Assembly: GCA_002694685.1 (NCBI GenBank)
Contig: NZMW01000010.1
Location: 1-64,000 of the forward strand
Origin: Balneola sp.
GTDB taxonomy: Bacteria; Bacteroidota; Rhodothermia; Balneolales; Balneolaceae
Direction of reading: 5' to 3'
Length of the DNA: 64,000 bases
A program made the position numbers and the translations under genes. Of the stretch, positions 1-64,000 are shown in pieces. How positions within the stretch are numbered: the stretch's first letter is position 1; each line of letters begins with the position of its first letter. The notes beneath the pieces are model-generated. The model was not told where the DNA came from and did no database searches. It worked only from the letters and a program-made list of their open reading frames with translations.

Positions 1-556
1 GTCCCCGGTGGGCGACCAGGCCAAATGGGTTACCCGCATAACATGCGCCTTCAGGACCAGGGGCTCGGACTCCCCCTCCGGGTTCCAGATGCGCGCGGTT
101 CCATCCCAGGAAGCGGTGGCCAGGCGGTCCCCGGTGGGCGACCAGGCCAGGTTGGTTATCGACATTTTATGTCCCTCCAATATGAGAGTCTCGGACTGCC
201 TGTCCGGGTACCAAATGCGTGCTGTGCCATCATCGGAAGCGGTAGCCAGGCGGTCCCCGGTGGGCGACCAGGCCAGGTGGTCTACCGAGCTCTTGTGTCC
301 TTTCAGGATAATGGGCTCAGCCTTGCCGGTGGTGGCCCAAATGCGCGCGGTGCCATCGCCCGAAGCTGTGGCCAGACGGCTGCCGGAGGGAGACCATGCC
401 AAATGTGTTACCAAGCTCTTATGGCCTTTCAGGATAATGGGCTCGGCCTGCCCGTCCGGGTCCCAGATGCGTGCGGTGCAATCCCAGGAAGCGGTAGCCA
501 AGCGGTAGCCGGAGGGCGACCACGCTAGATGGGTTATAATTCTCTCGTGGCCTCTA
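1..556 (-). repeat. Tandem 126-bp WD40-coding repeats
   Basis: The motif read on the plus strand as ggcgacca (ggagacca in one unit) recurs in phase at 1, 127, 253, 379 and 505, an exact 126-bp (42-codon) period with no indels. Units differ mainly in the segment encoding variable blade-surface residues, while the SPTGDRLATAS and GTARIW stretches are nearly constant. The array continues off the left edge, so the total number of blades is unknown. Confidence 0.9.
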
Positions 557-2958
557 AAGGTCCTATTATTAATGTTAAAAATATCATGAGAGGGAATAAG
601 TTCCTTTACCCATGGCTTAGAGGAGTTTTTAGCTTTAAAATGAGATTTCCATGACTCCAATAGGGAGTGTGCCTGCTGTCCTTCACGTTTCCATGGAGGT
701 TGATAATCCTCAGGTGCAGCATTAGTAATTCCTGAATATATCGCCGTCTCCGGCGCATCATACCACCAGCCCCGGTTCCAGCAGACCTGAAATAGCAAGT
801 CGGGATGGCGCATGATGAACTGAATCTCACTATTTATCGCACGGCTAAGCACAGATAAAACCGTTTTCTTGTTATTTCTATCTTCCCGGTATTGCCTTGC
901 AGCCTGTTTGAAGTCTTCGGCCAACTCCTGGACCATATTCGAGCGCGCTTTGAGATCCACATACTCAAAGTTTGTAAGCAGCTCATACAATTCATCCCAA
1001 CGGCCGGCCTGCTGAAGATGGGTCGGCAGATATTTGAGATCGTAACTGTCGAGGTTTTCTTTTTCGGTATCCCATGATCGCAAACCGCCATCAGCCATGC
1101 GATGATGCCCTCTAATGGGACTCACACCAAATTTTATCTCATTATAGGTTTTGTTAGAATCTCCTGCTAACCATTCTGCTACGCTTAAATGATAGGGGCG
1201 ATATTGACCATCAGCATTGGGAAACATAGCAGATAACTTGTGAAGCCTGCGATTTAGTTCAAATTCCGGGTCAATTGGATCCAGACCCACTTTTTCTAAC
1301 ATATCACTTGCCGAAAGGGCGGCTACCATTCTTTGACCTGAAACCGGTTCCTGGGCCGCCACGATAATTTCCAATAGAGGTCGGACTTCTTTTTCATATG
1401 CTTCAAGATCTGAGAAGTGACGCTCAAAAAAGGCCTGGTATAACCCGGTCAGCCCAACCGGGAACTGGTCCGGCTGGGAGGGGTCCAGCGTTCCTTTTTC
1501 AATAGCCTCTATCGCTTTTTCAGCATACAGGAAGTTTCCGCCTGCTTTTTCTTCCAACCATTCTTTGACGGTTTGTCTGTCGGTGCCGGTTTGCTCAAGT
1601 ACCTTTTGTATCGACCCACCCTCTAACTTGTACTCTATATACTGCTGAATGTCATCCCGGTTATTCTCGGAAGAGGCATCAATGTTGATCCTGTGGGTAC
1701 GACCGGTGAAGTAACGCATCACACCAGCTACCGGCCGGCTGGCCAAAAGCAACCGCAGATCCTTGGCCAATGTCAGCTCGCGGAGAAAACTCCCCAACAA
1801 CTTGGGAATTGTCTGATCGGATGGTGACTGCAAGGCCTCATCCAGCCCATCTACAAGCAGAAGCGCGGGTGTATTATTCTCGTCAATGGTTACAGAAGTA
1901 AGTGGATTGATGATCAGGTTTTTAAAGAGCGCATCGGGCTTTTCATTAAACAAATCTGGATCATGTAGTACTCCCTCCAGTGCCTCGGCATAATCTGGTA
2001 ACTGAGTGGCCAGCTGGGCAGCCAGGGATTTAATAAACCGTTCCGGATCTGTGGTTTGAGAGTCGACTGAACGGCAAAAGTGAATGGCTGCCACATTGGA
2101 CAGTTTGTGAGCTAAATGGGCCAATGCCGCCGATTTACCGGCTCCCGGATCACCCGTTATCAGACATACGGCATCGCCATCTTTATCGCCCAACCATTGG
2201 TCAATTTCATCTACCAGCCACTTGCGGCCGGTAAAATCATGCTGCAGGGCGGCCAGCTCGGGACCAAAGTCGATGGGATTCAATTGTCCCATTAATCCTG
2301 CAAGAGCCCCTTCTACGGATAAGCGCCCGCCTGACGCAAGGGCTTGCCGCAGCTTGGATAATCGTTCCTCTAAATTATTGAGCTGATCTACGTTTTTCAG
2401 ATCAATCCAGTCCAGCCGAAAGATGCTCAAAGGCGGGGTACAAGGCTTATACATCACCGGAATAATCGGGATTCCGCGAAAACGCGCAAAACTGATCTCA
2501 TCCAGGCAAACCCCTTCCGGCCGCCGTACCGCGTGTGGAGACAGTACGGTGATGACCCTATCGGCACCTTTTATTGCTTGTTCAATCTGTTCTTCCCAAG
2601 ATCGTCCGCCTTTCATCTCGGCTTCATCGATCCACACCGTGTGGCCCTCATTTTCGAGCGTTTGCTTTAGTGTACGTGCAATATCCGAGGCGTCTTTTCG
2701 ACCATAGCTGAGGAAAATTTTGAGTTGAGGTATTTCTTTCGGTTCGTTGACAGTTTCCTTGCCTGCATAAACAAGGCCATAACCTGAGTCGTGCTCTTTT
2801 GCCAGGTTGTTGACGATGAGATTTTGTCGTATAGCCTCAGCCACGGACTCATCATCGTCACACATGGAAAGAAGATCCGAATTTGTGATTATGCCTTCCG
2901 CTTGAAGGTGCTCAAGTGCTTTTTGGTAACTTGCTTTAAAATATTTTTTATCAGGCAT
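1..2958 (-). CDS. TIR domain / STAND NTPase / WD40-repeat protein, 3' end cut by window edge
   Basis: The frame from ATG at 2958 stays open to base 1, giving 986 codons with no stop, so the C-terminus lies outside the window. A TIR-like fold spans about residues 78-205 (LKIFLSYGRKDASD start, VWIDEAEM, then CLDEIS with Glu154 as the candidate catalytic acid). A P-loop, GDPGAGKS, sits at 269-276 and a Walker B-like LLLVDGLDEA near 365-375. From about residue 800 come WD40 repeats (HLAWSPTGDRLATAS..GTARIW). In this family the WD40 end senses, the NTPase oligomerises and the TIR domain acts, often by NAD+ cleavage. An immune role is inferred from this architecture and from the DUF4231 neighbour. 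The start is supported by a weak AGAAG upstream. Confidence 0.85.
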   Translation of the reverse strand, partial: MPDKKYFKASYQKALEHLQAEGIITNSDLLSMCDDDESVAEAIRQNLIVNNLAKEHDSGYGLVYAGKETVNEPKEIPQLKIFLSYGRKDASDIARTLKQTLENEGHTVWIDEAEMKGGRSWEEQIEQAIKGADRVITVLSPHAVRRPEGVCLDEISFARFRGIPIIPVMYKPCTPPLSIFRLDWIDLKNVDQLNNLEERLSKLRQALASGGRLSVEGALAGLMGQLNPIDFGPELAALQHDFTGRKWLVDEIDQWLGDKDGDAVCLITGDPGAGKSAALAHLAHKLSNVAAIHFCRSVDSQTTDPERFIKSLAAQLATQLPDYAEALEGVLHDPDLFNEKPDALFKNLIINPLTSVTIDENNTPALLLVDGLDEALQSPSDQTIPKLLGSFLRELTLAKDLRLLLASRPVAGVMRYFTGRTHRINIDASSENNRDDIQQYIEYKLEGGSIQKVLEQTGTDRQTVKEWLEEKAGGNFLYAEKAIEAIEKGTLDPSQPDQFPVGLTGLYQAFFERHFSDLEAYEKEVRPLLEIIVAAQEPVSGQRMVAALSASDMLEKVGLDPIDPEFELNRRLHKLSAMFPNADGQYRPYHLSVAEWLAGDSNKTYNEIKFGVSPIRGHHRMADGGLRSWDTEKENLDSYDLKYLPTHLQQAGRWDELYELLTNFEYVDLKARSNMVQELAEDFKQAARQYREDRNNKKTVLSVLSRAINSEIQFIMRHPDLLFQVCWNRGWWYDAPETAIYSGITNAAPEDYQPPWKREGQQAHSLLESWKSHFKAKNSSKPWVKELIPSHDIFNINNRTFRGHERIITHLAWSPSGYRLATASWDCTARIWDPDGQAEPIILKGHKSLVTHLAWSPSGSRLATASGDGTARIWATTGKAEPIILKGHKSSVDHLAWSPTGDRLATASDDGTARIWYPDRQSETLILEGHKMSITNLAWSPTGDRLATASWDGTARIWNPEGESEPLVLKAHVMRVTHLAWSPTGD

Positions 2959-3290
2959 AATTACTTCTGTCTTATATAATTAGAATCTTGATTCTTTTTC
3001 AGACTGCAGTCCAGTAATTTCATGATTAAAATTTTGAACTTGGAATCAGCATGTTCAGCGTTCACCTACTTACAATGTCCTGGAGAAACTTTTATAAAAG
3101 ATGATCGTGCGCAGCTTGCTTATCCCGAAGAAGAAAATGAATACATATACATCAGCTTTTTAAATCGGCATAATATTCATTAGCGAATTTTTATATCTAT
3201 ATTCAAGGAATTAAATGAATTAAACCGATTAATGAAAACGATTGACTGGAAATACACTCCAGCTTTTTTCAAGATATAGATTGTCAGCAT
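2959..3290. other. Intergenic region between the TIR-STAND gene and the DUF4231 gene
   Basis: This 332-bp divergent gap should hold both promoters. It contains one short plus-strand open frame (3022-3183, 53 codons) with no recognisable domain or ribosome binding site. A small stem (CTGGA..TCCAG followed by CTTTTTT, about 3244-3273) may be a weak plus-strand terminator. I see no repeat or RNA gene in it. Confidence 0.5.
3022..3183 (+). CDS. Possible small ORF, 53 aa, unrecognised
   Basis: ATG at 3022 opens a 53-codon frame ending in TAG at 3181-3183, encoding an acidic peptide rich in Glu, Asp and Tyr. There is no clear Shine-Dalgarno sequence, signal peptide or family motif. It sits between two genes that look immune-related and is followed by a weak terminator-like stem. 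It could be a remnant or chance. Confidence 0.2.
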   Translation: MIKILNLESACSAFTYLQCPGETFIKDDRAQLAYPEEENEYIYISFLNRHNIH

Positions 3291-3704
3291 ATGAACCCTG
3301 ATACCTACCTAAAAGACAGACTGGAAGATCAAATCAACTGGTATAGCCGGAAAGCGAGTAGTAATAAAAGCGCCTATCTTCGTATTACTACGGCTACCTT
3401 GATTTTTGCAGTTTCTATACCCTTGTTTGCAATCTACCTGCTAGCATCTGAAAATCCCCTGTTTCAAAATAGCTTTTGTTTAGCATACTTTGGTTTTGCC
3501 GGGTTAGCGATAACCGTTCTGTCAGTTTTGAACCATATTTACAATTACCAGGATCGGTGGAGCCATTACCGCACGGTTGGGGAATTGCTAAAAAAAGAGC
3601 GTAACTTATACCAAATGAAGTCCGGTCCTTATAAAGATCAAGATGAGCCTTTTGACCTATTAGTGGAGCGTGTTGAGAAGACCATCAGCCCAAGAAATTC
3701 TTAG
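3291..3704 (+). CDS. DUF4231 (SLATT-like) two-helix membrane protein
   Basis: The 137-aa protein has an N-terminal helix (residues 5-27, DQINWYSRKASSNK) and two transmembrane segments (about 28-52 and 62-84). A cytoplasmic coiled tail (RTVGELLKKERNLYQMKSGPY) follows. This layout, including the YxxKAxxNK entry to the first membrane helix, matches DUF4231 proteins, which are SLATT-like putative pore-forming effectors in bacterial conflict systems. Family membership is seen; an effector role is inferred from the neighbouring TIR-STAND gene. The two genes are divergent, so they are not one transcript. It ends before the tRNA-Arg scar at 3838. Confidence 0.75.
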   Translation: MNPDTYLKDRLEDQINWYSRKASSNKSAYLRITTATLIFAVSIPLFAIYLLASENPLFQNSFCLAYFGFAGLAITVLSVLNHIYNYQDRWSHYRTVGELLKKERNLYQMKSGPYKDQDEPFDLLVERVEKTISPRNS

Positions 3705-3771
3705 ATATTGTACTCCACGAGTTAGTAAAATGAGCTGAAATGGATGAAAGGAATTCATATAATTAAATATT

Positions 3772-3793
3772 AAGGGTACATAAAAGGGTACAT
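3772..3793 (+). other. Tandem GGGTACAT motifs, candidate integrase arm-type sites
   Basis: AAGGGTACAT occurs twice, starting at 3772 and 3784, 12 bp apart and in the same orientation, 50-60 bp upstream of the tRNA-Arg fragment. Short direct repeats in this position relative to a tRNA 3' end are what tyrosine-integrase arm sites look like. No integrase is present in the window, so the assignment is inference. Confidence 0.35.
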
Positions 3794-3837
3794 GAAACTC
3801 TAAAAAAGCCCCACACAGCCTTTAATGTGAACAAATT

Positions 3838-3888
3838 TATTGACTTCGGATCAGAAGGCTGAGGGTTCGAATCCTTCCGGGCGTACAT
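3838..3888 (+). pseudogene. 3' half of a tRNA-Arg gene (anticodon TCG), attachment-site scar
   Basis: TGA-CTTCGGA-TCA forms an anticodon stem-loop with anticodon TCG. It is followed by a variable region, a T arm (GAGGG TTCGAAT CCTTC) and the 3' acceptor strand CGGGCGTA. No D arm or 5' acceptor strand (expected near GCGCCCG) lies upstream, and the lower anticodon stem is mismatched (A-A), so this cannot be a working tRNA. A displaced 3' fragment is what site-specific integration into a tRNA gene leaves behind. Confidence 0.8.
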
Positions 3889-4000
3889 AGACGTACTAAC
3901 ACCAAGCCGTAAGATATTTACATATAATGTCTTATGGCTTTTGTGTTTTTATGAGTGGACAACATACGGCAAACATTTTCACTTAAATGTGTTCTATTGC
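3874..4000 (+). repeat. 127-bp direct repeat, copy A (tRNA-Arg 3' end plus terminator)
   Basis: This copy matches 12281-12407 over 127 bp without gaps and with five mismatches. It begins in the tRNA T-stem (CTTCCGGGCGTACA). It then holds a hairpin, AAGCCGTAAGA..TCTTATGGCTT followed by TTTTGTGTTTTT (about 3904-3950), that looks like the tRNA's own terminator, and about 50 bp more. The offset between copies is 8407 bp. Confidence 0.95.
3904..3950 (+). terminator. Rho-independent terminator in repeat copy A
   Basis: An 11-bp stem (AAGCCGTAAGA with TCTTATGGCTT, one G-U pair) is closed by an AT-rich loop and followed by TTTTGTGTTTTT. It sits directly downstream of the tRNA-Arg fragment and was probably the tRNA gene's terminator. 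The identical structure is in copy B at 12311-12357. Confidence 0.7.
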
Positions 4001-4232
4001 CTGCTTAGAGGTTTCCGACCTTAATTGTCACGATTACATCACCTACCACAAAAGGCAGTCCTTTAAAATCCGATTTTTTGAATGGGATATTGAAAGAGAA
4101 GAGTACTACTATTTTCCAATGCCTGATACTTTTGCAGGGAAGATTTATGAAGGGAATGCTGAGCTAGCTGATCCACCGAAGGATACCAGTATGATTGTGT
4201 ATGAGCTATTATTTGGTGGGAGGAAGGGATAA
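3987..4232 (+). CDS. Small ORF of 81 aa, possible gene remnant
   Basis: The frame starts inside direct repeat A and continues into unique DNA. Residues 18-78 are compositionally protein-like (FKIRFFEWDIEREEYYYFPMP, then a Pro/Asp-rich stretch). I recognise no family and see no ribosome binding site. It may be the 3' end of a gene whose start was replaced when the repeat was laid down. The rest of the gap up to 4369 shows nothing else. Confidence 0.25.
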   Translation: MCSIACLEVSDLNCHDYITYHKRQSFKIRFFEWDIEREEYYYFPMPDTFAGKIYEGNAELADPPKDTSMIVYELLFGGRKG

Positions 4233-4369
4233 ATAGAAAAGGCAAACCAATTACTAAGTTTCAAATGGAAAGGCTCTATAAGGCTGACATAGTCAATAAA
4301 TCCAACTACAATGACTGCCTTATTTAAAGACATCCAACTACAAATGCTTAGTAAAATTTTAAAATTGAC

Positions 4370-7300
4370 TTATTTTATCAGCATAAACTTCTTTGTGCTC
4401 AAAAACTTTCCTGCCTGAATGCGATAGATATAGACCCCACTGGATAGCCCGGAAGCATCAAAGCTAGCCGTATGCCAGCCAGCACTTTGCTTTCCGTGAA
4501 CCAAAGTGGCTACTTTTTGGCCCAGCATATTAAATATAGCCAACTCCACCTCTCCTGCTTGTGGCAGACCATATCGAATCTGTGTAGTTGGGTTGAAAGG
4601 GTTCGGGTAATTTTGTTGAAGTGTGTATTCCACAGGCGCACCCTCTAGCTCGTTAGATACGGCCAATGCAGTAGTAAAAGAAAACACTTCAGACCAATCG
4701 GATAATCCCCCAGAATTTTCTGCTTGTACTCTCCAGGAATAGGTAAAATCCTCTTTGAGTTCATTCTCTAAAGCTATTGTTGTATCTGGTTCTGATATTG
4801 TTGAGTCTATTAAAACAGGATCAAAACTGTCATTTCCCGATAACTGGAATTTATATGTTTCAGCACGTTTGGAAGGTTTCCATACAAAATTCGGAGTTCT
4901 CTCTATTTCAGTTGATTCATTGGTTGGTTCAAGTAAAACAACTGCTTCTGGAGACTGTTGAATGGTTTTAAAATTCCAAACTTCGGACCAATCACTTCCA
5001 CCTCCGTCATTTATAGCTTTGACTTTCCAGTAATATGTAGAATCATAAGATAGCGCATTTAGTGTAAGCGAAGTGTCAGCTAGGGTAGTGTCAATAATAG
5101 TCGATTCAAAATTGTCACTATTAGATAATTGAACATTATATGATGTAGCTAAATTAGTATCTGACCATCTTAATTTTGCTGATGTAGTTATTAAAGAACT
5201 ATCTGGTTTTGGACTAATTAAATTTACAGGATCAGGTAATTTGACTATATTTATTTGAAGGCTGTCAGTATGTAATTTTATTGAATTTCCTTCTGCATCA
5301 TTAGCGGTTATATCAAAAAGAGAAAAGTTAACTTGCCCTGTTTTGTCACTGATAAATTGTGCTCTGGCAATTTTTCCTGTACCGCTAATACCTTCTCCGT
5401 CTGTTAAGGATATAGCCAAATCAACTGTTTGGCTATCTATCACTGAGTAAAATTCCAACACTTCTCCACTGAAAAAATCACCAATTTGAGCACTTTTGTC
5501 AACGTATTTAGTGAAAGATGAACTGGTATGAAATTTTGCAGACAGACCAAAAAGGTTGGAAACTTCTACTGAGTCATCTATGACTATGTCTACCCAATAA
5601 GGCTGACCCAACGCATATGAATTTTTTGCGGATGAAGGCTTTAAAACTGGAATGCCTGGTTCCTCCTCAGTTTTAAAAGACCACCTCTCACTCCAATCAC
5701 TTTCTCCATAATCATTAATGGCTTTTACCTGCCAATAATAATCTGTTTTGTAACCCAAACTATCTAATGGGACAAAAATATTATCTGCTAATAAGGTGTC
5801 AACGATGAGTTGGTTAAAATCTTCGTCAAGGCTTAATTGAAATCTGTAGTTCTTATCTAAATCACCAGCTTCCCAATCAAATTGAGCATCAACTGCAACA
5901 TCTTGAATATTATTTTGCGGCGATATAAGTGAAACCTCTGAAGGTGGTTGCCTTAGTTCTTCTAGGCCATCCCAAATAGCAAATCTGCTGGCGGGTTTAT
6001 TCCCAGCAATAGTAAACAAACCACCAACAAATAATCTGTTTTCAACAATTTCCATGCTCTGGACATCTAGTGAGCCACCTCGAACACCGCTGCCTAAATT
6101 ACTCCATAAATCAGAATTTACATTATACCGGGCGATATAATTGGCTGGCTTTCCACCTGCATAAGCAAAATAACCACCCACAAAAACATGATCATCAACT
6201 AACTTAATATCCCAGACTTGAGCATCTGCAGTACCTCCTGCGAATGGACCGCCCCCCAAGCCAGAACCCAAAGATGTCCATTTTTCAGTGTCAATATCAT
6301 ATTGGGCAATACTATTTGCTTCTATTCCACCAGCTGCGGAAAATTGTCCTGCCACAAATAGTTTATTCCCAGTACCATCTATTGCAAAAGCATTTCCTGG
6401 TATTCCACTCCCTAAATAAAACTTCTCTTCATTCAATAAGTCGAATCCAAAAATCCCTTGGTCATTGCCAAAATTCCAGCCCCCAAAATAAATTTTACCA
6501 TCCTTCAAATATGAGTCTGTAATACCTAAATTACCTTCATTTGGTATGTTGTAAACTTTATCAATCTGTAGGTTATCCAGATTGTATTCTACAAGTTCTA
6601 AAGAGTTTTGCCAACTATTATTATGAGATGCATAAATTGATGACTCAGTAATTTTTAAATTAATAATAGGTCTATCGCTATAAAGAGATATCTGTTCCCA
6701 TATATTGTTTTTCAGGTCATACATCAAAAACCGTTTCTTATCTATGTCATCTTCTACGGCAACGACTCCTGCAACAAATAATGAGTCACTTATTAATCCC
6801 AATTCAAACACTCTAGGGGGTTCCCAAATATCTGTATTGGTTAGAATAGTATTTAGAGGACCCCAGCTTTCATCATGCAGAGAAAATTTAGCAATTGGGC
6901 CTGTTGCCCCCCCACCAACTGAGGTAAATTCACCACTTACTATCACAAATTGATCATTGGTTACAATATGTTCAATATGACCGTTAAAACCTTTTGCACT
7001 ACTTACTTTTTGCCAGCCACTGTCAAAACGGTAATGCAATAAACCTTTTGCAGGAGGGGTACCAGGAGAATTTAAAGCGTTTGCGACAAATAAATCATTT
7101 TCCGTCGCCACAATATCAAGAACAGAACCCCACCGTGAAACACCTTCTAATCTTGAAAATTCATCTGTTTCTAGATTATAAATACCAACTCTATCGTGAA
7201 ACTCGTAGTCATAAACACCAAAATTTCCCCCAAAGTATAGCATATTATCTGATACAGTCAGCTCCCATATACTATCATCTCCTATAGATGTAGTCCCAAA

Positions 7301-8344
7301 ATCACCCAGTCGAAGTGCCGCCCAAGACTTTTGGATAGGATCGTAAACAGCTATATGATCTGGTTCATCTGAACCTGAAATAGAAAGCTGGTTTCCAGCT
7401 ACAATCAGCTTTCCATTATATTTTTCTAGAGATACAACATTACCAGTAATATTTTCAGAAATTGCATTCCATTCTTTTTCTACAAGTGAATATTGAGCGA
7501 GTTTTTCAGCCCCTGATTCTCCGGCATTAATAAAATTTCCTCCCACATATAGAGTGTCATTTATAACCTCTGAATCCCATATAACACCATATCCTCCTTC
7601 TAAACCATTACCTAAAGTTGACCAAGTTTCTTGTTCTAAGTCATAAATCACAATATTACTTGCTGAAATAATAGAGTCATCAGTTTGTATTTCGGTGAAT
7701 TGTCCACCAATAATTAGTTGATTATTCCAAGTGTCAATGCTACGAACTATACCAACAGGATACCCTTTCAGAGGAAACCACTCAGATTTATTAAAATCAT
7801 AATATGCAATACTTGTTGCGTTCTTTTCACCAGCTCTATCAAAAGACCCAGCTACATATAATTTTTCGTTATAAATAAGCATGTCATCGATAGAACCATA
7901 GTTACCATTAGTTCTCCATATTCCTTCTCCTAATGCTTCCCATGTTTTGTCAGTTTTATTGAATCGGACTATGGAGTTAGCTTCTATGGTATCAGCATAA
8001 AAGAAACTACCTCCTACATAAATGTCATCACCGTAAGCCTCCAATGCCCTAACATTACCATCCACACCTGGAGCATAACTTTCGCTAATCCAATGTTCAT
8101 CACCAGATGCACTGAAGGGATGTTGAATATTTTTAGTTAGAAAATTTGCGTTATTTGCAGAGCTTTTTTTCTCGGTTATGCATTTTTTAGGTAAAATAAT
8201 GTCAGGTTTCTTTTCTGAAAGTTCCTTCAAAAACTCACACTCCGATATATCCTGATCTGGGAATACCATTTCCTGACCAAATAGAGGAATATTAATTGCT
8301 AAGAGTAGAACAAATTGTAGACCTAAAAGCTTATTTACGAACAT
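4370..8344 (-). CDS. Secreted beta-propeller / Fn3 / cohesin-like protein with T9SS sorting domain
   Basis: The protein is 1324 aa with a signal peptide (about 1-23). Residues 90-790 carry repeated blades of the pattern LYVGGxFxxAGxxxANxIAxYDxxxxxWxxLGxG, a Kelch/galactose-oxidase-like propeller. Three Fn3-like domains follow (about 795-885, 1020-1115, 1118-1210; each has [20 protein letters not shown] strands). A cohesin-like domain (about 895-1010) lies between the first and second. The tail (1239-1324) is a type A T9SS sorting domain starting [11 protein letters not shown] and ending in KKFMLIK. It should be exported and attached to the cell surface or released. It is the last gene of the operon, 13 bp after the protease. 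The ligand is unknown. Confidence 0.85.
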
Positions 8345-8357
8345 AATGATCTGTGTT

Positions 8358-11300
8358 TTACTTTATTAAAGTCAGCTTTTTGACTTTGGAGAAATTGGTG
8401 GTTTCAATTTTGTAGAGATAGACACCACTGGAAAGAGAGTTGGCGTCAAAACGAATGCTGTGTACACCCGCTGATTTTTGTTCATTAACAAGTGTTTTTA
8501 CTTTTTGGCCCGCTATAGTGTAAATAGTAAGGGATACATGGCCGGGCTTTTCAAGGGAGTACTCAATGGTAGTTGACGGATTAAAAGGATTCGGATAATT
8601 ATCTGCCAAATGGTTCTTTAGCGGGAGCTCATTTTCTGCCGAAGTGGTTATGCTACCGCTGCCAACCACATAATTAATTTCAACGGATTCCATCAATCTG
8701 TCATCTGAAGTAATAATTTGGTCAAACGTTAAGTTCACAGTTTCATCATGTTTCCAAGTATGATTGAGAATTAATGTGCCTAAACGTGTATTCTCAACAT
8801 GCACAGGCTGCTTCTTATTTGTGAATGCAATATCCAACATGCTTTCATCCTCATGATCATAATCAAACACAATCAAATCATCTCCTAAAAAACTGTTAGA
8901 CACATCCAACTCATAACTTTGCAATTTCTCTTTGTTTTCTATGATTACATCAAAAGCAAGCCCTTGTAATGGCTCATCTGAATTCCATTGTAGATCCAAT
9001 TGTAATTCCCCTTCTTTTGGTTGATCATCAGAGATCTCGACCTTGAAGTATTTTAGCACTTCATTAAGGGTAGGATCGTTACCCGTAAACTGCTCATTAT
9101 TTTGTTGGTGTGTTTGAGAATAATTCAACCCAATAACTAAAACATCTGCGGCATTTATTTTCCCGTCGCCATTAGTATCAGCAAAAATTCTTTTGGGAGT
9201 CTCTCCATCCAAGTCCCATGGTACTCTTTGGTGAATTTCCCAAGCACTGCCGGGGTTATTATTCTCGCCATTTTCCTGACCGTAGTAAAGCCCGATTGGT
9301 AAAACGTCAGAAGCATCTACGTATGCATCATTATTTGCGTCTCCGGGCCATACATCAACTAGGATCGAATCATCCCAATAAACCTGAACAGGTCCGGCAG
9401 GGTGAGACTCACCATCATTATAAGATGCAACAACCGTATAGTTGTAGACTCCAGTATCAGGTAAAGCTTCGGTAAAGTATTTTTTGGTTGTAGTTTCTAA
9501 AAGCTCATCGCTTCTAAATACTTGATAGTGGTTAAATCGCTGTTCTTCAGCGGCATCTAAGAAGGTATGGTCCCAGTTGAGTTCGACTTGCCCTGAATAT
9601 TGATTTAATTGTGCTGTTAAGTTAGAGGGTTTGCTCCGGGCTTCTTGTTGCTCAATACTACCACCGGTAACTATCAATGAAAAGGCTTGTATATCATTTT
9701 CTAACATACCCTTATGAGAAATATGTAGGGTGTACAGACTATCTTTATCTGTTTCATTAATGTAAATGACCTCTACATTATCCCTATAATTATCGCCGGT
9801 ACCTGCATTAGCTGATGGAGTTGAAGGATCAAGGATGTAAGGGGCAAATTCCTGTTCCTTTTTATAAGAGATCCTCATATCTAAGTCATTAACAAGTACC
9901 ATTTTGGTAGTGTCGGGGTTATCATAGTTATATGGCCCCGGAACATCTGTCCATGCTATGGTCGCTTTAAGTGGTTCTTCTCCAGAGGCTTTGACCTGAT
10001 AAGCAAGCTCCTGTCCTTCATTAAGAATCAGTTCATTCACGGATGCAAAACCATTTTGTGCAGTGTCTCGCGAGATAATTTCAGCGGATTTTTTAGTATT
10101 CATCAATCCCCAGCCATATCGGTAATCCGGTCCTGGTGCACCATTTATAGTGTCATCTGCAGCATGAATAACTAAAGCTTTCATAGTTGAAGACCAAAGA
10201 GTCTGATCAGATCCGGAGACGTTCTTGTAGTGCTCATTTAGTAGACCAATAGAGCCACTAACCATTGGGCCAGCCATAGAAGTGCCATTAAAAGAGGCAT
10301 AGCTATCATCTGATGACGAGACTGCAGAATAAACGTCTACGCCCTTTGCAACTACGTCAGGTTTAATCCTCCCGTCATGGGTAGGCCCCCAGCCGCTAAA
10401 TGTTGCCATATTTGCAGCGGCATCAACCGCACCTACCGTGAGTATATTTTTTGCTGTGCTAACTCGTCCTAAACTTTTAAAGCCATTTTGCCCACCATCT
10501 AATTCTCGAATTTTATCCGAAGCGACCCAATCACCATCTTTTCTTACATAATGTGTTACGGGTTGGTTTTCCGGGCCTTCTCCACGATCATTCCCAGCAG
10601 ATTTAACCATCAAATAATGAGGGGCATTAAAAGCAATGCCATCCCATTGATTTGCCCAATGATCGTAATGACCAAAAAAGAAATCCCTTTTTTCATTCAT
10701 GCTTTCATCGCCAAACCAGTGCCAACCCTCGTAACCACTGTAATTTCCCCAAGACCAACCTACTATATTCCCATAAGAGTGTTGAGAAACTGTAAGCCCT
10801 TCTGCTGCAGCCTCTGCCATTTCTGAATTATCATCGTTCCAATCGTAAGCATTAAGGTTTGCTTTGTAAGACATTCCCTTTGCATTAGCATCAACTCCTT
10901 CTGCAATCATGGTTCCAGCTACATGAGTTGCATGTTCACTAATAGTAGTGGCACCATCACCTTGAATTATTCTGTCGCCAAATTCTTGATGAGTAGTTCT
11001 AACAGCTCCTCCATCCCAGATACCAAGTGTTTCTCCTTGTCCAGATAGATTAAAACCTGCGGTACCACTTTCCCACAGTTCTGATGATTTTATTAAGTCT
11101 GCACCCTCTAAATTATAGGTGGTTAGGTAGATGGGTATTCCATTTTCGATTCGTTGTAACTCAACTACTCTGCCATTTTGTAGCGTACTTCTGATTAAGT
11201 ATCCTTTTGCATTAGCTATTTCGATAGCTGCTAATTTTTTTTGCTGAGACTCAATGCGTTGCTGAGATGCAATTTTATTTAACTCAGATTTCTGTAAGAC

Positions 11301-11426
11301 TACCTGGCCGTATAGATTAATCGTACCTACAAATAGAAAACATATTAAGACCGATATAAATAATGAAGCTTTGAGCTTTAATTGTTTCATGGGATCTATA
11401 GTCCTTTTCATATTTGTACCCTGCAT
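8358..11426 (-). CDS. Secreted subtilisin-like (S8) serine protease with dockerin-like repeats and T9SS sorting domain
   Basis: In the 1022-aa reading the catalytic triad is visible: Asp138 (GIWDGGAV), His165 (HATHVAGT) and Ser383 (NGTSMAGP), with oxyanion Asn279 (SAGND). [14 protein letters not shown] beta domain and an Fn3-like domain follow. Then come two dockerin-type calcium-loop repeats ([17 protein letters not shown] and [17 protein letters not shown], about 695-765), a cohesin-like beta domain and a C-terminal sorting domain ([11 protein letters not shown]). The true start is probably the Met at residue 13, directly before the signal peptide. The next gene follows after 13 bp. It lies in the repeat-bounded segment and its substrate is unknown. 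Confidence 0.9.
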
Positions 11427-11434
11427 GAAATTAG

Positions 11435-12010
11435 TTAGTTTCTCAATGACCGAATCCAGACAATCAACTGAGTCACCTTTTGATCTTTTTCTTCTACCAG
11501 AGTGTCTAATGAGAAATTCATTTGCTCAGTAGTTTTGAAGTCTAAATTTCTTAGAGTAATAGAAGTTGAAGGACCAATAAATTCTGTTTTAGAGACCATT
11601 CTTTGTTTAATCTCTGCCAATTCTTGTCCTAAATCATCACTTTGTATAAGGTCATCTAGTATTTTTTTCTGCTCCCGGCTTAAGCTATAATTCCTAACAC
11701 TATCTGCTTCGGTTTTCAAGGGTCTTACACTTTTAGCAATAAGTTGCTTGTATTGCACTTCTCCGGATTTGGTAAAAATAAATTCAAAGCCAACATTATC
11801 TCCTATTGAATACATATCCATGCCTCCAATTTCTTGGTATTGAAGAAGAATTTCATTTGGAGAGGAGTCAGTCTGTTTTTGCAAATTTGTACAGGAATAA
11901 ACCGAAAGCCCCCCGAAAAAGAATACAACCCCTATAAAAGTTCTAAAAATCATCAATAAATTGGTTTTAAAAATGCCCCCCGATAATAAAACGTGATTTA
12001 TTTTAAACAT
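11435..12010 (-). CDS. Putative lipoprotein, first gene of the protease operon
   Basis: The reading is 191 aa, but the Met at residue 20 is the better start because it begins a signal sequence (MIFRTFIGVVFF) that ends in a lipobox-like VYSC. The mature part is a small alpha/beta domain with no family I recognise; it contains the phrases GFEFIFTKSGEVQYKQL and LSREQKKILDDLI. The stop is 8 bp before the protease start, so they are very likely co-transcribed. A chaperone, inhibitor or anchor for the protease would fit the position, but nothing in the sequence proves it. Confidence 0.6.
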   Translation of the reverse strand: MFKINHVLLSGGIFKTNLLMIFRTFIGVVFFFGGLSVYSCTNLQKQTDSSPNEILLQYQEIGGMDMYSIGDNVGFEFIFTKSGEVQYKQLIAKSVRPLKTEADSVRNYSLSREQKKILDDLIQSDDLGQELAEIKQRMVSKTEFIGPSTSITLRNLDFKTTEQMNFSLDTLVEEKDQKVTQLIVWIRSLRN

Positions 12011-12450
12011 TTCACGTTAATAGAGCAAAAACAATTAATTCATGATTATTACAGACAATATCATTCTAACCCAGACCATAATTGCAACTGCTATAATCTC
12101 AGCTTCGCGTATTACAAGAGAGTAAATAATTATATGTAAAGATTGTATTCTATCTTAAGTATGTATCTGGCAAACAAATCTTTCATTTACCTTCGGTTTA
12201 CTCATTTAAAGAAAAAGTGAAATCTACTTTTCATGGTATTCAGGTGCCTTTAAGCGTATTTGAAGGAAGAATATTCATTTCTTCCGGGCGTACATAGACG
12301 TACCAACGCCAAGCCGTAAGATATTTACATATAATGTCTTATGGCTTTTGTGTTTTTAAGAGTGGGCAACATACGACAAACATTTTCACTTAAATGTGTT
12401 CTATTGCTTCTAGAGCGTTTAGTCATCATTCAGCACACCAGTTTTGACAA
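12011..12450. other. Intergenic region right of the operon, holding direct repeat B
   Basis: This AT-rich gap should contain the minus-strand promoter of the protease operon (near 12011-12200). Its right part is repeat copy B (12281-12407). I see no gene: the plus-strand frame 12341-12607 lies in the repeat, a terminator and the antisense of the pump gene. Confidence 0.6.
12281..12407 (+). repeat. 127-bp direct repeat, copy B (tRNA-Arg 3' end plus terminator)
   Basis: Ungapped partner of 3874-4000 with five substitutions. Only the last 14 bases of the tRNA (CTTCCGGGCGTACA) are retained here, whereas copy A keeps the tRNA from the anticodon arm onward. The terminator hairpin at 12311-12357 is preserved. 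Confidence 0.95.
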
Positions 12451-12490
12451 AATAAAAAACAGCGGTCTTACTTGTGATAAAACCGCTGTT
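12451..12490 (-). terminator. Terminator after the metal-efflux operon
   Basis: AACAGCGGT pairs with ACCGCTGTT (9 bp, 12458-12466 with 12482-12490). On the minus strand it is followed by TTTTTATT. It sits 30 bp past the stop of the RND pump gene. Confidence 0.8.
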
Positions 12491-12519
12491 CTTTGTCTCT
12501 ATTTTAATATGTGTTTAGG

Positions 12520-15500
12520 TTACTCTGTCTCAAACTGTGCCAACAAGGCTGGGATAACGACCATGTTCAATAGGGTAGAACTCAAGAGTCCACCTAAAAT
12601 CACCTGAGCCATTGGAGACTGTATCTCATTCCCCGGCTCACCGGCGGCTAAAGCCAGTGGGATAAGTGCCAGCCCTGCAGTAAGTGCAGTCATCAGGATG
12701 GGATTAAGTCGTTCCATAGCTCCCTGCCGGATGGCTTGCAGGAATTCCTTCCCTTCTTTTCTGAGCTGTTGGTAATGAGAGACCATCAGGATTCCATTTC
12801 GGGTGGCAATACCAAACAGAGTGATAAAACCGACCAGTGAGGCAATGGAAATGATTCCGCTGGTAAACAGCACGGTGTAGATCCCACCAATTAAAGCAAA
12901 AGGGAGGTTTACCATTACTAACAGAGCCGTTTTGAGAGAACCGAATTCCAGGTACAATAACAGATAAATCGCCGCGATAGCAATAATACTAAGCAACGAA
13001 ATCGTTCGGGTAGCCTGAGCTTCACTTTCAAACTGACCACCATATTCCACAAAATAGCTTTGTGGGAAGCTGACGTTCTGAGCTACATTGGCACGGATCT
13101 CATCCACGGTGCCACGCAGATCTCTACCCGCGACATTCGCGGAGACCACGATCTTACGCTGCACATTTTCCCGGCTGATGGTGTTAGGGCCACTTCGGGA
13201 TGTCACCGAAGCCAATTCTGCCAGTGGTACAATGGTTCCGTCTTCCAGGTTAAAAGTGGCTTTTTGGACCGACTCAATACTGCCCCGGTGATCTTCATCG
13301 AAGCGAACCAGCAGGTCGAACATCTTGTCGCCTTCCAGTATCTGCGAGACCACTTCACCGGCAAAAGCCACATCCACCATCTCAGCAAGTTGTTGAATGG
13401 TAATTCCGTAGCGAGCCAGCGCTCTTCGGTCCGGTCGGATTTGGATCTGCGGAACATTTTGTTGCTGCTCTACCGACAGATCAACCACACCTTCTACCGT
13501 TTCCATTTGTCCGCGCACTTCTTCAGCCATAGCCCGAAGCCTGAACAGATCCGTACCAAAGATCTTCACGGCGATGTTCGCTCGGGTCCCGGAAAGCATA
13601 TGATCAATTCGGTGCCCGATGGGCTGACCAATAGTGATGTTGGTTCCTGAAACCACACTCAGGTCTTCCCGAATCTCAGCCAGCACTTGTTCTTTGGTCG
13701 TTCCTTCCGGGATATCCAGTTCCGCATCTATCTCCGAAGCATTCACGCCCTGAGCATGCTCATCCAGCTCGGCCCGACCGGTACGTCGAGAGGTCGATTC
13801 AATTGCCGGATGATCCAGCAGTATCTCCTCAATTCGTTTACCGATAGCATTGGATTCGGTCAGCGAAGTTCCCGGAATCGTAACCGCGCTGATCACCAAC
13901 GTCCCTTCATTGAATTCAGGCAAGAAAGATCTTCCCAGAAATGGCAACACCACCAATGTTCCAAGAAACAGCACTAATGTTCCAACCAAAACGGTCTTCT
14001 TGATGCGTAGGACTACGTTCAAGACATGTTCATAGCCTGATTTTAACTTCTTGGTAAACCAGCTTTCTTCCAGTTTTCCTTTGGAGGCCTGACTGGGAAG
14101 CAAATAGTAGCACATGGCCGGTGTAACCGTCATGGCAATCACTAATGATGCTCCGATCGAAATGATGTAGGCAAGCCCCAGAGGCTGCAGCATACGACCT
14201 TCGATTCCGCTTAGGAAAAATAGCGGAATGAAAACAATCATAATGATCAGTGTGGCATTGATGATGGAAGACCGGATTTCCTTTGAGCCTTCAAATACTA
14301 CATCAATGTCCGATTTCTGCTTGGTTTCCGGAAGTTTTGAGTTTTCCCTGAGCCGCCTGAATACATTCTCCACGTCAATTATGGCATCATCCACGATCAC
14401 CCCAATGGCAATAGCCATCCCCCCCAAGGTCATCGTGTTGATGGTGATATCAAAGAATTCCAGTACGAAGATCGAGAAGATCAGCGCTAACGGAATGGCG
14501 GTTAGCGAGATCAGGGTCGTTCGGAAATTCCCCAGAAACAGGAACAAGATCACGATCACCAAAAAGGCTCCATCCCGCAGGGCTTCGATGACGTTGTCGA
14601 TAGCCAGTTCAATAAACTCGGCCTGTCTAAACAGGTGTGTGTTGATCTCAAATCCGTCTGGGAGGCTGGACTCAATCTGCGCCAGCGTTTCATCTACGCG
14701 GGATGTTAGTTCCAATGTATTAGCACCCGGCTGTTTTTGAATAGAAATAATCACGGCCGGTTCGGCATTCACCGAGGCATCCCCGATCTTTTGAGCAGCT
14801 GCGATCTCGACATTAGCCACATCTCCTATCGTGATTGGAATATTATTTCGCTGGGTGATCACGGACTGCTCCAGATCTTCTACCGAGTACGCCCGCCCTA
14901 TTCCACGAATGGTGTACTCCTGACTGTATTCTCTGAAGAAACCGCCGGAGAAGTTTTCATTAGACTGCTCAGTAGCCTGTAAAACCTGATTCAGGGTGAT
15001 ATTGTACTGCTTCAGCTTATCAGGACTAACCCGTACCTGATATTGTTTCTGGCCACCTCCAATGGGAATAACTTGGGCGACTCCAGGGATAGCCAAAAGC
15101 CTTCTTCTGATTTCCCAGTCGGCGGCTGTTCGCACTTCCAGCTCAGAGTGCTCATCGCTGTTCACACTCACCAGCATGATCTCTCCCATGATGGATGAGA
15201 TCGGCGCCATAATGGGCGGCGGGACTTCTTCGGGCAGGCCGGTCGCTACCAGCTGTAATTTTTCATTCACAATTTGCCGAGCCCTGAAAATATCGGTGCC
15301 CCAGTCGAATTCAACCCATACAATGGATATGCCTTTTGAAGTGGATGAGCGAACCCGTCGCACTCCCGTCGCTCCATTTACGGAGGTCTCGACCGGAATG
15401 GTTACCAGCCGTTCTACCTCTTCAGGTGCCATCCCATGCGCCTCGGTCATTACCGTTACGGTGGGAGCCGTGAGATCGGGGAACACATCCACAGGCATAC

Positions 15501-15597
15501 GGTCCACTATATAAATTCCGGCTGCCAGTATGACCACCGAACTCACCAACACGACCAGCCGGTACCTTAACGATCCTCTGATTATTGCATCTAACAT
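12520..15597 (-). CDS. Heavy-metal efflux RND pump (CusA/CzcA family)
   Basis: The 1025-aa inner-membrane pump has the usual RND layout: a first membrane helix (residues 12-31), a periplasmic porter domain, a helix bundle around 335-530, a second porter domain and a second bundle to the end. The transmembrane helix-4 signature reads AIGVIVDDAIIDVENVFRRLRE. That identifies the heavy-metal RND class but matches neither the DFG..DGA..VEN of CzcA nor the A.GA..DAA..EN of CusA, so the metal cannot be named. It would use the proton gradient to drive metal out through the adaptor and channel coded just upstream. It is the last gene of a five-gene His-rich operon, 22 bp after the adaptor. Confidence 0.92.
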   Translation of the reverse strand: MLDAIIRGSLRYRLVVLVSSVVILAAGIYIVDRMPVDVFPDLTAPTVTVMTEAHGMAPEEVERLVTIPVETSVNGATGVRRVRSSTSKGISIVWVEFDWGTDIFRARQIVNEKLQLVATGLPEEVPPPIMAPISSIMGEIMLVSVNSDEHSELEVRTAADWEIRRRLLAIPGVAQVIPIGGGQKQYQVRVSPDKLKQYNITLNQVLQATEQSNENFSGGFFREYSQEYTIRGIGRAYSVEDLEQSVITQRNNIPITIGDVANVEIAAAQKIGDASVNAEPAVIISIQKQPGANTLELTSRVDETLAQIESSLPDGFEINTHLFRQAEFIELAIDNVIEALRDGAFLVIVILFLFLGNFRTTLISLTAIPLALIFSIFVLEFFDITINTMTLGGMAIAIGVIVDDAIIDVENVFRRLRENSKLPETKQKSDIDVVFEGSKEIRSSIINATLIIMIVFIPLFFLSGIEGRMLQPLGLAYIISIGASLVIAMTVTPAMCYYLLPSQASKGKLEESWFTKKLKSGYEHVLNVVLRIKKTVLVGTLVLFLGTLVVLPFLGRSFLPEFNEGTLVISAVTIPGTSLTESNAIGKRIEEILLDHPAIESTSRRTGRAELDEHAQGVNASEIDAELDIPEGTTKEQVLAEIREDLSVVSGTNITIGQPIGHRIDHMLSGTRANIAVKIFGTDLFRLRAMAEEVRGQMETVEGVVDLSVEQQQNVPQIQIRPDRRALARYGITIQQLAEMVDVAFAGEVVSQILEGDKMFDLLVRFDEDHRGSIESVQKATFNLEDGTIVPLAELASVTSRSGPNTISRENVQRKIVVSANVAGRDLRGTVDEIRANVAQNVSFPQSYFVEYGGQFESEAQATRTISLLSIIAIAAIYLLLYLEFGSLKTALLVMVNLPFALIGGIYTVLFTSGIISIASLVGFITLFGIATRNGILMVSHYQQLRKEGKEFLQAIRQGAMERLNPILMTALTAGLALIPLALAAGEPGNEIQSPMAQVILGGLLSSTLLNMVVIPALLAQFETE

Positions 15598-15619
15598 AAT
15601 TTATTTCCTTTCCTGATGA

Positions 15620-17269
15620 TTAATGAGAGTGTCCGTGCGAAGGTGCTTCAGATGACAAAGAAGCTAATTTTACCTGGTACGCATTGGTTGTAACCACATG
15701 CTCGCCTTCTTCCAGGCCGGAAGTCACTTCCACCCAGCCGCGGTTTCTAATGCCCGTGGTTATCGCTCTTTTTTCGAAGGATTCTCCGGCCACATGTACA
15801 TACACCACAAAATTACCTTCCTCTTCAATAAGGGCTGATTCTGGAATCGCGATCACGTTTTCTTTTTGATCGGTGTCGATCTCTGCGGTCACAAAGAGTC
15901 CGCTGTGCAAACCTTCTGGATTATCAATTTCATAGATCAGCGAAAGTGTTCGTGTTTCAGGATCTACCTGTTTTCCGGCACTCAGCAAGCGTCCGTTCAC
16001 CTCGTTCATTCCGTACATTCTCTCATTACCCTGCACGTAAAAAACAGCCGCGCCGGGATTTTGAATGGCTATTCGCTTAGCTGCGGGAACGTGAACACTC
16101 AACCACATTTTGCTCATATCGACGATTTTTAAGAGAGGCTCTCCGGCTTTCACCTGCTTTCCGGGTTGCACATAGGATTCCACTACGGTTCCGGATATCG
16201 GTGCTTTCATTTCAAAGCGATAAGAGGATTCTGAGTCGCCATAAGTATCTACCGTTGCAGTATCAATTTGAGCGATCTCGTTGATTGTCTGAAATTGCGT
16301 GAGCGCCTGACGGTATTCGATTCGTGCTCTTTCCAGTTCCACTTCTGGGATCGCTTCTTTCTCATATAATCGCTTTGACCGTTCCAGGTTCTTTTTGGCC
16401 AAAGACAATTGTGATTGTGCATTGATAAACTGCTGAGCATAGTTTTCTCCATCTGCAGATTGGATAGAAGGGTTCAGCTGCACCAATGATGTACCTTTTC
16501 GCACGTTCTGACCTTCAACTGGAAGGTTTTCATTGGCACTACTCAGGATGATCCCAGAAAAGGGCGCCGAGACAACCACTTCTCTGCTTTGAACCGGTTT
16601 GAGCTCCCCGTGTGCGTCCACCGTTTCAGAAAGTGTATGTCGACTTACTTTCTGCGTAGCAAAAGGGATCTTCCACTGCTGCTCTTTCAAAAAGGAAATC
16701 AGATTTGGGTCTTCTTCCTCGTGAGTAGCCGGAACGTCTCCTGCGGATGCATAAACAGGAATACCATTTACCTGTAGGGTATCATCTACCATTCCCTGGA
16801 TGATAATAGTTAAGTCATATCGTCCTGCTCGCTCAAAAATAACATCCGGTCCGTAGATGCCCGGAATTTGCACTTCCGTTTCGGTTAGGGAACCTTCGTT
16901 ACCCCGCTCAGAACTAAACACAAACTGTACTTCTGATTCAGAAATAGGCTGGAAATCTGAAAGCCGGGTCAGGTGAACGGCGAAGGTGGCTTCCTGACCT
17001 ACAATAAGTTCAGGATATTCCATGAACAGTTCGGTTTTATTGGTCCATTGGGTAATTACCCCGGCTCCTTCCAACTGGGCATCTTCCGCATGACTATGGG
17101 CATCTTCTCCATCATGGGAATGGCTATCATCTTCCGGTTCTTGCTGGGCAGTTTGCTCGTGGGTATGGTCACCATCTTCACCATGACTGTGGCTTTCATC
17201 ACCGCTTCCGCCGCACCCCATCATCGCCAGAGAGGTACCTAAAATTATGGTTAGTATAAGCTGTTTCAT
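15620..17269 (-). CDS. His-rich membrane-fusion adaptor of the metal-efflux pump (CusB/CzcB-like lipoprotein)
   Basis: The 549-aa protein starts with a lipoprotein signal (lipobox LAMMGC). A segment of about 50 residues full of His and Asp/Glu (HSHGEDGDHTHE, HSHDGEDAHSHAED) follows, and is likely to bind metal in the periplasm. An Ig-like domain comes next, then the adaptor core: a beta-barrel/lipoyl start (VDAHGELKPVQSREVVVSAPFSG), a coiled-coil hairpin (about 285-345), the lipoyl return (MKAPISGTVVESYVQPGKQVKAGEPL) and a membrane-proximal domain (GLEEGEHVVTTNAYQVK). It ends in HGHSH. It links the RND pump to the TolC-like channel. Confidence 0.92.
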   Translation of the reverse strand: MKQLILTIILGTSLAMMGCGGSGDESHSHGEDGDHTHEQTAQQEPEDDSHSHDGEDAHSHAEDAQLEGAGVITQWTNKTELFMEYPELIVGQEATFAVHLTRLSDFQPISESEVQFVFSSERGNEGSLTETEVQIPGIYGPDVIFERAGRYDLTIIIQGMVDDTLQVNGIPVYASAGDVPATHEEEDPNLISFLKEQQWKIPFATQKVSRHTLSETVDAHGELKPVQSREVVVSAPFSGIILSSANENLPVEGQNVRKGTSLVQLNPSIQSADGENYAQQFINAQSQLSLAKKNLERSKRLYEKEAIPEVELERARIEYRQALTQFQTINEIAQIDTATVDTYGDSESSYRFEMKAPISGTVVESYVQPGKQVKAGEPLLKIVDMSKMWLSVHVPAAKRIAIQNPGAAVFYVQGNERMYGMNEVNGRLLSAGKQVDPETRTLSLIYEIDNPEGLHSGLFVTAEIDTDQKENVIAIPESALIEEEGNFVVYVHVAGESFEKRAITTGIRNRGWVEVTSGLEEGEHVVTTNAYQVKLASLSSEAPSHGHSH

Positions 17270-17310
17270 TGCTTTAAAATTTATTCGTGATAAGTGGTTT
17301 GTTCATGGAA

Positions 17311-17607
17311 TTAGTGACTGTGCTCTTCATCCCCGTGAGAATGGGTATCCTCTTCATGAGTATGATCCCCATCTTCCCCATGGCTATGGTCTCCTTCTTC
17401 ATCGTGGGCATGAGTTGAGTCCTCTTCTGTTGCTTGGTCACCGCCTCCTATTCGAACGGCATCACTATCACCGGAGGTGGATGATTGAGCCGGAGTTTCA
17501 TGGGTGTGATCGCCGTCTTCTCCATGGCTATGCGTTTCTTTTTCTGAGCCGCATCCGGCGATGATAAATGCAAGACTTACAAATAGTGCTGTGAATAGAT
17601 TTTTCAT
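17311..17607 (-). CDS. Small His-rich lipoprotein, probable periplasmic metal binder
   Basis: The 98-aa product has a lipoprotein signal (lipobox FIIAGC) and a tail with repeated HSHGEDGDHTHE-type blocks at residues 25-37 and 74-98. Its first 40 residues parallel the N-terminus of the adjacent adaptor, so it looks like a free copy of that segment. Its ATG overlaps the stop of the TolC-like gene (ATGA), so translation is probably coupled. Metal binding is inferred from composition; the protein has no other domain. Confidence 0.8.
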   Translation of the reverse strand: MKNLFTALFVSLAFIIAGCGSEKETHSHGEDGDHTHETPAQSSTSGDSDAVRIGGGDQATEEDSTHAHDEEGDHSHGEDGDHTHEEDTHSHGDEEHSH

Positions 17608-18857
17608 GGTTCTGAAGTTTTTTGAGTTGATAATATTTTTCCTGAAGTGATGGTATCGAGTGTAAATAGGGCTTGCTGGTAATCAGCTGTGATGCGATGC
17701 TGAAGACTACGACCATCGACGTAAGCCTTGGTGGCATCCAGCAGTTCGATCAGCGAATAACGTCCTTCCTGATAAGCTGACCGTGATGTTTCCAACATTT
17801 CCGCAGAAAGTGGATTTTGTTGCATCTCTTGCCACTGCGCATACAAATTTTGAACACGATGGTAAGCTACATCCACCTGATTACGAATGGTTCGCCTTTG
17901 GAGCTGCATCGATGTTTCCACGCTTCGATGTTTGGCTTCTGCCATGGTGATGCTTCCACTGTTTCGGTTGAAAATGGGCAGCTGTATGCCCCCGCCAATT
18001 ACAAAACCTTCCGAGCCGTCCGACTGATTTTTATATCCGAAATTCACCTTTAAGTCCGGCAGGCGTTCTCGTTTTTCGACTTTGTAATTTAATCCAGCAG
18101 CTTCTGCTTCCAGCTCCATGGCTTCAAGATCAGCGCGGTGGGTCAAGGCATAGTCTTGAAGCGTTTCTGAATCTTCCATGATCGGCTCAACCGGTAAATC
18201 AGCTTCTACCTGAAATTTAAAACCGGTTTCTTCGGATGAAGTGATCATGGCCGCCAATTGGTTGCCAGCCTGCATCATTTCCAGTTCTACATTATTTCGC
18301 TCTCGCAGGTACCGGTTCTTTTCAACGGTAAAACGCTGCACCTGAAGTCCCGATTCCGTGCCTTCCGTTTGGCGTGCTTTAGATGATGCCAACACATGAT
18401 TAATAACCGCAAGTGCCTGTTCGTACACTTCCAGTTTATGCTGTAAATACCAGTATCCAGCATACAGCGATTTTACCTGCTGAATGAGCACTGAGCGATC
18501 ATACTCATAGCTTAATTCTGCAGCCTCACTACTTTTGGTCGCGCTTTTATTTCGAAGGAAGGGTTGCCCCAGCAGTTCAATCGGCTGCGAAATCTGATAG
18601 GTCGTTTCATCATAATCGAGCGTGCCGGCATTGAGCTGCTCGCTGAAGATGCTCACCTCGGGATTCATGTACGATTTATACTGTTGAGCCGCTCCCTGTT
18701 TTCGAAGCTTATCAAGCTCTGCCAGCTCTTGCTGGAGGCTGTATTGTTTAAATCGCTCAACAACGTCCTCTAAGGAAAGAGTCTGAGTTTGGGCGTGAAC
18801 CTGAAACGGTATCCACAGGAATACCAAGAACAAGATCCACCACTTGGATGAATTCAT
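17604..18857 (-). CDS. TolC-family outer-membrane channel of the metal-efflux system (CusC/CzcC-like)
   Basis: The 417-aa protein has a signal peptide ending near VHAQ and two helical-hairpin repeats typical of the outer membrane efflux family. Marks are SLEDVVERFKQYSLQQELAELDKLRKQGAAQQY in the first repeat and YQEGRYSLIELLDATKAYVDGR in the second. Conserved Asn-Pro-Glu (YMNPEVSIFSEQ) and GGGIQLPIFNRNSG strands are present. It would form the exit duct for the pump. It overlaps the small His-rich lipoprotein by 4 bp and follows the 146-aa His-rich gene by 75 bp. Confidence 0.9.
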   Translation of the reverse strand: MNSSKWWILFLVFLWIPFQVHAQTQTLSLEDVVERFKQYSLQQELAELDKLRKQGAAQQYKSYMNPEVSIFSEQLNAGTLDYDETTYQISQPIELLGQPFLRNKSATKSSEAAELSYEYDRSVLIQQVKSLYAGYWYLQHKLEVYEQALAVINHVLASSKARQTEGTESGLQVQRFTVEKNRYLRERNNVELEMMQAGNQLAAMITSSEETGFKFQVEADLPVEPIMEDSETLQDYALTHRADLEAMELEAEAAGLNYKVEKRERLPDLKVNFGYKNQSDGSEGFVIGGGIQLPIFNRNSGSITMAEAKHRSVETSMQLQRRTIRNQVDVAYHRVQNLYAQWQEMQQNPLSAEMLETSRSAYQEGRYSLIELLDATKAYVDGRSLQHRITADYQQALFTLDTITSGKILSTQKTSEP

Positions 18858-18932
18858 AAATAGGATGTATTAATGGTTATTGAATGCTATTGAGATAGCG
18901 GATTAGAGATGCTATCTGGCAAAGGGATAGAT

Positions 18933-19373
18933 TTATCCCAGGGGTGGGCCGCGAAGAGAGTAAGAAGAAAATGGGGTGGATTGGTTAAGATGATCCGGCG
19001 GAGGCAGATCTAAATAAAGCAGGACCGGAGATTGTAAAGTTCTTTGGCTGCTTAAAACATCAGGGGCAGAAAAAGGGTCCGGATTAGTGTCAGCCTTACT
19101 TGTAGTCTTTTGAGTTAGTGTTCCCGTTAGGTCAACGCTAGCCGTTGGATGCTGGTGGGCATCCTTATCATCAAACTCTTCCGCGTGACTATGATTTTGT
19201 GTCTGATCTTCCGAATGGGTGTGCACAAAGGCATGGACATCACCGTGTTCAAACATATGATCAAATATAGCATGTACATGGACGCCATTTCCAAAAAATA
19301 CGCACAACACGCTGGCTACTATCAGTAGCCTGGCCGTTTGTTTGAACACTATTTTTCGGGTTAACTCAATCAT
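18933..19373 (-). CDS. His-rich secreted or membrane-anchored protein leading the metal-efflux operon
   Basis: The 146-aa product has a hydrophobic segment (residues 15-33, LLIVASVLCVFFGNGVHVHA). A His/Asp cluster (HMFEHGDVHAFVHTHSED, NHSHAEEFDDKDAHQHP) and a Ser/Thr-rich linker follow. The C-terminus is short and proline-rich, ending SLRGPPLG. Proteins of this pattern are often found at the head of metal-efflux operons in the Bacteroidota; their biochemical role is not established. Metal sensing or buffering is an inference from composition and position. Confidence 0.7.
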   Translation of the reverse strand: MIELTRKIVFKQTARLLIVASVLCVFFGNGVHVHAIFDHMFEHGDVHAFVHTHSEDQTQNHSHAEEFDDKDAHQHPTASVDLTGTLTQKTTSKADTNPDPFSAPDVLSSQRTLQSPVLLYLDLPPPDHLNQSTPFSSYSLRGPPLG

Positions 19374-19403
19374 TGGTTTAAAATAGGTGCTGACAGGCTA
19401 AAA

Positions 19404-19441
19404 CCAAAAGCCTTTATAACAGATGATTTGCATGGCTTTTT
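19404..19441 (-). terminator. Possible terminator after the PrsW-like gene
   Basis: AAAAGCC pairs with GGCTTTT across a 21-bp loop, and on the minus strand it is followed by GGTTTTA. It lies between the PrsW-like stop (19451) and the His-rich gene start. The long loop makes it a moderate candidate. Confidence 0.4.
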
Positions 19442-19450
19442 TGTTTCTAA

Positions 19451-20458
19451 CTACCTCATCATAGAAAGCTGCCATAAATCAGTATTATTAATTTTTAAAA
19501 GAGGTTGAATAGCCAGCTTTCCGGTTTTTCCGATCTGACCATCAAGATACTCCAGCTCTTTAAACTGTGCTTCAATAGCCGGGTCAGGTGGAAGCTCAAG
19601 TCCTGTTTCTTTCATGATTAAGATCCCCTTTGCTTTGACCGACAGCTCGAGATAGATCCTCAGGTAGCAAATGATATCACCCACCACAAGTGGAGGGAAT
19701 TTATCCTGAATGGATTTAATGTAAGCTCCCATTTTAGTCTTTGATATATCCCCTGCTTTCAGGATTTGCAGCAGCTCCATATCACTGTCCAGGCCGGTAC
19801 CCAACCAATTTCGAGTATTCTCCTCGCTTCGTTTAAAAATTCCATAAAACACGGGCGGCAGTAAGAATACAATCAAAAGTGTTGAGGTTGTGGGCGGGAG
19901 TATGAACATATTGAACAGAGCGTGTATTAGAATCGCAGCACCCAGTCCGGGAATAAATGCTGCAAAAGCCGGCCACTCTTTTCTGTCCGAGAAATCTTTG
20001 CTGATTATCGCCGCGATAGCCGTTGTGCCTCCGTGCATAATGGCCGTTCCAAAACCTCTCACGAACCATGTTATGAGTCCGGCATCCGTAAGCACGCTCA
20101 GGTAGTATAGGTTTTCGACAATAGCGAAGCCTGCCCCAACAGCAAAACCCATGATAGCTGAGTCAATCATGAAGCCGACTTTATTGGCTCTGATCAAATA
20201 AACCACAAACAGGATTTTCAGGATCTCTTCACTCACCGGAGCTATAAATCGAGAGAAAGAGCTTCGTGTGATGCCGGAAAACTCCATAATTTGTGTATTC
20301 ACAAGAATAGCTGCCCCGGCCACAGCAAAGCCAATCAAAATGGTGTAGACTACTTCTCTTTTCTTAACAAGCTGGAAGCTGTCAAACATCCACATTCCAA
20401 ATAGAAATACTACAATGGGTAAAAAGGCAATGCCAAATTCTAGAACCGTTGTTATCAT
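19451..20458 (-). CDS. PrsW-family intramembrane protease
   Basis: The 335-aa protein has about eight hydrophobic helices in residues 1-215 and a soluble C-terminal helical tail. The three PrsW signatures are in order: SEEIL (Glu77-Glu78), GFAIVEN (Glu115) and RGFGTAIMHGG (His142). PrsW is an intramembrane metalloprotease relative of CAAX proteases, and in Bacillus subtilis it makes the first cut in the anti-sigma factor RsiW. Three kilobases away on the same strand are an ECF sigma factor and a probable membrane anti-sigma protein. A functional link is possible but is inference only. Confidence 0.85.
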   Translation of the reverse strand: MITTVLEFGIAFLPIVVFLFGMWMFDSFQLVKKREVVYTILIGFAVAGAAILVNTQIMEFSGITRSSFSRFIAPVSEEILKILFVVYLIRANKVGFMIDSAIMGFAVGAGFAIVENLYYLSVLTDAGLITWFVRGFGTAIMHGGTTAIAAIISKDFSDRKEWPAFAAFIPGLGAAILIHALFNMFILPPTTSTLLIVFLLPPVFYGIFKRSEENTRNWLGTGLDSDMELLQILKAGDISKTKMGAYIKSIQDKFPPLVVGDIICYLRIYLELSVKAKGILIMKETGLELPPDPAIEAQFKELEYLDGQIGKTGKLAIQPLLKINNTDLWQLSMMR

Positions 20459-20515
20459 GAGAATGTACTACCTATAAACTAACCTTCGCATTACTTCTGC
20501 CACCCATCTTACTTC

Positions 20516-23464
20516 CTACCGCATGAGTCTTAGTGAAACCATCAATTCATCACTTCTTTGTCCGGTAATATCATTCCATGCAGAGGCGTATCCAAATGAC
20601 AAGTTAGATTCTAATATCGAGATTACCGAAAGCCTGAAATCCAACTGTGCCCCGGCATTGTAATATCGCTGCTTAAACTGATCGTCATCGATGTTTGTCA
20701 ACAAGCCGGAGGTAAAGAGGTTGAGCTGAGCCCAATTTGCATATAAGTTCATAAAGCCGGCTCTTTTGAATCGTATAGGAGGCAAGGACCACTCTACCAT
20801 CATTTTACCAAAATTTGTCCCGCCGACCTCATTAAGTTCTGCTCCCGGAAACGAAAGGTACTCCCGATATCTTTTGCTTGGCTGATAGTCAATCCAGTTA
20901 TTGCCAAATCCACCAAAATAGAAATTCCCAAGGGGTTCTCTTCGGGGAGAAAATGAGACACCCGCAGATGACCTTAACCAAATAGATGAGTGACGAATGG
21001 GAAGAGCAATTCCATAATCCAGATTTTGGCTTACTCTCGGAAAAAGTGTGCCTTCTACATAATTATTTGAACTTAGCAGCTCCCATTTCCAGCCTTTTTC
21101 ATAATCAACCGCACCCAAAGAGTTGAGCAGTGCTTGATAGGATAATCTTCCCGAAACCGACACAAATTCTTCAAATGAAGTAATGATATTCTGGAAGCTT
21201 GGAAGGCGCTCCATGCCCCCATAATAAGCGCCGGTCAGGTTTAAACTCAAAGACCGGTCTATATTATCAATGAGCTGAAAAGATCTTCCCAAGCCTAGTG
21301 AGTATCCCTTCCTCGATTGTTTGGTTGGGCCAAATAAATCATAAAAATCTGCCCCATTATAGTTTCCAAAATACCTCCATTGTGAAGTTTCGTATAGAAA
21401 TGAGGCATGAAATTCTTCGTCACCCGCCAGGCTTGAATAGGGCGAGTATGAAAAGGACACTCCCAGATTATGAAAGCGAAGAGGATCATTAAAATTAAAC
21501 CGGACTCCGCCGGCTACGTAATCTTTATATCCCTGAATAATCGGATATGCTGAAGTGAGCGCAAGATTACCCATTGGAGTGTAAGCAGACTGACCCGTTT
21601 TCAGTTTCTCAACATCCATCGTTTCTGGTGAAGGAGGTGGCAACATCCAGTCTATTACCATGGGGTGATTCTCAACAATTTCCTGCCCTAAAAACTGAAT
21701 AGCACTTACGTTTTCAACCGGTTCATTCTTGATCAATACCGGAAGGAATCCTGTTCCGGTGTATTCAAATGCCATCAAGGTATCTTCGCTTATGGGAAGA
21801 GGCTTAAAGTACCCGGTCTCTACATTGGTCAACCACTTCATTTCATCTTTTTCGATATCATATCGGGTAATATTTGAAACTCCGCTATAGTAGGTTGAGC
21901 CAAACAGGAACTTCCCGTCTTTAGAAAAATTGAAGCTTGCCGGGGAGCTCACGTCAAAATCGAAAACCTCTGTTGGCTCGTACTTCTCTTCTAAGAGAGT
22001 TTCAGTACTTAGCATCACCAATTTTTGCAGACCTTGCACATCTCCTACAGCTGCACTTAGTGTTTTTCCATCCGGTGAAATATCAATATCAAAAATATCC
22101 TCCCCATAAGGCATTGAATAAACCCTGTTCCAGTCCGTGTATGGGTAGGGCATTCTAACCAGAGACACAATCCCGTTTAGGTGCCTGATGCCCCATAAAG
22201 ATTCATCATTAGGATTAAAGACCAAGTCCCCCGCCCTTAGATCTTTGATTAATAACTTAGGCTTCTTCGTATCGATATTTACTGAGTATAAATCACGCCA
22301 TCCGTTATTGTCGTTTGTATAGAATATAGTACCGGTTTCACTGTCAAAAGCCAGTGAGCTTACAAAATACAGCGCTGATCCTTTGATGTCTGTCACCCGC
22401 TCCATCTCACCGGTATCGGGATCAAGCAAAGCGATATGAGCTATATTCCCAGGCAGATCTACAGCAAGTATAATCTTGTCTCGCTTCTCGTCGTAAATTG
22501 CCGTTGATACTCCCCCCAGCGGACTTTCAGACAACACCTCTCTTTCAGTTATCGGGTTTTTACGGATTCTTTCGAGGTTATCTTTTTGCCACTGTTTTTC
22601 CCAGTCTGTCCACTCAGACCAGCCATCATCCAAAGACTTTCCATAGACCTGCTTAAACTGTGCAGCATAAAACCTTTTACTTTCATCATCTCGTGATACC
22701 CATTCCAATAAAGATTCCGGGCCATAGGTATTTGATAGGTAAGCCATGAAGCGGGTTCCATACATGTAGGAGTTTGACCCTACCTGAAAATCTGTGGTTG
22801 TCCCTTCTGATTCCAACCCAACGGCATCATACATATAAGCCGAATCTCTAACCATGGTTCGGAACATCATTTCGTCGTAAGCCCCAAAAACGCGGCCAAT
22901 TCCGCCAGACATCCATGTGGTCATATATTCCGCTATACCTTCATGATACCATCGAGGTGAAAATATTCTTGGCGCAGTGAGATAGCCATAAAGCATAGAA
23001 ACGGGATCTTGTTTATCCGGAAATACTTTGCCACTGAATACTTTTCTGTAAAACCGGTCAGAACTTGATGATTTTTCCTGGGCAATGATATGTACCAACT
23101 CATGCTTCATCAAAACACCGATGCGCTCGTTTGCAGGGTTGGTTTCGTACGCATAATGAAACGGTGCGATACCCATCAAAATCACATTATTGGGAACAGC
23201 CGAAGCTCCCCCTTGTGCAAAATCCCCAAAATCCGACATGATAACCGTAACGGGTTCTGTGATTTCGTACTGAAATTTTTCTTTGTGAAAATTCAACGCA
23301 TTCGTGTAGCTGCGAATAGTATGGTTTAGCAGATACTCGTGACCAAAGTTGTAATAGACGAGATTAAGGTCTTCTGTTTTTACGGTTTTAAACTGAGCAA
23401 TTACTGAAATTTGAAACCCTAAAAGAATACACCCACTAATCAAAAACCTTTTAAATAACCCCAA
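20516..23464 (-). CDS. Secreted HExxH peptidase (peptidase-MA-like) with propeller and barrel-like C-terminus
   Basis: The protein is 982 aa with a signal peptide ending near VIAQ. Residues 121-125 (HELVH) and the downstream YHEGIAEY (173-180) form a gluzincin-type zinc site, as in the peptidase MA family. Residues about 310-600 contain TolB/WD40-like blades (VFNPNDESLWGIRHLNG, DIDISPDGKTLSAAVGD). The last 330 residues alternate aromatic strands (RFNFNDPLRFHNLGVSFSYSP, YNAGAQLDFRLS), suggesting an outer-membrane barrel. That implies a surface protease anchored in the outer membrane. The substrate is unknown. Confidence 0.8.
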   Translation of the reverse strand: MGLFKRFLISGCILLGFQISVIAQFKTVKTEDLNLVYYNFGHEYLLNHTIRSYTNALNFHKEKFQYEITEPVTVIMSDFGDFAQGGASAVPNNVILMGIAPFHYAYETNPANERIGVLMKHELVHIIAQEKSSSSDRFYRKVFSGKVFPDKQDPVSMLYGYLTAPRIFSPRWYHEGIAEYMTTWMSGGIGRVFGAYDEMMFRTMVRDSAYMYDAVGLESEGTTTDFQVGSNSYMYGTRFMAYLSNTYGPESLLEWVSRDDESKRFYAAQFKQVYGKSLDDGWSEWTDWEKQWQKDNLERIRKNPITEREVLSESPLGGVSTAIYDEKRDKIILAVDLPGNIAHIALLDPDTGEMERVTDIKGSALYFVSSLAFDSETGTIFYTNDNNGWRDLYSVNIDTKKPKLLIKDLRAGDLVFNPNDESLWGIRHLNGIVSLVRMPYPYTDWNRVYSMPYGEDIFDIDISPDGKTLSAAVGDVQGLQKLVMLSTETLLEEKYEPTEVFDFDVSSPASFNFSKDGKFLFGSTYYSGVSNITRYDIEKDEMKWLTNVETGYFKPLPISEDTLMAFEYTGTGFLPVLIKNEPVENVSAIQFLGQEIVENHPMVIDWMLPPPSPETMDVEKLKTGQSAYTPMGNLALTSAYPIIQGYKDYVAGGVRFNFNDPLRFHNLGVSFSYSPYSSLAGDEEFHASFLYETSQWRYFGNYNGADFYDLFGPTKQSRKGYSLGLGRSFQLIDNIDRSLSLNLTGAYYGGMERLPSFQNIITSFEEFVSVSGRLSYQALLNSLGAVDYEKGWKWELLSSNNYVEGTLFPRVSQNLDYGIALPIRHSSIWLRSSAGVSFSPRREPLGNFYFGGFGNNWIDYQPSKRYREYLSFPGAELNEVGGTNFGKMMVEWSLPPIRFKRAGFMNLYANWAQLNLFTSGLLTNIDDDQFKQRYYNAGAQLDFRLSVISILESNLSFGYASAWNDITGQRSDELMVSLRLMR

Positions 23465-23553
23465 AATACACTCCGTTAAGTGATCAATTATTTTGCACCC
23501 TTTTGCCCCGAATAATTGAATTCTTTATTTAAAACCTATTTACGCAACTAAAC

Positions 23554-23598
23554 TAAAAAAAACAAAAGAATGCCCCTCTTTAAAAAGGAACATTCTTT
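23554..23598 (-). terminator. Terminator after the SPDF-repeat anti-sigma-like gene
   Basis: AAAGAATG (23565-23572) pairs with CATTCTTT (23591-23598). On the minus strand the hairpin runs into TGTTTTTTTTA. It is 60 bp beyond the stop at 23660. Confidence 0.8.
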
Positions 23599-23659
23599 CT
23601 CTTGTTACTTGCCGTATGTAAAACAAGCTACTTAATCGTACCCCTCAAACCCCTACTTA

Positions 23660-25270
23660 CTAAAACTGGTTGAAGTCTGGGCTTGAAATCATTCTATGAA
23701 AGTTAGGATTGGCCATCAAACGACTGAAGTTTGGACTGGACATTAGCTGGTTGAAGTTCGGGCTTGCCATCAGTCTACTAAAGCTTGGGTTGGCCATTAG
23801 TTGGTTAAAATTAGGACTGGCCATCAACATGCTGAAATTCGGGCTTGCTACCAGCTGATTGAACTCAGGACTTGCTGCTAATCGGCTAAAGTCTGGACTA
23901 GCCATTAGTCTCCCAAAGCTTGGGCTTGCTAACAATCGGCTGAAGTCTGGACTGGCCATCAATCGGCTAAAGCTTGGGCTCGACATTAAACGGCTGAAGC
24001 TCGGGCTTGCAATCAAGCGGCTAAAGTTTGGGCTAGCCATCAATCGGCTAAACTCAGGACTTGCAGAAAGACGGCTGAAGTCTGGACTCGCTGTTAACCG
24101 GCTGAAACTAGGGCTTGCCATCAACTGACTGAAACTAGGACTTGAAAGCAGTCTGTTGAAATCCGGATTTGCCATTAAGCGGCTAAATGTTGGATTTGCC
24201 ATTAGATTGCTAAACTCAGGGCTGTCCATCAAGCGGCTGAACTCAGGGCTTGCGGATAGGCGACTGAAGTCAGGGCTCGCTGTTAATCGGTTAAAATCAG
24301 GATTTGCCATTAAGCGGCTGAAGTTTGGACTTGCAACAAGGCGACTAAAATCCGGTGATGCTAATAGCTGGCTAAAGTCAGGACTGGCCATCAATGAATT
24401 GAATGATGGGTTAGCTGAAAGCCTGTTGAAATCAGGACTTGCTGTAAGCAATTTGAACTCTGGTGAAGACATCAGCTCACTAAATTCCGGTGAAGCTGCA
24501 AGACGGCTAAAGTCTGGGCTAGCTGTTAAAGCATTAAATTCCGGGCTGGATACTAACTGATTAAAATTTGGACTCGCCATCAATCGGCTGAAAGAAGGAT
24601 CAGACATCAGCTGTGCAAAATCCGGACTACCGATCAATTGGTTGAAATCTGGACTAGCAAAAAGTTGATTGAAATCTGGGCTTGCCATCAGGCTAACAAA
24701 AGATTCGTTTTGGGAAAGAGTCTTCAACTCTCCAGATTCAACAAGATCTATAAAAACGTCGCTTTGAAGCACTTGCTGAAACCCTTCGTCTTCCAGAGAA
24801 ATATCGGCATGTGTTATTTGAGTGCCACGATATCTTTCAGCTCTTTCAATACCATCGCCGGGTCCCCCGATAGTTCCGCTTACATCACTCATATTTGGTT
24901 GTGGGAAGTCCGGCGTAATAAATACGACCAGAAGAGTCACCGCCGCACCTACTAAAGCGGCTGCAATATTTTGACCTGAAAAGAAACTGCCAGATCCCTC
25001 AGTTGGTTTATGGATTTTGTTACTCATGGTTTGTACCTCGTTTAATTGTGATTCAACTATTAATTCTTTGTTTACTTCTTCTAAAATTCTCGGAGGAGTT
25101 TCAACGGCCAAACCCAAGGCCTTTATCTGATTGGTGATATGAATCAGGTCGTCATATAGAGCTTTTGCCTCTTCATTATTTTTAATAAGCTCTTTCGCTT
25201 TCTGGCTTTGAGCAGGAGTATTTTCCCCGTCAACTTCTGCCTGTATTAGATTTATGAGTTCCTGTTTCAT
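23660..25270 (-). CDS. Probable membrane anti-sigma protein with 37 tandem SPDF nonapeptide repeats
   Basis: The protein is 536 aa. Residues 1-75 form a helical, cysteine-free anti-sigma-like N-terminus (LIQAEVDGENTPAQSQKAKEL). A hydrophobic segment at about 103-123 (NIAAALVGAAVTLLVVFI) should cross the membrane once. After a linker, residues 197-536 are 37 complete and one partial copy of a nine-residue unit, consensus S-P-(D/E/S/N)-F-(S/N)-(R/Q)-L-(M/T/S)-A. Three more degenerate copies precede them (SDVFIDLVE onward). The gene follows the ECF sigma factor by about 130 bp on the same strand, which supports the anti-sigma reading. The repeat domain should be extracytoplasmic. I recognise no family for it. 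Confidence 0.7.
   Translation of the reverse strand: MKQELINLIQAEVDGENTPAQSQKAKELIKNNEEAKALYDDLIHITNQIKALGLAVETPPRILEEVNKELIVESQLNEVQTMSNKIHKPTEGSGSFFSGQNIAAALVGAAVTLLVVFITPDFPQPNMSDVSGTIGGPGDGIERAERYRGTQITHADISLEDEGFQQVLQSDVFIDLVESGELKTLSQNESFVSLMASPDFNQLFASPDFNQLIGSPDFAQLMSDPSFSRLMASPNFNQLVSSPEFNALTASPDFSRLAASPEFSELMSSPEFKLLTASPDFNRLSANPSFNSLMASPDFSQLLASPDFSRLVASPNFSRLMANPDFNRLTASPDFSRLSASPEFSRLMDSPEFSNLMANPTFSRLMANPDFNRLLSSPSFSQLMASPSFSRLTASPDFSRLSASPEFSRLMASPNFSRLIASPSFSRLMSSPSFSRLMASPDFSRLLASPSFGRLMASPDFSRLAASPEFNQLVASPNFSMLMASPNFNQLMANPSFSRLMASPNFNQLMSSPNFSRLMANPNFHRMISSPDFNQF
23663..24682 (-). repeat. 27-bp-period coding repeat array
   Basis: DNA encoding the nonapeptide repeats, 1020 bp. 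On the plus strand the units read as variations of GGGCTTGCCATCAATCGGCT, in constant phase. Some multi-unit blocks recur (SRLTASPDFSRLSASPEF appears twice, residues 327-344 and 390-407), so the array seems to have grown partly by block duplication. Confidence 0.9.
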
Positions 25271-25399
25271 TACATATATTTGTTAAAAATTCTCCGTGCT
25301 ACTATAATTACACAGGAGTAATAAAAAAGTTGGTGAGAAATATTAATTAATTCTTTTTACTGACTTTGAAGTAATAACCTTCTAATCGATTTGCTGCTT

Positions 25400-25927
25400 T
25401 CAATATCCTATAAGAGTATCTCTGAGCTGCATCCTCGCTGTATAAAGACGGGATTTCACCGTTTTTTCTTCTATGTTTAAAACGGTTGCAATTTCCTGGT
25501 AACTCAGCTCTTCGAAATGCCTTAACTGAATTATTACCCTATAGTCTACGGAAAGGTCTCCAATGGCTTTTGCCAATGATGTGCTTTCTTCTTTTTTAAG
25601 CATCATCAAATATGGGTTATTCCCATCTGAGTGATGCAATCTTAATTTAGTGTGGCTCTTTTTGTCCCGAACATAATTCAATGCTTCATTCACCATTATT
25701 CTATATAACCAACTATAGAACTTATAGGCTTGGTTGTAGGTATCAAGTTTTCTCCAGCACTTAATGAATCCTGCCTGAGTTACATCTTTTGCAGCATCTT
25801 TGTTTTTGACTATCCCCAAAGCGGTCCGGTACATTTTCAGCTCATACCGCTTCACCAACACATCAAATGCGCTGTTGTCACCCCTCAAGCTCATTTCTAT
25901 GAGCCTATTGTCCTCCGCTTCAGTCAT
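25400..25927 (-). CDS. ECF-type RNA polymerase sigma factor
   Basis: The 175-aa protein has sigma-70 region 2 (residues 13-80: FDVLVKRYELKMYRTALGIVKN, DVTQAGFIKCWRKLDTY, FYSWLYRIMVNEALNYVRD). It also has region 4 (about 120-170: YRVIIQLRHFEELSYQEIATVLNIEEKTVKSRLYTARMQLR), whose helix-turn-helix contacts the -35 element. No extra domain is present. It is followed by the repeat-bearing membrane protein, the usual place for a cognate anti-sigma factor. The regulon cannot be read from this window. Confidence 0.92.
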   Translation of the reverse strand: MTEAEDNRLIEMSLRGDNSAFDVLVKRYELKMYRTALGIVKNKDAAKDVTQAGFIKCWRKLDTYNQAYKFYSWLYRIMVNEALNYVRDKKSHTKLRLHHSDGNNPYLMMLKKEESTSLAKAIGDLSVDYRVIIQLRHFEELSYQEIATVLNIEEKTVKSRLYTARMQLRDTLIGY

Positions 25928-26007
25928 ATTTAGTATTTATTTCTACCCAAAAACCATAAAAAAGAGAAAAGCCTACCCCGTTCTAAAAAGCTTTCCTTTA
26001 TAAAATA

Positions 26008-26295
26008 TCAGTCAACAAACTCAAAAATTTGATCTAACCTGGTGTATTTAAAAACATCCTTTAGGTGTTTGTTTAGATTTTTCAATCTAAGAGACTGCCC
26101 ATTTTCATTCAGTCTATGATATGTTTTCACCAGTACCCCAAGCCCCATGCTTGAAATATAATTTAGTGATTCCATATCAATAGTCAATGTTTGGTTATGC
26201 TTTTCCAGTTTTTCAGAAGCAACCCCTTCCTGGCTCGCATCAAATTCCCCGATAAACTTTAATTCATTTTCATTCACTTCTTCTATAGTCAGCAT
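26008..26295 (-). CDS. STAS-domain anti-sigma-factor antagonist (RsbV/SpoIIAA-like)
   Basis: The 95-aa single-domain protein has the STAS pattern. The phosphoacceptor loop is LNYISSMGLGVLV, with Ser48 or Ser49 the candidate site. In this family the unphosphorylated form binds a kinase/anti-sigma partner. It begins 3 bp after the HATPase gene, so the two form a partner-switch pair. No sigma factor of the SigB type is nearby. The actual target may be the ECF system downstream or something elsewhere. Confidence 0.88.
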   Translation of the reverse strand: MLTIEEVNENELKFIGEFDASQEGVASEKLEKHNQTLTIDMESLNYISSMGLGVLVKTYHRLNENGQSLRLKNLNKHLKDVFKYTRLDQIFEFVD

Positions 26296-26298
26296 ATC

Positions 26299-26703
26299 CT
26301 AGATCTGTTTTGTCATTGTGATGGTTGAAATCCCATTACAATGGTTAAATTTAATTTCGTCCATTAGCTCTTTAACAAGGTGGATACCCAAGCCCCCAAA
26401 TTTCTTTTCCTCAAAATACTGGTCAAAATCTACTTCTTTTATCTTTGTAAGATCAAAAGGCACTTCTTCAGAGTCTATAAGGCTTATATTAATTTTGTCC
26501 CCTTTTCTTTCCACATTCATTTTAATATCACCCTCGGCATCTGAGTTATGCCTTACCATATTCATAAAAAGCTCTTCAACAGAAAGCTGCATTTCCATTT
26601 GTACTCCTTCCTCAACTTCAAATTCATTCCAATTTCCCTTCAAAAAACTAAAGATACTTTGGAGCTCATTGATGTGACGTTTAAATACTTTCTGACTTTT
26701 CAT
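26299..26703 (-). CDS. RsbW-like serine kinase / anti-sigma regulatory factor (HATPase)
   Basis: The 134-aa protein has a GHKL ATPase fold. The N-box is VEELFMNMVRHN (residues 45-56). A G-box with the glycine lid reads KKFGGLGIHLVKELMDEI (101-118). Such proteins phosphorylate a STAS partner and sequester a target when the partner is phosphorylated. The STAS gene follows immediately. The pairing is clear; the output is unknown. Confidence 0.87.
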   Translation of the reverse strand: MKSQKVFKRHINELQSIFSFLKGNWNEFEVEEGVQMEMQLSVEELFMNMVRHNSDAEGDIKMNVERKGDKINISLIDSEEVPFDLTKIKEVDFDQYFEEKKFGGLGIHLVKELMDEIKFNHCNGISTITMTKQI

Positions 26704-26825
26704 GAAAGCAGCTAAAAATTAATTACACCCGTAAACCAAAATCTATTCAGCTAATTATATATAAAAATATTCGATCAAATGTCTGTTTAATTAGCTCTTT
26801 AAAATTACATTAGCTCAACAAACTT

Positions 26826-26875
26826 AAATCACCCTTACTAAAACCCTAAATTTAAGGTCTTAATAAGGGTGATTT
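26826..26875. terminator. Inverted repeat after the TonB-dependent receptor gene
   Basis: AAATCACCCTTA (26826-26837) and TAAGGGTGATTT (26864-26875) form a perfect 12-bp stem, 45 bp downstream of the receptor stop. The uridine tract is weak on both strands, so the call is tentative. Confidence 0.55.
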
Positions 26876-26919
26876 GATTTAGTTAACACAGAAACTTCAA
26901 CTGTGACGAGTCACTATAT

Positions 26920-29331
26920 CTATTCCCCACCAAAGTTATAGCGGAAGTTCAGACGAAAAGCCCTGCTTGACCAGCTATATTGACTGTTTCTATAGTAGTT
27001 GGGCTCAATAATTTCCCTGTCACTGTTTCTGGAATTGAAAAGGTCGCGAACGTTTATGGATACATTAGCCTTGCCATCTAGCAACTCTTTTGATAATCCA
27101 GTTCCAACGAATGATCGCCCTGCTCTACGACCCTGAGTGGTGTTCTGAGCTCCCCTGAAAGAAATGTAGGACTGAAAATTCCAACTATCCAAGAACTGCC
27201 ATCTGACTCGAATCCGACTGCTAAAAGTCTCTGTTTCACTGGTGTATAAAACGCCCTGAAACTGCCCTTCACGATTCGACTGATATATATTCAGGCTTCC
27301 GGAAAGCTGAAGTCCGTCAAACAGTTCCTGGTCTGCAGAAAATTCAACGCCCCAAGCGTCTTCAGAAGCAAGATTAATCGGTTGTTCAATATTTACGGAC
27401 TGACCTCCGATAATCTCCGTCGTTTCTATATCCTCAATAACCTGCGTTCGGTACCTGTAGTATAGGCTTGTAAGAACCGAGCCTGTTTCCCAATATCTTA
27501 GGTACCCAAGTTCAAAGGAGTTCCCAAATTCCGGCTTTAGATCTGGGTTACCAATTTCGCGGTTTCTTTCATTTTCGATTTCGGTAAATGGCAGCAGCTG
27601 TCCTGACCATGGGCGAGATATGCGCCGGCTGTAACTTGCCTGCAAAGAATTCAGCTCGTTAATGGTGTAAGACAAGAATACACTCGGGAAAAAGTCGGTA
27701 TAGGACTGTGAACTTGTGGTTCCCGATTGATCCAATTCGGACTCAATATTGGTGTTTTCAGCTCTTATGCCCAACTGATAGGTAAATGGCTTCAGCTCGC
27801 CGTTAAAGATTGCGTAGGCAGCATTTACATTCTCTAGGTAGATGAAATTATCCGCGGCGCCTATGTTTTCGGGAGTGCGCACCCAGTTTCCATTTTGAAA
27901 TTCCTCCACGGTATAATCATTATCCTGCCAGTCGTAGTTGAACCGTAGACCAGCCTCCATTTTTGCCGATTCTCCAAGCGGTTGTTCATAATCAATGTCC
28001 AAGCGTGCTTCCCGATAAATTTCACCCGCATTTGTGCGCTGCCTGACTTCATTCCCTGTTCCTTGTTCTACAAACTGTTCAAAGTTCGTTCTGCCATCTT
28101 CTTCACCAAACTCATAGTCAAAATCGGCTACCAGCTTATGGTCATTGTTTTCCTTGAATGTTTTCTCATATTGGGCACGTACATCAAAATCACTTTCTCT
28201 TTGCTCTTCCAACACATCCCGAGTAGTCCGCTGAACAACACCCCAGTTGTCAAATACATCTCGATAGACCTCATCATTTGTAGGATCATAATCCGTATAG
28301 TTTAGATTCCTGTCCTCAGTTTGGTCTTCGAGGTTTATTCGGGTTGATAGAGTTAACAACTGATCAGCGGGTAAATAGATGTCTGCACCAAAGTTGATGT
28401 TCGCCTCTTTTTCGGTCTCGTCAGTATCTATCAATTCTTGATACGCATATGTGGTATCTCCACTAAAGCTTTGAAACGTACTGCCTGATTCAGGCTCACT
28501 TTCGTATTCAACCTGAGTATTTAAGAACCAGTTTACCTTGCTACGCTGATAATTAAGGTTGGCTCCTAACCCATAATCCTGTGGATATCCTGCATTACCT
28601 CTCACACTACCGTTGAAACCCAACTCTGCGTCATCAACCAAAATAATATCGATAATTCCCCCGGTACCATCGGCAGAATAGCGAGCTGATGGATTGGTAA
28701 TAATTTTAACTTCTTCAATCATACTCGAAGGAATGCTGCTAAGCGCGTCCGTTCCATTTCTTACCAAATTAGAAGGTCTGCCATTGATCAAAATTTGAAC
28801 ACCCTGATTTCCCCTCAAGCTTACGTTTCCCTCAAAGTCTGTGGTAATAGAGGGGACATTATCCAAGACATCTAGAGCAGAACCTCCAAGGCTGGTTACA
28901 TCATCCTGAACGTTGAAACTTCGGCTATCAAAATTCATTTCCATATAAGAACGCTGACCTTCAACAACGACTTCATCAAGCTCACTTTGCTCGGCTGCCA
29001 ACTCTATTGTTCCTAAATCAAGAGGCTGGCCGGGTTCAACTTCAATTTCAGACTTATAGCTATTGTAAGCCAGAAAGGAAACTTCAATTACATACTGTCC
29101 GGGTTCCATTTCTACAGTGAAATTTCCATCTGGATTACTGACAACTCCCGTTAAAATATTTTCTTCAGCCTCATCATATATAGCCACTGAAGCATTTGCG
29201 AGAACCTCTCCCTCTGTATCCTGAACCATTCCCGTAATTGGAACCTTTTCAGTAGTGCTCTGTCCAAAAGCGGTTGTACTTCCTGATAAAAAAAGGATGG
29301 CGATTAACGCTTTATAAATAATATTTTTCAT
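26920..29331 (-). CDS. TonB-dependent receptor-like outer-membrane protein
   Basis: The 803-aa protein has a signal peptide (ending near TAFGQ) and a carboxypeptidase-regulatory-like domain (about 30-115, GMVQDTEGEVLANASVAIYD). A plug domain follows (about 130-235: LDVLDNVPSITTDFEGNVSLRGNQGVQILINGRPS). The rest is a beta-barrel of the outer membrane beta-barrel family (ISRPWSGQLLPFTEIENERNREIGNPDLKPE), ending in RLNFRYNFGGE. No SusD-like partner is adjacent, so a glycan-uptake role is not supported. A two-component system lies directly upstream on the same strand. Confidence 0.88.
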   Translation of the reverse strand: MKNIIYKALIAILFLSGSTTAFGQSTTEKVPITGMVQDTEGEVLANASVAIYDEAEENILTGVVSNPDGNFTVEMEPGQYVIEVSFLAYNSYKSEIEVEPGQPLDLGTIELAAEQSELDEVVVEGQRSYMEMNFDSRSFNVQDDVTSLGGSALDVLDNVPSITTDFEGNVSLRGNQGVQILINGRPSNLVRNGTDALSSIPSSMIEEVKIITNPSARYSADGTGGIIDIILVDDAELGFNGSVRGNAGYPQDYGLGANLNYQRSKVNWFLNTQVEYESEPESGSTFQSFSGDTTYAYQELIDTDETEKEANINFGADIYLPADQLLTLSTRINLEDQTEDRNLNYTDYDPTNDEVYRDVFDNWGVVQRTTRDVLEEQRESDFDVRAQYEKTFKENNDHKLVADFDYEFGEEDGRTNFEQFVEQGTGNEVRQRTNAGEIYREARLDIDYEQPLGESAKMEAGLRFNYDWQDNDYTVEEFQNGNWVRTPENIGAADNFIYLENVNAAYAIFNGELKPFTYQLGIRAENTNIESELDQSGTTSSQSYTDFFPSVFLSYTINELNSLQASYSRRISRPWSGQLLPFTEIENERNREIGNPDLKPEFGNSFELGYLRYWETGSVLTSLYYRYRTQVIEDIETTEIIGGQSVNIEQPINLASEDAWGVEFSADQELFDGLQLSGSLNIYQSNREGQFQGVLYTSETETFSSRIRVRWQFLDSWNFQSYISFRGAQNTTQGRRAGRSFVGTGLSKELLDGKANVSINVRDLFNSRNSDREIIEPNYYRNSQYSWSSRAFRLNFRYNFGGE

Positions 29332-29431
29332 GATTCTTTGATGTACTTCTGTTGAATAGTCGGTCTCTTCAATGAAAATTACCGCACAATCATGCCCGAA
29401 ATTTGTACCAATTCTGAAGCAAATTTGAAGC

Positions 29432-30709
29432 TTAGGCCCTTTTTACAGTCTTTAAACTAATTTCGATATGGTGCCATGAATTTTCGGTGGTATAAGAAAT
29501 GTCAAAACCACTTTGGTCTGTAATTCTCTTGATGATTGACAGACCTAAGCCAATGGAATTTGAACTCTGATTGGCTTTCTTAAAACGTTCAAATAAATTA
29601 TTGGCATCTACTTTTAACTCCTCTCCTGTATTTGAAATCTTAAGCTTTTTGGAATTAAGCCTTACCCTGATCTTTCCATTTTCAACATTATGGCGAATAG
29701 CGTTCTGAAATAAATTGGTCCACATTATATCGGCCAGCAAAGGGTGCATTTGTACCGATACATTTTCATCAATATCTGTTTCAAGATGGAGATTATTTAA
29801 GCCCGCAAACTCTTCAAAAGCCTCAATACCTTCCGTTATCAGCTTGCTTAGATTTACCTTCTCCTCGTTAACAAACTCATGATTTTCAATCTTGGTTAAT
29901 AAAGCCAGAGATTCACTTAATCTGGATATTTTTTTAAGCGTCCGCTCTAGCTTCTCGACATATTTGTACTGCTCTTCATTTAAGTCTGTTTCTGTAAGCA
30001 GCTCTAGTTTTCCTTTTGCAATAGCCAGAGGTGTTTGCAGTTCATGAGAAGCATTTTCCGCAAACTCTTTTAGGTTTTTATAGTCAAAAACAGCCTTTTT
30101 TGTCATTTCCTCAACAAACCTATTCAAGTCTCTGAATTCCTCGACATTGGTTTCTTCTGCCTTGAGGTATTCCTTTTCATTAAGCTGAAATTCCTGAATT
30201 CTTTTCAGTGTATTACGAAATGGCTTAAACAATGGTCCCGATACAAAGTAGCCAATCCCCACTGCGCCTATGACCTGCAAACCGAGAATCCATAATAGAA
30301 TAGTAATCACCGCTTCTCTCACGTCATCCGACTCAATCATATTTCCATAGGTAGAGATATAGTAAGAAGTATCATTGATGGTGCGGTATGCGGATACTTT
30401 CACATTTTTTTCTTCCTGTTCAAGGCGGTCATCCCAAATTAAGGTGTCAGCAACTTGCACATCATTCTCTACTTGGTAGTCAAGTGGTTTTATGATCAAA
30501 TTCTCATCCTGGTCTACATTATCGTACCCTTTAAACGTTTTGCCTTGTTCAAGTAGGTACGTAACGCGATCAATTCGATCCATAAACTCGAACTTCAACT
30601 CTTGGTCAATCTCATCTTTAATTACGTAGTATGATATCACGCCGCCAATACCCAACACTATGGAGCTAACAAACAGATAAATCAGCAGGAATTTGGTAAT
30701 CAGCTTCAT
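29432..30709 (-). CDS. Membrane sensor histidine kinase
   Basis: The 425-aa protein has two transmembrane helices (about 5-30 and 135-160) bracketing a periplasmic sensor of about 100 residues. The phosphoacceptor helix is ENASHELQTPLAIAKGKLELL (His near residue 219). The catalytic domain has an N-box (NLFQNAIRHNVENG) and a G-box (NSIGLGLSIIKRI). Its start overlaps the response regulator stop by 4 bp (ATGA), so the pair is translationally coupled. The signal is unknown. Confidence 0.9.
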   Translation of the reverse strand: MKLITKFLLIYLFVSSIVLGIGGVISYYVIKDEIDQELKFEFMDRIDRVTYLLEQGKTFKGYDNVDQDENLIIKPLDYQVENDVQVADTLIWDDRLEQEEKNVKVSAYRTINDTSYYISTYGNMIESDDVREAVITILLWILGLQVIGAVGIGYFVSGPLFKPFRNTLKRIQEFQLNEKEYLKAEETNVEEFRDLNRFVEEMTKKAVFDYKNLKEFAENASHELQTPLAIAKGKLELLTETDLNEEQYKYVEKLERTLKKISRLSESLALLTKIENHEFVNEEKVNLSKLITEGIEAFEEFAGLNNLHLETDIDENVSVQMHPLLADIMWTNLFQNAIRHNVENGKIRVRLNSKKLKISNTGEELKVDANNLFERFKKANQSSNSIGLGLSIIKRITDQSGFDISYTTENSWHHIEISLKTVKRA

Positions 30710-31395
30710 GCTTTTCCTTTCTTTGTGTTGAACTTATAGCCAATGCTATACACGCTTTCGATGTAGTCTTGGGCTCCCGATGCAACCAATTTTTTTCTCA
30801 GGTTCTTGATGTGCTGATAAACAAAATCCAGATTTTCCAGATGATCTACATAATCTCCCCAGAGGTGCTCGGCAATGGTCTGCTTCGAGAGTACGTGGTT
30901 CTTATTAGAAGCAAAATACAAGAGTAAATCATACTCTTTAGGCGTTAAGTCAACCAACTCGCCCTCTACCTTTACTTCCATCGTTTTTGTGTTGATGGAA
31001 ATCTCATTCACGCGGACTATTTCGGTTCCACCTAAATTATTCCTCCGGTTTACCGCCTTGATTCTTGCCTGAAGTTCAGCAAGCTGAAATGGTTTTGTAA
31101 GATAATCGTCAGCTCCTATTTCCAACCCTTTCACTTTATCGTCCAGTGAATTTTTTGCTGATATAATGATGGTGCTTGTTTCCGGTTTTACAGATTTCAG
31201 CTCCCTCAGTATTTGCAGTCCATCACCACCGGGTATCATGATGTCAATAAGGACGACATCATACGTGTAAGACATAATTTTGTCGAAAGCAGCATCATAA
31301 TCGCTGGCGGTTTCGCATAGATATCCTTCACGCTTCAAATACGTGATGATATTGTCAAGTAAATCCGGGTTGTCTTCTACTATCAGCAGCTTCAT
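30706..31395 (-). CDS. OmpR-family response regulator
   Basis: The 229-aa protein has a receiver domain with acidic pocket (VEDNPD) and phosphoacceptor Asp in VVLIDIMIPGGDG. A conserved Lys lies in DDYLTKPF. The winged-helix DNA-binding domain follows (about 130-225, DLTPKEYDLLLYFASNKNHVLSKQTIAEHLWG). It is paired with the downstream histidine kinase. The TonB-dependent receptor that follows the kinase by 100 bp is the nearest candidate target. Confidence 0.92.
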   Translation of the reverse strand: MKLLIVEDNPDLLDNIITYLKREGYLCETASDYDAAFDKIMSYTYDVVLIDIMIPGGDGLQILRELKSVKPETSTIIISAKNSLDDKVKGLEIGADDYLTKPFQLAELQARIKAVNRRNNLGGTEIVRVNEISINTKTMEVKVEGELVDLTPKEYDLLLYFASNKNHVLSKQTIAEHLWGDYVDHLENLDFVYQHIKNLRKKLVASGAQDYIESVYSIGYKFNTKKGKA

Positions 31396-31484
31396 AACGC
31401 CTTAAAGATATTTATTAACTCTGAAGGAAAGCTGAAGAATCGGTCTTATTAGATTGATTTTACGATGTTTAGCATCGTTAGACC

Positions 31485-31898
31485 CTAACCGCCCATCTTT
31501 TTGTCCACCGAATACTTTCCTCCACCTGTGAATAGAATTACTACAAAAAGCAGCAGGAATAACATAGACTTCTCTTTTGCACTGAAGGGGTCACCGGCAT
31601 GAGCGAAGAAGTAAGCCACCGCCATATTAATTGAAAGTATGGCAGCTGAAAGGCGGGTCCATAGTCCCAAGACAATAAAAAGCCCGCATATGCCTTCCGC
31701 AAAAGCCGCTAAGATAAGCGAGACTTCAGGGCCCAATCCAATCGGATCTCCAAAGGCGAAGTTTCCATTTATTACTTTTAAAAGCTTGGGTAAGCCATGA
31801 GTGAAAATCATTAGTCCGGCACCAATTCTTAATAATAGAATGGAATAATCAGTACTGATAAATTTATTCGGATTTACGGAAAGCAGCTTCTTATACAT
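31485..31898 (-). CDS. DoxX-family membrane protein
   Basis: The 137-aa protein has four hydrophobic helices. Its DoxX signatures are LLLRIGAGLMIFTHGLPKL near the N-terminus, then FAEGICGLFIVLGLWTRLSAAILSINMAVAYFFAH. DoxX proteins are small quinone- or redox-associated membrane proteins, and the precise role differs between species. It is separated from the response regulator by 89 bp and may be monocistronic. Confidence 0.88.
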   Translation of the reverse strand: MYKKLLSVNPNKFISTDYSILLLRIGAGLMIFTHGLPKLLKVINGNFAFGDPIGLGPEVSLILAAFAEGICGLFIVLGLWTRLSAAILSINMAVAYFFAHAGDPFSAKEKSMLFLLLFVVILFTGGGKYSVDKKMGG

Positions 31899-32083
31899 TC
31901 TTTGTACGTTTTATTGAGATTATATCAATCATAACTTCTTCCCGACTACTGACCATTCCCATTGTAAACCTTGAACCGTTTTAAATAATTAGCTCAATAG
32001 GAACTATCTATTATCAGGAGAAGTTATGTGTGTGTATTTTAGTTCAACATTAAACTATTTGACATCAACTTAATTATATTATT

Positions 32084-32623
32084 ATGACAATCTGGAACAT
32101 TGACCCAACACATTCTGAAATTCAATTTAAAGTAAAGCACCTTGTTATCTCTACTGTAACAGGAAATTTTAAAAGCTTTAACGGTTCTTTAGAAACCGAA
32201 GGCGACTCTTTTGAAGGTGCCACTGTAAAATTTGAAGCCGATATTGACAGTATTACTACCAATAATGAAGACAGAGACGGACACCTCAAGTCAGACGATT
32301 TCTTCAATGCTGAAGAGTTTCCAAAGTTAAAATTTGAGTCTACTTCTTTCAAGAACACTGACGGTAACAACTACGAGCTGAAAGGCAATTTGACCATCAG
32401 AGACATCACCAAAGAAATTACACTCGATGTAGTTCATGGCGGAACGGTAGACGACCCTTACGGACAAACCAAAGCCGGATTTGAAATTAACGGCGACATC
32501 AACCGAAAAGAGTTTGGCCTGAAATGGAGTGCAGTTACTGAAGCGGGAAGCGTTGTAGTTGCTGAGCAAGTTAAGCTAAACCTGAATGTCCAGGTTGTTG
32601 AAAGCGTACCTGCTGAAGCTTAA
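32084..32623 (+). CDS. YceI-family lipocalin-like protein
   Basis: The 179-aa protein opens with the family hallmark WNIDPTHSEIQFKVKHLVISTVTGNF. It continues with DGHLKSDDFFNAEEFPKLKFES and LTIRDITKEITLDV. These proteins form a lipocalin-like barrel that binds a long isoprenoid such as a polyprenyl chain. It has no signal peptide, so this copy is probably cytoplasmic. It is a single gene with its own terminator at 32650. Confidence 0.93.
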   Translation: MTIWNIDPTHSEIQFKVKHLVISTVTGNFKSFNGSLETEGDSFEGATVKFEADIDSITTNNEDRDGHLKSDDFFNAEEFPKLKFESTSFKNTDGNNYELKGNLTIRDITKEITLDVVHGGTVDDPYGQTKAGFEINGDINRKEFGLKWSAVTEAGSVVVAEQVKLNLNVQVVESVPAEA

Positions 32624-32649
32624 TTAGCTGTTTAAAATTTACGTATAGA

Positions 32650-32682
32650 TGGGGCGGTCTCTTGCTGAGCCGCCCTTTTTTT
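32650..32682 (+). terminator. Terminator after the YceI-family gene
   Basis: GGGCGG pairs with CCGCCC and is followed by seven T. The T tract touches the stop codon of the convergent LytTR gene at 32681. Confidence 0.9.
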
Positions 32683-33355
32683 ATGCCTTATATTTTTCTA
32701 AGAACTCATCTTTATATGCTTTGCCCACCGGGATCTTTTCTGTTCCGATTGCTATCATATTTCCTTCCAGATAATCAATTTTCGAAAGCGCTACAGCATA
32801 AGAACGATGCACTCTACTGAATAGGTGACCGGGTAGCTGATAACAAAAATCTTTTAAGGTTTCGTTATAGGTGATCTTCTTTTCTTTGGTGTGAACCGTA
32901 ATATAATCTCCCTGACTTTCGGCAAACAGTATTTCATTAAAGCTAATACGGTACAGCTTCCCATCAGCTTTTATTGTAATGAATGAATCATCGTTATTAA
33001 GAGGTTGGGGCTCACAGACAGCCTTATCAATAGCTTTTAGGAATCGTTCAAACGAAAATGGTTTAAGCAGATAGTCAATCACATTCAGCTCATACCCCTC
33101 CAAAGCATATTCAGAGTAAGCTGTTGTCAAAATAACCTTGGGCGGATTATTAAGGCTTTTGATAAACTCAATGCCTGTTAATCTCGGCATATTAATATCC
33201 AAAAAAAGCAGTTCGATATCTTTTTCTTTGACAGCTTTTCGGGCTTCCAGTGCGTCTTTACAAACTCCTGCGAGTGTTAATTCCGGAGTGTCTGAAATAT
33301 AGGTTTTCAGAATGTCACGAGCCGCGGGTTCATCGTCAATGATTAAGCAGCGCAT
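32681..33355 (-). CDS. LytTR-family response regulator
   Basis: The 224-aa protein has a receiver domain (IIDDEPAARDIL; phosphoacceptor in LLFLDINMPRLTG; Lys in DYLLKPFSFERF). The LytTR DNA-binding domain follows (about 125-222, DGKLYRISFNEILFAESQGDYITVHTKEKK and HRSYAVALSKID). Its ATG overlaps the kinase stop (TAATG). It should regulate transcription in response to the paired membrane kinase. Confidence 0.93.
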   Translation of the reverse strand: MRCLIIDDEPAARDILKTYISDTPELTLAGVCKDALEARKAVKEKDIELLFLDINMPRLTGIEFIKSLNNPPKVILTTAYSEYALEGYELNVIDYLLKPFSFERFLKAIDKAVCEPQPLNNDDSFITIKADGKLYRISFNEILFAESQGDYITVHTKEKKITYNETLKDFCYQLPGHLFSRVHRSYAVALSKIDYLEGNMIAIGTEKIPVGKAYKDEFLEKYKA

Positions 33356-34386
33356 TAGCTCAGCTCCATTTTAAGGGTTGTCTCATAAAAGTTAACCTGG
33401 CTGTTTATATCAAGACTATAGCGCCCTTTATAGGCCAACTCTAACCGCCTTTTTGCATTCTCAATCCCCGATTTCAATGACTCTGTATGGCCTTTAGGAT
33501 TTTCAAAGACGGAATTCTTACAATATAACATCAGGCTCTTTTCTTCCAGCTTCAGCTTAATCTGAATTGAAGAATCGTCATCAGTCAGGTCTCCATGTTT
33601 AAAACAGTTTTCAACAAAAATAATCAACAGTAAGGGGACTATTCTGGCGTTGGAAGGATTTCCCTCTACCTTAAAGGTCACTTTTTCAGGCTCATTCAAA
33701 CGCTCTTTATTTAAATCTACAAAGTGGGTCAGATATTCAACTTCTTCTGCCAATGCTACCTGTTCTTGTTCCATTTTATCTACCACATATCGAAGCATAT
33801 CGGACAATTTTAGAATGAGCCTTGGCGCCTTATCAGACTTTTTTAAAGCTTCACTGTAAATCGTATTTAACGAATTAAACAAAAAGTGTGGATTAACCTG
33901 AGCCCTCAACGCTTTCAATTCAGCAGCCACTTTTTCTGACTCAACTTCGGCAAGCTTTGCCTTCGCTTTTACTTCACCAAACCATGTCTTTGAAAATTCA
34001 AGAGAGGAACCCAAGATCAAATAGATAGTGATTAAGCCGAGAAACTCAGAATTGCTATAAACACCTACTAAGAAGTAGTCTTCAAACAACCACGAGGATA
34101 AGTAATTGAACGTAAAGTGATAAACCAATATGGTTGTAACCAACAACAGGAATAATGAAATTGAGTAGAGAACATATCTTCCTTTGGCTAATATCTTTTC
34201 CAGAAACAAGCCGGAGTGGGTCGTGACTGCAAAGATCATCGGTATATGAAACAGGAAGGTATAGATTACATCTATTTTACGATACTCACCTGTTCGGCTA
34301 AATACTTCAAGACAGATATAAAAAGAAATTGCCCAGAACAAACTGTACATGAGCAATTTCTCATTAAAAAATTTACTGTACTGCAT
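33355..34386 (-). CDS. LytS/YehU-type membrane sensor kinase
   Basis: The 343-aa protein has four hydrophobic helices (residues 10-155). A coiled linker and the His_kinase domain follow (ALRAQVNPHFLFNSLNTIYSEAL, with His in NPHFLFNSLN). A GHKL ATPase tail carries IFVENCFKHG. It is the sensor for the LytTR regulator with which it overlaps by 1 bp. Its start overlaps the end of the lipoprotein gene upstream by 14 bp, so all three genes are probably one transcript. Confidence 0.92.
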   Translation of the reverse strand: MQYSKFFNEKLLMYSLFWAISFYICLEVFSRTGEYRKIDVIYTFLFHIPMIFAVTTHSGLFLEKILAKGRYVLYSISLFLLLVTTILVYHFTFNYLSSWLFEDYFLVGVYSNSEFLGLITIYLILGSSLEFSKTWFGEVKAKAKLAEVESEKVAAELKALRAQVNPHFLFNSLNTIYSEALKKSDKAPRLILKLSDMLRYVVDKMEQEQVALAEEVEYLTHFVDLNKERLNEPEKVTFKVEGNPSNARIVPLLLIIFVENCFKHGDLTDDDSSIQIKLKLEEKSLMLYCKNSVFENPKGHTESLKSGIENAKRRLELAYKGRYSLDINSQVNFYETTLKMELS

Positions 34387-35062
34387 TTGGCATTCTTTTC
34401 ATTGTAATTGGGTCTTCGTAGGCGTCCTCTTCTTTTCCATATTTTAATACAAACTTTTGAAGCTCATTTGTTGAAGCTGTAATTAAAATCTCCGAAGAGT
34501 TATCAAAATCAGAATATACTGCCTCATGTTTAATTCTGACCCTGTTGTTCTCAATCTGATCTTTAATCCAACCACTGGCAAATGGCTCCATAACCAGCCC
34601 ACCTTCATTTACTTTTATTTTCGAAAAGGTATTTACGTTAAATCGGTGTGAATCTACAAATGCACTGCTCTCTCCAAAACTGAAGTCCAGTATTTTAAGG
34701 TTCAAGAAAAGGTCACCATTAATTTCACCTATAGTCCCCACAAAAAGAATCGGGATAGCATTTTCAGTCTCTTTGTTTTCGTAAAGAACTAGATAAGCAT
34801 TGATGCCTAGGCTATCTTCTTCACCGGGATCAAAACTTACCTCTTCATCAGGGTATTTTCGGATAAGGTCAGCCACTAGCTCTGGGTTCTTGTCTGATGC
34901 AAAGGTCCAGCGCTGGTCATCGGTTTCATAAACCCCGTCCAATTCTTCTACAAGAATCGCCTTTTCTGCGGTAATCAAGGGGTGAACCGATTTCAAAAAA
35001 CATCCTGATAAACCGATCATCAAGATGGCAAGCATGCTAACTTTGGTTATTATTTTTTTCAT
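34373..35062 (-). CDS. Lipoprotein of unknown function, first gene of the LytS/LytTR operon
   Basis: The 229-aa product has a lipoprotein signal with lipobox GLSGC (Cys21). The mature domain is beta-rich, with phrases such as ELDGVYETDDQRWTFASD and FVGTIGEINGDLFLNLKIL. I do not recognise its family. It overlaps the sensor kinase gene by 14 bp, which is strong evidence of co-expression. It may feed a signal to the kinase or be regulated by the system. Confidence 0.75.
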   Translation of the reverse strand: MKKIITKVSMLAILMIGLSGCFLKSVHPLITAEKAILVEELDGVYETDDQRWTFASDKNPELVADLIRKYPDEEVSFDPGEEDSLGINAYLVLYENKETENAIPILFVGTIGEINGDLFLNLKILDFSFGESSAFVDSHRFNVNTFSKIKVNEGGLVMEPFASGWIKDQIENNRVRIKHEAVYSDFDNSSEILITASTNELQKFVLKYGKEEDAYEDPITMKRMPNAVQ

Positions 35063-35269
35063 AATCCTATTGCTTTGTTTTGGTTGCGAACCAAAGAAAC
35101 CAAGGTTTAACCTCCTTCAGAAATTTTTTCGATGAACGACTTCCTTTTCTCGGTGAATGAATCTCCTTAAGCCTTTTAAGAACTGCTAAAATAGGTAAAT
35201 GGCATTTGCTATACTTTATAATGGAGTAATTCTAAGTTATAATCCATCAAATTAAATTAACTACGTTTT

Positions 35270-36274
35270 ATGAAACACCTACTTACTGCTCTTCTTACCG
35301 TACTGCTATTTGCGGGCTGTACGAATACTCAATCAAACCAATCAGAACCTGCTCAGAAAGAATGGTCTATCGCCCTGCATGGTGGCGCCGGTTATGTATC
35401 TAAAGACATGCCTGAAGATCGGAAACAGGCCTATATGGATGCCCTAAATGAAGCATTATCGATTGGATCAGAGATCTTAGAGAACGGCGGTTCTTCACTT
35501 GATGCTATTGAGAAAACGATTAACTACCTCGAAGACAATGAGCTTTTTAATGCCGGGAAAGGCGCCGTTTTTACTGCTGAAGGCCGGAATGAATTGGATG
35601 CGGCTATTATGGATGGTTCTACCTTAAACGCTGGTGCTGTCACTGGAGTCACTACCGTTAAAAACCCAGTCTCTCTTGCCCGTAAAGTTATGACTGACTC
35701 TAAACATGTATTTTTCTCTGCTGACGGTGCTGAGACTTTTGCCGACCAAACTGATGTAACTCGTGTTGATCCTGAATATTTTTATGTAGAAAGCAGATAT
35801 CAATCATTAAAAAGAGCACAGGCAGCTGAGCAAGAATCCAGCCTGATTGAAACCAATGAAGAAAAAGCCTGGAAGTATGGTACGGTTGGTGCTGTAGCTC
35901 TGGATCAAAACGGCAAACTTGCTGCGGGTACTTCTACCGGTGGAATGACCAATAAGAAATTCGGTCGTGTTGGCGATGTTCCTATTATTGGCTCCGGTAC
36001 TTATGCTAACGGAAATGTTGCCGTTTCAGCAACCGGATGGGGAGAGAAAATCATGCTTAATGTTTCAGCTCACACTCTTGCTGCCTACTATGAATTTAAG
36101 AATGCCGGTCTGCAAGAATCTATGGATTACCTGGTAGATGAAGTGCTTGAACCAGGAGACGCAGGTTTTATAGCCGTAGATAAATATGGAAACTTCTCTA
36201 TGAAAACGAATACAGGCTCCATGTTCCGCGCTGCTACAGATTCAGATGGCAACAAAGAAGTGGGGATCTGGTAG
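35270..36274 (+). CDS. Isoaspartyl peptidase / plant-type L-asparaginase (Ntn hydrolase), lipoprotein
   Basis: The 334-aa protein has a lipoprotein signal (lipobox FAGC, Cys17). The Ntn-hydrolase core starts SIALHGGAGY and contains LFNAGKGAVFTAEGRNELDAAIMDG. The autocleavage nucleophile is Thr205 in KYGTVGAVALD, followed by the GTSTGGMTNK and GDVPIIGSGTYAN motifs. The precursor should self-cleave into two chains and hydrolyse isoaspartyl dipeptides or asparagine. It lies alone between a divergent lipoprotein gene and a convergent gene. Confidence 0.93.
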   Translation: MKHLLTALLTVLLFAGCTNTQSNQSEPAQKEWSIALHGGAGYVSKDMPEDRKQAYMDALNEALSIGSEILENGGSSLDAIEKTINYLEDNELFNAGKGAVFTAEGRNELDAAIMDGSTLNAGAVTGVTTVKNPVSLARKVMTDSKHVFFSADGAETFADQTDVTRVDPEYFYVESRYQSLKRAQAAEQESSLIETNEEKAWKYGTVGAVALDQNGKLAAGTSTGGMTNKKFGRVGDVPIIGSGTYANGNVAVSATGWGEKIMLNVSAHTLAAYYEFKNAGLQESMDYLVDEVLEPGDAGFIAVDKYGNFSMKTNTGSMFRAATDSDGNKEVGIW

Positions 36275-36285
36275 TCAACGTGCTG

Positions 36286-36327
36286 AGGTGTTAAAGTGTT
36301 TAAGACTTCGTTAACACTTTAACACCT
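36286..36327. terminator. Bidirectional terminator-like perfect inverted repeat
   Basis: AGGTGTTAAAGTGTT and AACACTTTAACACCT make a perfect 15-bp stem with a 12-base loop. It lies between convergent stops at 36274 and 36345. It lacks a strong T tract, but the position fits a shared terminator. Confidence 0.6.
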
Positions 36328-36344
36328 AAACACTCTTACCTTTT

Positions 36345-37121
36345 CTATTCTAATCCGAAGCGGAATTGATCTCTTAGTTCTTGGATGTAGATTCCAATGT
36401 CATTCCTGAGCTCGAATAAAACTGAGTGTAGCTCTTTATAATCTTTCTTCTGGAATAGAGACTTTTTCTTCAGAGACTGTATTAAACCAAGGGCTCTGTT
36501 TGCGCTTGCCAGTGCTTTTTTAGAATAAGCGATGTTGGCTCCAATGTAGTCTTGGTCAAACCCAAAGGAATGGCCTCCCGCAAGTTTAGCTCCTATCTTC
36601 AGTGTTTCATCCACAAAGTCCTGAAAGTCTTTTGATTGGTCTTTAGCGGGAACCGTTTCAGCCCATCGCAAAATATCAACAGCGAACTCTTTGGCTTCGA
36701 AGTAGGTGTCCAGATCTTCGAGAGAACCGTAGTCAGAATAGACATACTCGTCACTCAGGCTTTTCCACTCCTCGCCTTCATCAAAGTCATCGAAATCATT
36801 GCTATCCATGGGACCACCTTCATCAAGACCGAAAAGGAAATCTTCGTCATCCCAATCGTCATCTTCCTCTTCCCAGTCATCTTCTTCTTCCGGGAAATAG
36901 GCTTCATCCATAAGCAACTCTTCTTCCACATAAGCTTCAAAAGCGTCGTCTTCGTTTTGGCTTTCCTTCAGCAAAGTAAGCCATCGAGGTGTGTTCCCTT
37001 TGGGGTCTGAGGCGATAAACTTTCTAAGCTGCTCGCTCTTTTTCTCAACTTCATTTAAGTGAGCTTCCCACTTGAATTCGTCCCACTGTTCGTCATCGAA
37101 TCCATCAAAATGCATGTGCAT
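36345..37121 (-). CDS. Acidic protein of unknown function
   Basis: The 258-aa protein has no signal peptide. An N-terminal helix (10-60) is followed by a very acidic low-complexity stretch (about 75-125, long Asp/Glu runs with Trp and Phe). A helical C-terminal domain (about 135-258) contains YIGANIAYSKKALASANRALGLIQSLK. I do not recognise a family. The acidic middle resembles segments that bind basic proteins or cations, but that is only analogy. It is downstream of the purine phosphorylase gene by 101 bp. Confidence 0.65.
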   Translation of the reverse strand: MHMHFDGFDDEQWDEFKWEAHLNEVEKKSEQLRKFIASDPKGNTPRWLTLLKESQNEDDAFEAYVEEELLMDEAYFPEEEDDWEEEDDDWDDEDFLFGLDEGGPMDSNDFDDFDEGEEWKSLSDEYVYSDYGSLEDLDTYFEAKEFAVDILRWAETVPAKDQSKDFQDFVDETLKIGAKLAGGHSFGFDQDYIGANIAYSKKALASANRALGLIQSLKKKSLFQKKDYKELHSVLFELRNDIGIYIQELRDQFRFGLE

Positions 37122-37222
37122 ATTAGGCAGGCTAAATAGTTGCTGTTTATTATAAAAAAGGAATTGTCAGTAGTAATGCAATACTTTGTGGAAAAGTAAC
37201 GCTTTTTGTGGATAAAAAGTTG

Positions 37223-38059
37223 TTAGAGACGTTCCAAAACACTAATAATTACCTGTGTCATTTTAGGCTCAGCCATCGCAGCTGCGGACAAAACATCTTC
37301 AATGTCAACCGGCTCTAAAGCATCCGGAAAACACTCGTCTGTAATTACTGAAATACCAAGTACATCCATACCCATATGTACTGCAGATATTACTTCTGGT
37401 ACCGTACTCATACCTACCACGTCTGCACCTAACTGACGCATATATCGGTATTCGGCTTTTGTTTCCAGCATAGGCCCTGAGATGGCAAGGTACACTCCCT
37501 GATGCATTTTGATAGAATGTTCGAGTGCCACATTTTCGGCTAGCTCGAGCAGACGCTCAGTATAAGGCTCACTCATATCCGGAAAACGAGGGCCGAGTTC
37601 GTCATCATTTGGGCCAATCAGAGGATTATCACCCAAGAAGTTGATGTGATCTGTAATCAGCATAATATCGCCGCGGCTGAAGTTTGTGTTCAGACCGCCA
37701 CAAGCGTTGCTTACCAATAGTGACTGTGCTCCAACAGCTTTAGCCACACGAACCGGAAAAGCAATTTGCTGCATCGTATAACCTTCATAGTAATGAAAGC
37801 GCCCCTGCATTGCTACAACATCCTTTCCGCCAAGTTTGCCAAAAATCAGTTTTCCGGCATGACTTTCTACTGTTGAAACCGGAAAGTGCGGAATATCAGA
37901 ATAACTGATGATGTGCTCAGTTTCAATTTCATCAGCTAGCTGTCCAAGCCCTGTACCAAGGATTAGCAAGTACTCAGGCTGAAAATCGGTTTCGTCTTTT
38001 ATGAACTGAACTGCTTCGTCTCTTTTAGTTCGGAATTCCTTGACGGTGTCGTGTTTCAT
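37223..38059 (-). CDS. punA: Purine nucleoside phosphorylase (trimeric class)
   Basis: The 278-aa protein has the class II PNP signatures. A phosphate-binding LILGTGLGQLADE comes early, then HAGKLIFGKLGGKDVVAMQGRFHYYEGYTMQ. The base-binding loop is LLVSNACGGLN, and GMSTVPEVISAVHMGMDVLGISVITD comes late. It would split purine ribonucleosides with phosphate into base and ribose-1-phosphate, for purine salvage. It follows the DivIVA gene by 54 bp. Confidence 0.95.
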   Translation of the reverse strand: MKHDTVKEFRTKRDEAVQFIKDETDFQPEYLLILGTGLGQLADEIETEHIISYSDIPHFPVSTVESHAGKLIFGKLGGKDVVAMQGRFHYYEGYTMQQIAFPVRVAKAVGAQSLLVSNACGGLNTNFSRGDIMLITDHINFLGDNPLIGPNDDELGPRFPDMSEPYTERLLELAENVALEHSIKMHQGVYLAISGPMLETKAEYRYMRQLGADVVGMSTVPEVISAVHMGMDVLGISVITDECFPDALEPVDIEDVLSAAAMAEPKMTQVIISVLERL

Positions 38060-38113
38060 ATAGTAGGATTGGTAAGATGTCCGTTGATTTTGAAAAGGAA
38101 AATATCAGATCGT

Positions 38114-38779
38114 TTAGTCTATTTCATCTAAAATATCATCGAGACGATCGCTGCCGGGAGGGAAAGCATGATCCTCTTCTTCGCCTTCTGAGGTCACTTT
38201 CGTGTCTTCAGCCTCATCGGAGTCTTCATCAATATTTTCATCAAGAATAAACTTTGACGACTTTTTAACATTATTCAGCGAGTCTTCCAGGTTTTCTTCT
38301 TTAGGAAGGTTAAACACTTCCATCTCATCCTTCCCAAATTGGTCAACTGAATTTTTGGCGTTCTCTAAATAGGAACTGATTCCGTTAATAATTTCTTCCC
38401 GGCGGTCAAGTAATCGCAGAATGCTTTGGCGAATTTGCTGGCGGTTATGATTCGCTTCTTTGATAATAGCATCCGCTTCCATCTCAGCTTTTTCCAGCGT
38501 GTTCTTGGCCTCTTGCCTTGCGCCGGAAATCTTTTGCTCCATCGATTCTTTTGCAGTCTGAAGGGTTTCGTGAAGGGCATCTTCAACACGTTCGTAATGC
38601 TTAACTCTTTCGGTCAGTTTATCAATCTGCTGTTCAAGCTCTTTATTTTTGTTAAGCAAATGTTCGAATTCGTTGGAGACCAGCGTAAGAAAAGCCTGTA
38701 CATCAGCTGTATCGTACCCACGAAGCCCTTTTTCAAATGTTTGCTGTTTTATTTCAAGAGGTGTCAGTTTCATAACCAA
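38114..38779 (-). CDS. divIVA: DivIVA-domain protein
   Basis: The 221-aa reading probably starts at Met3 (MKLTPLEIKQQTFEKGLRGYDTADVQAFL), the typical DivIVA N-terminal membrane-curvature motif. Long coiled coils span residues 35-150. An acidic, low-complexity tail (180-221) ends in DDILDEID. In other bacteria DivIVA marks septa or poles and recruits partners. Two small membrane coiled-coil proteins are coded just upstream on the same strand, suggesting an envelope role. Confidence 0.9.
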   Translation of the reverse strand: MVMKLTPLEIKQQTFEKGLRGYDTADVQAFLTLVSNEFEHLLNKNKELEQQIDKLTERVKHYERVEDALHETLQTAKESMEQKISGARQEAKNTLEKAEMEADAIIKEANHNRQQIRQSILRLLDRREEIINGISSYLENAKNSVDQFGKDEMEVFNLPKEENLEDSLNNVKKSSKFILDENIDEDSDEAEDTKVTSEGEEEDHAFPPGSDRLDDILDEID

Positions 38780-38818
38780 ATGTTTTTAGTAGTCCTTAAA
38801 GCTTAATTAAAATAACAT

Positions 38819-39178
38819 TTATTCGTTTAACATGTTCCGCAGATTTCCATCATCTTCTTTCCCTTTTTTTGAAGATGAACGCACCTCTTGTTCTTCTATT
38901 TCAATTTCAGGCATTGACTTTTCACCCTCGTCAACCAAGTACCGTTCTTCCTCAATATCAGTTACAATTTCTTCCAGATTTGAGAGTCTTCGTTCTGTGT
39001 TCTTCTTGAAATCACCCAGTGCTTGAAAAAACTGTGGATTTATATCTCCGGAACTACCCTTATTCCCCTGATCAATTTTTGCCTTTATCAACTTGTAGAT
39101 CCCTGTTAAAACTAAAGCCGTCAGTGCCGTTCCAAACACAATGGCAACAACCGATATAATCATAATTTCTTCAGGCAT
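38819..39178 (-). CDS. Small membrane protein with charged coiled-coil tail
   Basis: The 119-aa protein has one N-terminal transmembrane helix (residues 5-29). A cytoplasmic segment with a short coiled coil (RRLSNLEEIVTDIEEERYLVDEG) and an acidic end follow. It resembles PspB-like proteins in layout, but I see no diagnostic motif. It starts 15 bp after its upstream neighbour, a similar membrane protein, and precedes divIVA, so the three probably form one transcript. Confidence 0.65.
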   Translation of the reverse strand: MPEEIMIISVVAIVFGTALTALVLTGIYKLIKAKIDQGNKGSSGDINPQFFQALGDFKKNTERRLSNLEEIVTDIEEERYLVDEGEKSMPEIEIEEQEVRSSSKKGKEDDGNLRNMLNE

Positions 39179-39193
39179 AAAATCTCCTATTTA

Positions 39194-39508
39194 CTAAGCT
39201 CTGGATTTCGTTCTTGAAGAACCATTATCGTTATTTTGCCTTTCACTTTCATCCTCTATTTCAATATCACTAAGCGGACTTCTTTCTTCTTGTGAAGTTC
39301 TTTTATCAGATGATGATGATGTTTTTGCCTCCAAGGCATCTACTCTGGATTTTAGATTATGGATAATCTGCCGCATCTCATTAAGCTCGCGAGATTTAAC
39401 CATCCGCTTTTCTTCCATCTCCATCTCTTTTTCTTTGTAAGCATAAACCAAGCCGCCAACTATAGCAACGATAGGAATAATTGCAAACCATGGTAATCCG
39501 AATAACAT
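39194..39508 (-). CDS. Small PspB-like membrane coiled-coil protein
   Basis: The 104-aa protein has one N-terminal transmembrane helix (residues 4-23, PWFAIIPIVAIVGGLVYAY). A heptad-like helix follows (KEKEMEMEEKRMVKSRELNEMRQIIHNLKSRVDALEAK) and a Ser/Glu/Arg-rich disordered tail. The helix plus coiled-coil layout is like phage-shock protein B, but the assignment is by shape only. It is the first of three same-strand genes leading to divIVA. Confidence 0.65.
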   Translation of the reverse strand: MLFGLPWFAIIPIVAIVGGLVYAYKEKEMEMEEKRMVKSRELNEMRQIIHNLKSRVDALEAKTSSSSDKRTSQEERSPLSDIEIEDESERQNNDNGSSRTKSRA

Positions 39509-39571
39509 TTTTTTGCCCTCTAACTTTTAGTTTCGTTTCATAAATATAGCTGAAATTTACTACGGTTCAAG

Positions 39572-40276
39572 TTAGCCATAGTTGCGCTCACCAAAAATGG
39601 CACTTCCTATTCTAACCATGGTAGATCCTTCTTGAATAGCAACCTCCAGATCGTTGGTCATTCCCATTGACAAATGCTCTAACTTCACACTTCCTTTATT
39701 GTATTTTTGATGCGTATCGAATAGTTCTTTAAGCAGTTTAAATTCGGAGCGCACGTCTTCGGGGTCATCTACAAACGAGGCCATTCCCATCAAACCGCGA
39801 ACAACTACATGGTCATACTCCTGAGCCTTCTCCAAAATCCCCGCCAGATCATCCGGCTTGCAGCCGCCTTTTTGGTTTTCATTACTAATGTTCACCTGAA
39901 TTAAGGCGTTCACCACGCGATTTGCTTTGGCAGCTCTTTTCTCAATTTCCTTTAAGTACTTCGCTTTTTCTACGGAATGAACCCAGTTCACTCCATCAGC
40001 TATATATTTGATCTTATTAGTCTGAATATTGCCAATAAAATGCCACACAACATCCGGCATCTCAACTTCAGCCATTTTGTCTTCAAGCTCTTTCATGCGG
40101 TTTTCTCCGAAATGAAGGGTTCCCGCTTCAATGGCTTTATATATATCGGAGGAGGGCTTGGTTTTACTTACGGCAACCAGTGTAATATCGGAGGGATTTC
40201 TTCCCGCTTCTTTGGCTACAGTTTCAATTTTTTGTTGAATGGTTTTCAGATTTTGGGCAATATCTCGGTCACTCAT
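39572..40276 (-). CDS. yggS: YggS-family PLP-binding protein
   Basis: The 234-aa protein has the PLP lysine in TLVAVSKTKPSSDI. Other marks are the phosphate-binding region near LEHLSMGMTNDLEVAIQEGSTMVRIGSAIFG and the conserved FGENRMKELEDK and WHFIGNIQTNK. These alanine-racemase-fold proteins keep pyridoxal phosphate homeostasis and have no clear catalytic activity. YggS genes often sit close to division genes, which fits the divIVA cluster downstream. It is divergent from nif3. Confidence 0.95.
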   Translation of the reverse strand: MSDRDIAQNLKTIQQKIETVAKEAGRNPSDITLVAVSKTKPSSDIYKAIEAGTLHFGENRMKELEDKMAEVEMPDVVWHFIGNIQTNKIKYIADGVNWVHSVEKAKYLKEIEKRAAKANRVVNALIQVNISNENQKGGCKPDDLAGILEKAQEYDHVVVRGLMGMASFVDDPEDVRSEFKLLKELFDTHQKYNKGSVKLEHLSMGMTNDLEVAIQEGSTMVRIGSAIFGERNYG

Positions 40277-40474
40277 ATCAAAAAAAGTCTTCTTTTTAAC
40301 TATTCTATGTAATTAACCACAAGATAAGCTTTTATCATTCATCAATAAGCCTTATTTTTGGAAGCTCTAAGGTTATCTTAATTAATGATTACTGATTGAT
40401 ATTGAACGTATTCAAATTCATACTTTATCCGCCTCTAAGGTCGTCGGGTTTAAAACTCCAAGGAGATAGATAGC

Positions 40475-41536
40475 ATGTCAACCCGAATCCGGCAAATATC
40501 CACCTTCCTTGATCAATGGGCTCCTCCCAAAGTAAAAATGGATTATGATAACGTCGGATTACTCGTAGGAGATCCGAACGCACAGGTTACCTCTATTCTT
40601 ACCTGCCTTGATGTAACTGACAAAGTTGTTTCCGAAGCCATTGAAACTGGCGCTGAACTCATTGTTGCACACCACCCTCTTATTTTTAGCAAGATTGGAA
40701 GCATCAACCCTACGGATGAGCAAGGACGCATTATATATAAGCTCATCAAGAATGATATTGGGCTGTTGGTTGCACACACAAATTTAGATGCTGCTCTTGA
40801 TGGCGTCTCTTTTGTATTGGCGAATATGCTTGGGCTTGACCATCTGAAATTCCTTGAAAAAAATTACAACATAAGCCGCAAAATACGGCTCATTACTTCC
40901 CACACAGACAGTGAAGCTGTCCTCAAGCTACTGAATTATCATTCCGCTGAAGAAGCCCATTACTTTGATGTGAACAGCCGGGAAGATGGCCTTAAGTGTT
41001 TTGAGGCTATTATTGATCAGCATAATGTATCCGTTTTAGAACGAGCCCTGAATAATGAGGGCATGCTGAAAGAAGGCAGTTTTCAGGTAATTGACCTGGC
41101 ATCTAACTCTCAAAATTTTGGAATGGGAGTAGTCGGAGAATATCCCGAAGAAGGTATTGGAAAAAATGAATTCCTGCATCTGGTCTCGAAAGCTCTAAAT
41201 GTGAAAGCCATTCGCTTCTCCGGTGATGTTGACCGAATTAAGAAAGTTGCTGTATGTGGAGGCGCCGGCATTTTCCTTAAAGACCAGGCCATAAAAGCAG
41301 GAGCCCAGGCTTTTGTTACCGCCGATATAAAGTATCACGATTATTTTACTGAGAATGACAATTTCTTATTGGTAGATGTAGGTCACTATGAAAGTGAATT
41401 CCCTATTGCAGAAGCCTTAAAAAACGAATTGTCTGAAGCATTTGAAGAACTTGAAGTATTTGTAACCCGAACCGTAACGAACCCGATGCAAGTTTATGTA
41501 TCGGAGCCCGAACCGAAAACTATTCAACCAAGCTGA
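40475..41536 (+). CDS. Nif3-like dinuclear-metal hexameric protein (GTP cyclohydrolase I type 2 family)
   Basis: The 353-aa protein has metal-ligand motifs ELIVAHHPLIFSKIG near residue 68 and LLVDVGHYESEFPIAEAL near the C-terminus. About 100 residues between the halves (130-235) form the PII/CutA-like insert common in this family. The enzymatic role is not firmly established. The start ATG at 40475 is preceded by AAGGAGATAG, a strong ribosome binding site. A zinc-ribbon-family gene follows after 11 bp, a common arrangement. Confidence 0.93.
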   Translation: MSTRIRQISTFLDQWAPPKVKMDYDNVGLLVGDPNAQVTSILTCLDVTDKVVSEAIETGAELIVAHHPLIFSKIGSINPTDEQGRIIYKLIKNDIGLLVAHTNLDAALDGVSFVLANMLGLDHLKFLEKNYNISRKIRLITSHTDSEAVLKLLNYHSAEEAHYFDVNSREDGLKCFEAIIDQHNVSVLERALNNEGMLKEGSFQVIDLASNSQNFGMGVVGEYPEEGIGKNEFLHLVSKALNVKAIRFSGDVDRIKKVAVCGGAGIFLKDQAIKAGAQAFVTADIKYHDYFTENDNFLLVDVGHYESEFPIAEALKNELSEAFEELEVFVTRTVTNPMQVYVSEPEPKTIQPS

Positions 41537-41547
41537 CCCCTCACTCC

Positions 41548-42282
41548 ATGAACGAAGTATTACAAAAATTAGCCAACTTACAATACATTGACAGCCGAAT
41601 TGATGAGCTGAAACAATTACGTGGCGACCTTCCTGAAGAAGTACTTGATCTGGAAACAGACATTGCCCGAAAGGAAGCTAAGCTCAATAACCTCAAAGAG
41701 GAAGATCAGAATCTTACTGTTGAGTATGATAACCTCAAGCTGGACCTGAAAAGCTCTCAGGAAAAAATTGAGAAGTACGAAGAGCAACAGCTTAGTGTTC
41801 GCAACAATCGCGAATATGATGCTCTAACTAAAGAGATTGAAGCTCAAAAACAGGTTATCGAGAACGCAGAATCTCGCCTTAAGGAAATTGAGAAGCGTAA
41901 GGAAGAAATTCAGCCTGAAATTGAGAAAGCTCAAGAAGATCTTGATGTTGCCCAAGAAATGTTTGACGAAAAAAGCGGCAGTCTCGATAAAGTTGTCAAA
42001 TCTACCGAAGACGAAGAAGAAGAGCTTTTAAAGCATCGCAAGAAAGTTGAGAAGGATATCGACGACCGATACATGAGAAGTTATAACCGCCTCCGAAATG
42101 GCCTGACCAACGGAATGGCTGTTGTAGCAATGGATCGCGGAGCCGCTCTTGGAATGGCGCTTCCTCCTCAAACACAAGTTGAAGTCCGCCGCAAAAACAA
42201 AATCATCATTGATGAGAGTAGCGGGCGTATTGTGGTAGATCAGTCTTTCTTTGACAAGGCCAAAGAAGAGCTTTCTATCTGA
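41548..42282 (+). CDS. C4-type zinc-ribbon-family coiled-coil protein that has lost all its cysteines
   Basis: The 244-aa protein is a long antiparallel coiled coil (residues 5-185) with the hallmark QLSVRNNREYDALTKEIEAQK. It ends in the family's C-terminal domain (AVVAMDRGAALGMALPPQTQVEVRRKNKIIIDESSGRIVVD). In relatives this domain carries four zinc-binding cysteines: CxxC before LPPQ and CxxCGRI near the end. Here they are replaced (AALG and DESSGRI), and the whole protein has no cysteine. Family membership is clear from the coiled coil and its place behind nif3. The function of the family is poorly known. Confidence 0.88.
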   Translation: MNEVLQKLANLQYIDSRIDELKQLRGDLPEEVLDLETDIARKEAKLNNLKEEDQNLTVEYDNLKLDLKSSQEKIEKYEEQQLSVRNNREYDALTKEIEAQKQVIENAESRLKEIEKRKEEIQPEIEKAQEDLDVAQEMFDEKSGSLDKVVKSTEDEEEELLKHRKKVEKDIDDRYMRSYNRLRNGLTNGMAVVAMDRGAALGMALPPQTQVEVRRKNKIIIDESSGRIVVDQSFFDKAKEELSI

Positions 42283-42320
42283 TAGTATCGTTTTCGGATC
42301 AGCACATTGTTTATTTAAAA

Positions 42321-42349
42321 AAGGGAAGCCGACCGCTTCCCTTTTTTTT
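42321..42349 (+). terminator. Terminator after the nif3 / zinc-ribbon-family operon
   Basis: GGGAAGC pairs with GCTTCCC around a CGACC loop and is followed by eight T. Confidence 0.93.
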
Positions 42350-42427
42350 GTTTGGCTCATATTACAACAAAAAGGTCGCCAAACATATAATCCCATCGCC
42401 GGATTGTTCTAATTTTATTTTAGCTAA

Positions 42428-45400
42428 TCACTGCCCGGGACATGTGCCCCATTGTGGTTGCTTATCACTTTGATCCTCAAATCCACTATTGTAATCAAAA
42501 TCTCCAGGTTTATTTGAAATTTGCTCCACGCACCAGCCACTGAGATTCTGATCGAAGTCAGTAGCATTACTAAACATACTACCCATATTGGTCACCTGGC
42601 TTACATCCCAGCCGCCAATATCCTGGTTGAAGGAAGAAGCACCATTAAACATATTTGACATTATTGACACCTGGCTCACATCCCAACCGCTAATATTTCC
42701 ATTGAAAGAGGACGCGTCACTAAACATACTTCTCATATCGGTCACCTGACTCACATCCCAGTCACCAATGTCCTGATTAAAGGCTGAAGCACCACGAAAA
42801 ATCTGTATCATATCAGTCACCTGACTCACATCCCAACCTCCAATATCTTGGTTGAAGGAGGAAGCACCATTAAACATGTACCCCATATGGATCACCTTGG
42901 TCACATCCCAATCACCAATATCCTGGTTGAAAGAGGACGCGCCACTAAACATACTTCTCATATCGGTCACCTGACTTACATCCCAGCCACCAATACCCTG
43001 GTTGAAGGAGGAAGCGCCACTAAACATGACCTCCATATCGATCACTTGACTCACATCCCAACCGCTGATATTTCCATTGAAAGATGAGGCTTCATTGAAC
43101 AGTCTCCTCATATCTGTTACCTGACTTACATCCCAGTCACCAATATCCTGGTTGAAGGCTATAGCACCCTGAAACATACTATACATATTGGTAACCTCAC
43201 CCACATCCCAACCTCCAACATCCTGGTTAAAGGCTGTAGCTCCTTTGAACATCCACATCATATCGTTCACCTGACTCACATCCCAACCTCCAATATCTTG
43301 GTTAAAGACTATAGCGTTATTAAACATTAAATCCATTCTTGTCACCTTACTAACATCCCAACCTCCAATATCTTGATTGAAGGCAGTAGCACCTTTGAAC
43401 ATCTGTGACATTGCGATCACTTGACTCACATCCCAGCTGCCGATATCCTGGTTGAAAGATAGTGCATCTCCAAACATACCTCCCATACCGGTCACCTGAC
43501 TCACATCCCAACCGCCAATATCTTGGTTGAAGGAGGAAGCACCATTAAACATGTTCCACATATGGGTCACCTTGGTCACATCCCAGTCACCAACATCCTG
43601 ATTGAAGGAAGAAGCATCAAAAAACATACTATTCATATTGAATACTTGGCTTACATCCCAGCTGCCGATATCCTGGTTGAAGGCAGCCGCACCCTGAAAC
43701 ATACCACCCATATTGGTCACATTACTCACATCCCAGATGCTTATATCCTGATTAAAAGTATCAGCATTGTAAAACATTCTATACATATCAGTCACCGGAG
43801 AGGTACAAACCTTTGTCAAATCCTCTCCGTTATCTCGTTTCGTTTCTAAAAGTGACCGATCTATAGCAGTATATGTAACACCATTAACTACACCGGTATC
43901 TCCCGGTGTAGCACCGTTACACGTAATTGTTACGCCATTAGGTGCTAATTTAAATTCTATTGCAATAATTATATGTATTGTCGCTACATTGGATTTTCCT
44001 AACTCATTTACAGCTCTGAATGTGAATGAATCCTCTCCGGAATAATCATCATCAGGGGTATAAGTAAACGTGCCTTTTTCCATATCAAAATTGCTAATGG
44101 TACCATGCATCGGATTCGATACAATTTCAAAGGTATTCAGATAATCTGCTTTTAAAAAAGCATCGTATGGTTCATTAACTGCCGGTGTTAAAGTATCGTC
44201 GTAGGCTATCGGCGTAGATTTATTTACAGTTATAGAAATAGAAGCGGTATCAGAACCATTTTCGTTAAAACCGGCAAACCAGAATTCATCTTCCCCAGTA
44301 AAATCATAAAACGGGTCGTAAGTAAATTTCCCAGTCGTAGAATCAACTAGTACTAATGTTCCATAAGATGGTTCTTGTATTATTCTATAATAATCAATGT
44401 TATCACCCTGTAACTGCCCTTCATGTACCTTATCTCTGGTCATAATAAAAGCGCTATTAACAACTTCTGGCAGAGCTATAGGAGTCAAAGTGGCTTCAAT
44501 AATAGTTGACTCATCGGGGTCTTCAATTTTCTCTAAATTAAAAGTAAAATCCTGGGCTTCATCCGGCATGGCGTCAATTTTGTACGTAAAGCTTAAGCCA
44601 ATCTGCTCTTCGTAATAATTATGTTCAACGTCAATATCCTCATTTGAGATTTTTGTTATTCGGTATAGAGATGGTTGACTTAGTTTCTCAACCTCTTCTT
44701 CTTCAAGTGTAGAGATCCAGGAGCTGGGAATTCTCCCGGTAAAATTTTCTACTGTCTCGGCTATAGTAGCTATCAATCCTCGCAGTTCAGAAAGTGGACC
44801 TCTTAGCTCTTCTGGAAGTCGGTACTGAGTAAGAATATAGAACTGTTGTTCCTCCGCATGGGTAAAGCTAATCGTTTTCGTATTTAGCTTAACTTTGGCC
44901 TTATTATATGAGTTAGATATATATGAATTTTCGGTTTCTCCAACTTCACTAATGCACTCACCAACTAAGTCTAAGGTAACTCCTACATCTTTTAATTGTA
45001 ATAGTAGATTACCTAATCCCGCACCAAGCACGACTGCTCCTAGAATTCCACCCACCCCACTTCCAGAAACAGCTCCTGCAACTATAGCAACACTTCCTGA
45101 TGTTACTAAATAGGCCGTAAAATTCGCCTCTACAATAGATTTAAGTGCATTTTCAGTTACCTTATTGCAGGATAGACTTTCAGAGTAAGCCGCTTGTTTA
45201 AACCCTTTTTCTTGAACTATAGCCTGACGATTTAAATAGGTATCAAGCATGCGTGCCAATACTTTAATCTCATCATCATCCAGATTATTTATAGAGCCTT
45301 TTTGATCCGCCAACTCCTGCCGTGCTTCCGAGATTATATCAGCAATATCAGGGTTTTCGGTCTCATTTATGAGTTTCTCAAGGGAATGATCAAGAGAATC

Positions 45401-46429
45401 CAGTAACGTGTTTGTATATGCTTTTGGATTATCGATAGCCTGGTATGGCTGCATCGTAAAGTCCAAAGCAGTATTCCAGTTTCCAAGGTTTATGGAAAGC
45501 TGATGATCTCCTTCTTCTATTTCAGGGACAAACATCAGCATTCTTGTAGTATCGCCACGGTTATAAGTGGTGTCCACTGCAAGTTTAAGTTCGGACTCAT
45601 CGTCAATAAGGCCACTATAAATGTCGCTTGGCAAAGCTGTTCCAGATATAAGAATCCCTATCACTTCCCCGGGAAGAAACTCTGCCCGTGTGTTTTCAAA
45701 TTGAATATTTATTTCTGATGGATCCAGATGAATAGATTGAAAGGTTTCTCCCTGGGGATTAAGCTCTTTCTTAAATATCTTGTAACCTACTTTCTCGGCT
45801 TCAAGAACTATAGAAGACTTTCTGCTTGACGAACCTGCTTTTGGGGCTGCAACTTTGGGCTTTACGTTGCCAATGGGGGTAAAACCATTTATTCGAAACT
45901 GCCCCCCCGGTGAACCCATATACGCGAAGGAACGCGTTTGCACTGCTTGATCGTTGCTAATACGCGCAAAATAAACGCCTTTAGCTAAACCTCTAACTTG
46001 GAAGGAAAGGTTATAACTACCGCTCCTTAACTGTTTTTGGTAGGTGCCAACTTTCTGTCCTATTACATTAAAAAGTTCAACGGTCAATGCGCTTGTTTCC
46101 TGAACCTGAACATTAGCATTTGTTTTGTTTAAAACAGGATTGGGATACATCTCAGAAACATGAAAGTTCTCTGGAACTAAATCTTCCGTCTCATTCGAAA
46201 CTATGGTCCAGGTTAAATTTACCTTACCCTCAACATTGGTAGTGTCCTTTACAAGTACCTGACCAGAAACAGTGTCTTTAACGGTTACTGTCAGGCTATC
46301 AATAGGTTCACCAGTAATACTGTCCCTAAATTCTAATTCACGCTCTATGGTAGTCTGTGCGTACACGCTAACCGAAAGAAGCCAAACACCGATAGTTAAA
46401 AATAATGTTAATGCTTTAAGTTTAAACAT
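42428..46429 (-). CDS. Large secreted BspA/DUF285 repeat protein with internal sorting-domain-like module
   Basis: The protein is 1333 aa with a signal peptide ending near VYAQ (residue 25). Residues 88-171 closely resemble a T9SS C-terminal sorting domain (MYPNPV.., ELFNVIGQKVGTYQKQLRSGSYNL, GLAKGVYFARI), but here near the N-terminus. A helical Gly-rich hydrophobic region (about 425-475) and two cadherin-like domains (YDPFYDFTGEDEFWFAG, YTPDDDYSGEDSFTF) follow. Residues 892-1306 hold 16 full and one partial 25-residue DUF285/BspA repeats (FNQDIGGWDVSQVTDM..MF.GASS). There is no sorting domain at the real C-terminus (QWGTCPGQ). In other bacteria such repeats mediate surface binding. Confidence 0.85.
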   Translation of the reverse strand: MFKLKALTLFLTIGVWLLSVSVYAQTTIERELEFRDSITGEPIDSLTVTVKDTVSGQVLVKDTTNVEGKVNLTWTIVSNETEDLVPENFHVSEMYPNPVLNKTNANVQVQETSALTVELFNVIGQKVGTYQKQLRSGSYNLSFQVRGLAKGVYFARISNDQAVQTRSFAYMGSPGGQFRINGFTPIGNVKPKVAAPKAGSSSRKSSIVLEAEKVGYKIFKKELNPQGETFQSIHLDPSEINIQFENTRAEFLPGEVIGILISGTALPSDIYSGLIDDESELKLAVDTTYNRGDTTRMLMFVPEIEEGDHQLSINLGNWNTALDFTMQPYQAIDNPKAYTNTLLDSLDHSLEKLINETENPDIADIISEARQELADQKGSINNLDDDEIKVLARMLDTYLNRQAIVQEKGFKQAAYSESLSCNKVTENALKSIVEANFTAYLVTSGSVAIVAGAVSGSGVGGILGAVVLGAGLGNLLLQLKDVGVTLDLVGECISEVGETENSYISNSYNKAKVKLNTKTISFTHAEEQQFYILTQYRLPEELRGPLSELRGLIATIAETVENFTGRIPSSWISTLEEEEVEKLSQPSLYRITKISNEDIDVEHNYYEEQIGLSFTYKIDAMPDEAQDFTFNLEKIEDPDESTIIEATLTPIALPEVVNSAFIMTRDKVHEGQLQGDNIDYYRIIQEPSYGTLVLVDSTTGKFTYDPFYDFTGEDEFWFAGFNENGSDTASISITVNKSTPIAYDDTLTPAVNEPYDAFLKADYLNTFEIVSNPMHGTISNFDMEKGTFTYTPDDDYSGEDSFTFRAVNELGKSNVATIHIIIAIEFKLAPNGVTITCNGATPGDTGVVNGVTYTAIDRSLLETKRDNGEDLTKVCTSPVTDMYRMFYNADTFNQDISIWDVSNVTNMGGMFQGAAAFNQDIGSWDVSQVFNMNSMFFDASSFNQDVGDWDVTKVTHMWNMFNGASSFNQDIGGWDVSQVTGMGGMFGDALSFNQDIGSWDVSQVIAMSQMFKGATAFNQDIGGWDVSKVTRMDLMFNNAIVFNQDIGGWDVSQVNDMMWMFKGATAFNQDVGGWDVGEVTNMYSMFQGAIAFNQDIGDWDVSQVTDMRRLFNEASSFNGNISGWDVSQVIDMEVMFSGASSFNQGIGGWDVSQVTDMRSMFSGASSFNQDIGDWDVTKVIHMGYMFNGASSFNQDIGGWDVSQVTDMIQIFRGASAFNQDIGDWDVSQVTDMRSMFSDASSFNGNISGWDVSQVSIMSNMFNGASSFNQDIGGWDVSQVTNMGSMFSNATDFDQNLSGWCVEQISNKPGDFDYNSGFEDQSDKQPQWGTCPGQ
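42512..43756 (-). repeat. 75-bp-period coding repeats (DUF285 units)
   Basis: Seventeen units in constant 75-bp phase, 16 full plus one partial. On the plus strand they read as variants of CACATCCCAACCGCCAATATC. Units 3 and 12 (WDVTKV), units 9 and 14 (GDWDVSQVTDM) and units 10 and 15 (FNGNISGWDVSQV) pair up at spacing 9, 5 and 5, which points to block duplication. Confidence 0.9.
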
Positions 46430-46699
46430 AGAAATAACAGCTTTTTCAACATTGTATTACCTATATAAAAAATTTGTATAAAATAATCACCACATAATAT
46501 GGTGTTTTTCAGTCTCTTGATTCTACTTGATTGACTATACTTACGATATACTCCTCAGACCAGGAAGCCTGTTAACTTCACAGCAAAGTAGATGTTTGGT
46601 TTTTAAGAATAGCTTGCTTTTCAATTACAAGATCTCAAGCATTCGCCGCGAGCTGACAAATACCCTATTTCATACAAACAAAACTCTTATCTTTTACCA

Positions 46700-47172
46700 A
46701 CAGGAAAGCCGGGTAATCGCTTAGTACTTTATTGTGCTGGGAGGAAAGTCCGGACACCAACAAGTACCGCGCTCCCCGATTCGGTTCAGCTGGCGAAGGG
46801 GAGGCTTCCTGAAAGGAATTTCAGGATGACAGACAGTGCAACAGAAAACAGACAGCCTCCAGCGCGGAGCGCAAGAAATTCCAAGTTACAAATCCCAATG
46901 ACCAAATCTGAAATTGAGCTTTGGGATTTAAGTTTTGGTGCTTAGAGTTTCTAACGCTCCGCGTTGGCGGTGATGGTGAAAAGGTGAGGTAAGAGCTCAC
47001 CGCCCCGTGTCGTGAGGCCGGGGGCAGTGCAAACCTCGCGGGGTGCAAGTTCATGCAGATGGTATACGCCTCTTGTCGTGACGCCATCGGGTGGAATGCG
47101 CCAGATAAATGATTACCTCCCGCTCATAAATTATGTGAGGGAACAGAATCCGGCTTACAGGCTTTCCTGTTG
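46700..47172 (+). ncRNA. rnpB: RNase P RNA, bacterial type A, with an enlarged hairpin
   Basis: P1 is closed by ACAGGAAAGCC (46700-46710) with GGCTTTCCTGT (47160-47170). Conserved blocks are present: GAGGAAAGTCCGGAC, GGTAAGAGCTCACCGC, AGATAAATGATTACC and AGAATCCGGCTTACAG. It is the catalytic RNA that trims tRNA 5' leaders. At about 473 nt it is longer than the usual 350-400. The excess is a hairpin at 46863-46963, at the position of the variable P12 helix. A terminator follows at 47183. Confidence 0.95.
46863..46963 (+). repeat. Palindromic insertion in the P12 helix of RNase P RNA
   Basis: CGCGGAGCG (46863-46871) pairs with CGCTCCGCG (46955-46963). Inside, AAATCCCAA and TTGGGATTT form a second stem. 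The inner sequence has the look of small dispersed palindromic elements rich in CCAAAT/ATTTGG words. Whether other copies exist in the genome cannot be told from this window. Confidence 0.6.
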
Positions 47173-47182
47173 ATTTTACATG

Positions 47183-47219
47183 AAAACCCCGCTCTTATCT
47201 GAGAGTGGGGTTTTGTTTT
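47183..47219 (+). terminator. Terminator after rnpB
   Basis: AAAACCCCGCTCT and AGAGTGGGGTTTT make a long stem with one mismatch and are followed by GTTTTA. It overlaps the first ATG of the open frame downstream, arguing that the protein starts later. Confidence 0.92.
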
Positions 47220-47245
47220 ATAGACCACTTGCTTTAGCTTTAGTC

Positions 47246-47563
47246 ATGAATTCTCTAAACCTAATAGCTGGTATATTTTTCGCCCTACTTGGTATGCTGG
47301 TTAAGATTTTTCCGAATTTAATTGCGGGATTTAATAATCTTTCGATTCCTGAAAAAAAGAGTATTGATGAGAAAACTTTAGTCTCTTTTGTTCAACTTAT
47401 TTTATTCGGCTTAGGAATAGCAAATATCTTATTCTTTCTAATTATTGGAATAATGGATTGGCCAGATTCATACGGAACAACCTTCTTCAAATACACTTCG
47501 ATAGGCATTGTACTTTGCGCTGTTCTCTATCTGAATATCAAGAAGCCTCACCACAAAAAATAA
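47246..47563 (+). CDS. Small DUF3784-like membrane protein
   Basis: The open frame begins at 47180, but that ATG lies in the rnpB terminator. The next Met (47246, MNSLNLIAGIFFALLGMLVK) directly begins a transmembrane helix and is my choice, giving 105 aa. Three hydrophobic helices are present. The phrase FPNLIAGFNNLSIPEKKSIDE after the first helix matches the DUF3784 pattern (NLIAGYN..). The function is unknown. It is convergent with smpB, with adjacent stop codons. Confidence 0.7.
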   Translation: MNSLNLIAGIFFALLGMLVKIFPNLIAGFNNLSIPEKKSIDEKTLVSFVQLILFGLGIANILFFLIIGIMDWPDSYGTTFFKYTSIGIVLCAVLYLNIKKPHHKK

Positions 47564-48040
47564 CTACATATTAATCTTGTAGTTCCCTTTTACATTGCGC
47601 TCAATCTGGCGCTTCACATCTTTTTCCTTGATGGAGTCTCTCTTGTCGAACTGCTTCTTCCCTTTGGCTACGCCGATTAACACTTTCGCATTTCCTCTTT
47701 TGAAGTAGAGCTTGAGTGGCACAATGGTATAACCCTTTTGCTCCGTGGCTTTTTGTAGCTCGCGAATTTCTCTCTTATGAAGCAGCAGCTTTCGGGGCCG
47801 GGTTTCGTTGTGGTTGTAATACGAGCCGTGCTCATAAGGCTTGATATACATATCCCGCAAGTACACTTCTCCATTCTGGATGTAAGCAAACGTGTCCGCA
47901 AAACTGGCCTTTCCCTGACGCAGTGATTTCACCTCGGTTCCCTTTAGGGCGAGTCCTGCCTCGTAGGTCTCTTCCACGCTATAATCGTGGCGGGCCTTAC
48001 GGTTTTGAATGGTTGGTGTTGTTTTCTTCTTGTCACTCAT
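47564..48040 (-). CDS. smpB: SsrA-binding protein SmpB
   Basis: The 158-aa protein has the SmpB core: RKARHDYSVEETYEAGLALKGTEVKSLRQGKASFADTFAYI, then YNHNETRPRKLLLHKREI and VPLKLYFKRGNAKVLIGVAKGKKQFDKRDSIKEKD. It binds tmRNA and brings it to stalled ribosomes for trans-translation. No tmRNA gene was seen in the window. It sits near rnpB on the opposite strand. The C-terminal tail is short but basic as expected. Confidence 0.97.
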   Translation of the reverse strand: MSDKKKTTPTIQNRKARHDYSVEETYEAGLALKGTEVKSLRQGKASFADTFAYIQNGEVYLRDMYIKPYEHGSYYNHNETRPRKLLLHKREIRELQKATEQKGYTIVPLKLYFKRGNAKVLIGVAKGKKQFDKRDSIKEKDVKRQIERNVKGNYKINM

Positions 48041-48097
48041 TTGATCACAGCTTTTTGTTTTCGCTGATTTTGCTGAATGCTTAGCACACTATTTCCT

Positions 48098-48532
48098 TTA
48101 AATGTCGAAACCTAATTCTTCTAGCTTCTCCACAACTTCAGGCTCGGGACTACGATCTGGAAATGATCGATATATCATTAAAATCTGCTCGGTTTCAGCA
48201 GTGGCCTTTTCGTTTTCCGGGTTGATTTCCAGAACCGCTATAAATTCACGAAGTGCTTTATTTGCATTTTCTCTCATCTGAGAAGGATCAGAATTGTAAA
48301 TCAAATAAATGCCGTGCTGCAGGTGAACATTTTCTTCTAAAGCAACAACTTCGGGTGAACGAGGTTTGCCGTCAAGAATTGCCATTGCTTCATCAAACTT
48401 GGCTTCTTCAACCAAGCTGTTGACTTCCTGCTCCATGGTCATTTCCTGCTGAGCTGGTTTCTCCGATTCAGAGCAGGCTGTGATCAAACCAAACGTAAGT
48501 AGTATAAATAGTAAAATTCTCATGAGACTCAT
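48098..48532 (-). CDS. Small TPR-like lipoprotein
   Basis: The 144-aa product has a lipoprotein signal with lipobox LITAC. The mature part is helical, with a TPR-like rhythm (LVEEAKFDEAMAILDGK, NKALREFIAVLEINPENEKA). Its ATG touches the stop of the site-2 protease gene with a 1-bp overlap, so the two are probably translated together. A role as partner or substrate of that protease is possible but not shown. Confidence 0.7.
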   Translation of the reverse strand: MSLMRILLFILLTFGLITACSESEKPAQQEMTMEQEVNSLVEEAKFDEAMAILDGKPRSPEVVALEENVHLQHGIYLIYNSDPSQMRENANKALREFIAVLEINPENEKATAETEQILMIYRSFPDRSPEPEVVEKLEELGFDI

Positions 48533-49749
48533 TAATTCATATAAATTGGATTGGGACTAATGCAAAGTATAAAGATAAGCATACTTAGCCAGCCTATCAC
48601 GCGCCGTCCGGGAGATAATTCTTCTTCAAAATCTACCGGCGGATGCTCCACTCCTACAATAAATGCGATGAAAAAGCTCCATAATGCCCAGATAAGCGAC
48701 ACATTCCCAGGTTCAATTCCTCCTAACATATAATTATAGCCTACAGATCCCAATAAGGAAAGTACCATCATCCCGGCAACCCAATAACGATCTGAGCGAA
48801 AAGCTTTATTCATGAGCATGAATAATATGAATCCCCAAACCACCCATTCTGCAAATGGCAGTGTGGTATAACCTGAGATAAAGCTTCGGAGAAAGGGTAA
48901 AACTTCCGCTCCGGCAAGTCCTGTTAATAAGGTGAAGAAACCCCGAGCCACAATTCGGTGCTTTTTGTATCCAATGAGTGAATACAGAATGTGTCCGCCG
49001 TCAAGCTGCCCAACGGGCATTAAATTCAAAGCTGTAAAAAAGAGTCCAAGCCATCCCGCAAACAAAAACGGAAAGTGATACATCTCCCACATGGGGGGCA
49101 CATTATCAAACATAGAGGCAAGCATGGTGTATAACAGCGTATTTCCAACGGTCAATACTCCCTGCCCCTCTGCTTCATCTGTAATAAATCCCGGGTAAGT
49201 ACCATTCTCGGCTACGTATTCTTTGAGCTCCTCATGCCCGGAAAAATTCTGTATGTAGTCAGGTTCGGGAAGGGTAGCAAAACCGATCATCAAAACGGTA
49301 AGAGCAACTATAAATCCGGCTACAGGACCGGCGGCACCCACATCAAACAGCTTGTGCATTTTGCGAATGCGTTCCTTTATTCTAATGACTGCACCAAGAG
49401 TACCAATCCCAACAGGAATAGGGATGTAATAGGGAAGCGTTACTTTGATATTATGATAGACCGCCGCAAAATAGTGCCCAAATTCATGAAACGTCAGAAA
49501 CGAAAGAAGCAGCCCAGCAAACAATAACCCGCGAAGCAAATCTACAGAATCGGGGAAAGCAAAAGGAAAAAGTACAGGATTAAAGCCAACGAAATTAGCG
49601 CCGGTCATGGTCACAAAAAACAACGTCAGCAGGAACAAGCCGCCGTGTTTGAGCAGCGTTTTAGTATCCGGCTTATTTTTTGGTTCTTCTTCTCTGGAGA
49701 GAACTTCAAAATCTGATGTTACTTCTTCTTGAAATGGATCTGAACTCAA
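48532..49749 (-). CDS. Site-2 protease family (M50) intramembrane metalloprotease
   Basis: The 405-aa protein has several membrane helices. The zinc motif HEFGH is at residues 88-92. The second metal motif is LNLMPVGQLDGGHILYSLIG, as in S2P proteases, with a PYYIPIPVGIGTLGAVI strand between them. No PDZ domain is present. Members cut membrane-embedded regulators or clear signal-peptide remnants. The N-terminal 35 residues are soluble and acidic. Confidence 0.9.
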   Translation of the reverse strand: MSSDPFQEEVTSDFEVLSREEEPKNKPDTKTLLKHGGLFLLTLFFVTMTGANFVGFNPVLFPFAFPDSVDLLRGLLFAGLLLSFLTFHEFGHYFAAVYHNIKVTLPYYIPIPVGIGTLGAVIRIKERIRKMHKLFDVGAAGPVAGFIVALTVLMIGFATLPEPDYIQNFSGHEELKEYVAENGTYPGFITDEAEGQGVLTVGNTLLYTMLASMFDNVPPMWEMYHFPFLFAGWLGLFFTALNLMPVGQLDGGHILYSLIGYKKHRIVARGFFTLLTGLAGAEVLPFLRSFISGYTTLPFAEWVVWGFILFMLMNKAFRSDRYWVAGMMVLSLLGSVGYNYMLGGIEPGNVSLIWALWSFFIAFIVGVEHPPVDFEEELSPGRRVIGWLSMLIFILCISPNPIYMN

Positions 49750-49759
49750 TCGTCTCTTC

Positions 49760-51031
49760 TTAATGGGTTAGTGCCTTTCTTGATATTGGCATCGTCATAC
49801 AGCGAGCGCCTCCTCGGCCCCGGCATAATTCATGTCCCTGAAAGCTAATGGCGATCTTTTGGCCTTCTTTCGGGTTAAAACCTTTTTGGCTGTATTCTTC
49901 TATAAACTCGAACTGATTCATCAGGTCATAACCATGATCAACCAGTGTGTTAAAGGTATTGGTATTACGCTCATAACCTACAATTATTCCCGGTGCCAAG
50001 GCAAACACATTAGCGCCATCCGTCCATTGCTCACGGAATTGATTGGTTCGGTCTTCCCCGCCACACTTGATAAAGTTAAAGGCTTCGCCCGTTTTTTCTT
50101 CCAGCGCTAACTTCAGTGATTGATGTGCTTTTGTTTTGATGGAGTCTCCATCTTTAAAAAGCTCAATGACGTTATCCTCTTGTTCTAAAATAGCGGGCGG
50201 AAAGACTATACATTCATTCTTATCAGCAAAAGTAAAAATGGTATCAAGATGCATGGAAGATCGCTGCTTGGGAATGTCCACCGCAAGAACGGTTTTAACT
50301 CCGCTATTCAACAATCCCTCAGTTCCCTTCATTAAGCCACTGAATGACGTTCGTTCACTCATTCCGATTAACACTAGATCATCAGAAACTACCAGCACAT
50401 CTCCGCCCTCAATAGACTGATGCCCTGAAATGCGGATGGCATTCTCCCGCACCGGATCAAATAACGGGTGATATTGAACAAGCGTCTCCATCATAAGTGA
50501 TTCCCGCAAACGAGCCTTTTTAGCGGCCCGGGAAATCAAAATGCTTTTGCCAACAACGGCAGCAAGATCTCTGGTAAAAAGAAGGTTGGGTGATGGGTTG
50601 AGTGTAAACCCTTTAGGATGTTTTAGTGATCCCTGAGTAATAAAAATCAGCAGCTCTTTAGGATCTAGCTTCAGTAAATCCTTCTCAATAACGTGCAGGT
50701 TTTCTTCAGGAAATTCTTTAACCAGCTGCTCAATAAAATAAGCCCGGGCATCTTCCTTTTTAAAAACCTCTTTCAACAGATCTATAATCTCAATGACCTG
50801 ACCATCTTTTTGCATAGCTGTTCGAAATACCTCCAGCATGTCCTGATGCTCTATTCGGGCATCTTCTTCAAAAATTATATCATCAAAAAGAAGCTCGTTC
50901 TTAAGTTCAGGGTTAACAAGAGAAACTTCATGTCCGGGGGTGTGTACAATTACGCCCTGAAGAAGACCGATCTCAGAAGAAACATTAATGTTCATAGAAT
51001 GGTTAGGTTGTTGATGCGTTGAAGCCTTCAA
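49760..51031 (-). CDS. arcA: Arginine deiminase
   Basis: The frame is 423 aa, and the Met at residue 13 (MNINVSSEIGLLQGVIVHTPG) is the more likely start. Family motifs are LLFTRDLAAVVG, ISGHQSIEGGDVLVVSDDLVLIGMSERTS and RSSMHLDTIFTF. The catalytic Cys411 lies in GRGGARCMTMPISR. It converts arginine to citrulline and ammonia. The usual partners arcB and arcC are not adjacent, so an energy-yielding ADI pathway cannot be claimed from this window. Confidence 0.94.
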   Translation of the reverse strand: MKASTHQQPNHSMNINVSSEIGLLQGVIVHTPGHEVSLVNPELKNELLFDDIIFEEDARIEHQDMLEVFRTAMQKDGQVIEIIDLLKEVFKKEDARAYFIEQLVKEFPEENLHVIEKDLLKLDPKELLIFITQGSLKHPKGFTLNPSPNLLFTRDLAAVVGKSILISRAAKKARLRESLMMETLVQYHPLFDPVRENAIRISGHQSIEGGDVLVVSDDLVLIGMSERTSFSGLMKGTEGLLNSGVKTVLAVDIPKQRSSMHLDTIFTFADKNECIVFPPAILEQEDNVIELFKDGDSIKTKAHQSLKLALEEKTGEAFNFIKCGGEDRTNQFREQWTDGANVFALAPGIIVGYERNTNTFNTLVDHGYDLMNQFEFIEEYSQKGFNPKEGQKIAISFQGHELCRGRGGARCMTMPISRKALTH

Positions 51032-51117
51032 ATATAACGGTTACCGATGGCATTTATAAGAAGTAATTGTTTAAGTGAATTTCTATCTTCAACAGCCAAA
51101 GCAAATGAAATCAAACT

Positions 51118-51972
51118 ATGACTTCAAAAACAGAAATTGAATCGTTGCTTTTTTTAATGGATGACCCTGATCCATTTGTGCAACAAAGTGTGGAGAGTCG
51201 CCTACAGGAATTAGGCGAAAAAGCAGTCCCCCTGCTTGACGAATATCGATCTGAGATAAATGGAGAAGATGCCAAGAACCGCGTCAATGATGTAATTCAT
51301 AAGCTCACCTTCGACAATCTTGAATCAGATTTTATAGACCTTCTTGAGAACGGCATCAAGACCCGTAAAACTCTTGAGACGGCCATCTTTACCCTTGCCC
51401 GCTTTGGCAACCCCACGCTTCGGATTTCGGAATATCAGAAGAAGCTGGATCACTTTGCCCAAATGATTGAGCCACAGATTAAGTACAAGCTTGATGAGAA
51501 GCGTAAAATGAAGCGAATGCTTCAGTTCATCTTTGAGGACCTAAACTTTCGGGGCGACCCCAATAACTATCACGCTCCTAAAAACTGCTTTCTGAATCAG
51601 GTGGTAGATCGCCGAAAGGGATTACCCATTTCTCTGAGCCTGATTGTTATGTTCATTGCCCGCCGATTGGAAATGCCTTTCTTTGGGATCAATATGCCCA
51701 TCCACTTTATGCTGAATTATGTTGGGGATAAAGAAGAACTGCTCATAGATCCTTATGATAACGGAGCTATCGTCACTTACGATCAGTGCTACTTCTTTCT
51801 GAAGAAGAATAACATTGATCCAAGACCCGAGCATTTTCAGATTGCAACAAACCTGGATGTGGTCCTTCGATGTATCCGAAACCTAATTCACAGCTACGAA
51901 CGGCAGGAACAATTAGAACGTGTTGAGGACCTTCAGAAACTTCTTAACATTACAGAAATGTACCAAGACTAA
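51118..51972 (+). CDS. SirB1-type transglutaminase-like protein
   Basis: The 284-aa protein contains the family core LNFRGDPNNYHAPKNCFLNQVVDRRKGLPISLSLIVMFIARRLEMPFFGINMPIHFML, with Cys in NCFLNQV and His in PIHFML as candidate active-site residues. The N-terminal 110 residues are helical with HEAT-like character. A TPR-like C-terminus is shortened relative to SirB1. The biochemical function is not established. It overlaps the next gene by 1 bp. Confidence 0.88.
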   Translation: MTSKTEIESLLFLMDDPDPFVQQSVESRLQELGEKAVPLLDEYRSEINGEDAKNRVNDVIHKLTFDNLESDFIDLLENGIKTRKTLETAIFTLARFGNPTLRISEYQKKLDHFAQMIEPQIKYKLDEKRKMKRMLQFIFEDLNFRGDPNNYHAPKNCFLNQVVDRRKGLPISLSLIVMFIARRLEMPFFGINMPIHFMLNYVGDKEELLIDPYDNGAIVTYDQCYFFLKKNNIDPRPEHFQIATNLDVVLRCIRNLIHSYERQEQLERVEDLQKLLNITEMYQD

Positions 51973-52379
51973 TGGCGGGCTATTCAGGCACGCCCCTATT
52001 AAAAAAGCTTGGCATTAAGCCCGGCCATTCGGTTCTTATTGTTAACGAACCCGACCATTTCCTGGAACTGCTCGGTGATTTTCCTGATGGTGCTGAACTG
52101 GTAGGCACTAAACATCCTGACCTTATCGATTTCATTCAGGTATTTTGCCATAATGAAGAGGAGCTTCATAATGCATTCCCTCCTTTAAAATCTAGATTAG
52201 CAAAGAACGGTACTCTTTGGGTTTCATGGATTAAGAAGTCATCAAAAATGAACACTGATATTACCGGAAATGAAGTACGATCTCTGGGCCTTCAAATCGG
52301 TTTAGTAGATGTGAAGGTTTGTGCGGTTGATGAAGACTGGTCGGGATTAAAGTTTATGTACCGCAAAGAAGATCGGTAG
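51972..52379 (+). CDS. DUF3052-family protein
   Basis: The 135-aa protein opens GYSGTPLLKKLGIKPGHSVLIVNEPDHFLELLG and continues with FCHNEEELHNAFPPLKSRLAKNGTLWVSWIKKSS, the DUF3052 pattern. It has a Rossmann-like look but no known cofactor motif. It is coupled to the SirB1-like gene by a TAATG overlap. The function is unknown. Confidence 0.87.
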   Translation: MAGYSGTPLLKKLGIKPGHSVLIVNEPDHFLELLGDFPDGAELVGTKHPDLIDFIQVFCHNEEELHNAFPPLKSRLAKNGTLWVSWIKKSSKMNTDITGNEVRSLGLQIGLVDVKVCAVDEDWSGLKFMYRKEDR

Positions 52380-52396
52380 GCTTTCCTATCTAAGGT

Positions 52397-54097
52397 TCAA
52401 ATCTTCTTCACGACGGTGTAAACAAAGATACACCCGCCTACTAAAAACCCGATCCCCGTTCCCACGTTGAAAAAGAAAATCTGTCCCAGTCCATAAAGAA
52501 AAAAGAAAATAGCTAAGACCGACATCACAACGTTAATGGCTTGAGGCAGGAACCTATCCGGTGAAGTTTTTCCTTCCCGGTAGCCAGACCAGCTTCCCAT
52601 TGGAGTTACTTTAGCATAGAATTTTTTGAGCGTTTCTTCAGATTCAGGTTTAGTAACAAAAGTAGCAATCAGCCAGGCAACTGTTGAAAATGCGGTAGTA
52701 AATATCATGCTTGCTGAAAAATCATATCCCATTTGGTTTGAAAATATCGCTCCAATAAAGGCTGCAATCATAGCTACAATCTCACTCCAGGCATTTATTC
52801 GCCACCAGAACCAGCGGAGTAATAATACACCTCCGATACCTGCACTTAGTGAAAGAATAAATTCCCACCCTCCCGAAACAGAATCAAAGAAGTAAGAAAC
52901 GATAATTCCTAAAGCAGCCATCAGGAACGTAGATATTCGCGAAACCAGTACATAGTGCTTTTGGGCTTTATCCCTGCTTTCAAACTCTTCCTCTGTTTTG
53001 ATGAATCGTTTATAGAAATCGTTTACTACGTATGAGCTACCCCAATTCAACTGCGTAGAAATTGTAGAGACAAAAGCAGATAGAAAAGCCACCATCAGTA
53101 ACCCCATCCAGCCAACCGGTAATACTTCAAGCATCATGAGCGGATAACCGGATTCCGGATCTTCCAGCCCCGGAAATACTACGAGCGCGACTAGTCCAAC
53201 CAATATCCATGGCCAGGGACGTACGGCATACATCAAGATATTAAAGAGCAGAGTACCACCCACTGCATTCTTTTCATCTTTAGCAGAGAACATTCGCTGT
53301 GCAATATAGCCTCCACCGCCAGGCTCGGCTCCCGGATACCAGGCTGCCCACCAGTTCATTCCCACCCAAATAAGCGCGGTTGTTACGGCAATTTCAGGAT
53401 TGGTGAAGGGGTTAAAACTGAGAACATCATAGTTAGCAACACTCCCTAATTGAGATTTTAGTTCTGCTAGGCCTCCAACGTGATCAATGGCAAAATAGGC
53501 GAGTGCAATGGTCCCGGCCATCGCAAGAATGAACTGCACAAAATCAGTAACCATCACTCCCCACAAACCAGAGATTGCGATGTAAATAGCAATGAGGCCA
53601 TAAAGAACCAGAATAGCGACCCATTGGTCCGCGCCGGTGACCACGGTCAGGATTTTGGCCATACCCACCGTTACCCAACCCATGATGATACAGTTGAAAG
53701 GAAAGGCGAAATAGAGTGCCCGGAATCCCCGCAGAAAACTAGCCGGTTTGCCTCCATATCGAAGTTCAATAAATTCTACGTCAGTAAGTACATCGGCTCG
53801 TTTCCAGAGCTTGGCATAAATGAATACCGTCACAATTCCCGATATCATCCAGTTCCACCAAAACCAGTTTCCTGCAACCCCTTGCCGAGCTACAATGCCA
53901 GTTATTGCCAAGGGAGTATCTGCCGCAAAAGTGGTAGCAACCATGGAAACGCCAACCAGCCACCAAGGGAGGTTTTTACCGCCAGCAAAAAAGTCATCCA
54001 GTGAATCTTGTCCCCGTACTTTTGCTGCCCAGGCAACAGCAATCATCAAAACAACATATCCAGCTACGACTACATAGTCTAAGGTTTCGAACGGCAT
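52397..54097 (-). CDS. Sodium:solute symporter (SSS family)
   Basis: The 566-aa integral membrane protein has about 13-14 helices. Family signatures are DDFFAGGKNLPWWLVGVSMVATTFAADTPLAITGIVARQG and later LLMVAFLSAFVSTISTQLNWGSSYVVNDFYKRFIK, near the sodium site. The closest shapes are the sugar and amino-acid or small-organic branch; the substrate cannot be set from sequence alone. It is a single gene between a convergent and a same-strand neighbour. Confidence 0.92.
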   Translation of the reverse strand: MPFETLDYVVVAGYVVLMIAVAWAAKVRGQDSLDDFFAGGKNLPWWLVGVSMVATTFAADTPLAITGIVARQGVAGNWFWWNWMISGIVTVFIYAKLWKRADVLTDVEFIELRYGGKPASFLRGFRALYFAFPFNCIIMGWVTVGMAKILTVVTGADQWVAILVLYGLIAIYIAISGLWGVMVTDFVQFILAMAGTIALAYFAIDHVGGLAELKSQLGSVANYDVLSFNPFTNPEIAVTTALIWVGMNWWAAWYPGAEPGGGGYIAQRMFSAKDEKNAVGGTLLFNILMYAVRPWPWILVGLVALVVFPGLEDPESGYPLMMLEVLPVGWMGLLMVAFLSAFVSTISTQLNWGSSYVVNDFYKRFIKTEEEFESRDKAQKHYVLVSRISTFLMAALGIIVSYFFDSVSGGWEFILSLSAGIGGVLLLRWFWWRINAWSEIVAMIAAFIGAIFSNQMGYDFSASMIFTTAFSTVAWLIATFVTKPESEETLKKFYAKVTPMGSWSGYREGKTSPDRFLPQAINVVMSVLAIFFFLYGLGQIFFFNVGTGIGFLVGGCIFVYTVVKKI

Positions 54098-54241
54098 TTG
54101 GTAATTTTAAATGATGAGTTTCAAATTAAAAATGGCTTCGCGGAGAGTATAACCAATTACTGATTCTGATACTAAGAAAAGGAATTTATGCTATCCAAAA
54201 ACCAGAGTTACTACTGACTAGCTTTACGCTGAATTTAATTT

Positions 54242-54276
54242 CAAAAAAAAATCGCGAGCTGTAAAACCCGCGATTC
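54242..54276 (-). terminator. Terminator after the S9 peptidase gene
   Basis: AATCGCG pairs with CGCGATT and on the minus strand runs into eight T. It lies 33 bp after the stop at 54309. Confidence 0.9.
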
Positions 54277-54308
54277 TGCACAAAATCATTAATAAAGAAA
54301 GTGGGCTA

Positions 54309-57029
54309 CTAGTCTTTATCCTTCATGGCTGGGCGTTCGATATAAGGAATTCCACTTTCAATCCATTTCGGCGCTTCATCTCCTTTAAGGAAATGCTCAT
54401 GCCATTGGAAGGCTCTGGTTGCGTAATCAATGCGATTTTCTTCCCGACGAAGGCCATGGTTTTCACCTTCATACACCAGCATTACGTATGGCTTCTCCAT
54501 TCTTCGCATCGTGTTATAAAGTTCAACTCCCTGATTGAAGTCAACGGCTCCATCATCAGTTCCAAACTCAACCAAGAGTGGAGTTGTATTATCTTCCATC
54601 TGAAAGATCGGCGAGTTTTCGATGAATTTGTCCCAGTCTTTCCAGTAAGGATCTGGGAATCGTCCCTGACTCACTTCAAAAATCTGAGCATCCGGTGTTC
54701 CTGAATTCCAGTACACGGAGTTATACATACTCACCATATTGGTCAGTGGCGCTCCGGCTACAGCGGAATTAAATATATTTGTTTGCGTGATGATGAATGC
54801 CGTTTGATACGCGCCCCAAGAGTGACCGGTCAGGCCAATCTTTTCTTCATCAATCATTCCGGTTTCGATTACTTTTTCTACCGCTGGAACTACACTTTCC
54901 ACTGCAGAAACACCGGGATCACGCAGCACATAATTGATATCTGGTTCAAAAACGAAATATCCTTCCGACGAGTAGCGGCGCATATTATATGGGCTGGTTC
55001 GGGTCGGAATGCTGTAGCTATGCATGTTTTGAGATCGAAGCTCATAAATGTAGGTAATCATCGGGTACTTTTTCCCTTCTTCGTAATTTGCCGGATAAAG
55101 TAAACGGCCCTGCAGTTTATCGCCTCGAGTATTGGTGAAGGTGATTAACTCATCATCAGCCCAGTGGTATTCTTCCTGCTGAGGATTGGTATTTGTGATG
55201 GCTTCCGGATCATCAAAATCAGCGCCCGTATAATAATAGTTTGGTGATTCAGTGGCCGATTCCATCATAAATACAAACTCATTAGAGGACTCTGCTTTAT
55301 CCAAACGACTTATCATTTTAGAATCGTAGATCAGCTCCGTTAAACGGTTTCTGCGATCGATCCGGGCATAGCCTCTGTCCTTTGTATAATATCCATACTT
55401 AGAAAAATAGATCGGATCATTTTTAGAGATATAATCATCTTCGTAGTCCAACCGATTTTGACGATATCGAATTTCATCCGCAGTCCCGTTCGTCAGGTTT
55501 TCATGCTTCTCGCCGTTCGCCCATACGCGGTACACATCGTATTCGTCATACAGTAACATCCAGTCATCTCCTTCAACCCATTGCCCCGAACCAAAGGGTC
55601 CAAAGTCTTCACTTCCAAAAATCGCCTTATAATTCTCGAAACGAGTATCGATATTTTCGGTGATGTTTTTATGGGTATCGTTTCCGATATGGTATGTCCA
55701 CCAGTTATTATCTTTAAAGTATGCGATATATTTCCCGCCGGGGCTGCTGCTCGCATTTTCGTGGCGCTCTAAAATCATTTTACGGTCGCCTGTATTCACG
55801 TCCACCACATATATATCATTCCATGACTCTCTGAATCTTGGCTCATAGGGATTTGAGTTATATCCGATCGCATGCTCCTCATCTCCGGTCAGTGCTACCT
55901 CTTCAAGGTCTTCGTCTTCGAGCTGTACAAATTTCCCATTGTTCAGGTGCCAAGCCGATAGATAGTTTGCTTCTTTCAGGCGGTTTTGGCGAACCTGCTG
56001 CTGAGGCTGGATTGGGTCATCTTGCCAGTGCCAAACTTCTACATTAGTCGGGTCCATACCTTCATTTAGCTTAGCGATAGCTGAGGTGTCTTCAGGTTCT
56101 TCGATGTCCAACTCCCATTCCTTGATGCCAAAAAATACAGTCTCTCCATCTTCCGCCCATTCTAATCCTCCATATTCTACAACTTTATAATCTTGAGGGA
56201 GGGCATTATTTTCCACATGATTAAACACTTTCTTCGAAGACGCCTTGGTAACATCCGAAAAGGCGTACACTATATGTGACTCCCCGACATGTGTGGTATC
56301 CGTCATCGTTTTCATAAAGGCGAGCGCGTTTTTCTCATCATGCCAACTCAGTCCCTTGTAGTCTTCGGTGTCACTATCTAAAACTGTAAAATTGCTGTTT
56401 TTCAGGTCGATGAGTTGTACCCCATTCCCCAGCTTTTCATTTGCATCAATCAGGATGGCAAGGTGAGTTCCGGCATCATTAAAACTATAATCCGCTACAT
56501 TACCTACCAGCTGATTAGTTCCTTCACTCAGGTTTCGGATGATAATATCGGTGCCTTCTGTTTTCACTTCTTCAGCTTTGTACTTCTTCATTACCAGGTG
56601 GCTTCCAGTCTCTGAAAAATCAAAATCCTGAATCGCTTTAAACGTATCTACTTCCGCGGTGCTGAGGTTCACTAGCCCCATATCATAATGAACAGGCTTT
56701 TTGCTTTCCTGAAGCTTCTCTTCCTCATCTTCAGAAACACCAATACGAAAAGCGAACCACTTAGTATCTTCAGAAAAAGCAGGCTGCGAGCTATACATGA
56801 ATTTATGTTCTTCGTCTCCATTCACGTTTGTCAACATCAGCCAACCATCTCCTTCAACTAGCGAAACCTGATATGAAAACCAGTTGCCATCGTCAGAAAA
56901 GGCGGTTGAAAAAATTTGCTGCCACTGAGCATAATCAGCAGGCGTTAGGTCTTTTTGTTGGGCTTTTAAAGGAGCCGAGATGAGCAGAGTCAGCGTTAGT
57001 ACCCCAAGCAGGTAATGTTTTATCTTCAT
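54309..57029 (-). CDS. Prolyl-oligopeptidase family (S9) secreted peptidase
   Basis: The 906-aa protein has a signal peptide ending near LKAQQ. An N-terminal beta-propeller covers about residues 30-600 (LTPADYAQWQQIFSTAFSDDGNWFSYQVS, FSEDTKWFAFRIG). The alpha/beta-hydrolase domain is at the C-terminus, with nucleophile Ser in GLTGHSWGAYQT, Asp in LVEFGTDDGAVDF and His in GENHGLRR. It should be periplasmic or secreted and cleave short peptides. The upstream region is divergent with the DUF72 gene. Confidence 0.93.
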   Translation of the reverse strand: MKIKHYLLGVLTLTLLISAPLKAQQKDLTPADYAQWQQIFSTAFSDDGNWFSYQVSLVEGDGWLMLTNVNGDEEHKFMYSSQPAFSEDTKWFAFRIGVSEDEEEKLQESKKPVHYDMGLVNLSTAEVDTFKAIQDFDFSETGSHLVMKKYKAEEVKTEGTDIIIRNLSEGTNQLVGNVADYSFNDAGTHLAILIDANEKLGNGVQLIDLKNSNFTVLDSDTEDYKGLSWHDEKNALAFMKTMTDTTHVGESHIVYAFSDVTKASSKKVFNHVENNALPQDYKVVEYGGLEWAEDGETVFFGIKEWELDIEEPEDTSAIAKLNEGMDPTNVEVWHWQDDPIQPQQQVRQNRLKEANYLSAWHLNNGKFVQLEDEDLEEVALTGDEEHAIGYNSNPYEPRFRESWNDIYVVDVNTGDRKMILERHENASSSPGGKYIAYFKDNNWWTYHIGNDTHKNITENIDTRFENYKAIFGSEDFGPFGSGQWVEGDDWMLLYDEYDVYRVWANGEKHENLTNGTADEIRYRQNRLDYEDDYISKNDPIYFSKYGYYTKDRGYARIDRRNRLTELIYDSKMISRLDKAESSNEFVFMMESATESPNYYYTGADFDDPEAITNTNPQQEEYHWADDELITFTNTRGDKLQGRLLYPANYEEGKKYPMITYIYELRSQNMHSYSIPTRTSPYNMRRYSSEGYFVFEPDINYVLRDPGVSAVESVVPAVEKVIETGMIDEEKIGLTGHSWGAYQTAFIITQTNIFNSAVAGAPLTNMVSMYNSVYWNSGTPDAQIFEVSQGRFPDPYWKDWDKFIENSPIFQMEDNTTPLLVEFGTDDGAVDFNQGVELYNTMRRMEKPYVMLVYEGENHGLRREENRIDYATRAFQWHEHFLKGDEAPKWIESGIPYIERPAMKDKD

Positions 57030-57251
57030 TTTAATGATCGGTTTTGTTGTCGTTTATTGAAGCTGTTTTATGCAACAGTGTAAGTAAATTTATTTACTTG
57101 GTTTCGTAAAAGATGTTTTTTTGGCTATTTCCCTTTCAAGCCTGCCCTTTATCTGTTAAAAGTGAACTAAGTCCTTTGGAATTTGATTGATGGAATTAGT
57201 TAATTCCCGAAGTCAGTTGAACGCAAGCGGATTAGAGAGATAAAAACAATA

Positions 57252-58109
57252 ATGCCATACCATTTGGGCTGCACGGTCTGGAGTCTTCCGGAGTGGAAAG
57301 GGACTTTCTTTTCCGATGATGCTAAACCTGATCAGTTCCTGTCTCAATATGCTTCAGCATTTAATTCTGTTGAGGGAAATACGACTTTTTATAATGTGCC
57401 TGATCCTGAAGTAGTTAAGAAGTGGGGTGAGCAAACGCCTAAGGGTTTCAAGTTCTGCTTCAAGTTTCCACGGCTTATTACCCATCAGCGAAAGATGCTG
57501 GACGTTGAAGATGAGGCTTTGAGTTTCGTACGGCTTTTCGAACCTATAAGAGAAAAGCTTGGGCCCTTCATGATTCAATTTCCGGAGAGTTTTAGTCCAC
57601 AGGATTTATACAAACTCGAGAATGTCCTTTCTGTGCTCCCTAAAAGTTTCAGCTATTCGGTAGAGGTTCGGCACAGAGACTTTTTTGACCATGGTAAACA
57701 CGAACGTAACCTTATCTCGCTGCTCAAAAGTTATGATGTAGATCGGGTTATTTTTGATACCAGAAAGCTACACTCCGTTAAAGCAACAGAGTCTTCGGTT
57801 ATTGAAGCTCAAAAGAAAAAGCCCAAAGTACCTGTTCGTTTTGATACTACTGCCTCCCATCCTGTTCTGAGGTACGTAGGAACAAATGATGTGCTTAATA
57901 ATGAGCCTTATTTAAAAGAATGGGCTATCATTGTGGCGGAATGGATCCGGGAAGGACTTCATCCTTATGTTTTTATTCATGCCCCAAATAAGGCAAAGCA
58001 ACCTGAACTTTGCCGGCATTTTCATAAGCTGTTAGCCCAACTTATTGGATTGCCCCCACTTTCAGCCTGGCCCATTGATAGGCAGGATAAACAGCTGGGG
58101 CTTTTTTAA
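57252..58109 (+). CDS. DUF72-family protein
   Basis: The 285-aa TIM-barrel-like protein has the DUF72 features. The start is YHLGCTVWSLPEWKGTFF, followed by FNSVEGNTTFYNVPDPEVVKKWGEQTPKGFKFCFKFPRLITH and later FMIQFPESFSPQDL and YSVEVRHRDFF. The function is not established; some relatives lie near metal or radical enzymes. It is convergent with the DksA-like gene, with stop codons side by side. Confidence 0.92.
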   Translation: MPYHLGCTVWSLPEWKGTFFSDDAKPDQFLSQYASAFNSVEGNTTFYNVPDPEVVKKWGEQTPKGFKFCFKFPRLITHQRKMLDVEDEALSFVRLFEPIREKLGPFMIQFPESFSPQDLYKLENVLSVLPKSFSYSVEVRHRDFFDHGKHERNLISLLKSYDVDRVIFDTRKLHSVKATESSVIEAQKKKPKVPVRFDTTASHPVLRYVGTNDVLNNEPYLKEWAIIVAEWIREGLHPYVFIHAPNKAKQPELCRHFHKLLAQLIGLPPLSAWPIDRQDKQLGLF

Positions 58110-58547
58110 TCACGCGGTATCTTTTACGCTCATAGATTTACTTTCAAGGTTATTTGCCTCTTTTATGGCATCCACACTGTATTTCGCATATGGCTTAACC
58201 TCTAATCTTTCTTTTTTAATCGGATCTCCGGTAACATTGCATATACCGTAGTTGCCAGCTTCAATCTTGTCTAACGATAATTTGATATCTGCGATCTTTT
58301 CTTTCTGCTTTTCGATCATCGCATAATATTTCTCTCTTTCTTCTTCTGAGGATGCAATGTTTCCCTGGTGATGAGCAGATGAGGAAGTAGTGTCATCTAA
58401 TTTGTTTTCAAGTTCGTCTAGCCGCTCCTGAAAGTTATCTATCTTATCCTGAGCATCTTCTTTTTCATCTTGAAGTAGCTCTTTGAAGTGCTGTAGTTCT
58501 TCTTTAGAAAATAGAGAATTATTGACGGGTGCTTTTTGCTGTTCCAT
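58110..58547 (-). CDS. TraR/DksA-family protein with degenerate zinc finger
   Basis: The 145-aa protein has a helical hairpin (residues 15-105, EELQHFKELLQDEKEDAQDKIDNFQERLDELENKL). The family C-terminal motif follows, GNYGICNVTGDPIKKERLEVKPYAKYSVDAI. Canonical members have four zinc-binding cysteines; here only the first remains (CNVT, then YSVD). Such degenerate forms are frequent in this phylum. It may still bind RNA polymerase through its secondary channel, but zinc binding is doubtful. Confidence 0.88.
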   Translation of the reverse strand: MEQQKAPVNNSLFSKEELQHFKELLQDEKEDAQDKIDNFQERLDELENKLDDTTSSSAHHQGNIASSEEEREKYYAMIEKQKEKIADIKLSLDKIEAGNYGICNVTGDPIKKERLEVKPYAKYSVDAIKEANNLESKSMSVKDTA

Positions 58548-58624
58548 AACGATCTCTTTTCTTCGAATTCACTTATTAAACGAGATAGAACGCTTCAGCA
58601 TTTCACTTTAAAAGACGTCGGCCG

Positions 58625-59257
58625 CTACTGTTCCAGACTACCAATAAGAGCTGTGTTCTTAACGAAATGCAATTTCTTTAACTCATCCATTGCTTCGAGT
58701 TCTTTATCAACTTCGGTTTTTACAATAGCTGTACGTTCACTGTTTTCTTCAACAAGAATCTCAAGCTCCGGATAAGCACTTCTAAGCTCTTCAACCATTT
58801 CTTGCGAAGCATTGTGTGTTAAACCAACTATAATAAACTCATACTGACCGGTTTGATTAAGCTGAGTAAGGACGGTATTAATACGGTCGCTGTCTACCGT
58901 ATCTTTTCTGCTCATTTCTTCAATATCTTCATCTTTGATCCCAGCGGATTCGCTCATCACAAAGTCTACATAATCCAGACTTTCGATTTCGTTTAGCTGT
59001 CCTGGTTTGGGGTTGTTCTCTATAGACAGAATGATGTTTTGAAAGGTACTGCTAAGGATTTCATAACCAAGTTCTGAAAGCTGATGATTTACAAAGTCCG
59101 GAGATACGGTATCGCTAAATGTGACTTGAACCTTGCCTGCTTCCAGGTTATACCCACCCTGCTCGAGCTTCTTAATATTGGTGTCATCCATTACTTGCGC
59201 TCCAACCAAGAGCGGCATAAACACACAAAAAATCGTAATTGCTAACTGTCTCATCAA
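58625..59257 (-). CDS. Secreted protein, paralogue of its upstream neighbour, function unknown
   Basis: The 210-aa protein has a signal peptide ending near VGAQV. Two alpha/beta repeats are apparent. The first is residues 35-105 (GGYNLEAGKVQVTFSDTVSPDFVNHQLSELGYEIL), ending in LDYVDFVMSES. The second is residues 135-205 (YEFIIVGLTHNASQEMVEELRSAYPELEILVEENSERTAIVKTEV), ending in LHFVKNTALIG. Each resembles the ferredoxin-like fold of subtilisin propeptides, by shape only. The 226-aa protein just upstream has the same plan, so the pair is a tandem duplication. Confidence 0.7.
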   Translation of the reverse strand: MMRQLAITIFCVFMPLLVGAQVMDDTNIKKLEQGGYNLEAGKVQVTFSDTVSPDFVNHQLSELGYEILSSTFQNIILSIENNPKPGQLNEIESLDYVDFVMSESAGIKDEDIEEMSRKDTVDSDRINTVLTQLNQTGQYEFIIVGLTHNASQEMVEELRSAYPELEILVEENSERTAIVKTEVDKELEAMDELKKLHFVKNTALIGSLEQ

Positions 59258-59351
59258 AAACCCCTTTTATTAATTATTTGATATGGGTCTAACGCAATAT
59301 ACTTTTTTTTGTTCCCCGTTCTCTGTTCAAATATAATAAGTACCCTTCCAC

Positions 59352-60032
59352 TCATTCCATGATCCCAACAAAGGCAGTGCTTTCAACATAGATCAATCTT
59401 TCAAGACTCTTCATTACCTCTTCCTCTTTCCCAACCTGTGTTTTAACTCGTCCGGATTTTACGGGTGCCATGCTAATTCTAAAGTCAATCCCCGGATAGC
59501 TTTCAAGAAAAGCTGTAGCTTTTTCATGATTGATGTGATATTGGAAATAAACCCTCACGAATTTTTGCTGCTCCATTGACTCAAATCTCTTTCTCACAGC
59601 CTGCTGTTCTTCCACTGTCAGTGAGTCTCTTTCAAACATATCCTGAAGGGCTCTTTCAGGAATGGATGTCTGACTAACTTCTATAGAATACACCTCGGGA
59701 TTCTGCTCAATTTTCGCCAGTACTTCCATATCAGTTTCACCATTAATGTGCGCCGTTACTCTATTTATATTCAGGTTGATGGCTTCATAACCCAACAGCT
59801 TTAATTGCTTTTCTACAAAGCCCGGCGAAACTGTATCTACAAATACAACCTGAACCTCTCCTTTGGCAAATGAATAGTTTCCGCTTTCTACCCGCTGAAT
59901 TTCGCTTGTGTTGCCTTTAGTCTGTGCAATCAACGAAGTTGAATTACCTATTAACAGCGCTAGAATTATCGTTACGAAATACCTCATTGTTCTCTTTTCT
60001 TGATAAATACTCAAAAGAGGTAAGCCAAGCAA
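59352..60032 (-). CDS. Secreted protein, paralogue of the 210-aa neighbour, function unknown
   Basis: The 226-aa frame starts with MLGLPLLS, but Met16 (MRYFVTIILALLIG) directly begins the signal peptide and is the better start. The mature part repeats the neighbour's pattern: SGNYSFAKGEVQVVFVDTVSPGFVEKQLKLLGYE, NPEVYSIEVSQTS, then a second half ending in LIYVESTAFVGIM. No catalytic motif is seen. It shares strand with the MFS gene 2 bp upstream, so the longer start would sit very close to that stop. Confidence 0.7.
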   Translation of the reverse strand: MLGLPLLSIYQEKRTMRYFVTIILALLIGNSTSLIAQTKGNTSEIQRVESGNYSFAKGEVQVVFVDTVSPGFVEKQLKLLGYEAINLNINRVTAHINGETDMEVLAKIEQNPEVYSIEVSQTSIPERALQDMFERDSLTVEEQQAVRKRFESMEQQKFVRVYFQYHINHEKATAFLESYPGIDFRISMAPVKSGRVKTQVGKEEEVMKSLERLIYVESTAFVGIME

Positions 60033-60034
60033 AA

Positions 60035-61198
60035 CTATTTCTTTAGTAATTCAGCTTTCCAGCTTCCGGCCGCTACTGCAACCATGCAAATCACGATAAA
60101 AGTAAAGCCGCCTGTTAGTTGAAATTTTTCGACAAGAAAGCCCATAATAGGCTGAGAAATCATCCCACCAACAACACCCAATGTAGCAACCGATGCCAAA
60201 GCGACAGCCCCTTCTTTACCGGCTGCACTAAATACCATCGGGAAGTTTAGCGCCACACCGGCTCCAGCAACCAAAAAGCCAACTGTAGCAACTATAATGC
60301 TTGGTGATAAAATTGCGGTCATAATTCCTGCAGCAGCGGTTAGTGAGCCTACTGTTAAAAGCGTCTTGGCCCCAAATCTTGGTTTCAGCCTGTCACCCAC
60401 CAATCGCATTAGAAGCAGTGCTCCAGCGTATGCCGCAAAACCTATAGGCGCAACTCCATCACTTGTCCCTACATAGTCTGTAAAAAATAATACTACCCAG
60501 TTACTAATTGATTCTTCGATAGAAGCTGCCATAAAACAGATTACTCCCAGCCAAATTAATCCGCCATGAGGCAGCTTGAATCCCGGCCTGGCCGTGCCTT
60601 GTTGAGGATCATCTTCGGGAAGATATTTGTAGAGCATGATAAGAAGCACAACCATCAGAAATGCCATACTCCAAAAATGGCTGGAAGCTGAAAACTGCTG
60701 AGAGGCCAGCCCGGTTCCAATAAGCGCCCCTGCAAAATTCCCTACACCAAACCAGGAATGAATCATAGACATATGAGACTTTCCGGTACTAGCCTCAATT
60801 TTTGCGCCCAATGCATTTATACAAATGTTATAACCGCTCCCTGCCGCTCCTGAAATGAACAAAACCAAAGCAAGTACCTTCCAGCCTGACGCTAAGGTCA
60901 TCGGAATAAGAATTAGGATAAGCACCAAGCCAAATAATGCAGCTGATTTCTTTGCCCCTATTCTGTGAATGGCTGCCGTTACGGCCGGCATAATAACTAC
61001 CGCCCCAATTCCTTTTACCAATAACACATAGCCAAGCGTAACCGGAGTAAGTGAGGCAATATCCCGAATTGCTGGTATCCTGGAAGCCCATGTCGCAAAC
61101 GCTGCCCCTAAAATAAAAAATGCCGCACATGTGGCTATGAGCTGAAGCCGTGGCGAAATATCTGAATGATGTGAAGTACTTCTTTCCGCTTTATCCAT
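60035..61198 (-). CDS. Major facilitator superfamily transporter
   Basis: The 387-aa protein has 12 predicted helices and the loop motif between helices 2 and 3 (AAIHRIGAKKSAALFG). The N-terminal phrase FFILGAAFATWASRIPAIRD is typical of a YbjJ-like MFS subgroup. The substrate is unknown. The two paralogous secreted proteins follow on the same strand and may be part of its transcript. Confidence 0.9.
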   Translation of the reverse strand: MDKAERSTSHHSDISPRLQLIATCAAFFILGAAFATWASRIPAIRDIASLTPVTLGYVLLVKGIGAVVIMPAVTAAIHRIGAKKSAALFGLVLILILIPMTLASGWKVLALVLFISGAAGSGYNICINALGAKIEASTGKSHMSMIHSWFGVGNFAGALIGTGLASQQFSASSHFWSMAFLMVVLLIMLYKYLPEDDPQQGTARPGFKLPHGGLIWLGVICFMAASIEESISNWVVLFFTDYVGTSDGVAPIGFAAYAGALLLMRLVGDRLKPRFGAKTLLTVGSLTAAAGIMTAILSPSIIVATVGFLVAGAGVALNFPMVFSAAGKEGAVALASVATLGVVGGMISQPIMGFLVEKFQLTGGFTFIVICMVAVAAGSWKAELLKK

Positions 61199-61326
61199 GT
61201 GTGAGTTTTGTGAGCAACCAAAAATACAGGGATTGCAGTAAACATCATAAACTTAACCATGCCTATTGATGATTTGTTTTTTGAAAAATATTCCTCTTAA
61301 TTAGTGCTCAAATTATTTTCTAATCG

Positions 61327-62238
61327 TTGGCAATGGCAGATATTGATGTTGTTATACTTACGGACTCTCGGTACATAAATCCCCCTGCTCCGGGGGCTTA
61401 TGTCCAGAATATTTTGAACGAGGATCAACTCGTTAGAAGTGCTTTGGAAGAAAAAGGATTGTCTGTAGATCGTAAGGATTGGGCCGATCCGGACTTTGAC
61501 TGGACTTCTACAAAGTCAGTTCTCTTTCGAACGGTCTGGGATTATTTTGACCGATTTCAGGAATTTACAACATGGATTTCTAACACATCATCAAAAACTC
61601 ACTTTATAAACAGCAGCCAGATTATAACCTGGAATGTGGACAAACATTATCTGGATGACTTAGGCAAAAGCGGAGTGCGCGTTGTGCCTACCCGCTATCT
61701 TAATCGTTCGGGTAATTTGTCAATTTCAAAAATTCATGAAATCACCGGCTGGAATGACACCGTTATTAAACCAACCGTGGGTGGAGCTGGCAGACATACT
61801 CATCGGATTAAACCTGAGACCCTAAATACTATTTCCAGTAAACTTGAAAGCGTTTTGTTAGAAGAAGACTTTATGCTTCAGCCATTCCTGAGGTCCATAT
61901 TGTCGCGTGGGGAGTGGTCATTTGTATTTTTTGGAACCACCTTTAGCCACGCCGTTTTAAAGAAAGCAAAGAAGGGGGATTTTCGCGTTCAGGATGACTT
62001 TGGAGGAACTGTTCACAAGTATCAACCCACTGAAAGTGAAATTGAATTTGCCAGAAGTGCTCTTTTTGCCTGCCCAGAAATCCCAGCCTATGCCAGGGTA
62101 GATGTAATACTAGATAATGAGGGATATTTAGCGGTTTCAGAATTGGAGCTGGTAGAACCGGAGTTATGGTTCCGGTTGCATCCTGAATCAACGGCGTTGT
62201 TGGCAGACGAAGTGATCAAGCGATTGCCAAAATCCTGA
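61327..62238 (+). CDS. ATP-grasp domain enzyme
   Basis: The 303-aa frame opens with TTG at 61327; ATG at 61333 (MADIDVVILTDSRY) is an equally good start. The fold is the ATP-grasp ligase: an N-terminal Rossmann-like domain, then DTVIKPTVGGAGRHTHRI (the central lysine and glycine loop), FMLQPFLRSILSRGEWSFVFFGTTFSHAVLKK and YARVDVILDNEGYLAVSELELVEPELWF. It would ligate a carboxylate to an amine using ATP. The substrates are not evident. Relatives include glutathione-synthetase/RimK-like proteins. Confidence 0.9.
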   Translation: MAMADIDVVILTDSRYINPPAPGAYVQNILNEDQLVRSALEEKGLSVDRKDWADPDFDWTSTKSVLFRTVWDYFDRFQEFTTWISNTSSKTHFINSSQIITWNVDKHYLDDLGKSGVRVVPTRYLNRSGNLSISKIHEITGWNDTVIKPTVGGAGRHTHRIKPETLNTISSKLESVLLEEDFMLQPFLRSILSRGEWSFVFFGTTFSHAVLKKAKKGDFRVQDDFGGTVHKYQPTESEIEFARSALFACPEIPAYARVDVILDNEGYLAVSELELVEPELWFRLHPESTALLADEVIKRLPKS

Positions 62239-62246
62239 TGAGAATC

Positions 62247-62987
62247 TCAGTTCTGATATTCTTCAAAGTACGCTTTAATGCGTTTCGCATTCACTCCCAG
62301 ATCACCCCGTCCTATTCTTGATTTTGAACGCACATCAATTGTACTTCCTGATGCGGCAGTATCTACCCGTATTACTACATCATCAATAAAACCGAACCAG
62401 GCTAGTTTTTCAAAAGCCTCAATTCGCCCTTGCTCTCTGTTTTCTCCTACCAGCTTCCAAGGCATTTCACGAGCTGCTTCCAGTGCGCGGTCGTAAGCTT
62501 CATCGTAGTTGAGGGCAACTTGCAGTGGTTCTAAGTTCGTATAGAATTCTTTTTGTGCTTCAGCTGTTTCCTCACCTGCATATTCTACCGGATTTGGTGC
62601 GTCTTTTCTTAGCGGAGCAATAGCCACAAATTCTGGCGGATTTTCAGTATCTGTAGAAATATCATGTATTGGGGGGTAACCCTGCTGAACTTCACTATAC
62701 CAATAACCAATATTTATGATCGCAAGTACAGCTAAAAACATTCCGGCCATTCCGGAAACTGCCATGTTTTGAGTCTTATTCTTCATTCGGAATAAGCCGA
62801 TGCCCGCCAATATACCTCCAACTATTGCAGCTCCTGTCCCCCATGGGATAATGCTGAAGCCCGTACTAAAATGCCACCAACCCCACTGATAGCCATAGCC
62901 GGAAAGTATAACTGCAAGTCCCCCTGCTATTGAAATACTTGTTCCCCATTTTATAAGACCTGTCCCTTTTTCTGCGGGTTCCGTCAT
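62247..62987 (-). CDS. DUF1499-domain membrane protein
   Basis: The 246-aa protein has three N-terminal membrane helices (residues 12-110) and a DUF1499 domain (about 120-246). The domain is recognised by LQVALNYDEAYDRALEAAREMPWKLVGENREQGRIEAFEKLAWFGFIDDVVIRV and IDVRSKSRIGRGDLGVNAKRIKAYF. The function is unknown. It is preceded by the adenylate kinase gene on the same strand, about 150 bp away with a terminator in between. Confidence 0.92.
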   Translation of the reverse strand: MTEPAEKGTGLIKWGTSISIAGGLAVILSGYGYQWGWWHFSTGFSIIPWGTGAAIVGGILAGIGLFRMKNKTQNMAVSGMAGMFLAVLAIINIGYWYSEVQQGYPPIHDISTDTENPPEFVAIAPLRKDAPNPVEYAGEETAEAQKEFYTNLEPLQVALNYDEAYDRALEAAREMPWKLVGENREQGRIEAFEKLAWFGFIDDVVIRVDTAASGSTIDVRSKSRIGRGDLGVNAKRIKAYFEEYQN

Positions 62988-63100
62988 TTTTTATCTCCTA
63001 TTTTTTAGCTAATGCTCAGTTTTAATACATAAAAAAGGCTCTTAATCGTTCCAGCCGAACCTTTTACTACTCTTTGTTACAGCCGCCAAAATATATAGGC

Positions 63101-63125
63101 AAAAAAAATCCCGCCGAAGCGGGAC
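63101..63125 (-). terminator. Terminator after adk
   Basis: TCCCGC and GCGGGA form a stem with a CGAA (TTCG on the minus strand) tetraloop, followed on the minus strand by a run of T. Confidence 0.93.
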
Positions 63126-63136
63126 AATCATTTTAA

Positions 63137-63691
63137 TCAGGAAAGCTGGTCGGTTATCCGCTCGAATATCTCATCAATGGACCCCATACCCTCTATTTTC
63201 TGCACCTTGTTTTGCTTTTGGTAGTGCTTCATAACTGGCTCAGTTTCATCATAATAAACCTTAAGCCTTGTTTTAACTTTCTCTTCTGTATCATCTGAAC
63301 GACCTTCACCTCTGGAGAGAATGCGCTTAATCAACTCTTCTTCCGGAACGGAAAGGAGGATAAAAGCATCGAGCGAATCATTGTTCTTCTCAAGGAAAGC
63401 ATCAAAAGCTTCCGCCTGTACAACTGTTCTCGGAAAGCCATCCAAAATATATCCATCCTGATACTTTTCTTTGGCAAGCTCATCAGCTACCAAGTCTACA
63501 ACGGTTTCATCAGGGACTAGCTCACCGGCGTCAAGAATTGACTTCACTTTAACGCCAAGGGGAGTTTTATTTTTAATTGCCGCCCGAAATATATCCCCGG
63601 TCGAAAGATGAGGGATGTTATACTCGTTTTGCAACAATTTTGCCTGTGTTCCTTTTCCCGCGCCCGGAGGGCCAAACAGAATAATATTCAT
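63137..63691 (-). CDS. adk: Adenylate kinase
   Basis: The open frame starts at 63745, but Met19 (63691, MNIILFGPPGAGKGTQAKLL) is the right start because the P-loop follows directly; this gives 184 aa. NMP-binding (STGDIFRAAIKN) and YILDGFPRTVVQAEAFD motifs are present. The LID is the short type (LSRGEGRSDDTEEKVKTRL) without zinc cysteines. It interconverts AMP, ADP and ATP. It lies downstream of rplS on the same strand. Confidence 0.97.
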   Translation of the reverse strand: MNIILFGPPGAGKGTQAKLLQNEYNIPHLSTGDIFRAAIKNKTPLGVKVKSILDAGELVPDETVVDLVADELAKEKYQDGYILDGFPRTVVQAEAFDAFLEKNNDSLDAFILLSVPEEELIKRILSRGEGRSDDTEEKVKTRLKVYYDETEPVMKHYQKQNKVQKIEGMGSIDEIFERITDQLS

Positions 63692-63802
63692 TCTTAAAAA
63701 AGCTTGGTTATCAATTATAAATAATTTACTTAGGCTAACAGACAATCATCCCAAGGCTTCAATGAAGCCAGTAGATTGCCTGCAATCAGCCGGTAAAAGT
63801 AT

Positions 63803-64000
63803 TTACTTCTTAACTTCTTTGTCTTTAATACGAGCTGCTTTACCACGAAGGTCGCGCAGATAGAATAATTTAGAACGTCTTACTTTTCCTTTTTTCTTCA
63901 CTTCAATTTGAGCGATGAAAGGAGAGTTCAGTGGGAAAACACGCTCTACACCAACATTACTACTGATTTTTCTTACAGTGAATGTTTTGTTAGGGCCGCT
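63803..64000 (-). CDS. rplS: Ribosomal protein L19, C-terminal part, cut by the window edge
   Basis: A continuous minus-strand frame from base 64000 to TAA at 63803 encodes 65 residues. They contain [44 protein letters not shown] and [17 protein letters not shown]. This matches the C-terminal half of L19, a protein at the 30S-50S interface. The start codon lies outside the window. Confidence 0.97.

Follow-up and report, generated by a model that had tools for sequence, protein, structure and literature searches.

A probable integrase-less, CIME-type unit with conserved ends in a tandem array behind tRNA-Arg(TCG) of a Balneolaceae genome

The 8.4-kb segment at 3874-12293 of the window (the whole stretch of 64,000 nucleotides analysed here, from Balneola sp.) is, with a probability of roughly 0.8, an integrase-less, non-autonomous unit of the CIME type, lying in a tandem array behind tRNA-Arg(TCG) and bounded by ends of the family carried by elements that encode the tyrosine integrase INT2. 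The host genome (G000; other genomes are cited by similar handles) falls in the genus of Gracilimonas mengyeensis, and the window is the first 64 kb of its contig C10, starting at the contig edge. CIMEs are defined as having lost the genes for integration and transfer while keeping attL and attR, and as accreting in tandem with other elements (PMC5704250). The segment keeps a left end at 3874-4018, a right end at 12149-12293 and a 13-nt core, and carries no recombinase gene of its own; on those two criteria it is classed as working like a CIME. The sites that delimit it and open its neighbour are the following.

3874..3886, + strand: att core of the 8.4-kb unit, CTTCCGGGCGTAC, 13 nt of tRNA-Arg
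3874..4018, + strand: left end of the 8.4-kb unit, made of the core, a hairpin (about 3904-3941) and the arm GGACAACATACGGCAAACATTTTCACTTAAATG (profile and alignment)
12149..12293, + strand: right end of the 8.4-kb unit, with the core (12281-12293) as its last 13 nt (profile)
12281..12422, + strand: core and left end of the next tandem unit (second repeat copy; hairpin about 12311-12348)

The most conspicuous trace of this arrangement is a single family of 127-nt direct repeats. The repeat search places its copies at 3874-4000 and 12281-12407, 96% identical at a spacing of 8407, and an ungapped alignment gives exactly five mismatches, in full agreement with the first-pass annotation of this DNA. 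Exact 20-mer repeats appeared in 0 of 200 Markov simulations of 10.5 kb, so that a repeat of 127 nt lies far beyond chance. As that annotation also claimed, the start of each copy falls in the tRNA-Arg(TCG) T-arm/acceptor 3′ strand, and a terminator-like hairpin, followed by a T-rich stretch, lies within each copy; the pairing of the hairpin is mostly kept across relatives, with a few compensated changes. On the tRNA side the left copy goes further than annotated, 46 nt of the tRNA 3′ end (3841-3886) matching there versus 13 nt at the right. An assembly or duplication artefact might be invoked on the ground that the window begins at a contig edge, but the flanks of the two copies differ and equivalent joints occur in other species, which leaves it a negligible chance.

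Each repeat copy appears, from profile and alignment, to be a composite left end, in which the 13-nt tRNA-Arg core is followed by the terminator and a conserved arm, and thus to extend beyond a simple att core. The left-end consensus consists of the core CTTCCGGGCGTAC, the terminator and typically GGCCAACATAYGGCAAACATTTTCACTTAAATGC; the segment at 3874-4018 matches this profile with an E-value of about 2e-42, a figure to be read with the fact that the profile was built partly from the same sequence. The paired pattern of the left arm has matches in 10 of 92 genomes, in eight of which the match falls at such a left end, against three matches for the reversed control, and the left arms of the window's own genome depart slightly from it.

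The earlier reading of the element boundary overlooked a distinctive right end. At or near tRNA-Arg fragments in other genomes of the genus lies DNA resembling both the repeat and its inner right flank, with different DNA in between. The consensus of this right end reads CCGGCAAACAAATCTTTCATTTACC, next CACTTAAA, and last GCTTT ahead of the core, and the copy at 12149-12293 is the sole strong match to the profile in its own genome (E 4.9e-31). A search of 129 genomes of the order with a sequence-only model, at a cut-off of E<=1e-4, found right ends in 14, distributed over five genera and confined to the same bacterial family; right ends also recur in genomes left out of the building of the first model. 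Some (in G004, G067 and G006) lack the core. Behind tRNA-Arg(TCG) of G054 (L241), an arm resembling the left end and one resembling the right end are separated by only about 100 bp, and may represent a collapsed unit without cargo. The exact right- and left-end motifs have zero matches in 2.9 million viral contigs, and hence no phage carrier was found.

It had been proposed that the repeats are the footprint of site-specific integration at a tRNA gene. Integration at tRNA-Arg(TCG) stands, while the right copy turns out to belong to the next unit instead of being a plain att copy. Were the whole 127-bp repeat an att core at tRNA-Arg, with both copies belonging to a single element, direct repeats from a tRNA 3′ end would bracket foreign cargo just as they do here. 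Nevertheless, right ends share just 13 nt with the tRNA, and many units have the remaining ~114 nt of the repeat as their left end. In G041, a genome of another genus, a CusA unit begins with such a left end and has a different neighbour in front of it; a single element is accordingly very unlikely. The preferred reading, in which two units abut, draws on joints of the form right end, core, left end (R-core-L), which exist in the window's own genome, G004 and G041. Because the G041 joint precedes the same type of pump, the best interpretation makes the right repeat copy the left end of a CusA unit in its own right. The features downstream of the joint are these.

12520..19430, - strand: next unit, with a CusA/CzcA-type RND pump, an adaptor, a TolC-like protein (by eye) and a small ORF
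26920..29331, - strand: TonB-dependent-receptor-like gene (by eye), chromosomal backbone, which resumes right after the array in G009

The CusA unit is co-linear with G005 up to 19430 and, inverted, with G001; its own right end is not recognisable in the window. The last core in G009 lies about 107 nt from the match of the TonB-dependent-receptor-like gene. Further along the window are a 536-aa ORF composed mostly of ~10-residue repeats of the type ASPxFSRLM (23660-25270, - strand), beside a sigma-factor-like ORF, and the gene for a bacterial class A RNase P RNA (46701-47173, + strand).

Between its ends, the 8.4-kb unit holds a gene relic and three cargo genes.

4021..4232, + strand: 5′-truncated relic of a small gene that adjoins INT2 in autonomous relatives (DNA and protein identity)
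4370..8344, - strand: secreted beta-propeller/FN3 protein, 1324 aa, with a T9SS sorting tail (Pfam/NCBIfam)
8358..11426, - strand: S8 subtilase, 1022 aa, with a T9SS sorting tail (Pfam/NCBIfam)
11435..12010, - strand: predicted lipoprotein, 191 aa, without a family match

This bears out the earlier description of a three-gene set for secreted proteins (the predicted lipoprotein, the subtilase and the beta-propeller/FN3 protein, the latter two with T9SS tails) without a recognisable integrase: by ORF list and domain scan, none of the ORFs of 3987-12010 encodes one. Within the genus the subtilase lacks close relatives, its best match being 52% identical, over the N-terminal part only, in another genus.

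The candidate recombinase for these ends is INT2, a tyrosine integrase with Arm-DNA-bind_5, Phage_int_SAM_5 and Phage_integrase domains (arm-binding, SAM-like and catalytic, respectively). Its neighbours in G002 (Gracilimonas mengyeensis DSM 21985) encode an HTH/excisionase-like protein and a Prim-Pol/D5 primase-helicase. Close orthologues occur in only four of 92 genomes (G002, G006, G029 and G034), at 82, 52 and 42% identity to the G002 query, with the wider family falling to 37%; each of the four belongs to an element that has such ends and sits at a tRNA-Arg gene, a co-occurrence with a hypergeometric probability of 3.6e-4 when relatedness is ignored. In G029, tRNA-Arg(ACG) is immediately followed by a left end, the right end lies 35 kb further along with the 414-aa INT2 in between, and the core of this right end, CTCTCAGGCGTAC, matches tRNA-Arg(ACG) and not tRNA-Arg(TCG). 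In G006 the core is missing from the right end nearest INT2, and the right end of G034 is weak. The window's own genome has no INT2 orthologue, the best match being 35%. Two other integrases were considered as the recombinase and set aside: that of G009 sits in an element with other arm-like repeats (GGTATAACA), and that of G004 in an element without a matching right end.

The loss of the integrase gene can be approached through the relic at 4021-4232. A small gene adjoins INT2 in G002, and a homologue adjoins INT2 in G034. The window unit contains this gene minus its first codons, directly inside the left end, with 88% DNA identity over 196 nt and 77% protein identity to G002, and 60% protein identity to G034. 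At the matching place, AraC units of G009 and G041 retain a 50-54-nt relic of the start of the small gene (E 1e-8 and 1e-13). G006 carries AbiE cargo between INT2 and the right end, and the same AbiE stretch, 2.8 kb at 88% identity, directly follows a left end in G041. Such instances point to deletions between left end and cargo as the probable route by which INT2 was removed. Because a truncated relic of the INT2-adjoining gene starts it, the 8.4-kb unit is best read as an internal-deletion derivative, and the relic supports its likely descent from an INT2 element.

Similar integrase-less units populate other genomes. Between left and right ends, G001 carries the toxin-antitoxin genes AbiEi/AbiEii (2.1 kb), G009 an AraC gene with a metallo-hydrolase (2.2 kb), G004 a hydrolase/lipoprotein set (4.6 kb, the right end without core) and G078 an efflux set (6.7 kb). 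In G041, AbiE, AraC and 11-kb units follow one another and close in the R-core-L joint before CusA. Units are shared between genera. The AbiE genes of G041 are 85-90% identical in DNA to those of G001 and G006, compared with 66-67% for queA, and a transfer of AbiE between genera is supported by this comparison. Transfer of the AraC/hydrolase unit between genera is more weakly supported, at 79% versus 68% for queA. The CusA unit stands at 85-88% within the genus, where queA is at 71-74%, and at 73% against G041, only slightly above queA at 66-68%. A literature search for comparable elements in Gracilimonas or Balneolaceae returned nothing relevant.

Conceivably, homologous recombination between repeated ends, and not a site-specific recombinase, is the main route by which the units spread and are shuffled. 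Left ends within one genome are more alike than left ends from different genomes: identity is 96% between the two of the window's own genome, and G001 has left ends that are alike over their shared part, with inverted or truncated units in G001 and G005. Such an account is nonetheless unlikely given that the precise tRNA cores change with the target tRNA, that the R/L orientation is fixed in intact units and that elements with an integrase carry the same ends. Under site-specific integration, which is preferred, homologous recombination between the ends may still contribute to the shuffling, given the close likeness of the left ends in the window's own genome and the inverted or truncated state of some units elsewhere.

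Upstream of the 8.4-kb unit lies the edge of a different island, marked by two features.

3774..3793, + strand: GGGTACA direct-repeat pair (3774/3786), arm-type sites at the right edge of the neighbouring island
3841..3886, + strand: 46-nt 3′ fragment of tRNA-Arg(TCG), attR of the neighbouring island (100% identity to tRNA-region positions 30-75)

No tRNA gene is present in the window. An intact tRNA-Arg(TCG) followed by the same terminator had been expected to the left; the gene exists, on contig C11 (G000:C11:163000-163073, 11.4 kb short of the C11 end), and the terminator behind it is that of the intervening island. A matching GGGTACA pair at G000:C11:163193/163205 stands near the left edge of this island, which continues on C11 after the tRNA with the tyrosine integrase INT1 (L051:5247-6407), small ORFs, a D5-type helicase and a DUF6371 protein, and further on with PIN, patatin, E2-ThiF-JAB and metallo-beta-lactamase-fold genes. 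The defence-type genes of L051 (G000:C11:168500-174490) encode a PIN protein, a patatin, a Prok-E2_A/ThiF/JAB fusion and a metallo-beta-lactamase-fold protein; a short type I restriction C-terminal piece also occurs in L051, and no CD-NTase was seen beside the defence-type genes. The first 3.8 kb of the window are in the same style, with a TIR-STAND-WD40 gene and a SLATT protein. The former (1-2958, - strand) is cut by the contig edge within similar WD40 repeats, and these may have broken the assembly there. Read most simply, these sequences form a single defence island that spans 15 kb or more, its attL lying at the tRNA and its attR at 3841-3886 of the window. Since one contig carries the intact tRNA and another the window, the C11-C10 join is an inferred one; no overlap between the two contig ends was found. 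The long tRNA fragment is thus attR of another island with its own integrase and GGGTACA repeats, a point absent from the first-pass annotation. An own integrase is a criterion of an autonomous tRNA island: this island encodes INT1, and the 8.4-kb unit encodes none. INT1 is not the first choice as recombinase of that unit either, since the core of its island is 46 nt long and the arms are GGGTACA, features that the unit does not share. Elsewhere, extra short tRNA-Arg-like 3′ ends, GGGTTCGAATCCTTCCGGGCGTAC behind a GAAGC...GCTTC hairpin, occur in G060 (L232), where they lie in tandem after the tRNA, and in L140 near 580. Three more tRNA-Arg 3′ fragments follow the intact tRNA in G008 (G008:C23:62013-137387, L091-L094), the mark of several islands of another type stacked at one tRNA.

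In the proposed mechanism, INT2 from an autonomous relative would bind GGCMAACA-type arm repeats in the left and right ends and excise a circle with an attP of the configuration R-core-L. Insertion of the circle would follow, the target being the 13-nt tRNA-Arg core or a core already in place, and units would stack as tRNA-core-L-cargo-R-core-L-cargo-R, each left end supplying a terminator for the tRNA ahead. A deletion from the left end to the gene beside INT2 would have removed INT2 together with the replication genes, the relic 4021-4232 representing the junction, and units devoid of INT2 could move along with a neighbour or when INT2 is supplied. What is shown comprises the ends, the core, the order of units in tandem, the relic, the occurrence of these ends on INT2 elements and the sharing of units between genera; catalysis, arm binding and excision by INT2, and mobilisation in cis or in trans, we infer. 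An empty site joining 3874 directly to 12281 had been predicted; it matches the expected excision product and is absent from every genome searched. That neither an empty site nor an excised circle was seen counts against the favoured explanation, as do the lack of an INT2 orthologue in the window's own genome and the right ends without a core. Nor is the tRNA joined straight to the TonB-receptor backbone in any of the ~30 best-matching tRNA-Arg(TCG) loci of relatives.

P4-like phage satellites and tycheposons combine a tRNA-targeting tyrosine integrase with a D5-type primase-helicase and a variable cargo zone. The INT2 elements share all three, whereas the window unit is without these genes. 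Closest in organisation to the latter are the CIMEs of Streptococcus thermophilus related to ICESt1, which likewise keep attL and attR, have lost the integrase, contain a relic of the deletion in their parent and form a tandem, at a tRNA gene, with an element that does bear an integrase. The 8.4-kb unit differs in belonging to another phylum, in having equivalents over several genera in varied combinations, and in a parent that encodes a Prim-Pol/D5 primase, an excisionase-like protein and INT2. The ssrA locus of Dehalococcoides, where multiple tandem islands bounded by the 3′ repeat of one RNA gene follow that gene and 15 islands without an integration module are proposed CIMEs (PMC3146451), is a close precedent for tandem arrays in which integration modules are present or lacking. 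Those islands use the serine recombinases DsiB/DsiA at tmRNA, in contrast to a tyrosine integrase at tRNA-Arg, and the units described here have conserved ends of ~130-150 nt with a terminator in each left end.

Integron gene cassettes are cargo modules stacked behind an anchor site and common to different genomes. The present units resemble them in both respects, but are multi-kb and multigene with two long ends, and INT2 has an arm-binding domain. The likeness raises the option that an INT2 from elsewhere captures and expels units singly, in a manner integron-like in function, with the tRNA as the anchor. At least four distinct cargoes have equivalent ends with no integrase inside, in combinations that vary by genus, as this would predict; cis mobilisation by accretion, however, gives the same pattern, and each unit keeps two long ends, so that capture in trans is distinctly doubtful. 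Similarly doubtful is a broader proposal, that this bacterial family might possess a tRNA-anchored cassette system. A tyrosine integrase acting in trans, and present on just a minority of elements, would capture and stack integrase-less multigene units with standard ends and pass them from genus to genus, and each unit would bring a terminator by which the tRNA transcript is re-ended.

On the CIME-type reading, a repeat pair that lacked an explanation leads to a defined family of mobile units in a little-studied bacterial family, one for which the ends are named, a candidate integrase is at hand and parent elements can be identified. It offers a testable case for the movement of islands that lack integrases, and so bears on many orphan genomic islands. 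Behind the same ends travel genes for metal efflux, toxin-antitoxin systems and secreted enzymes.
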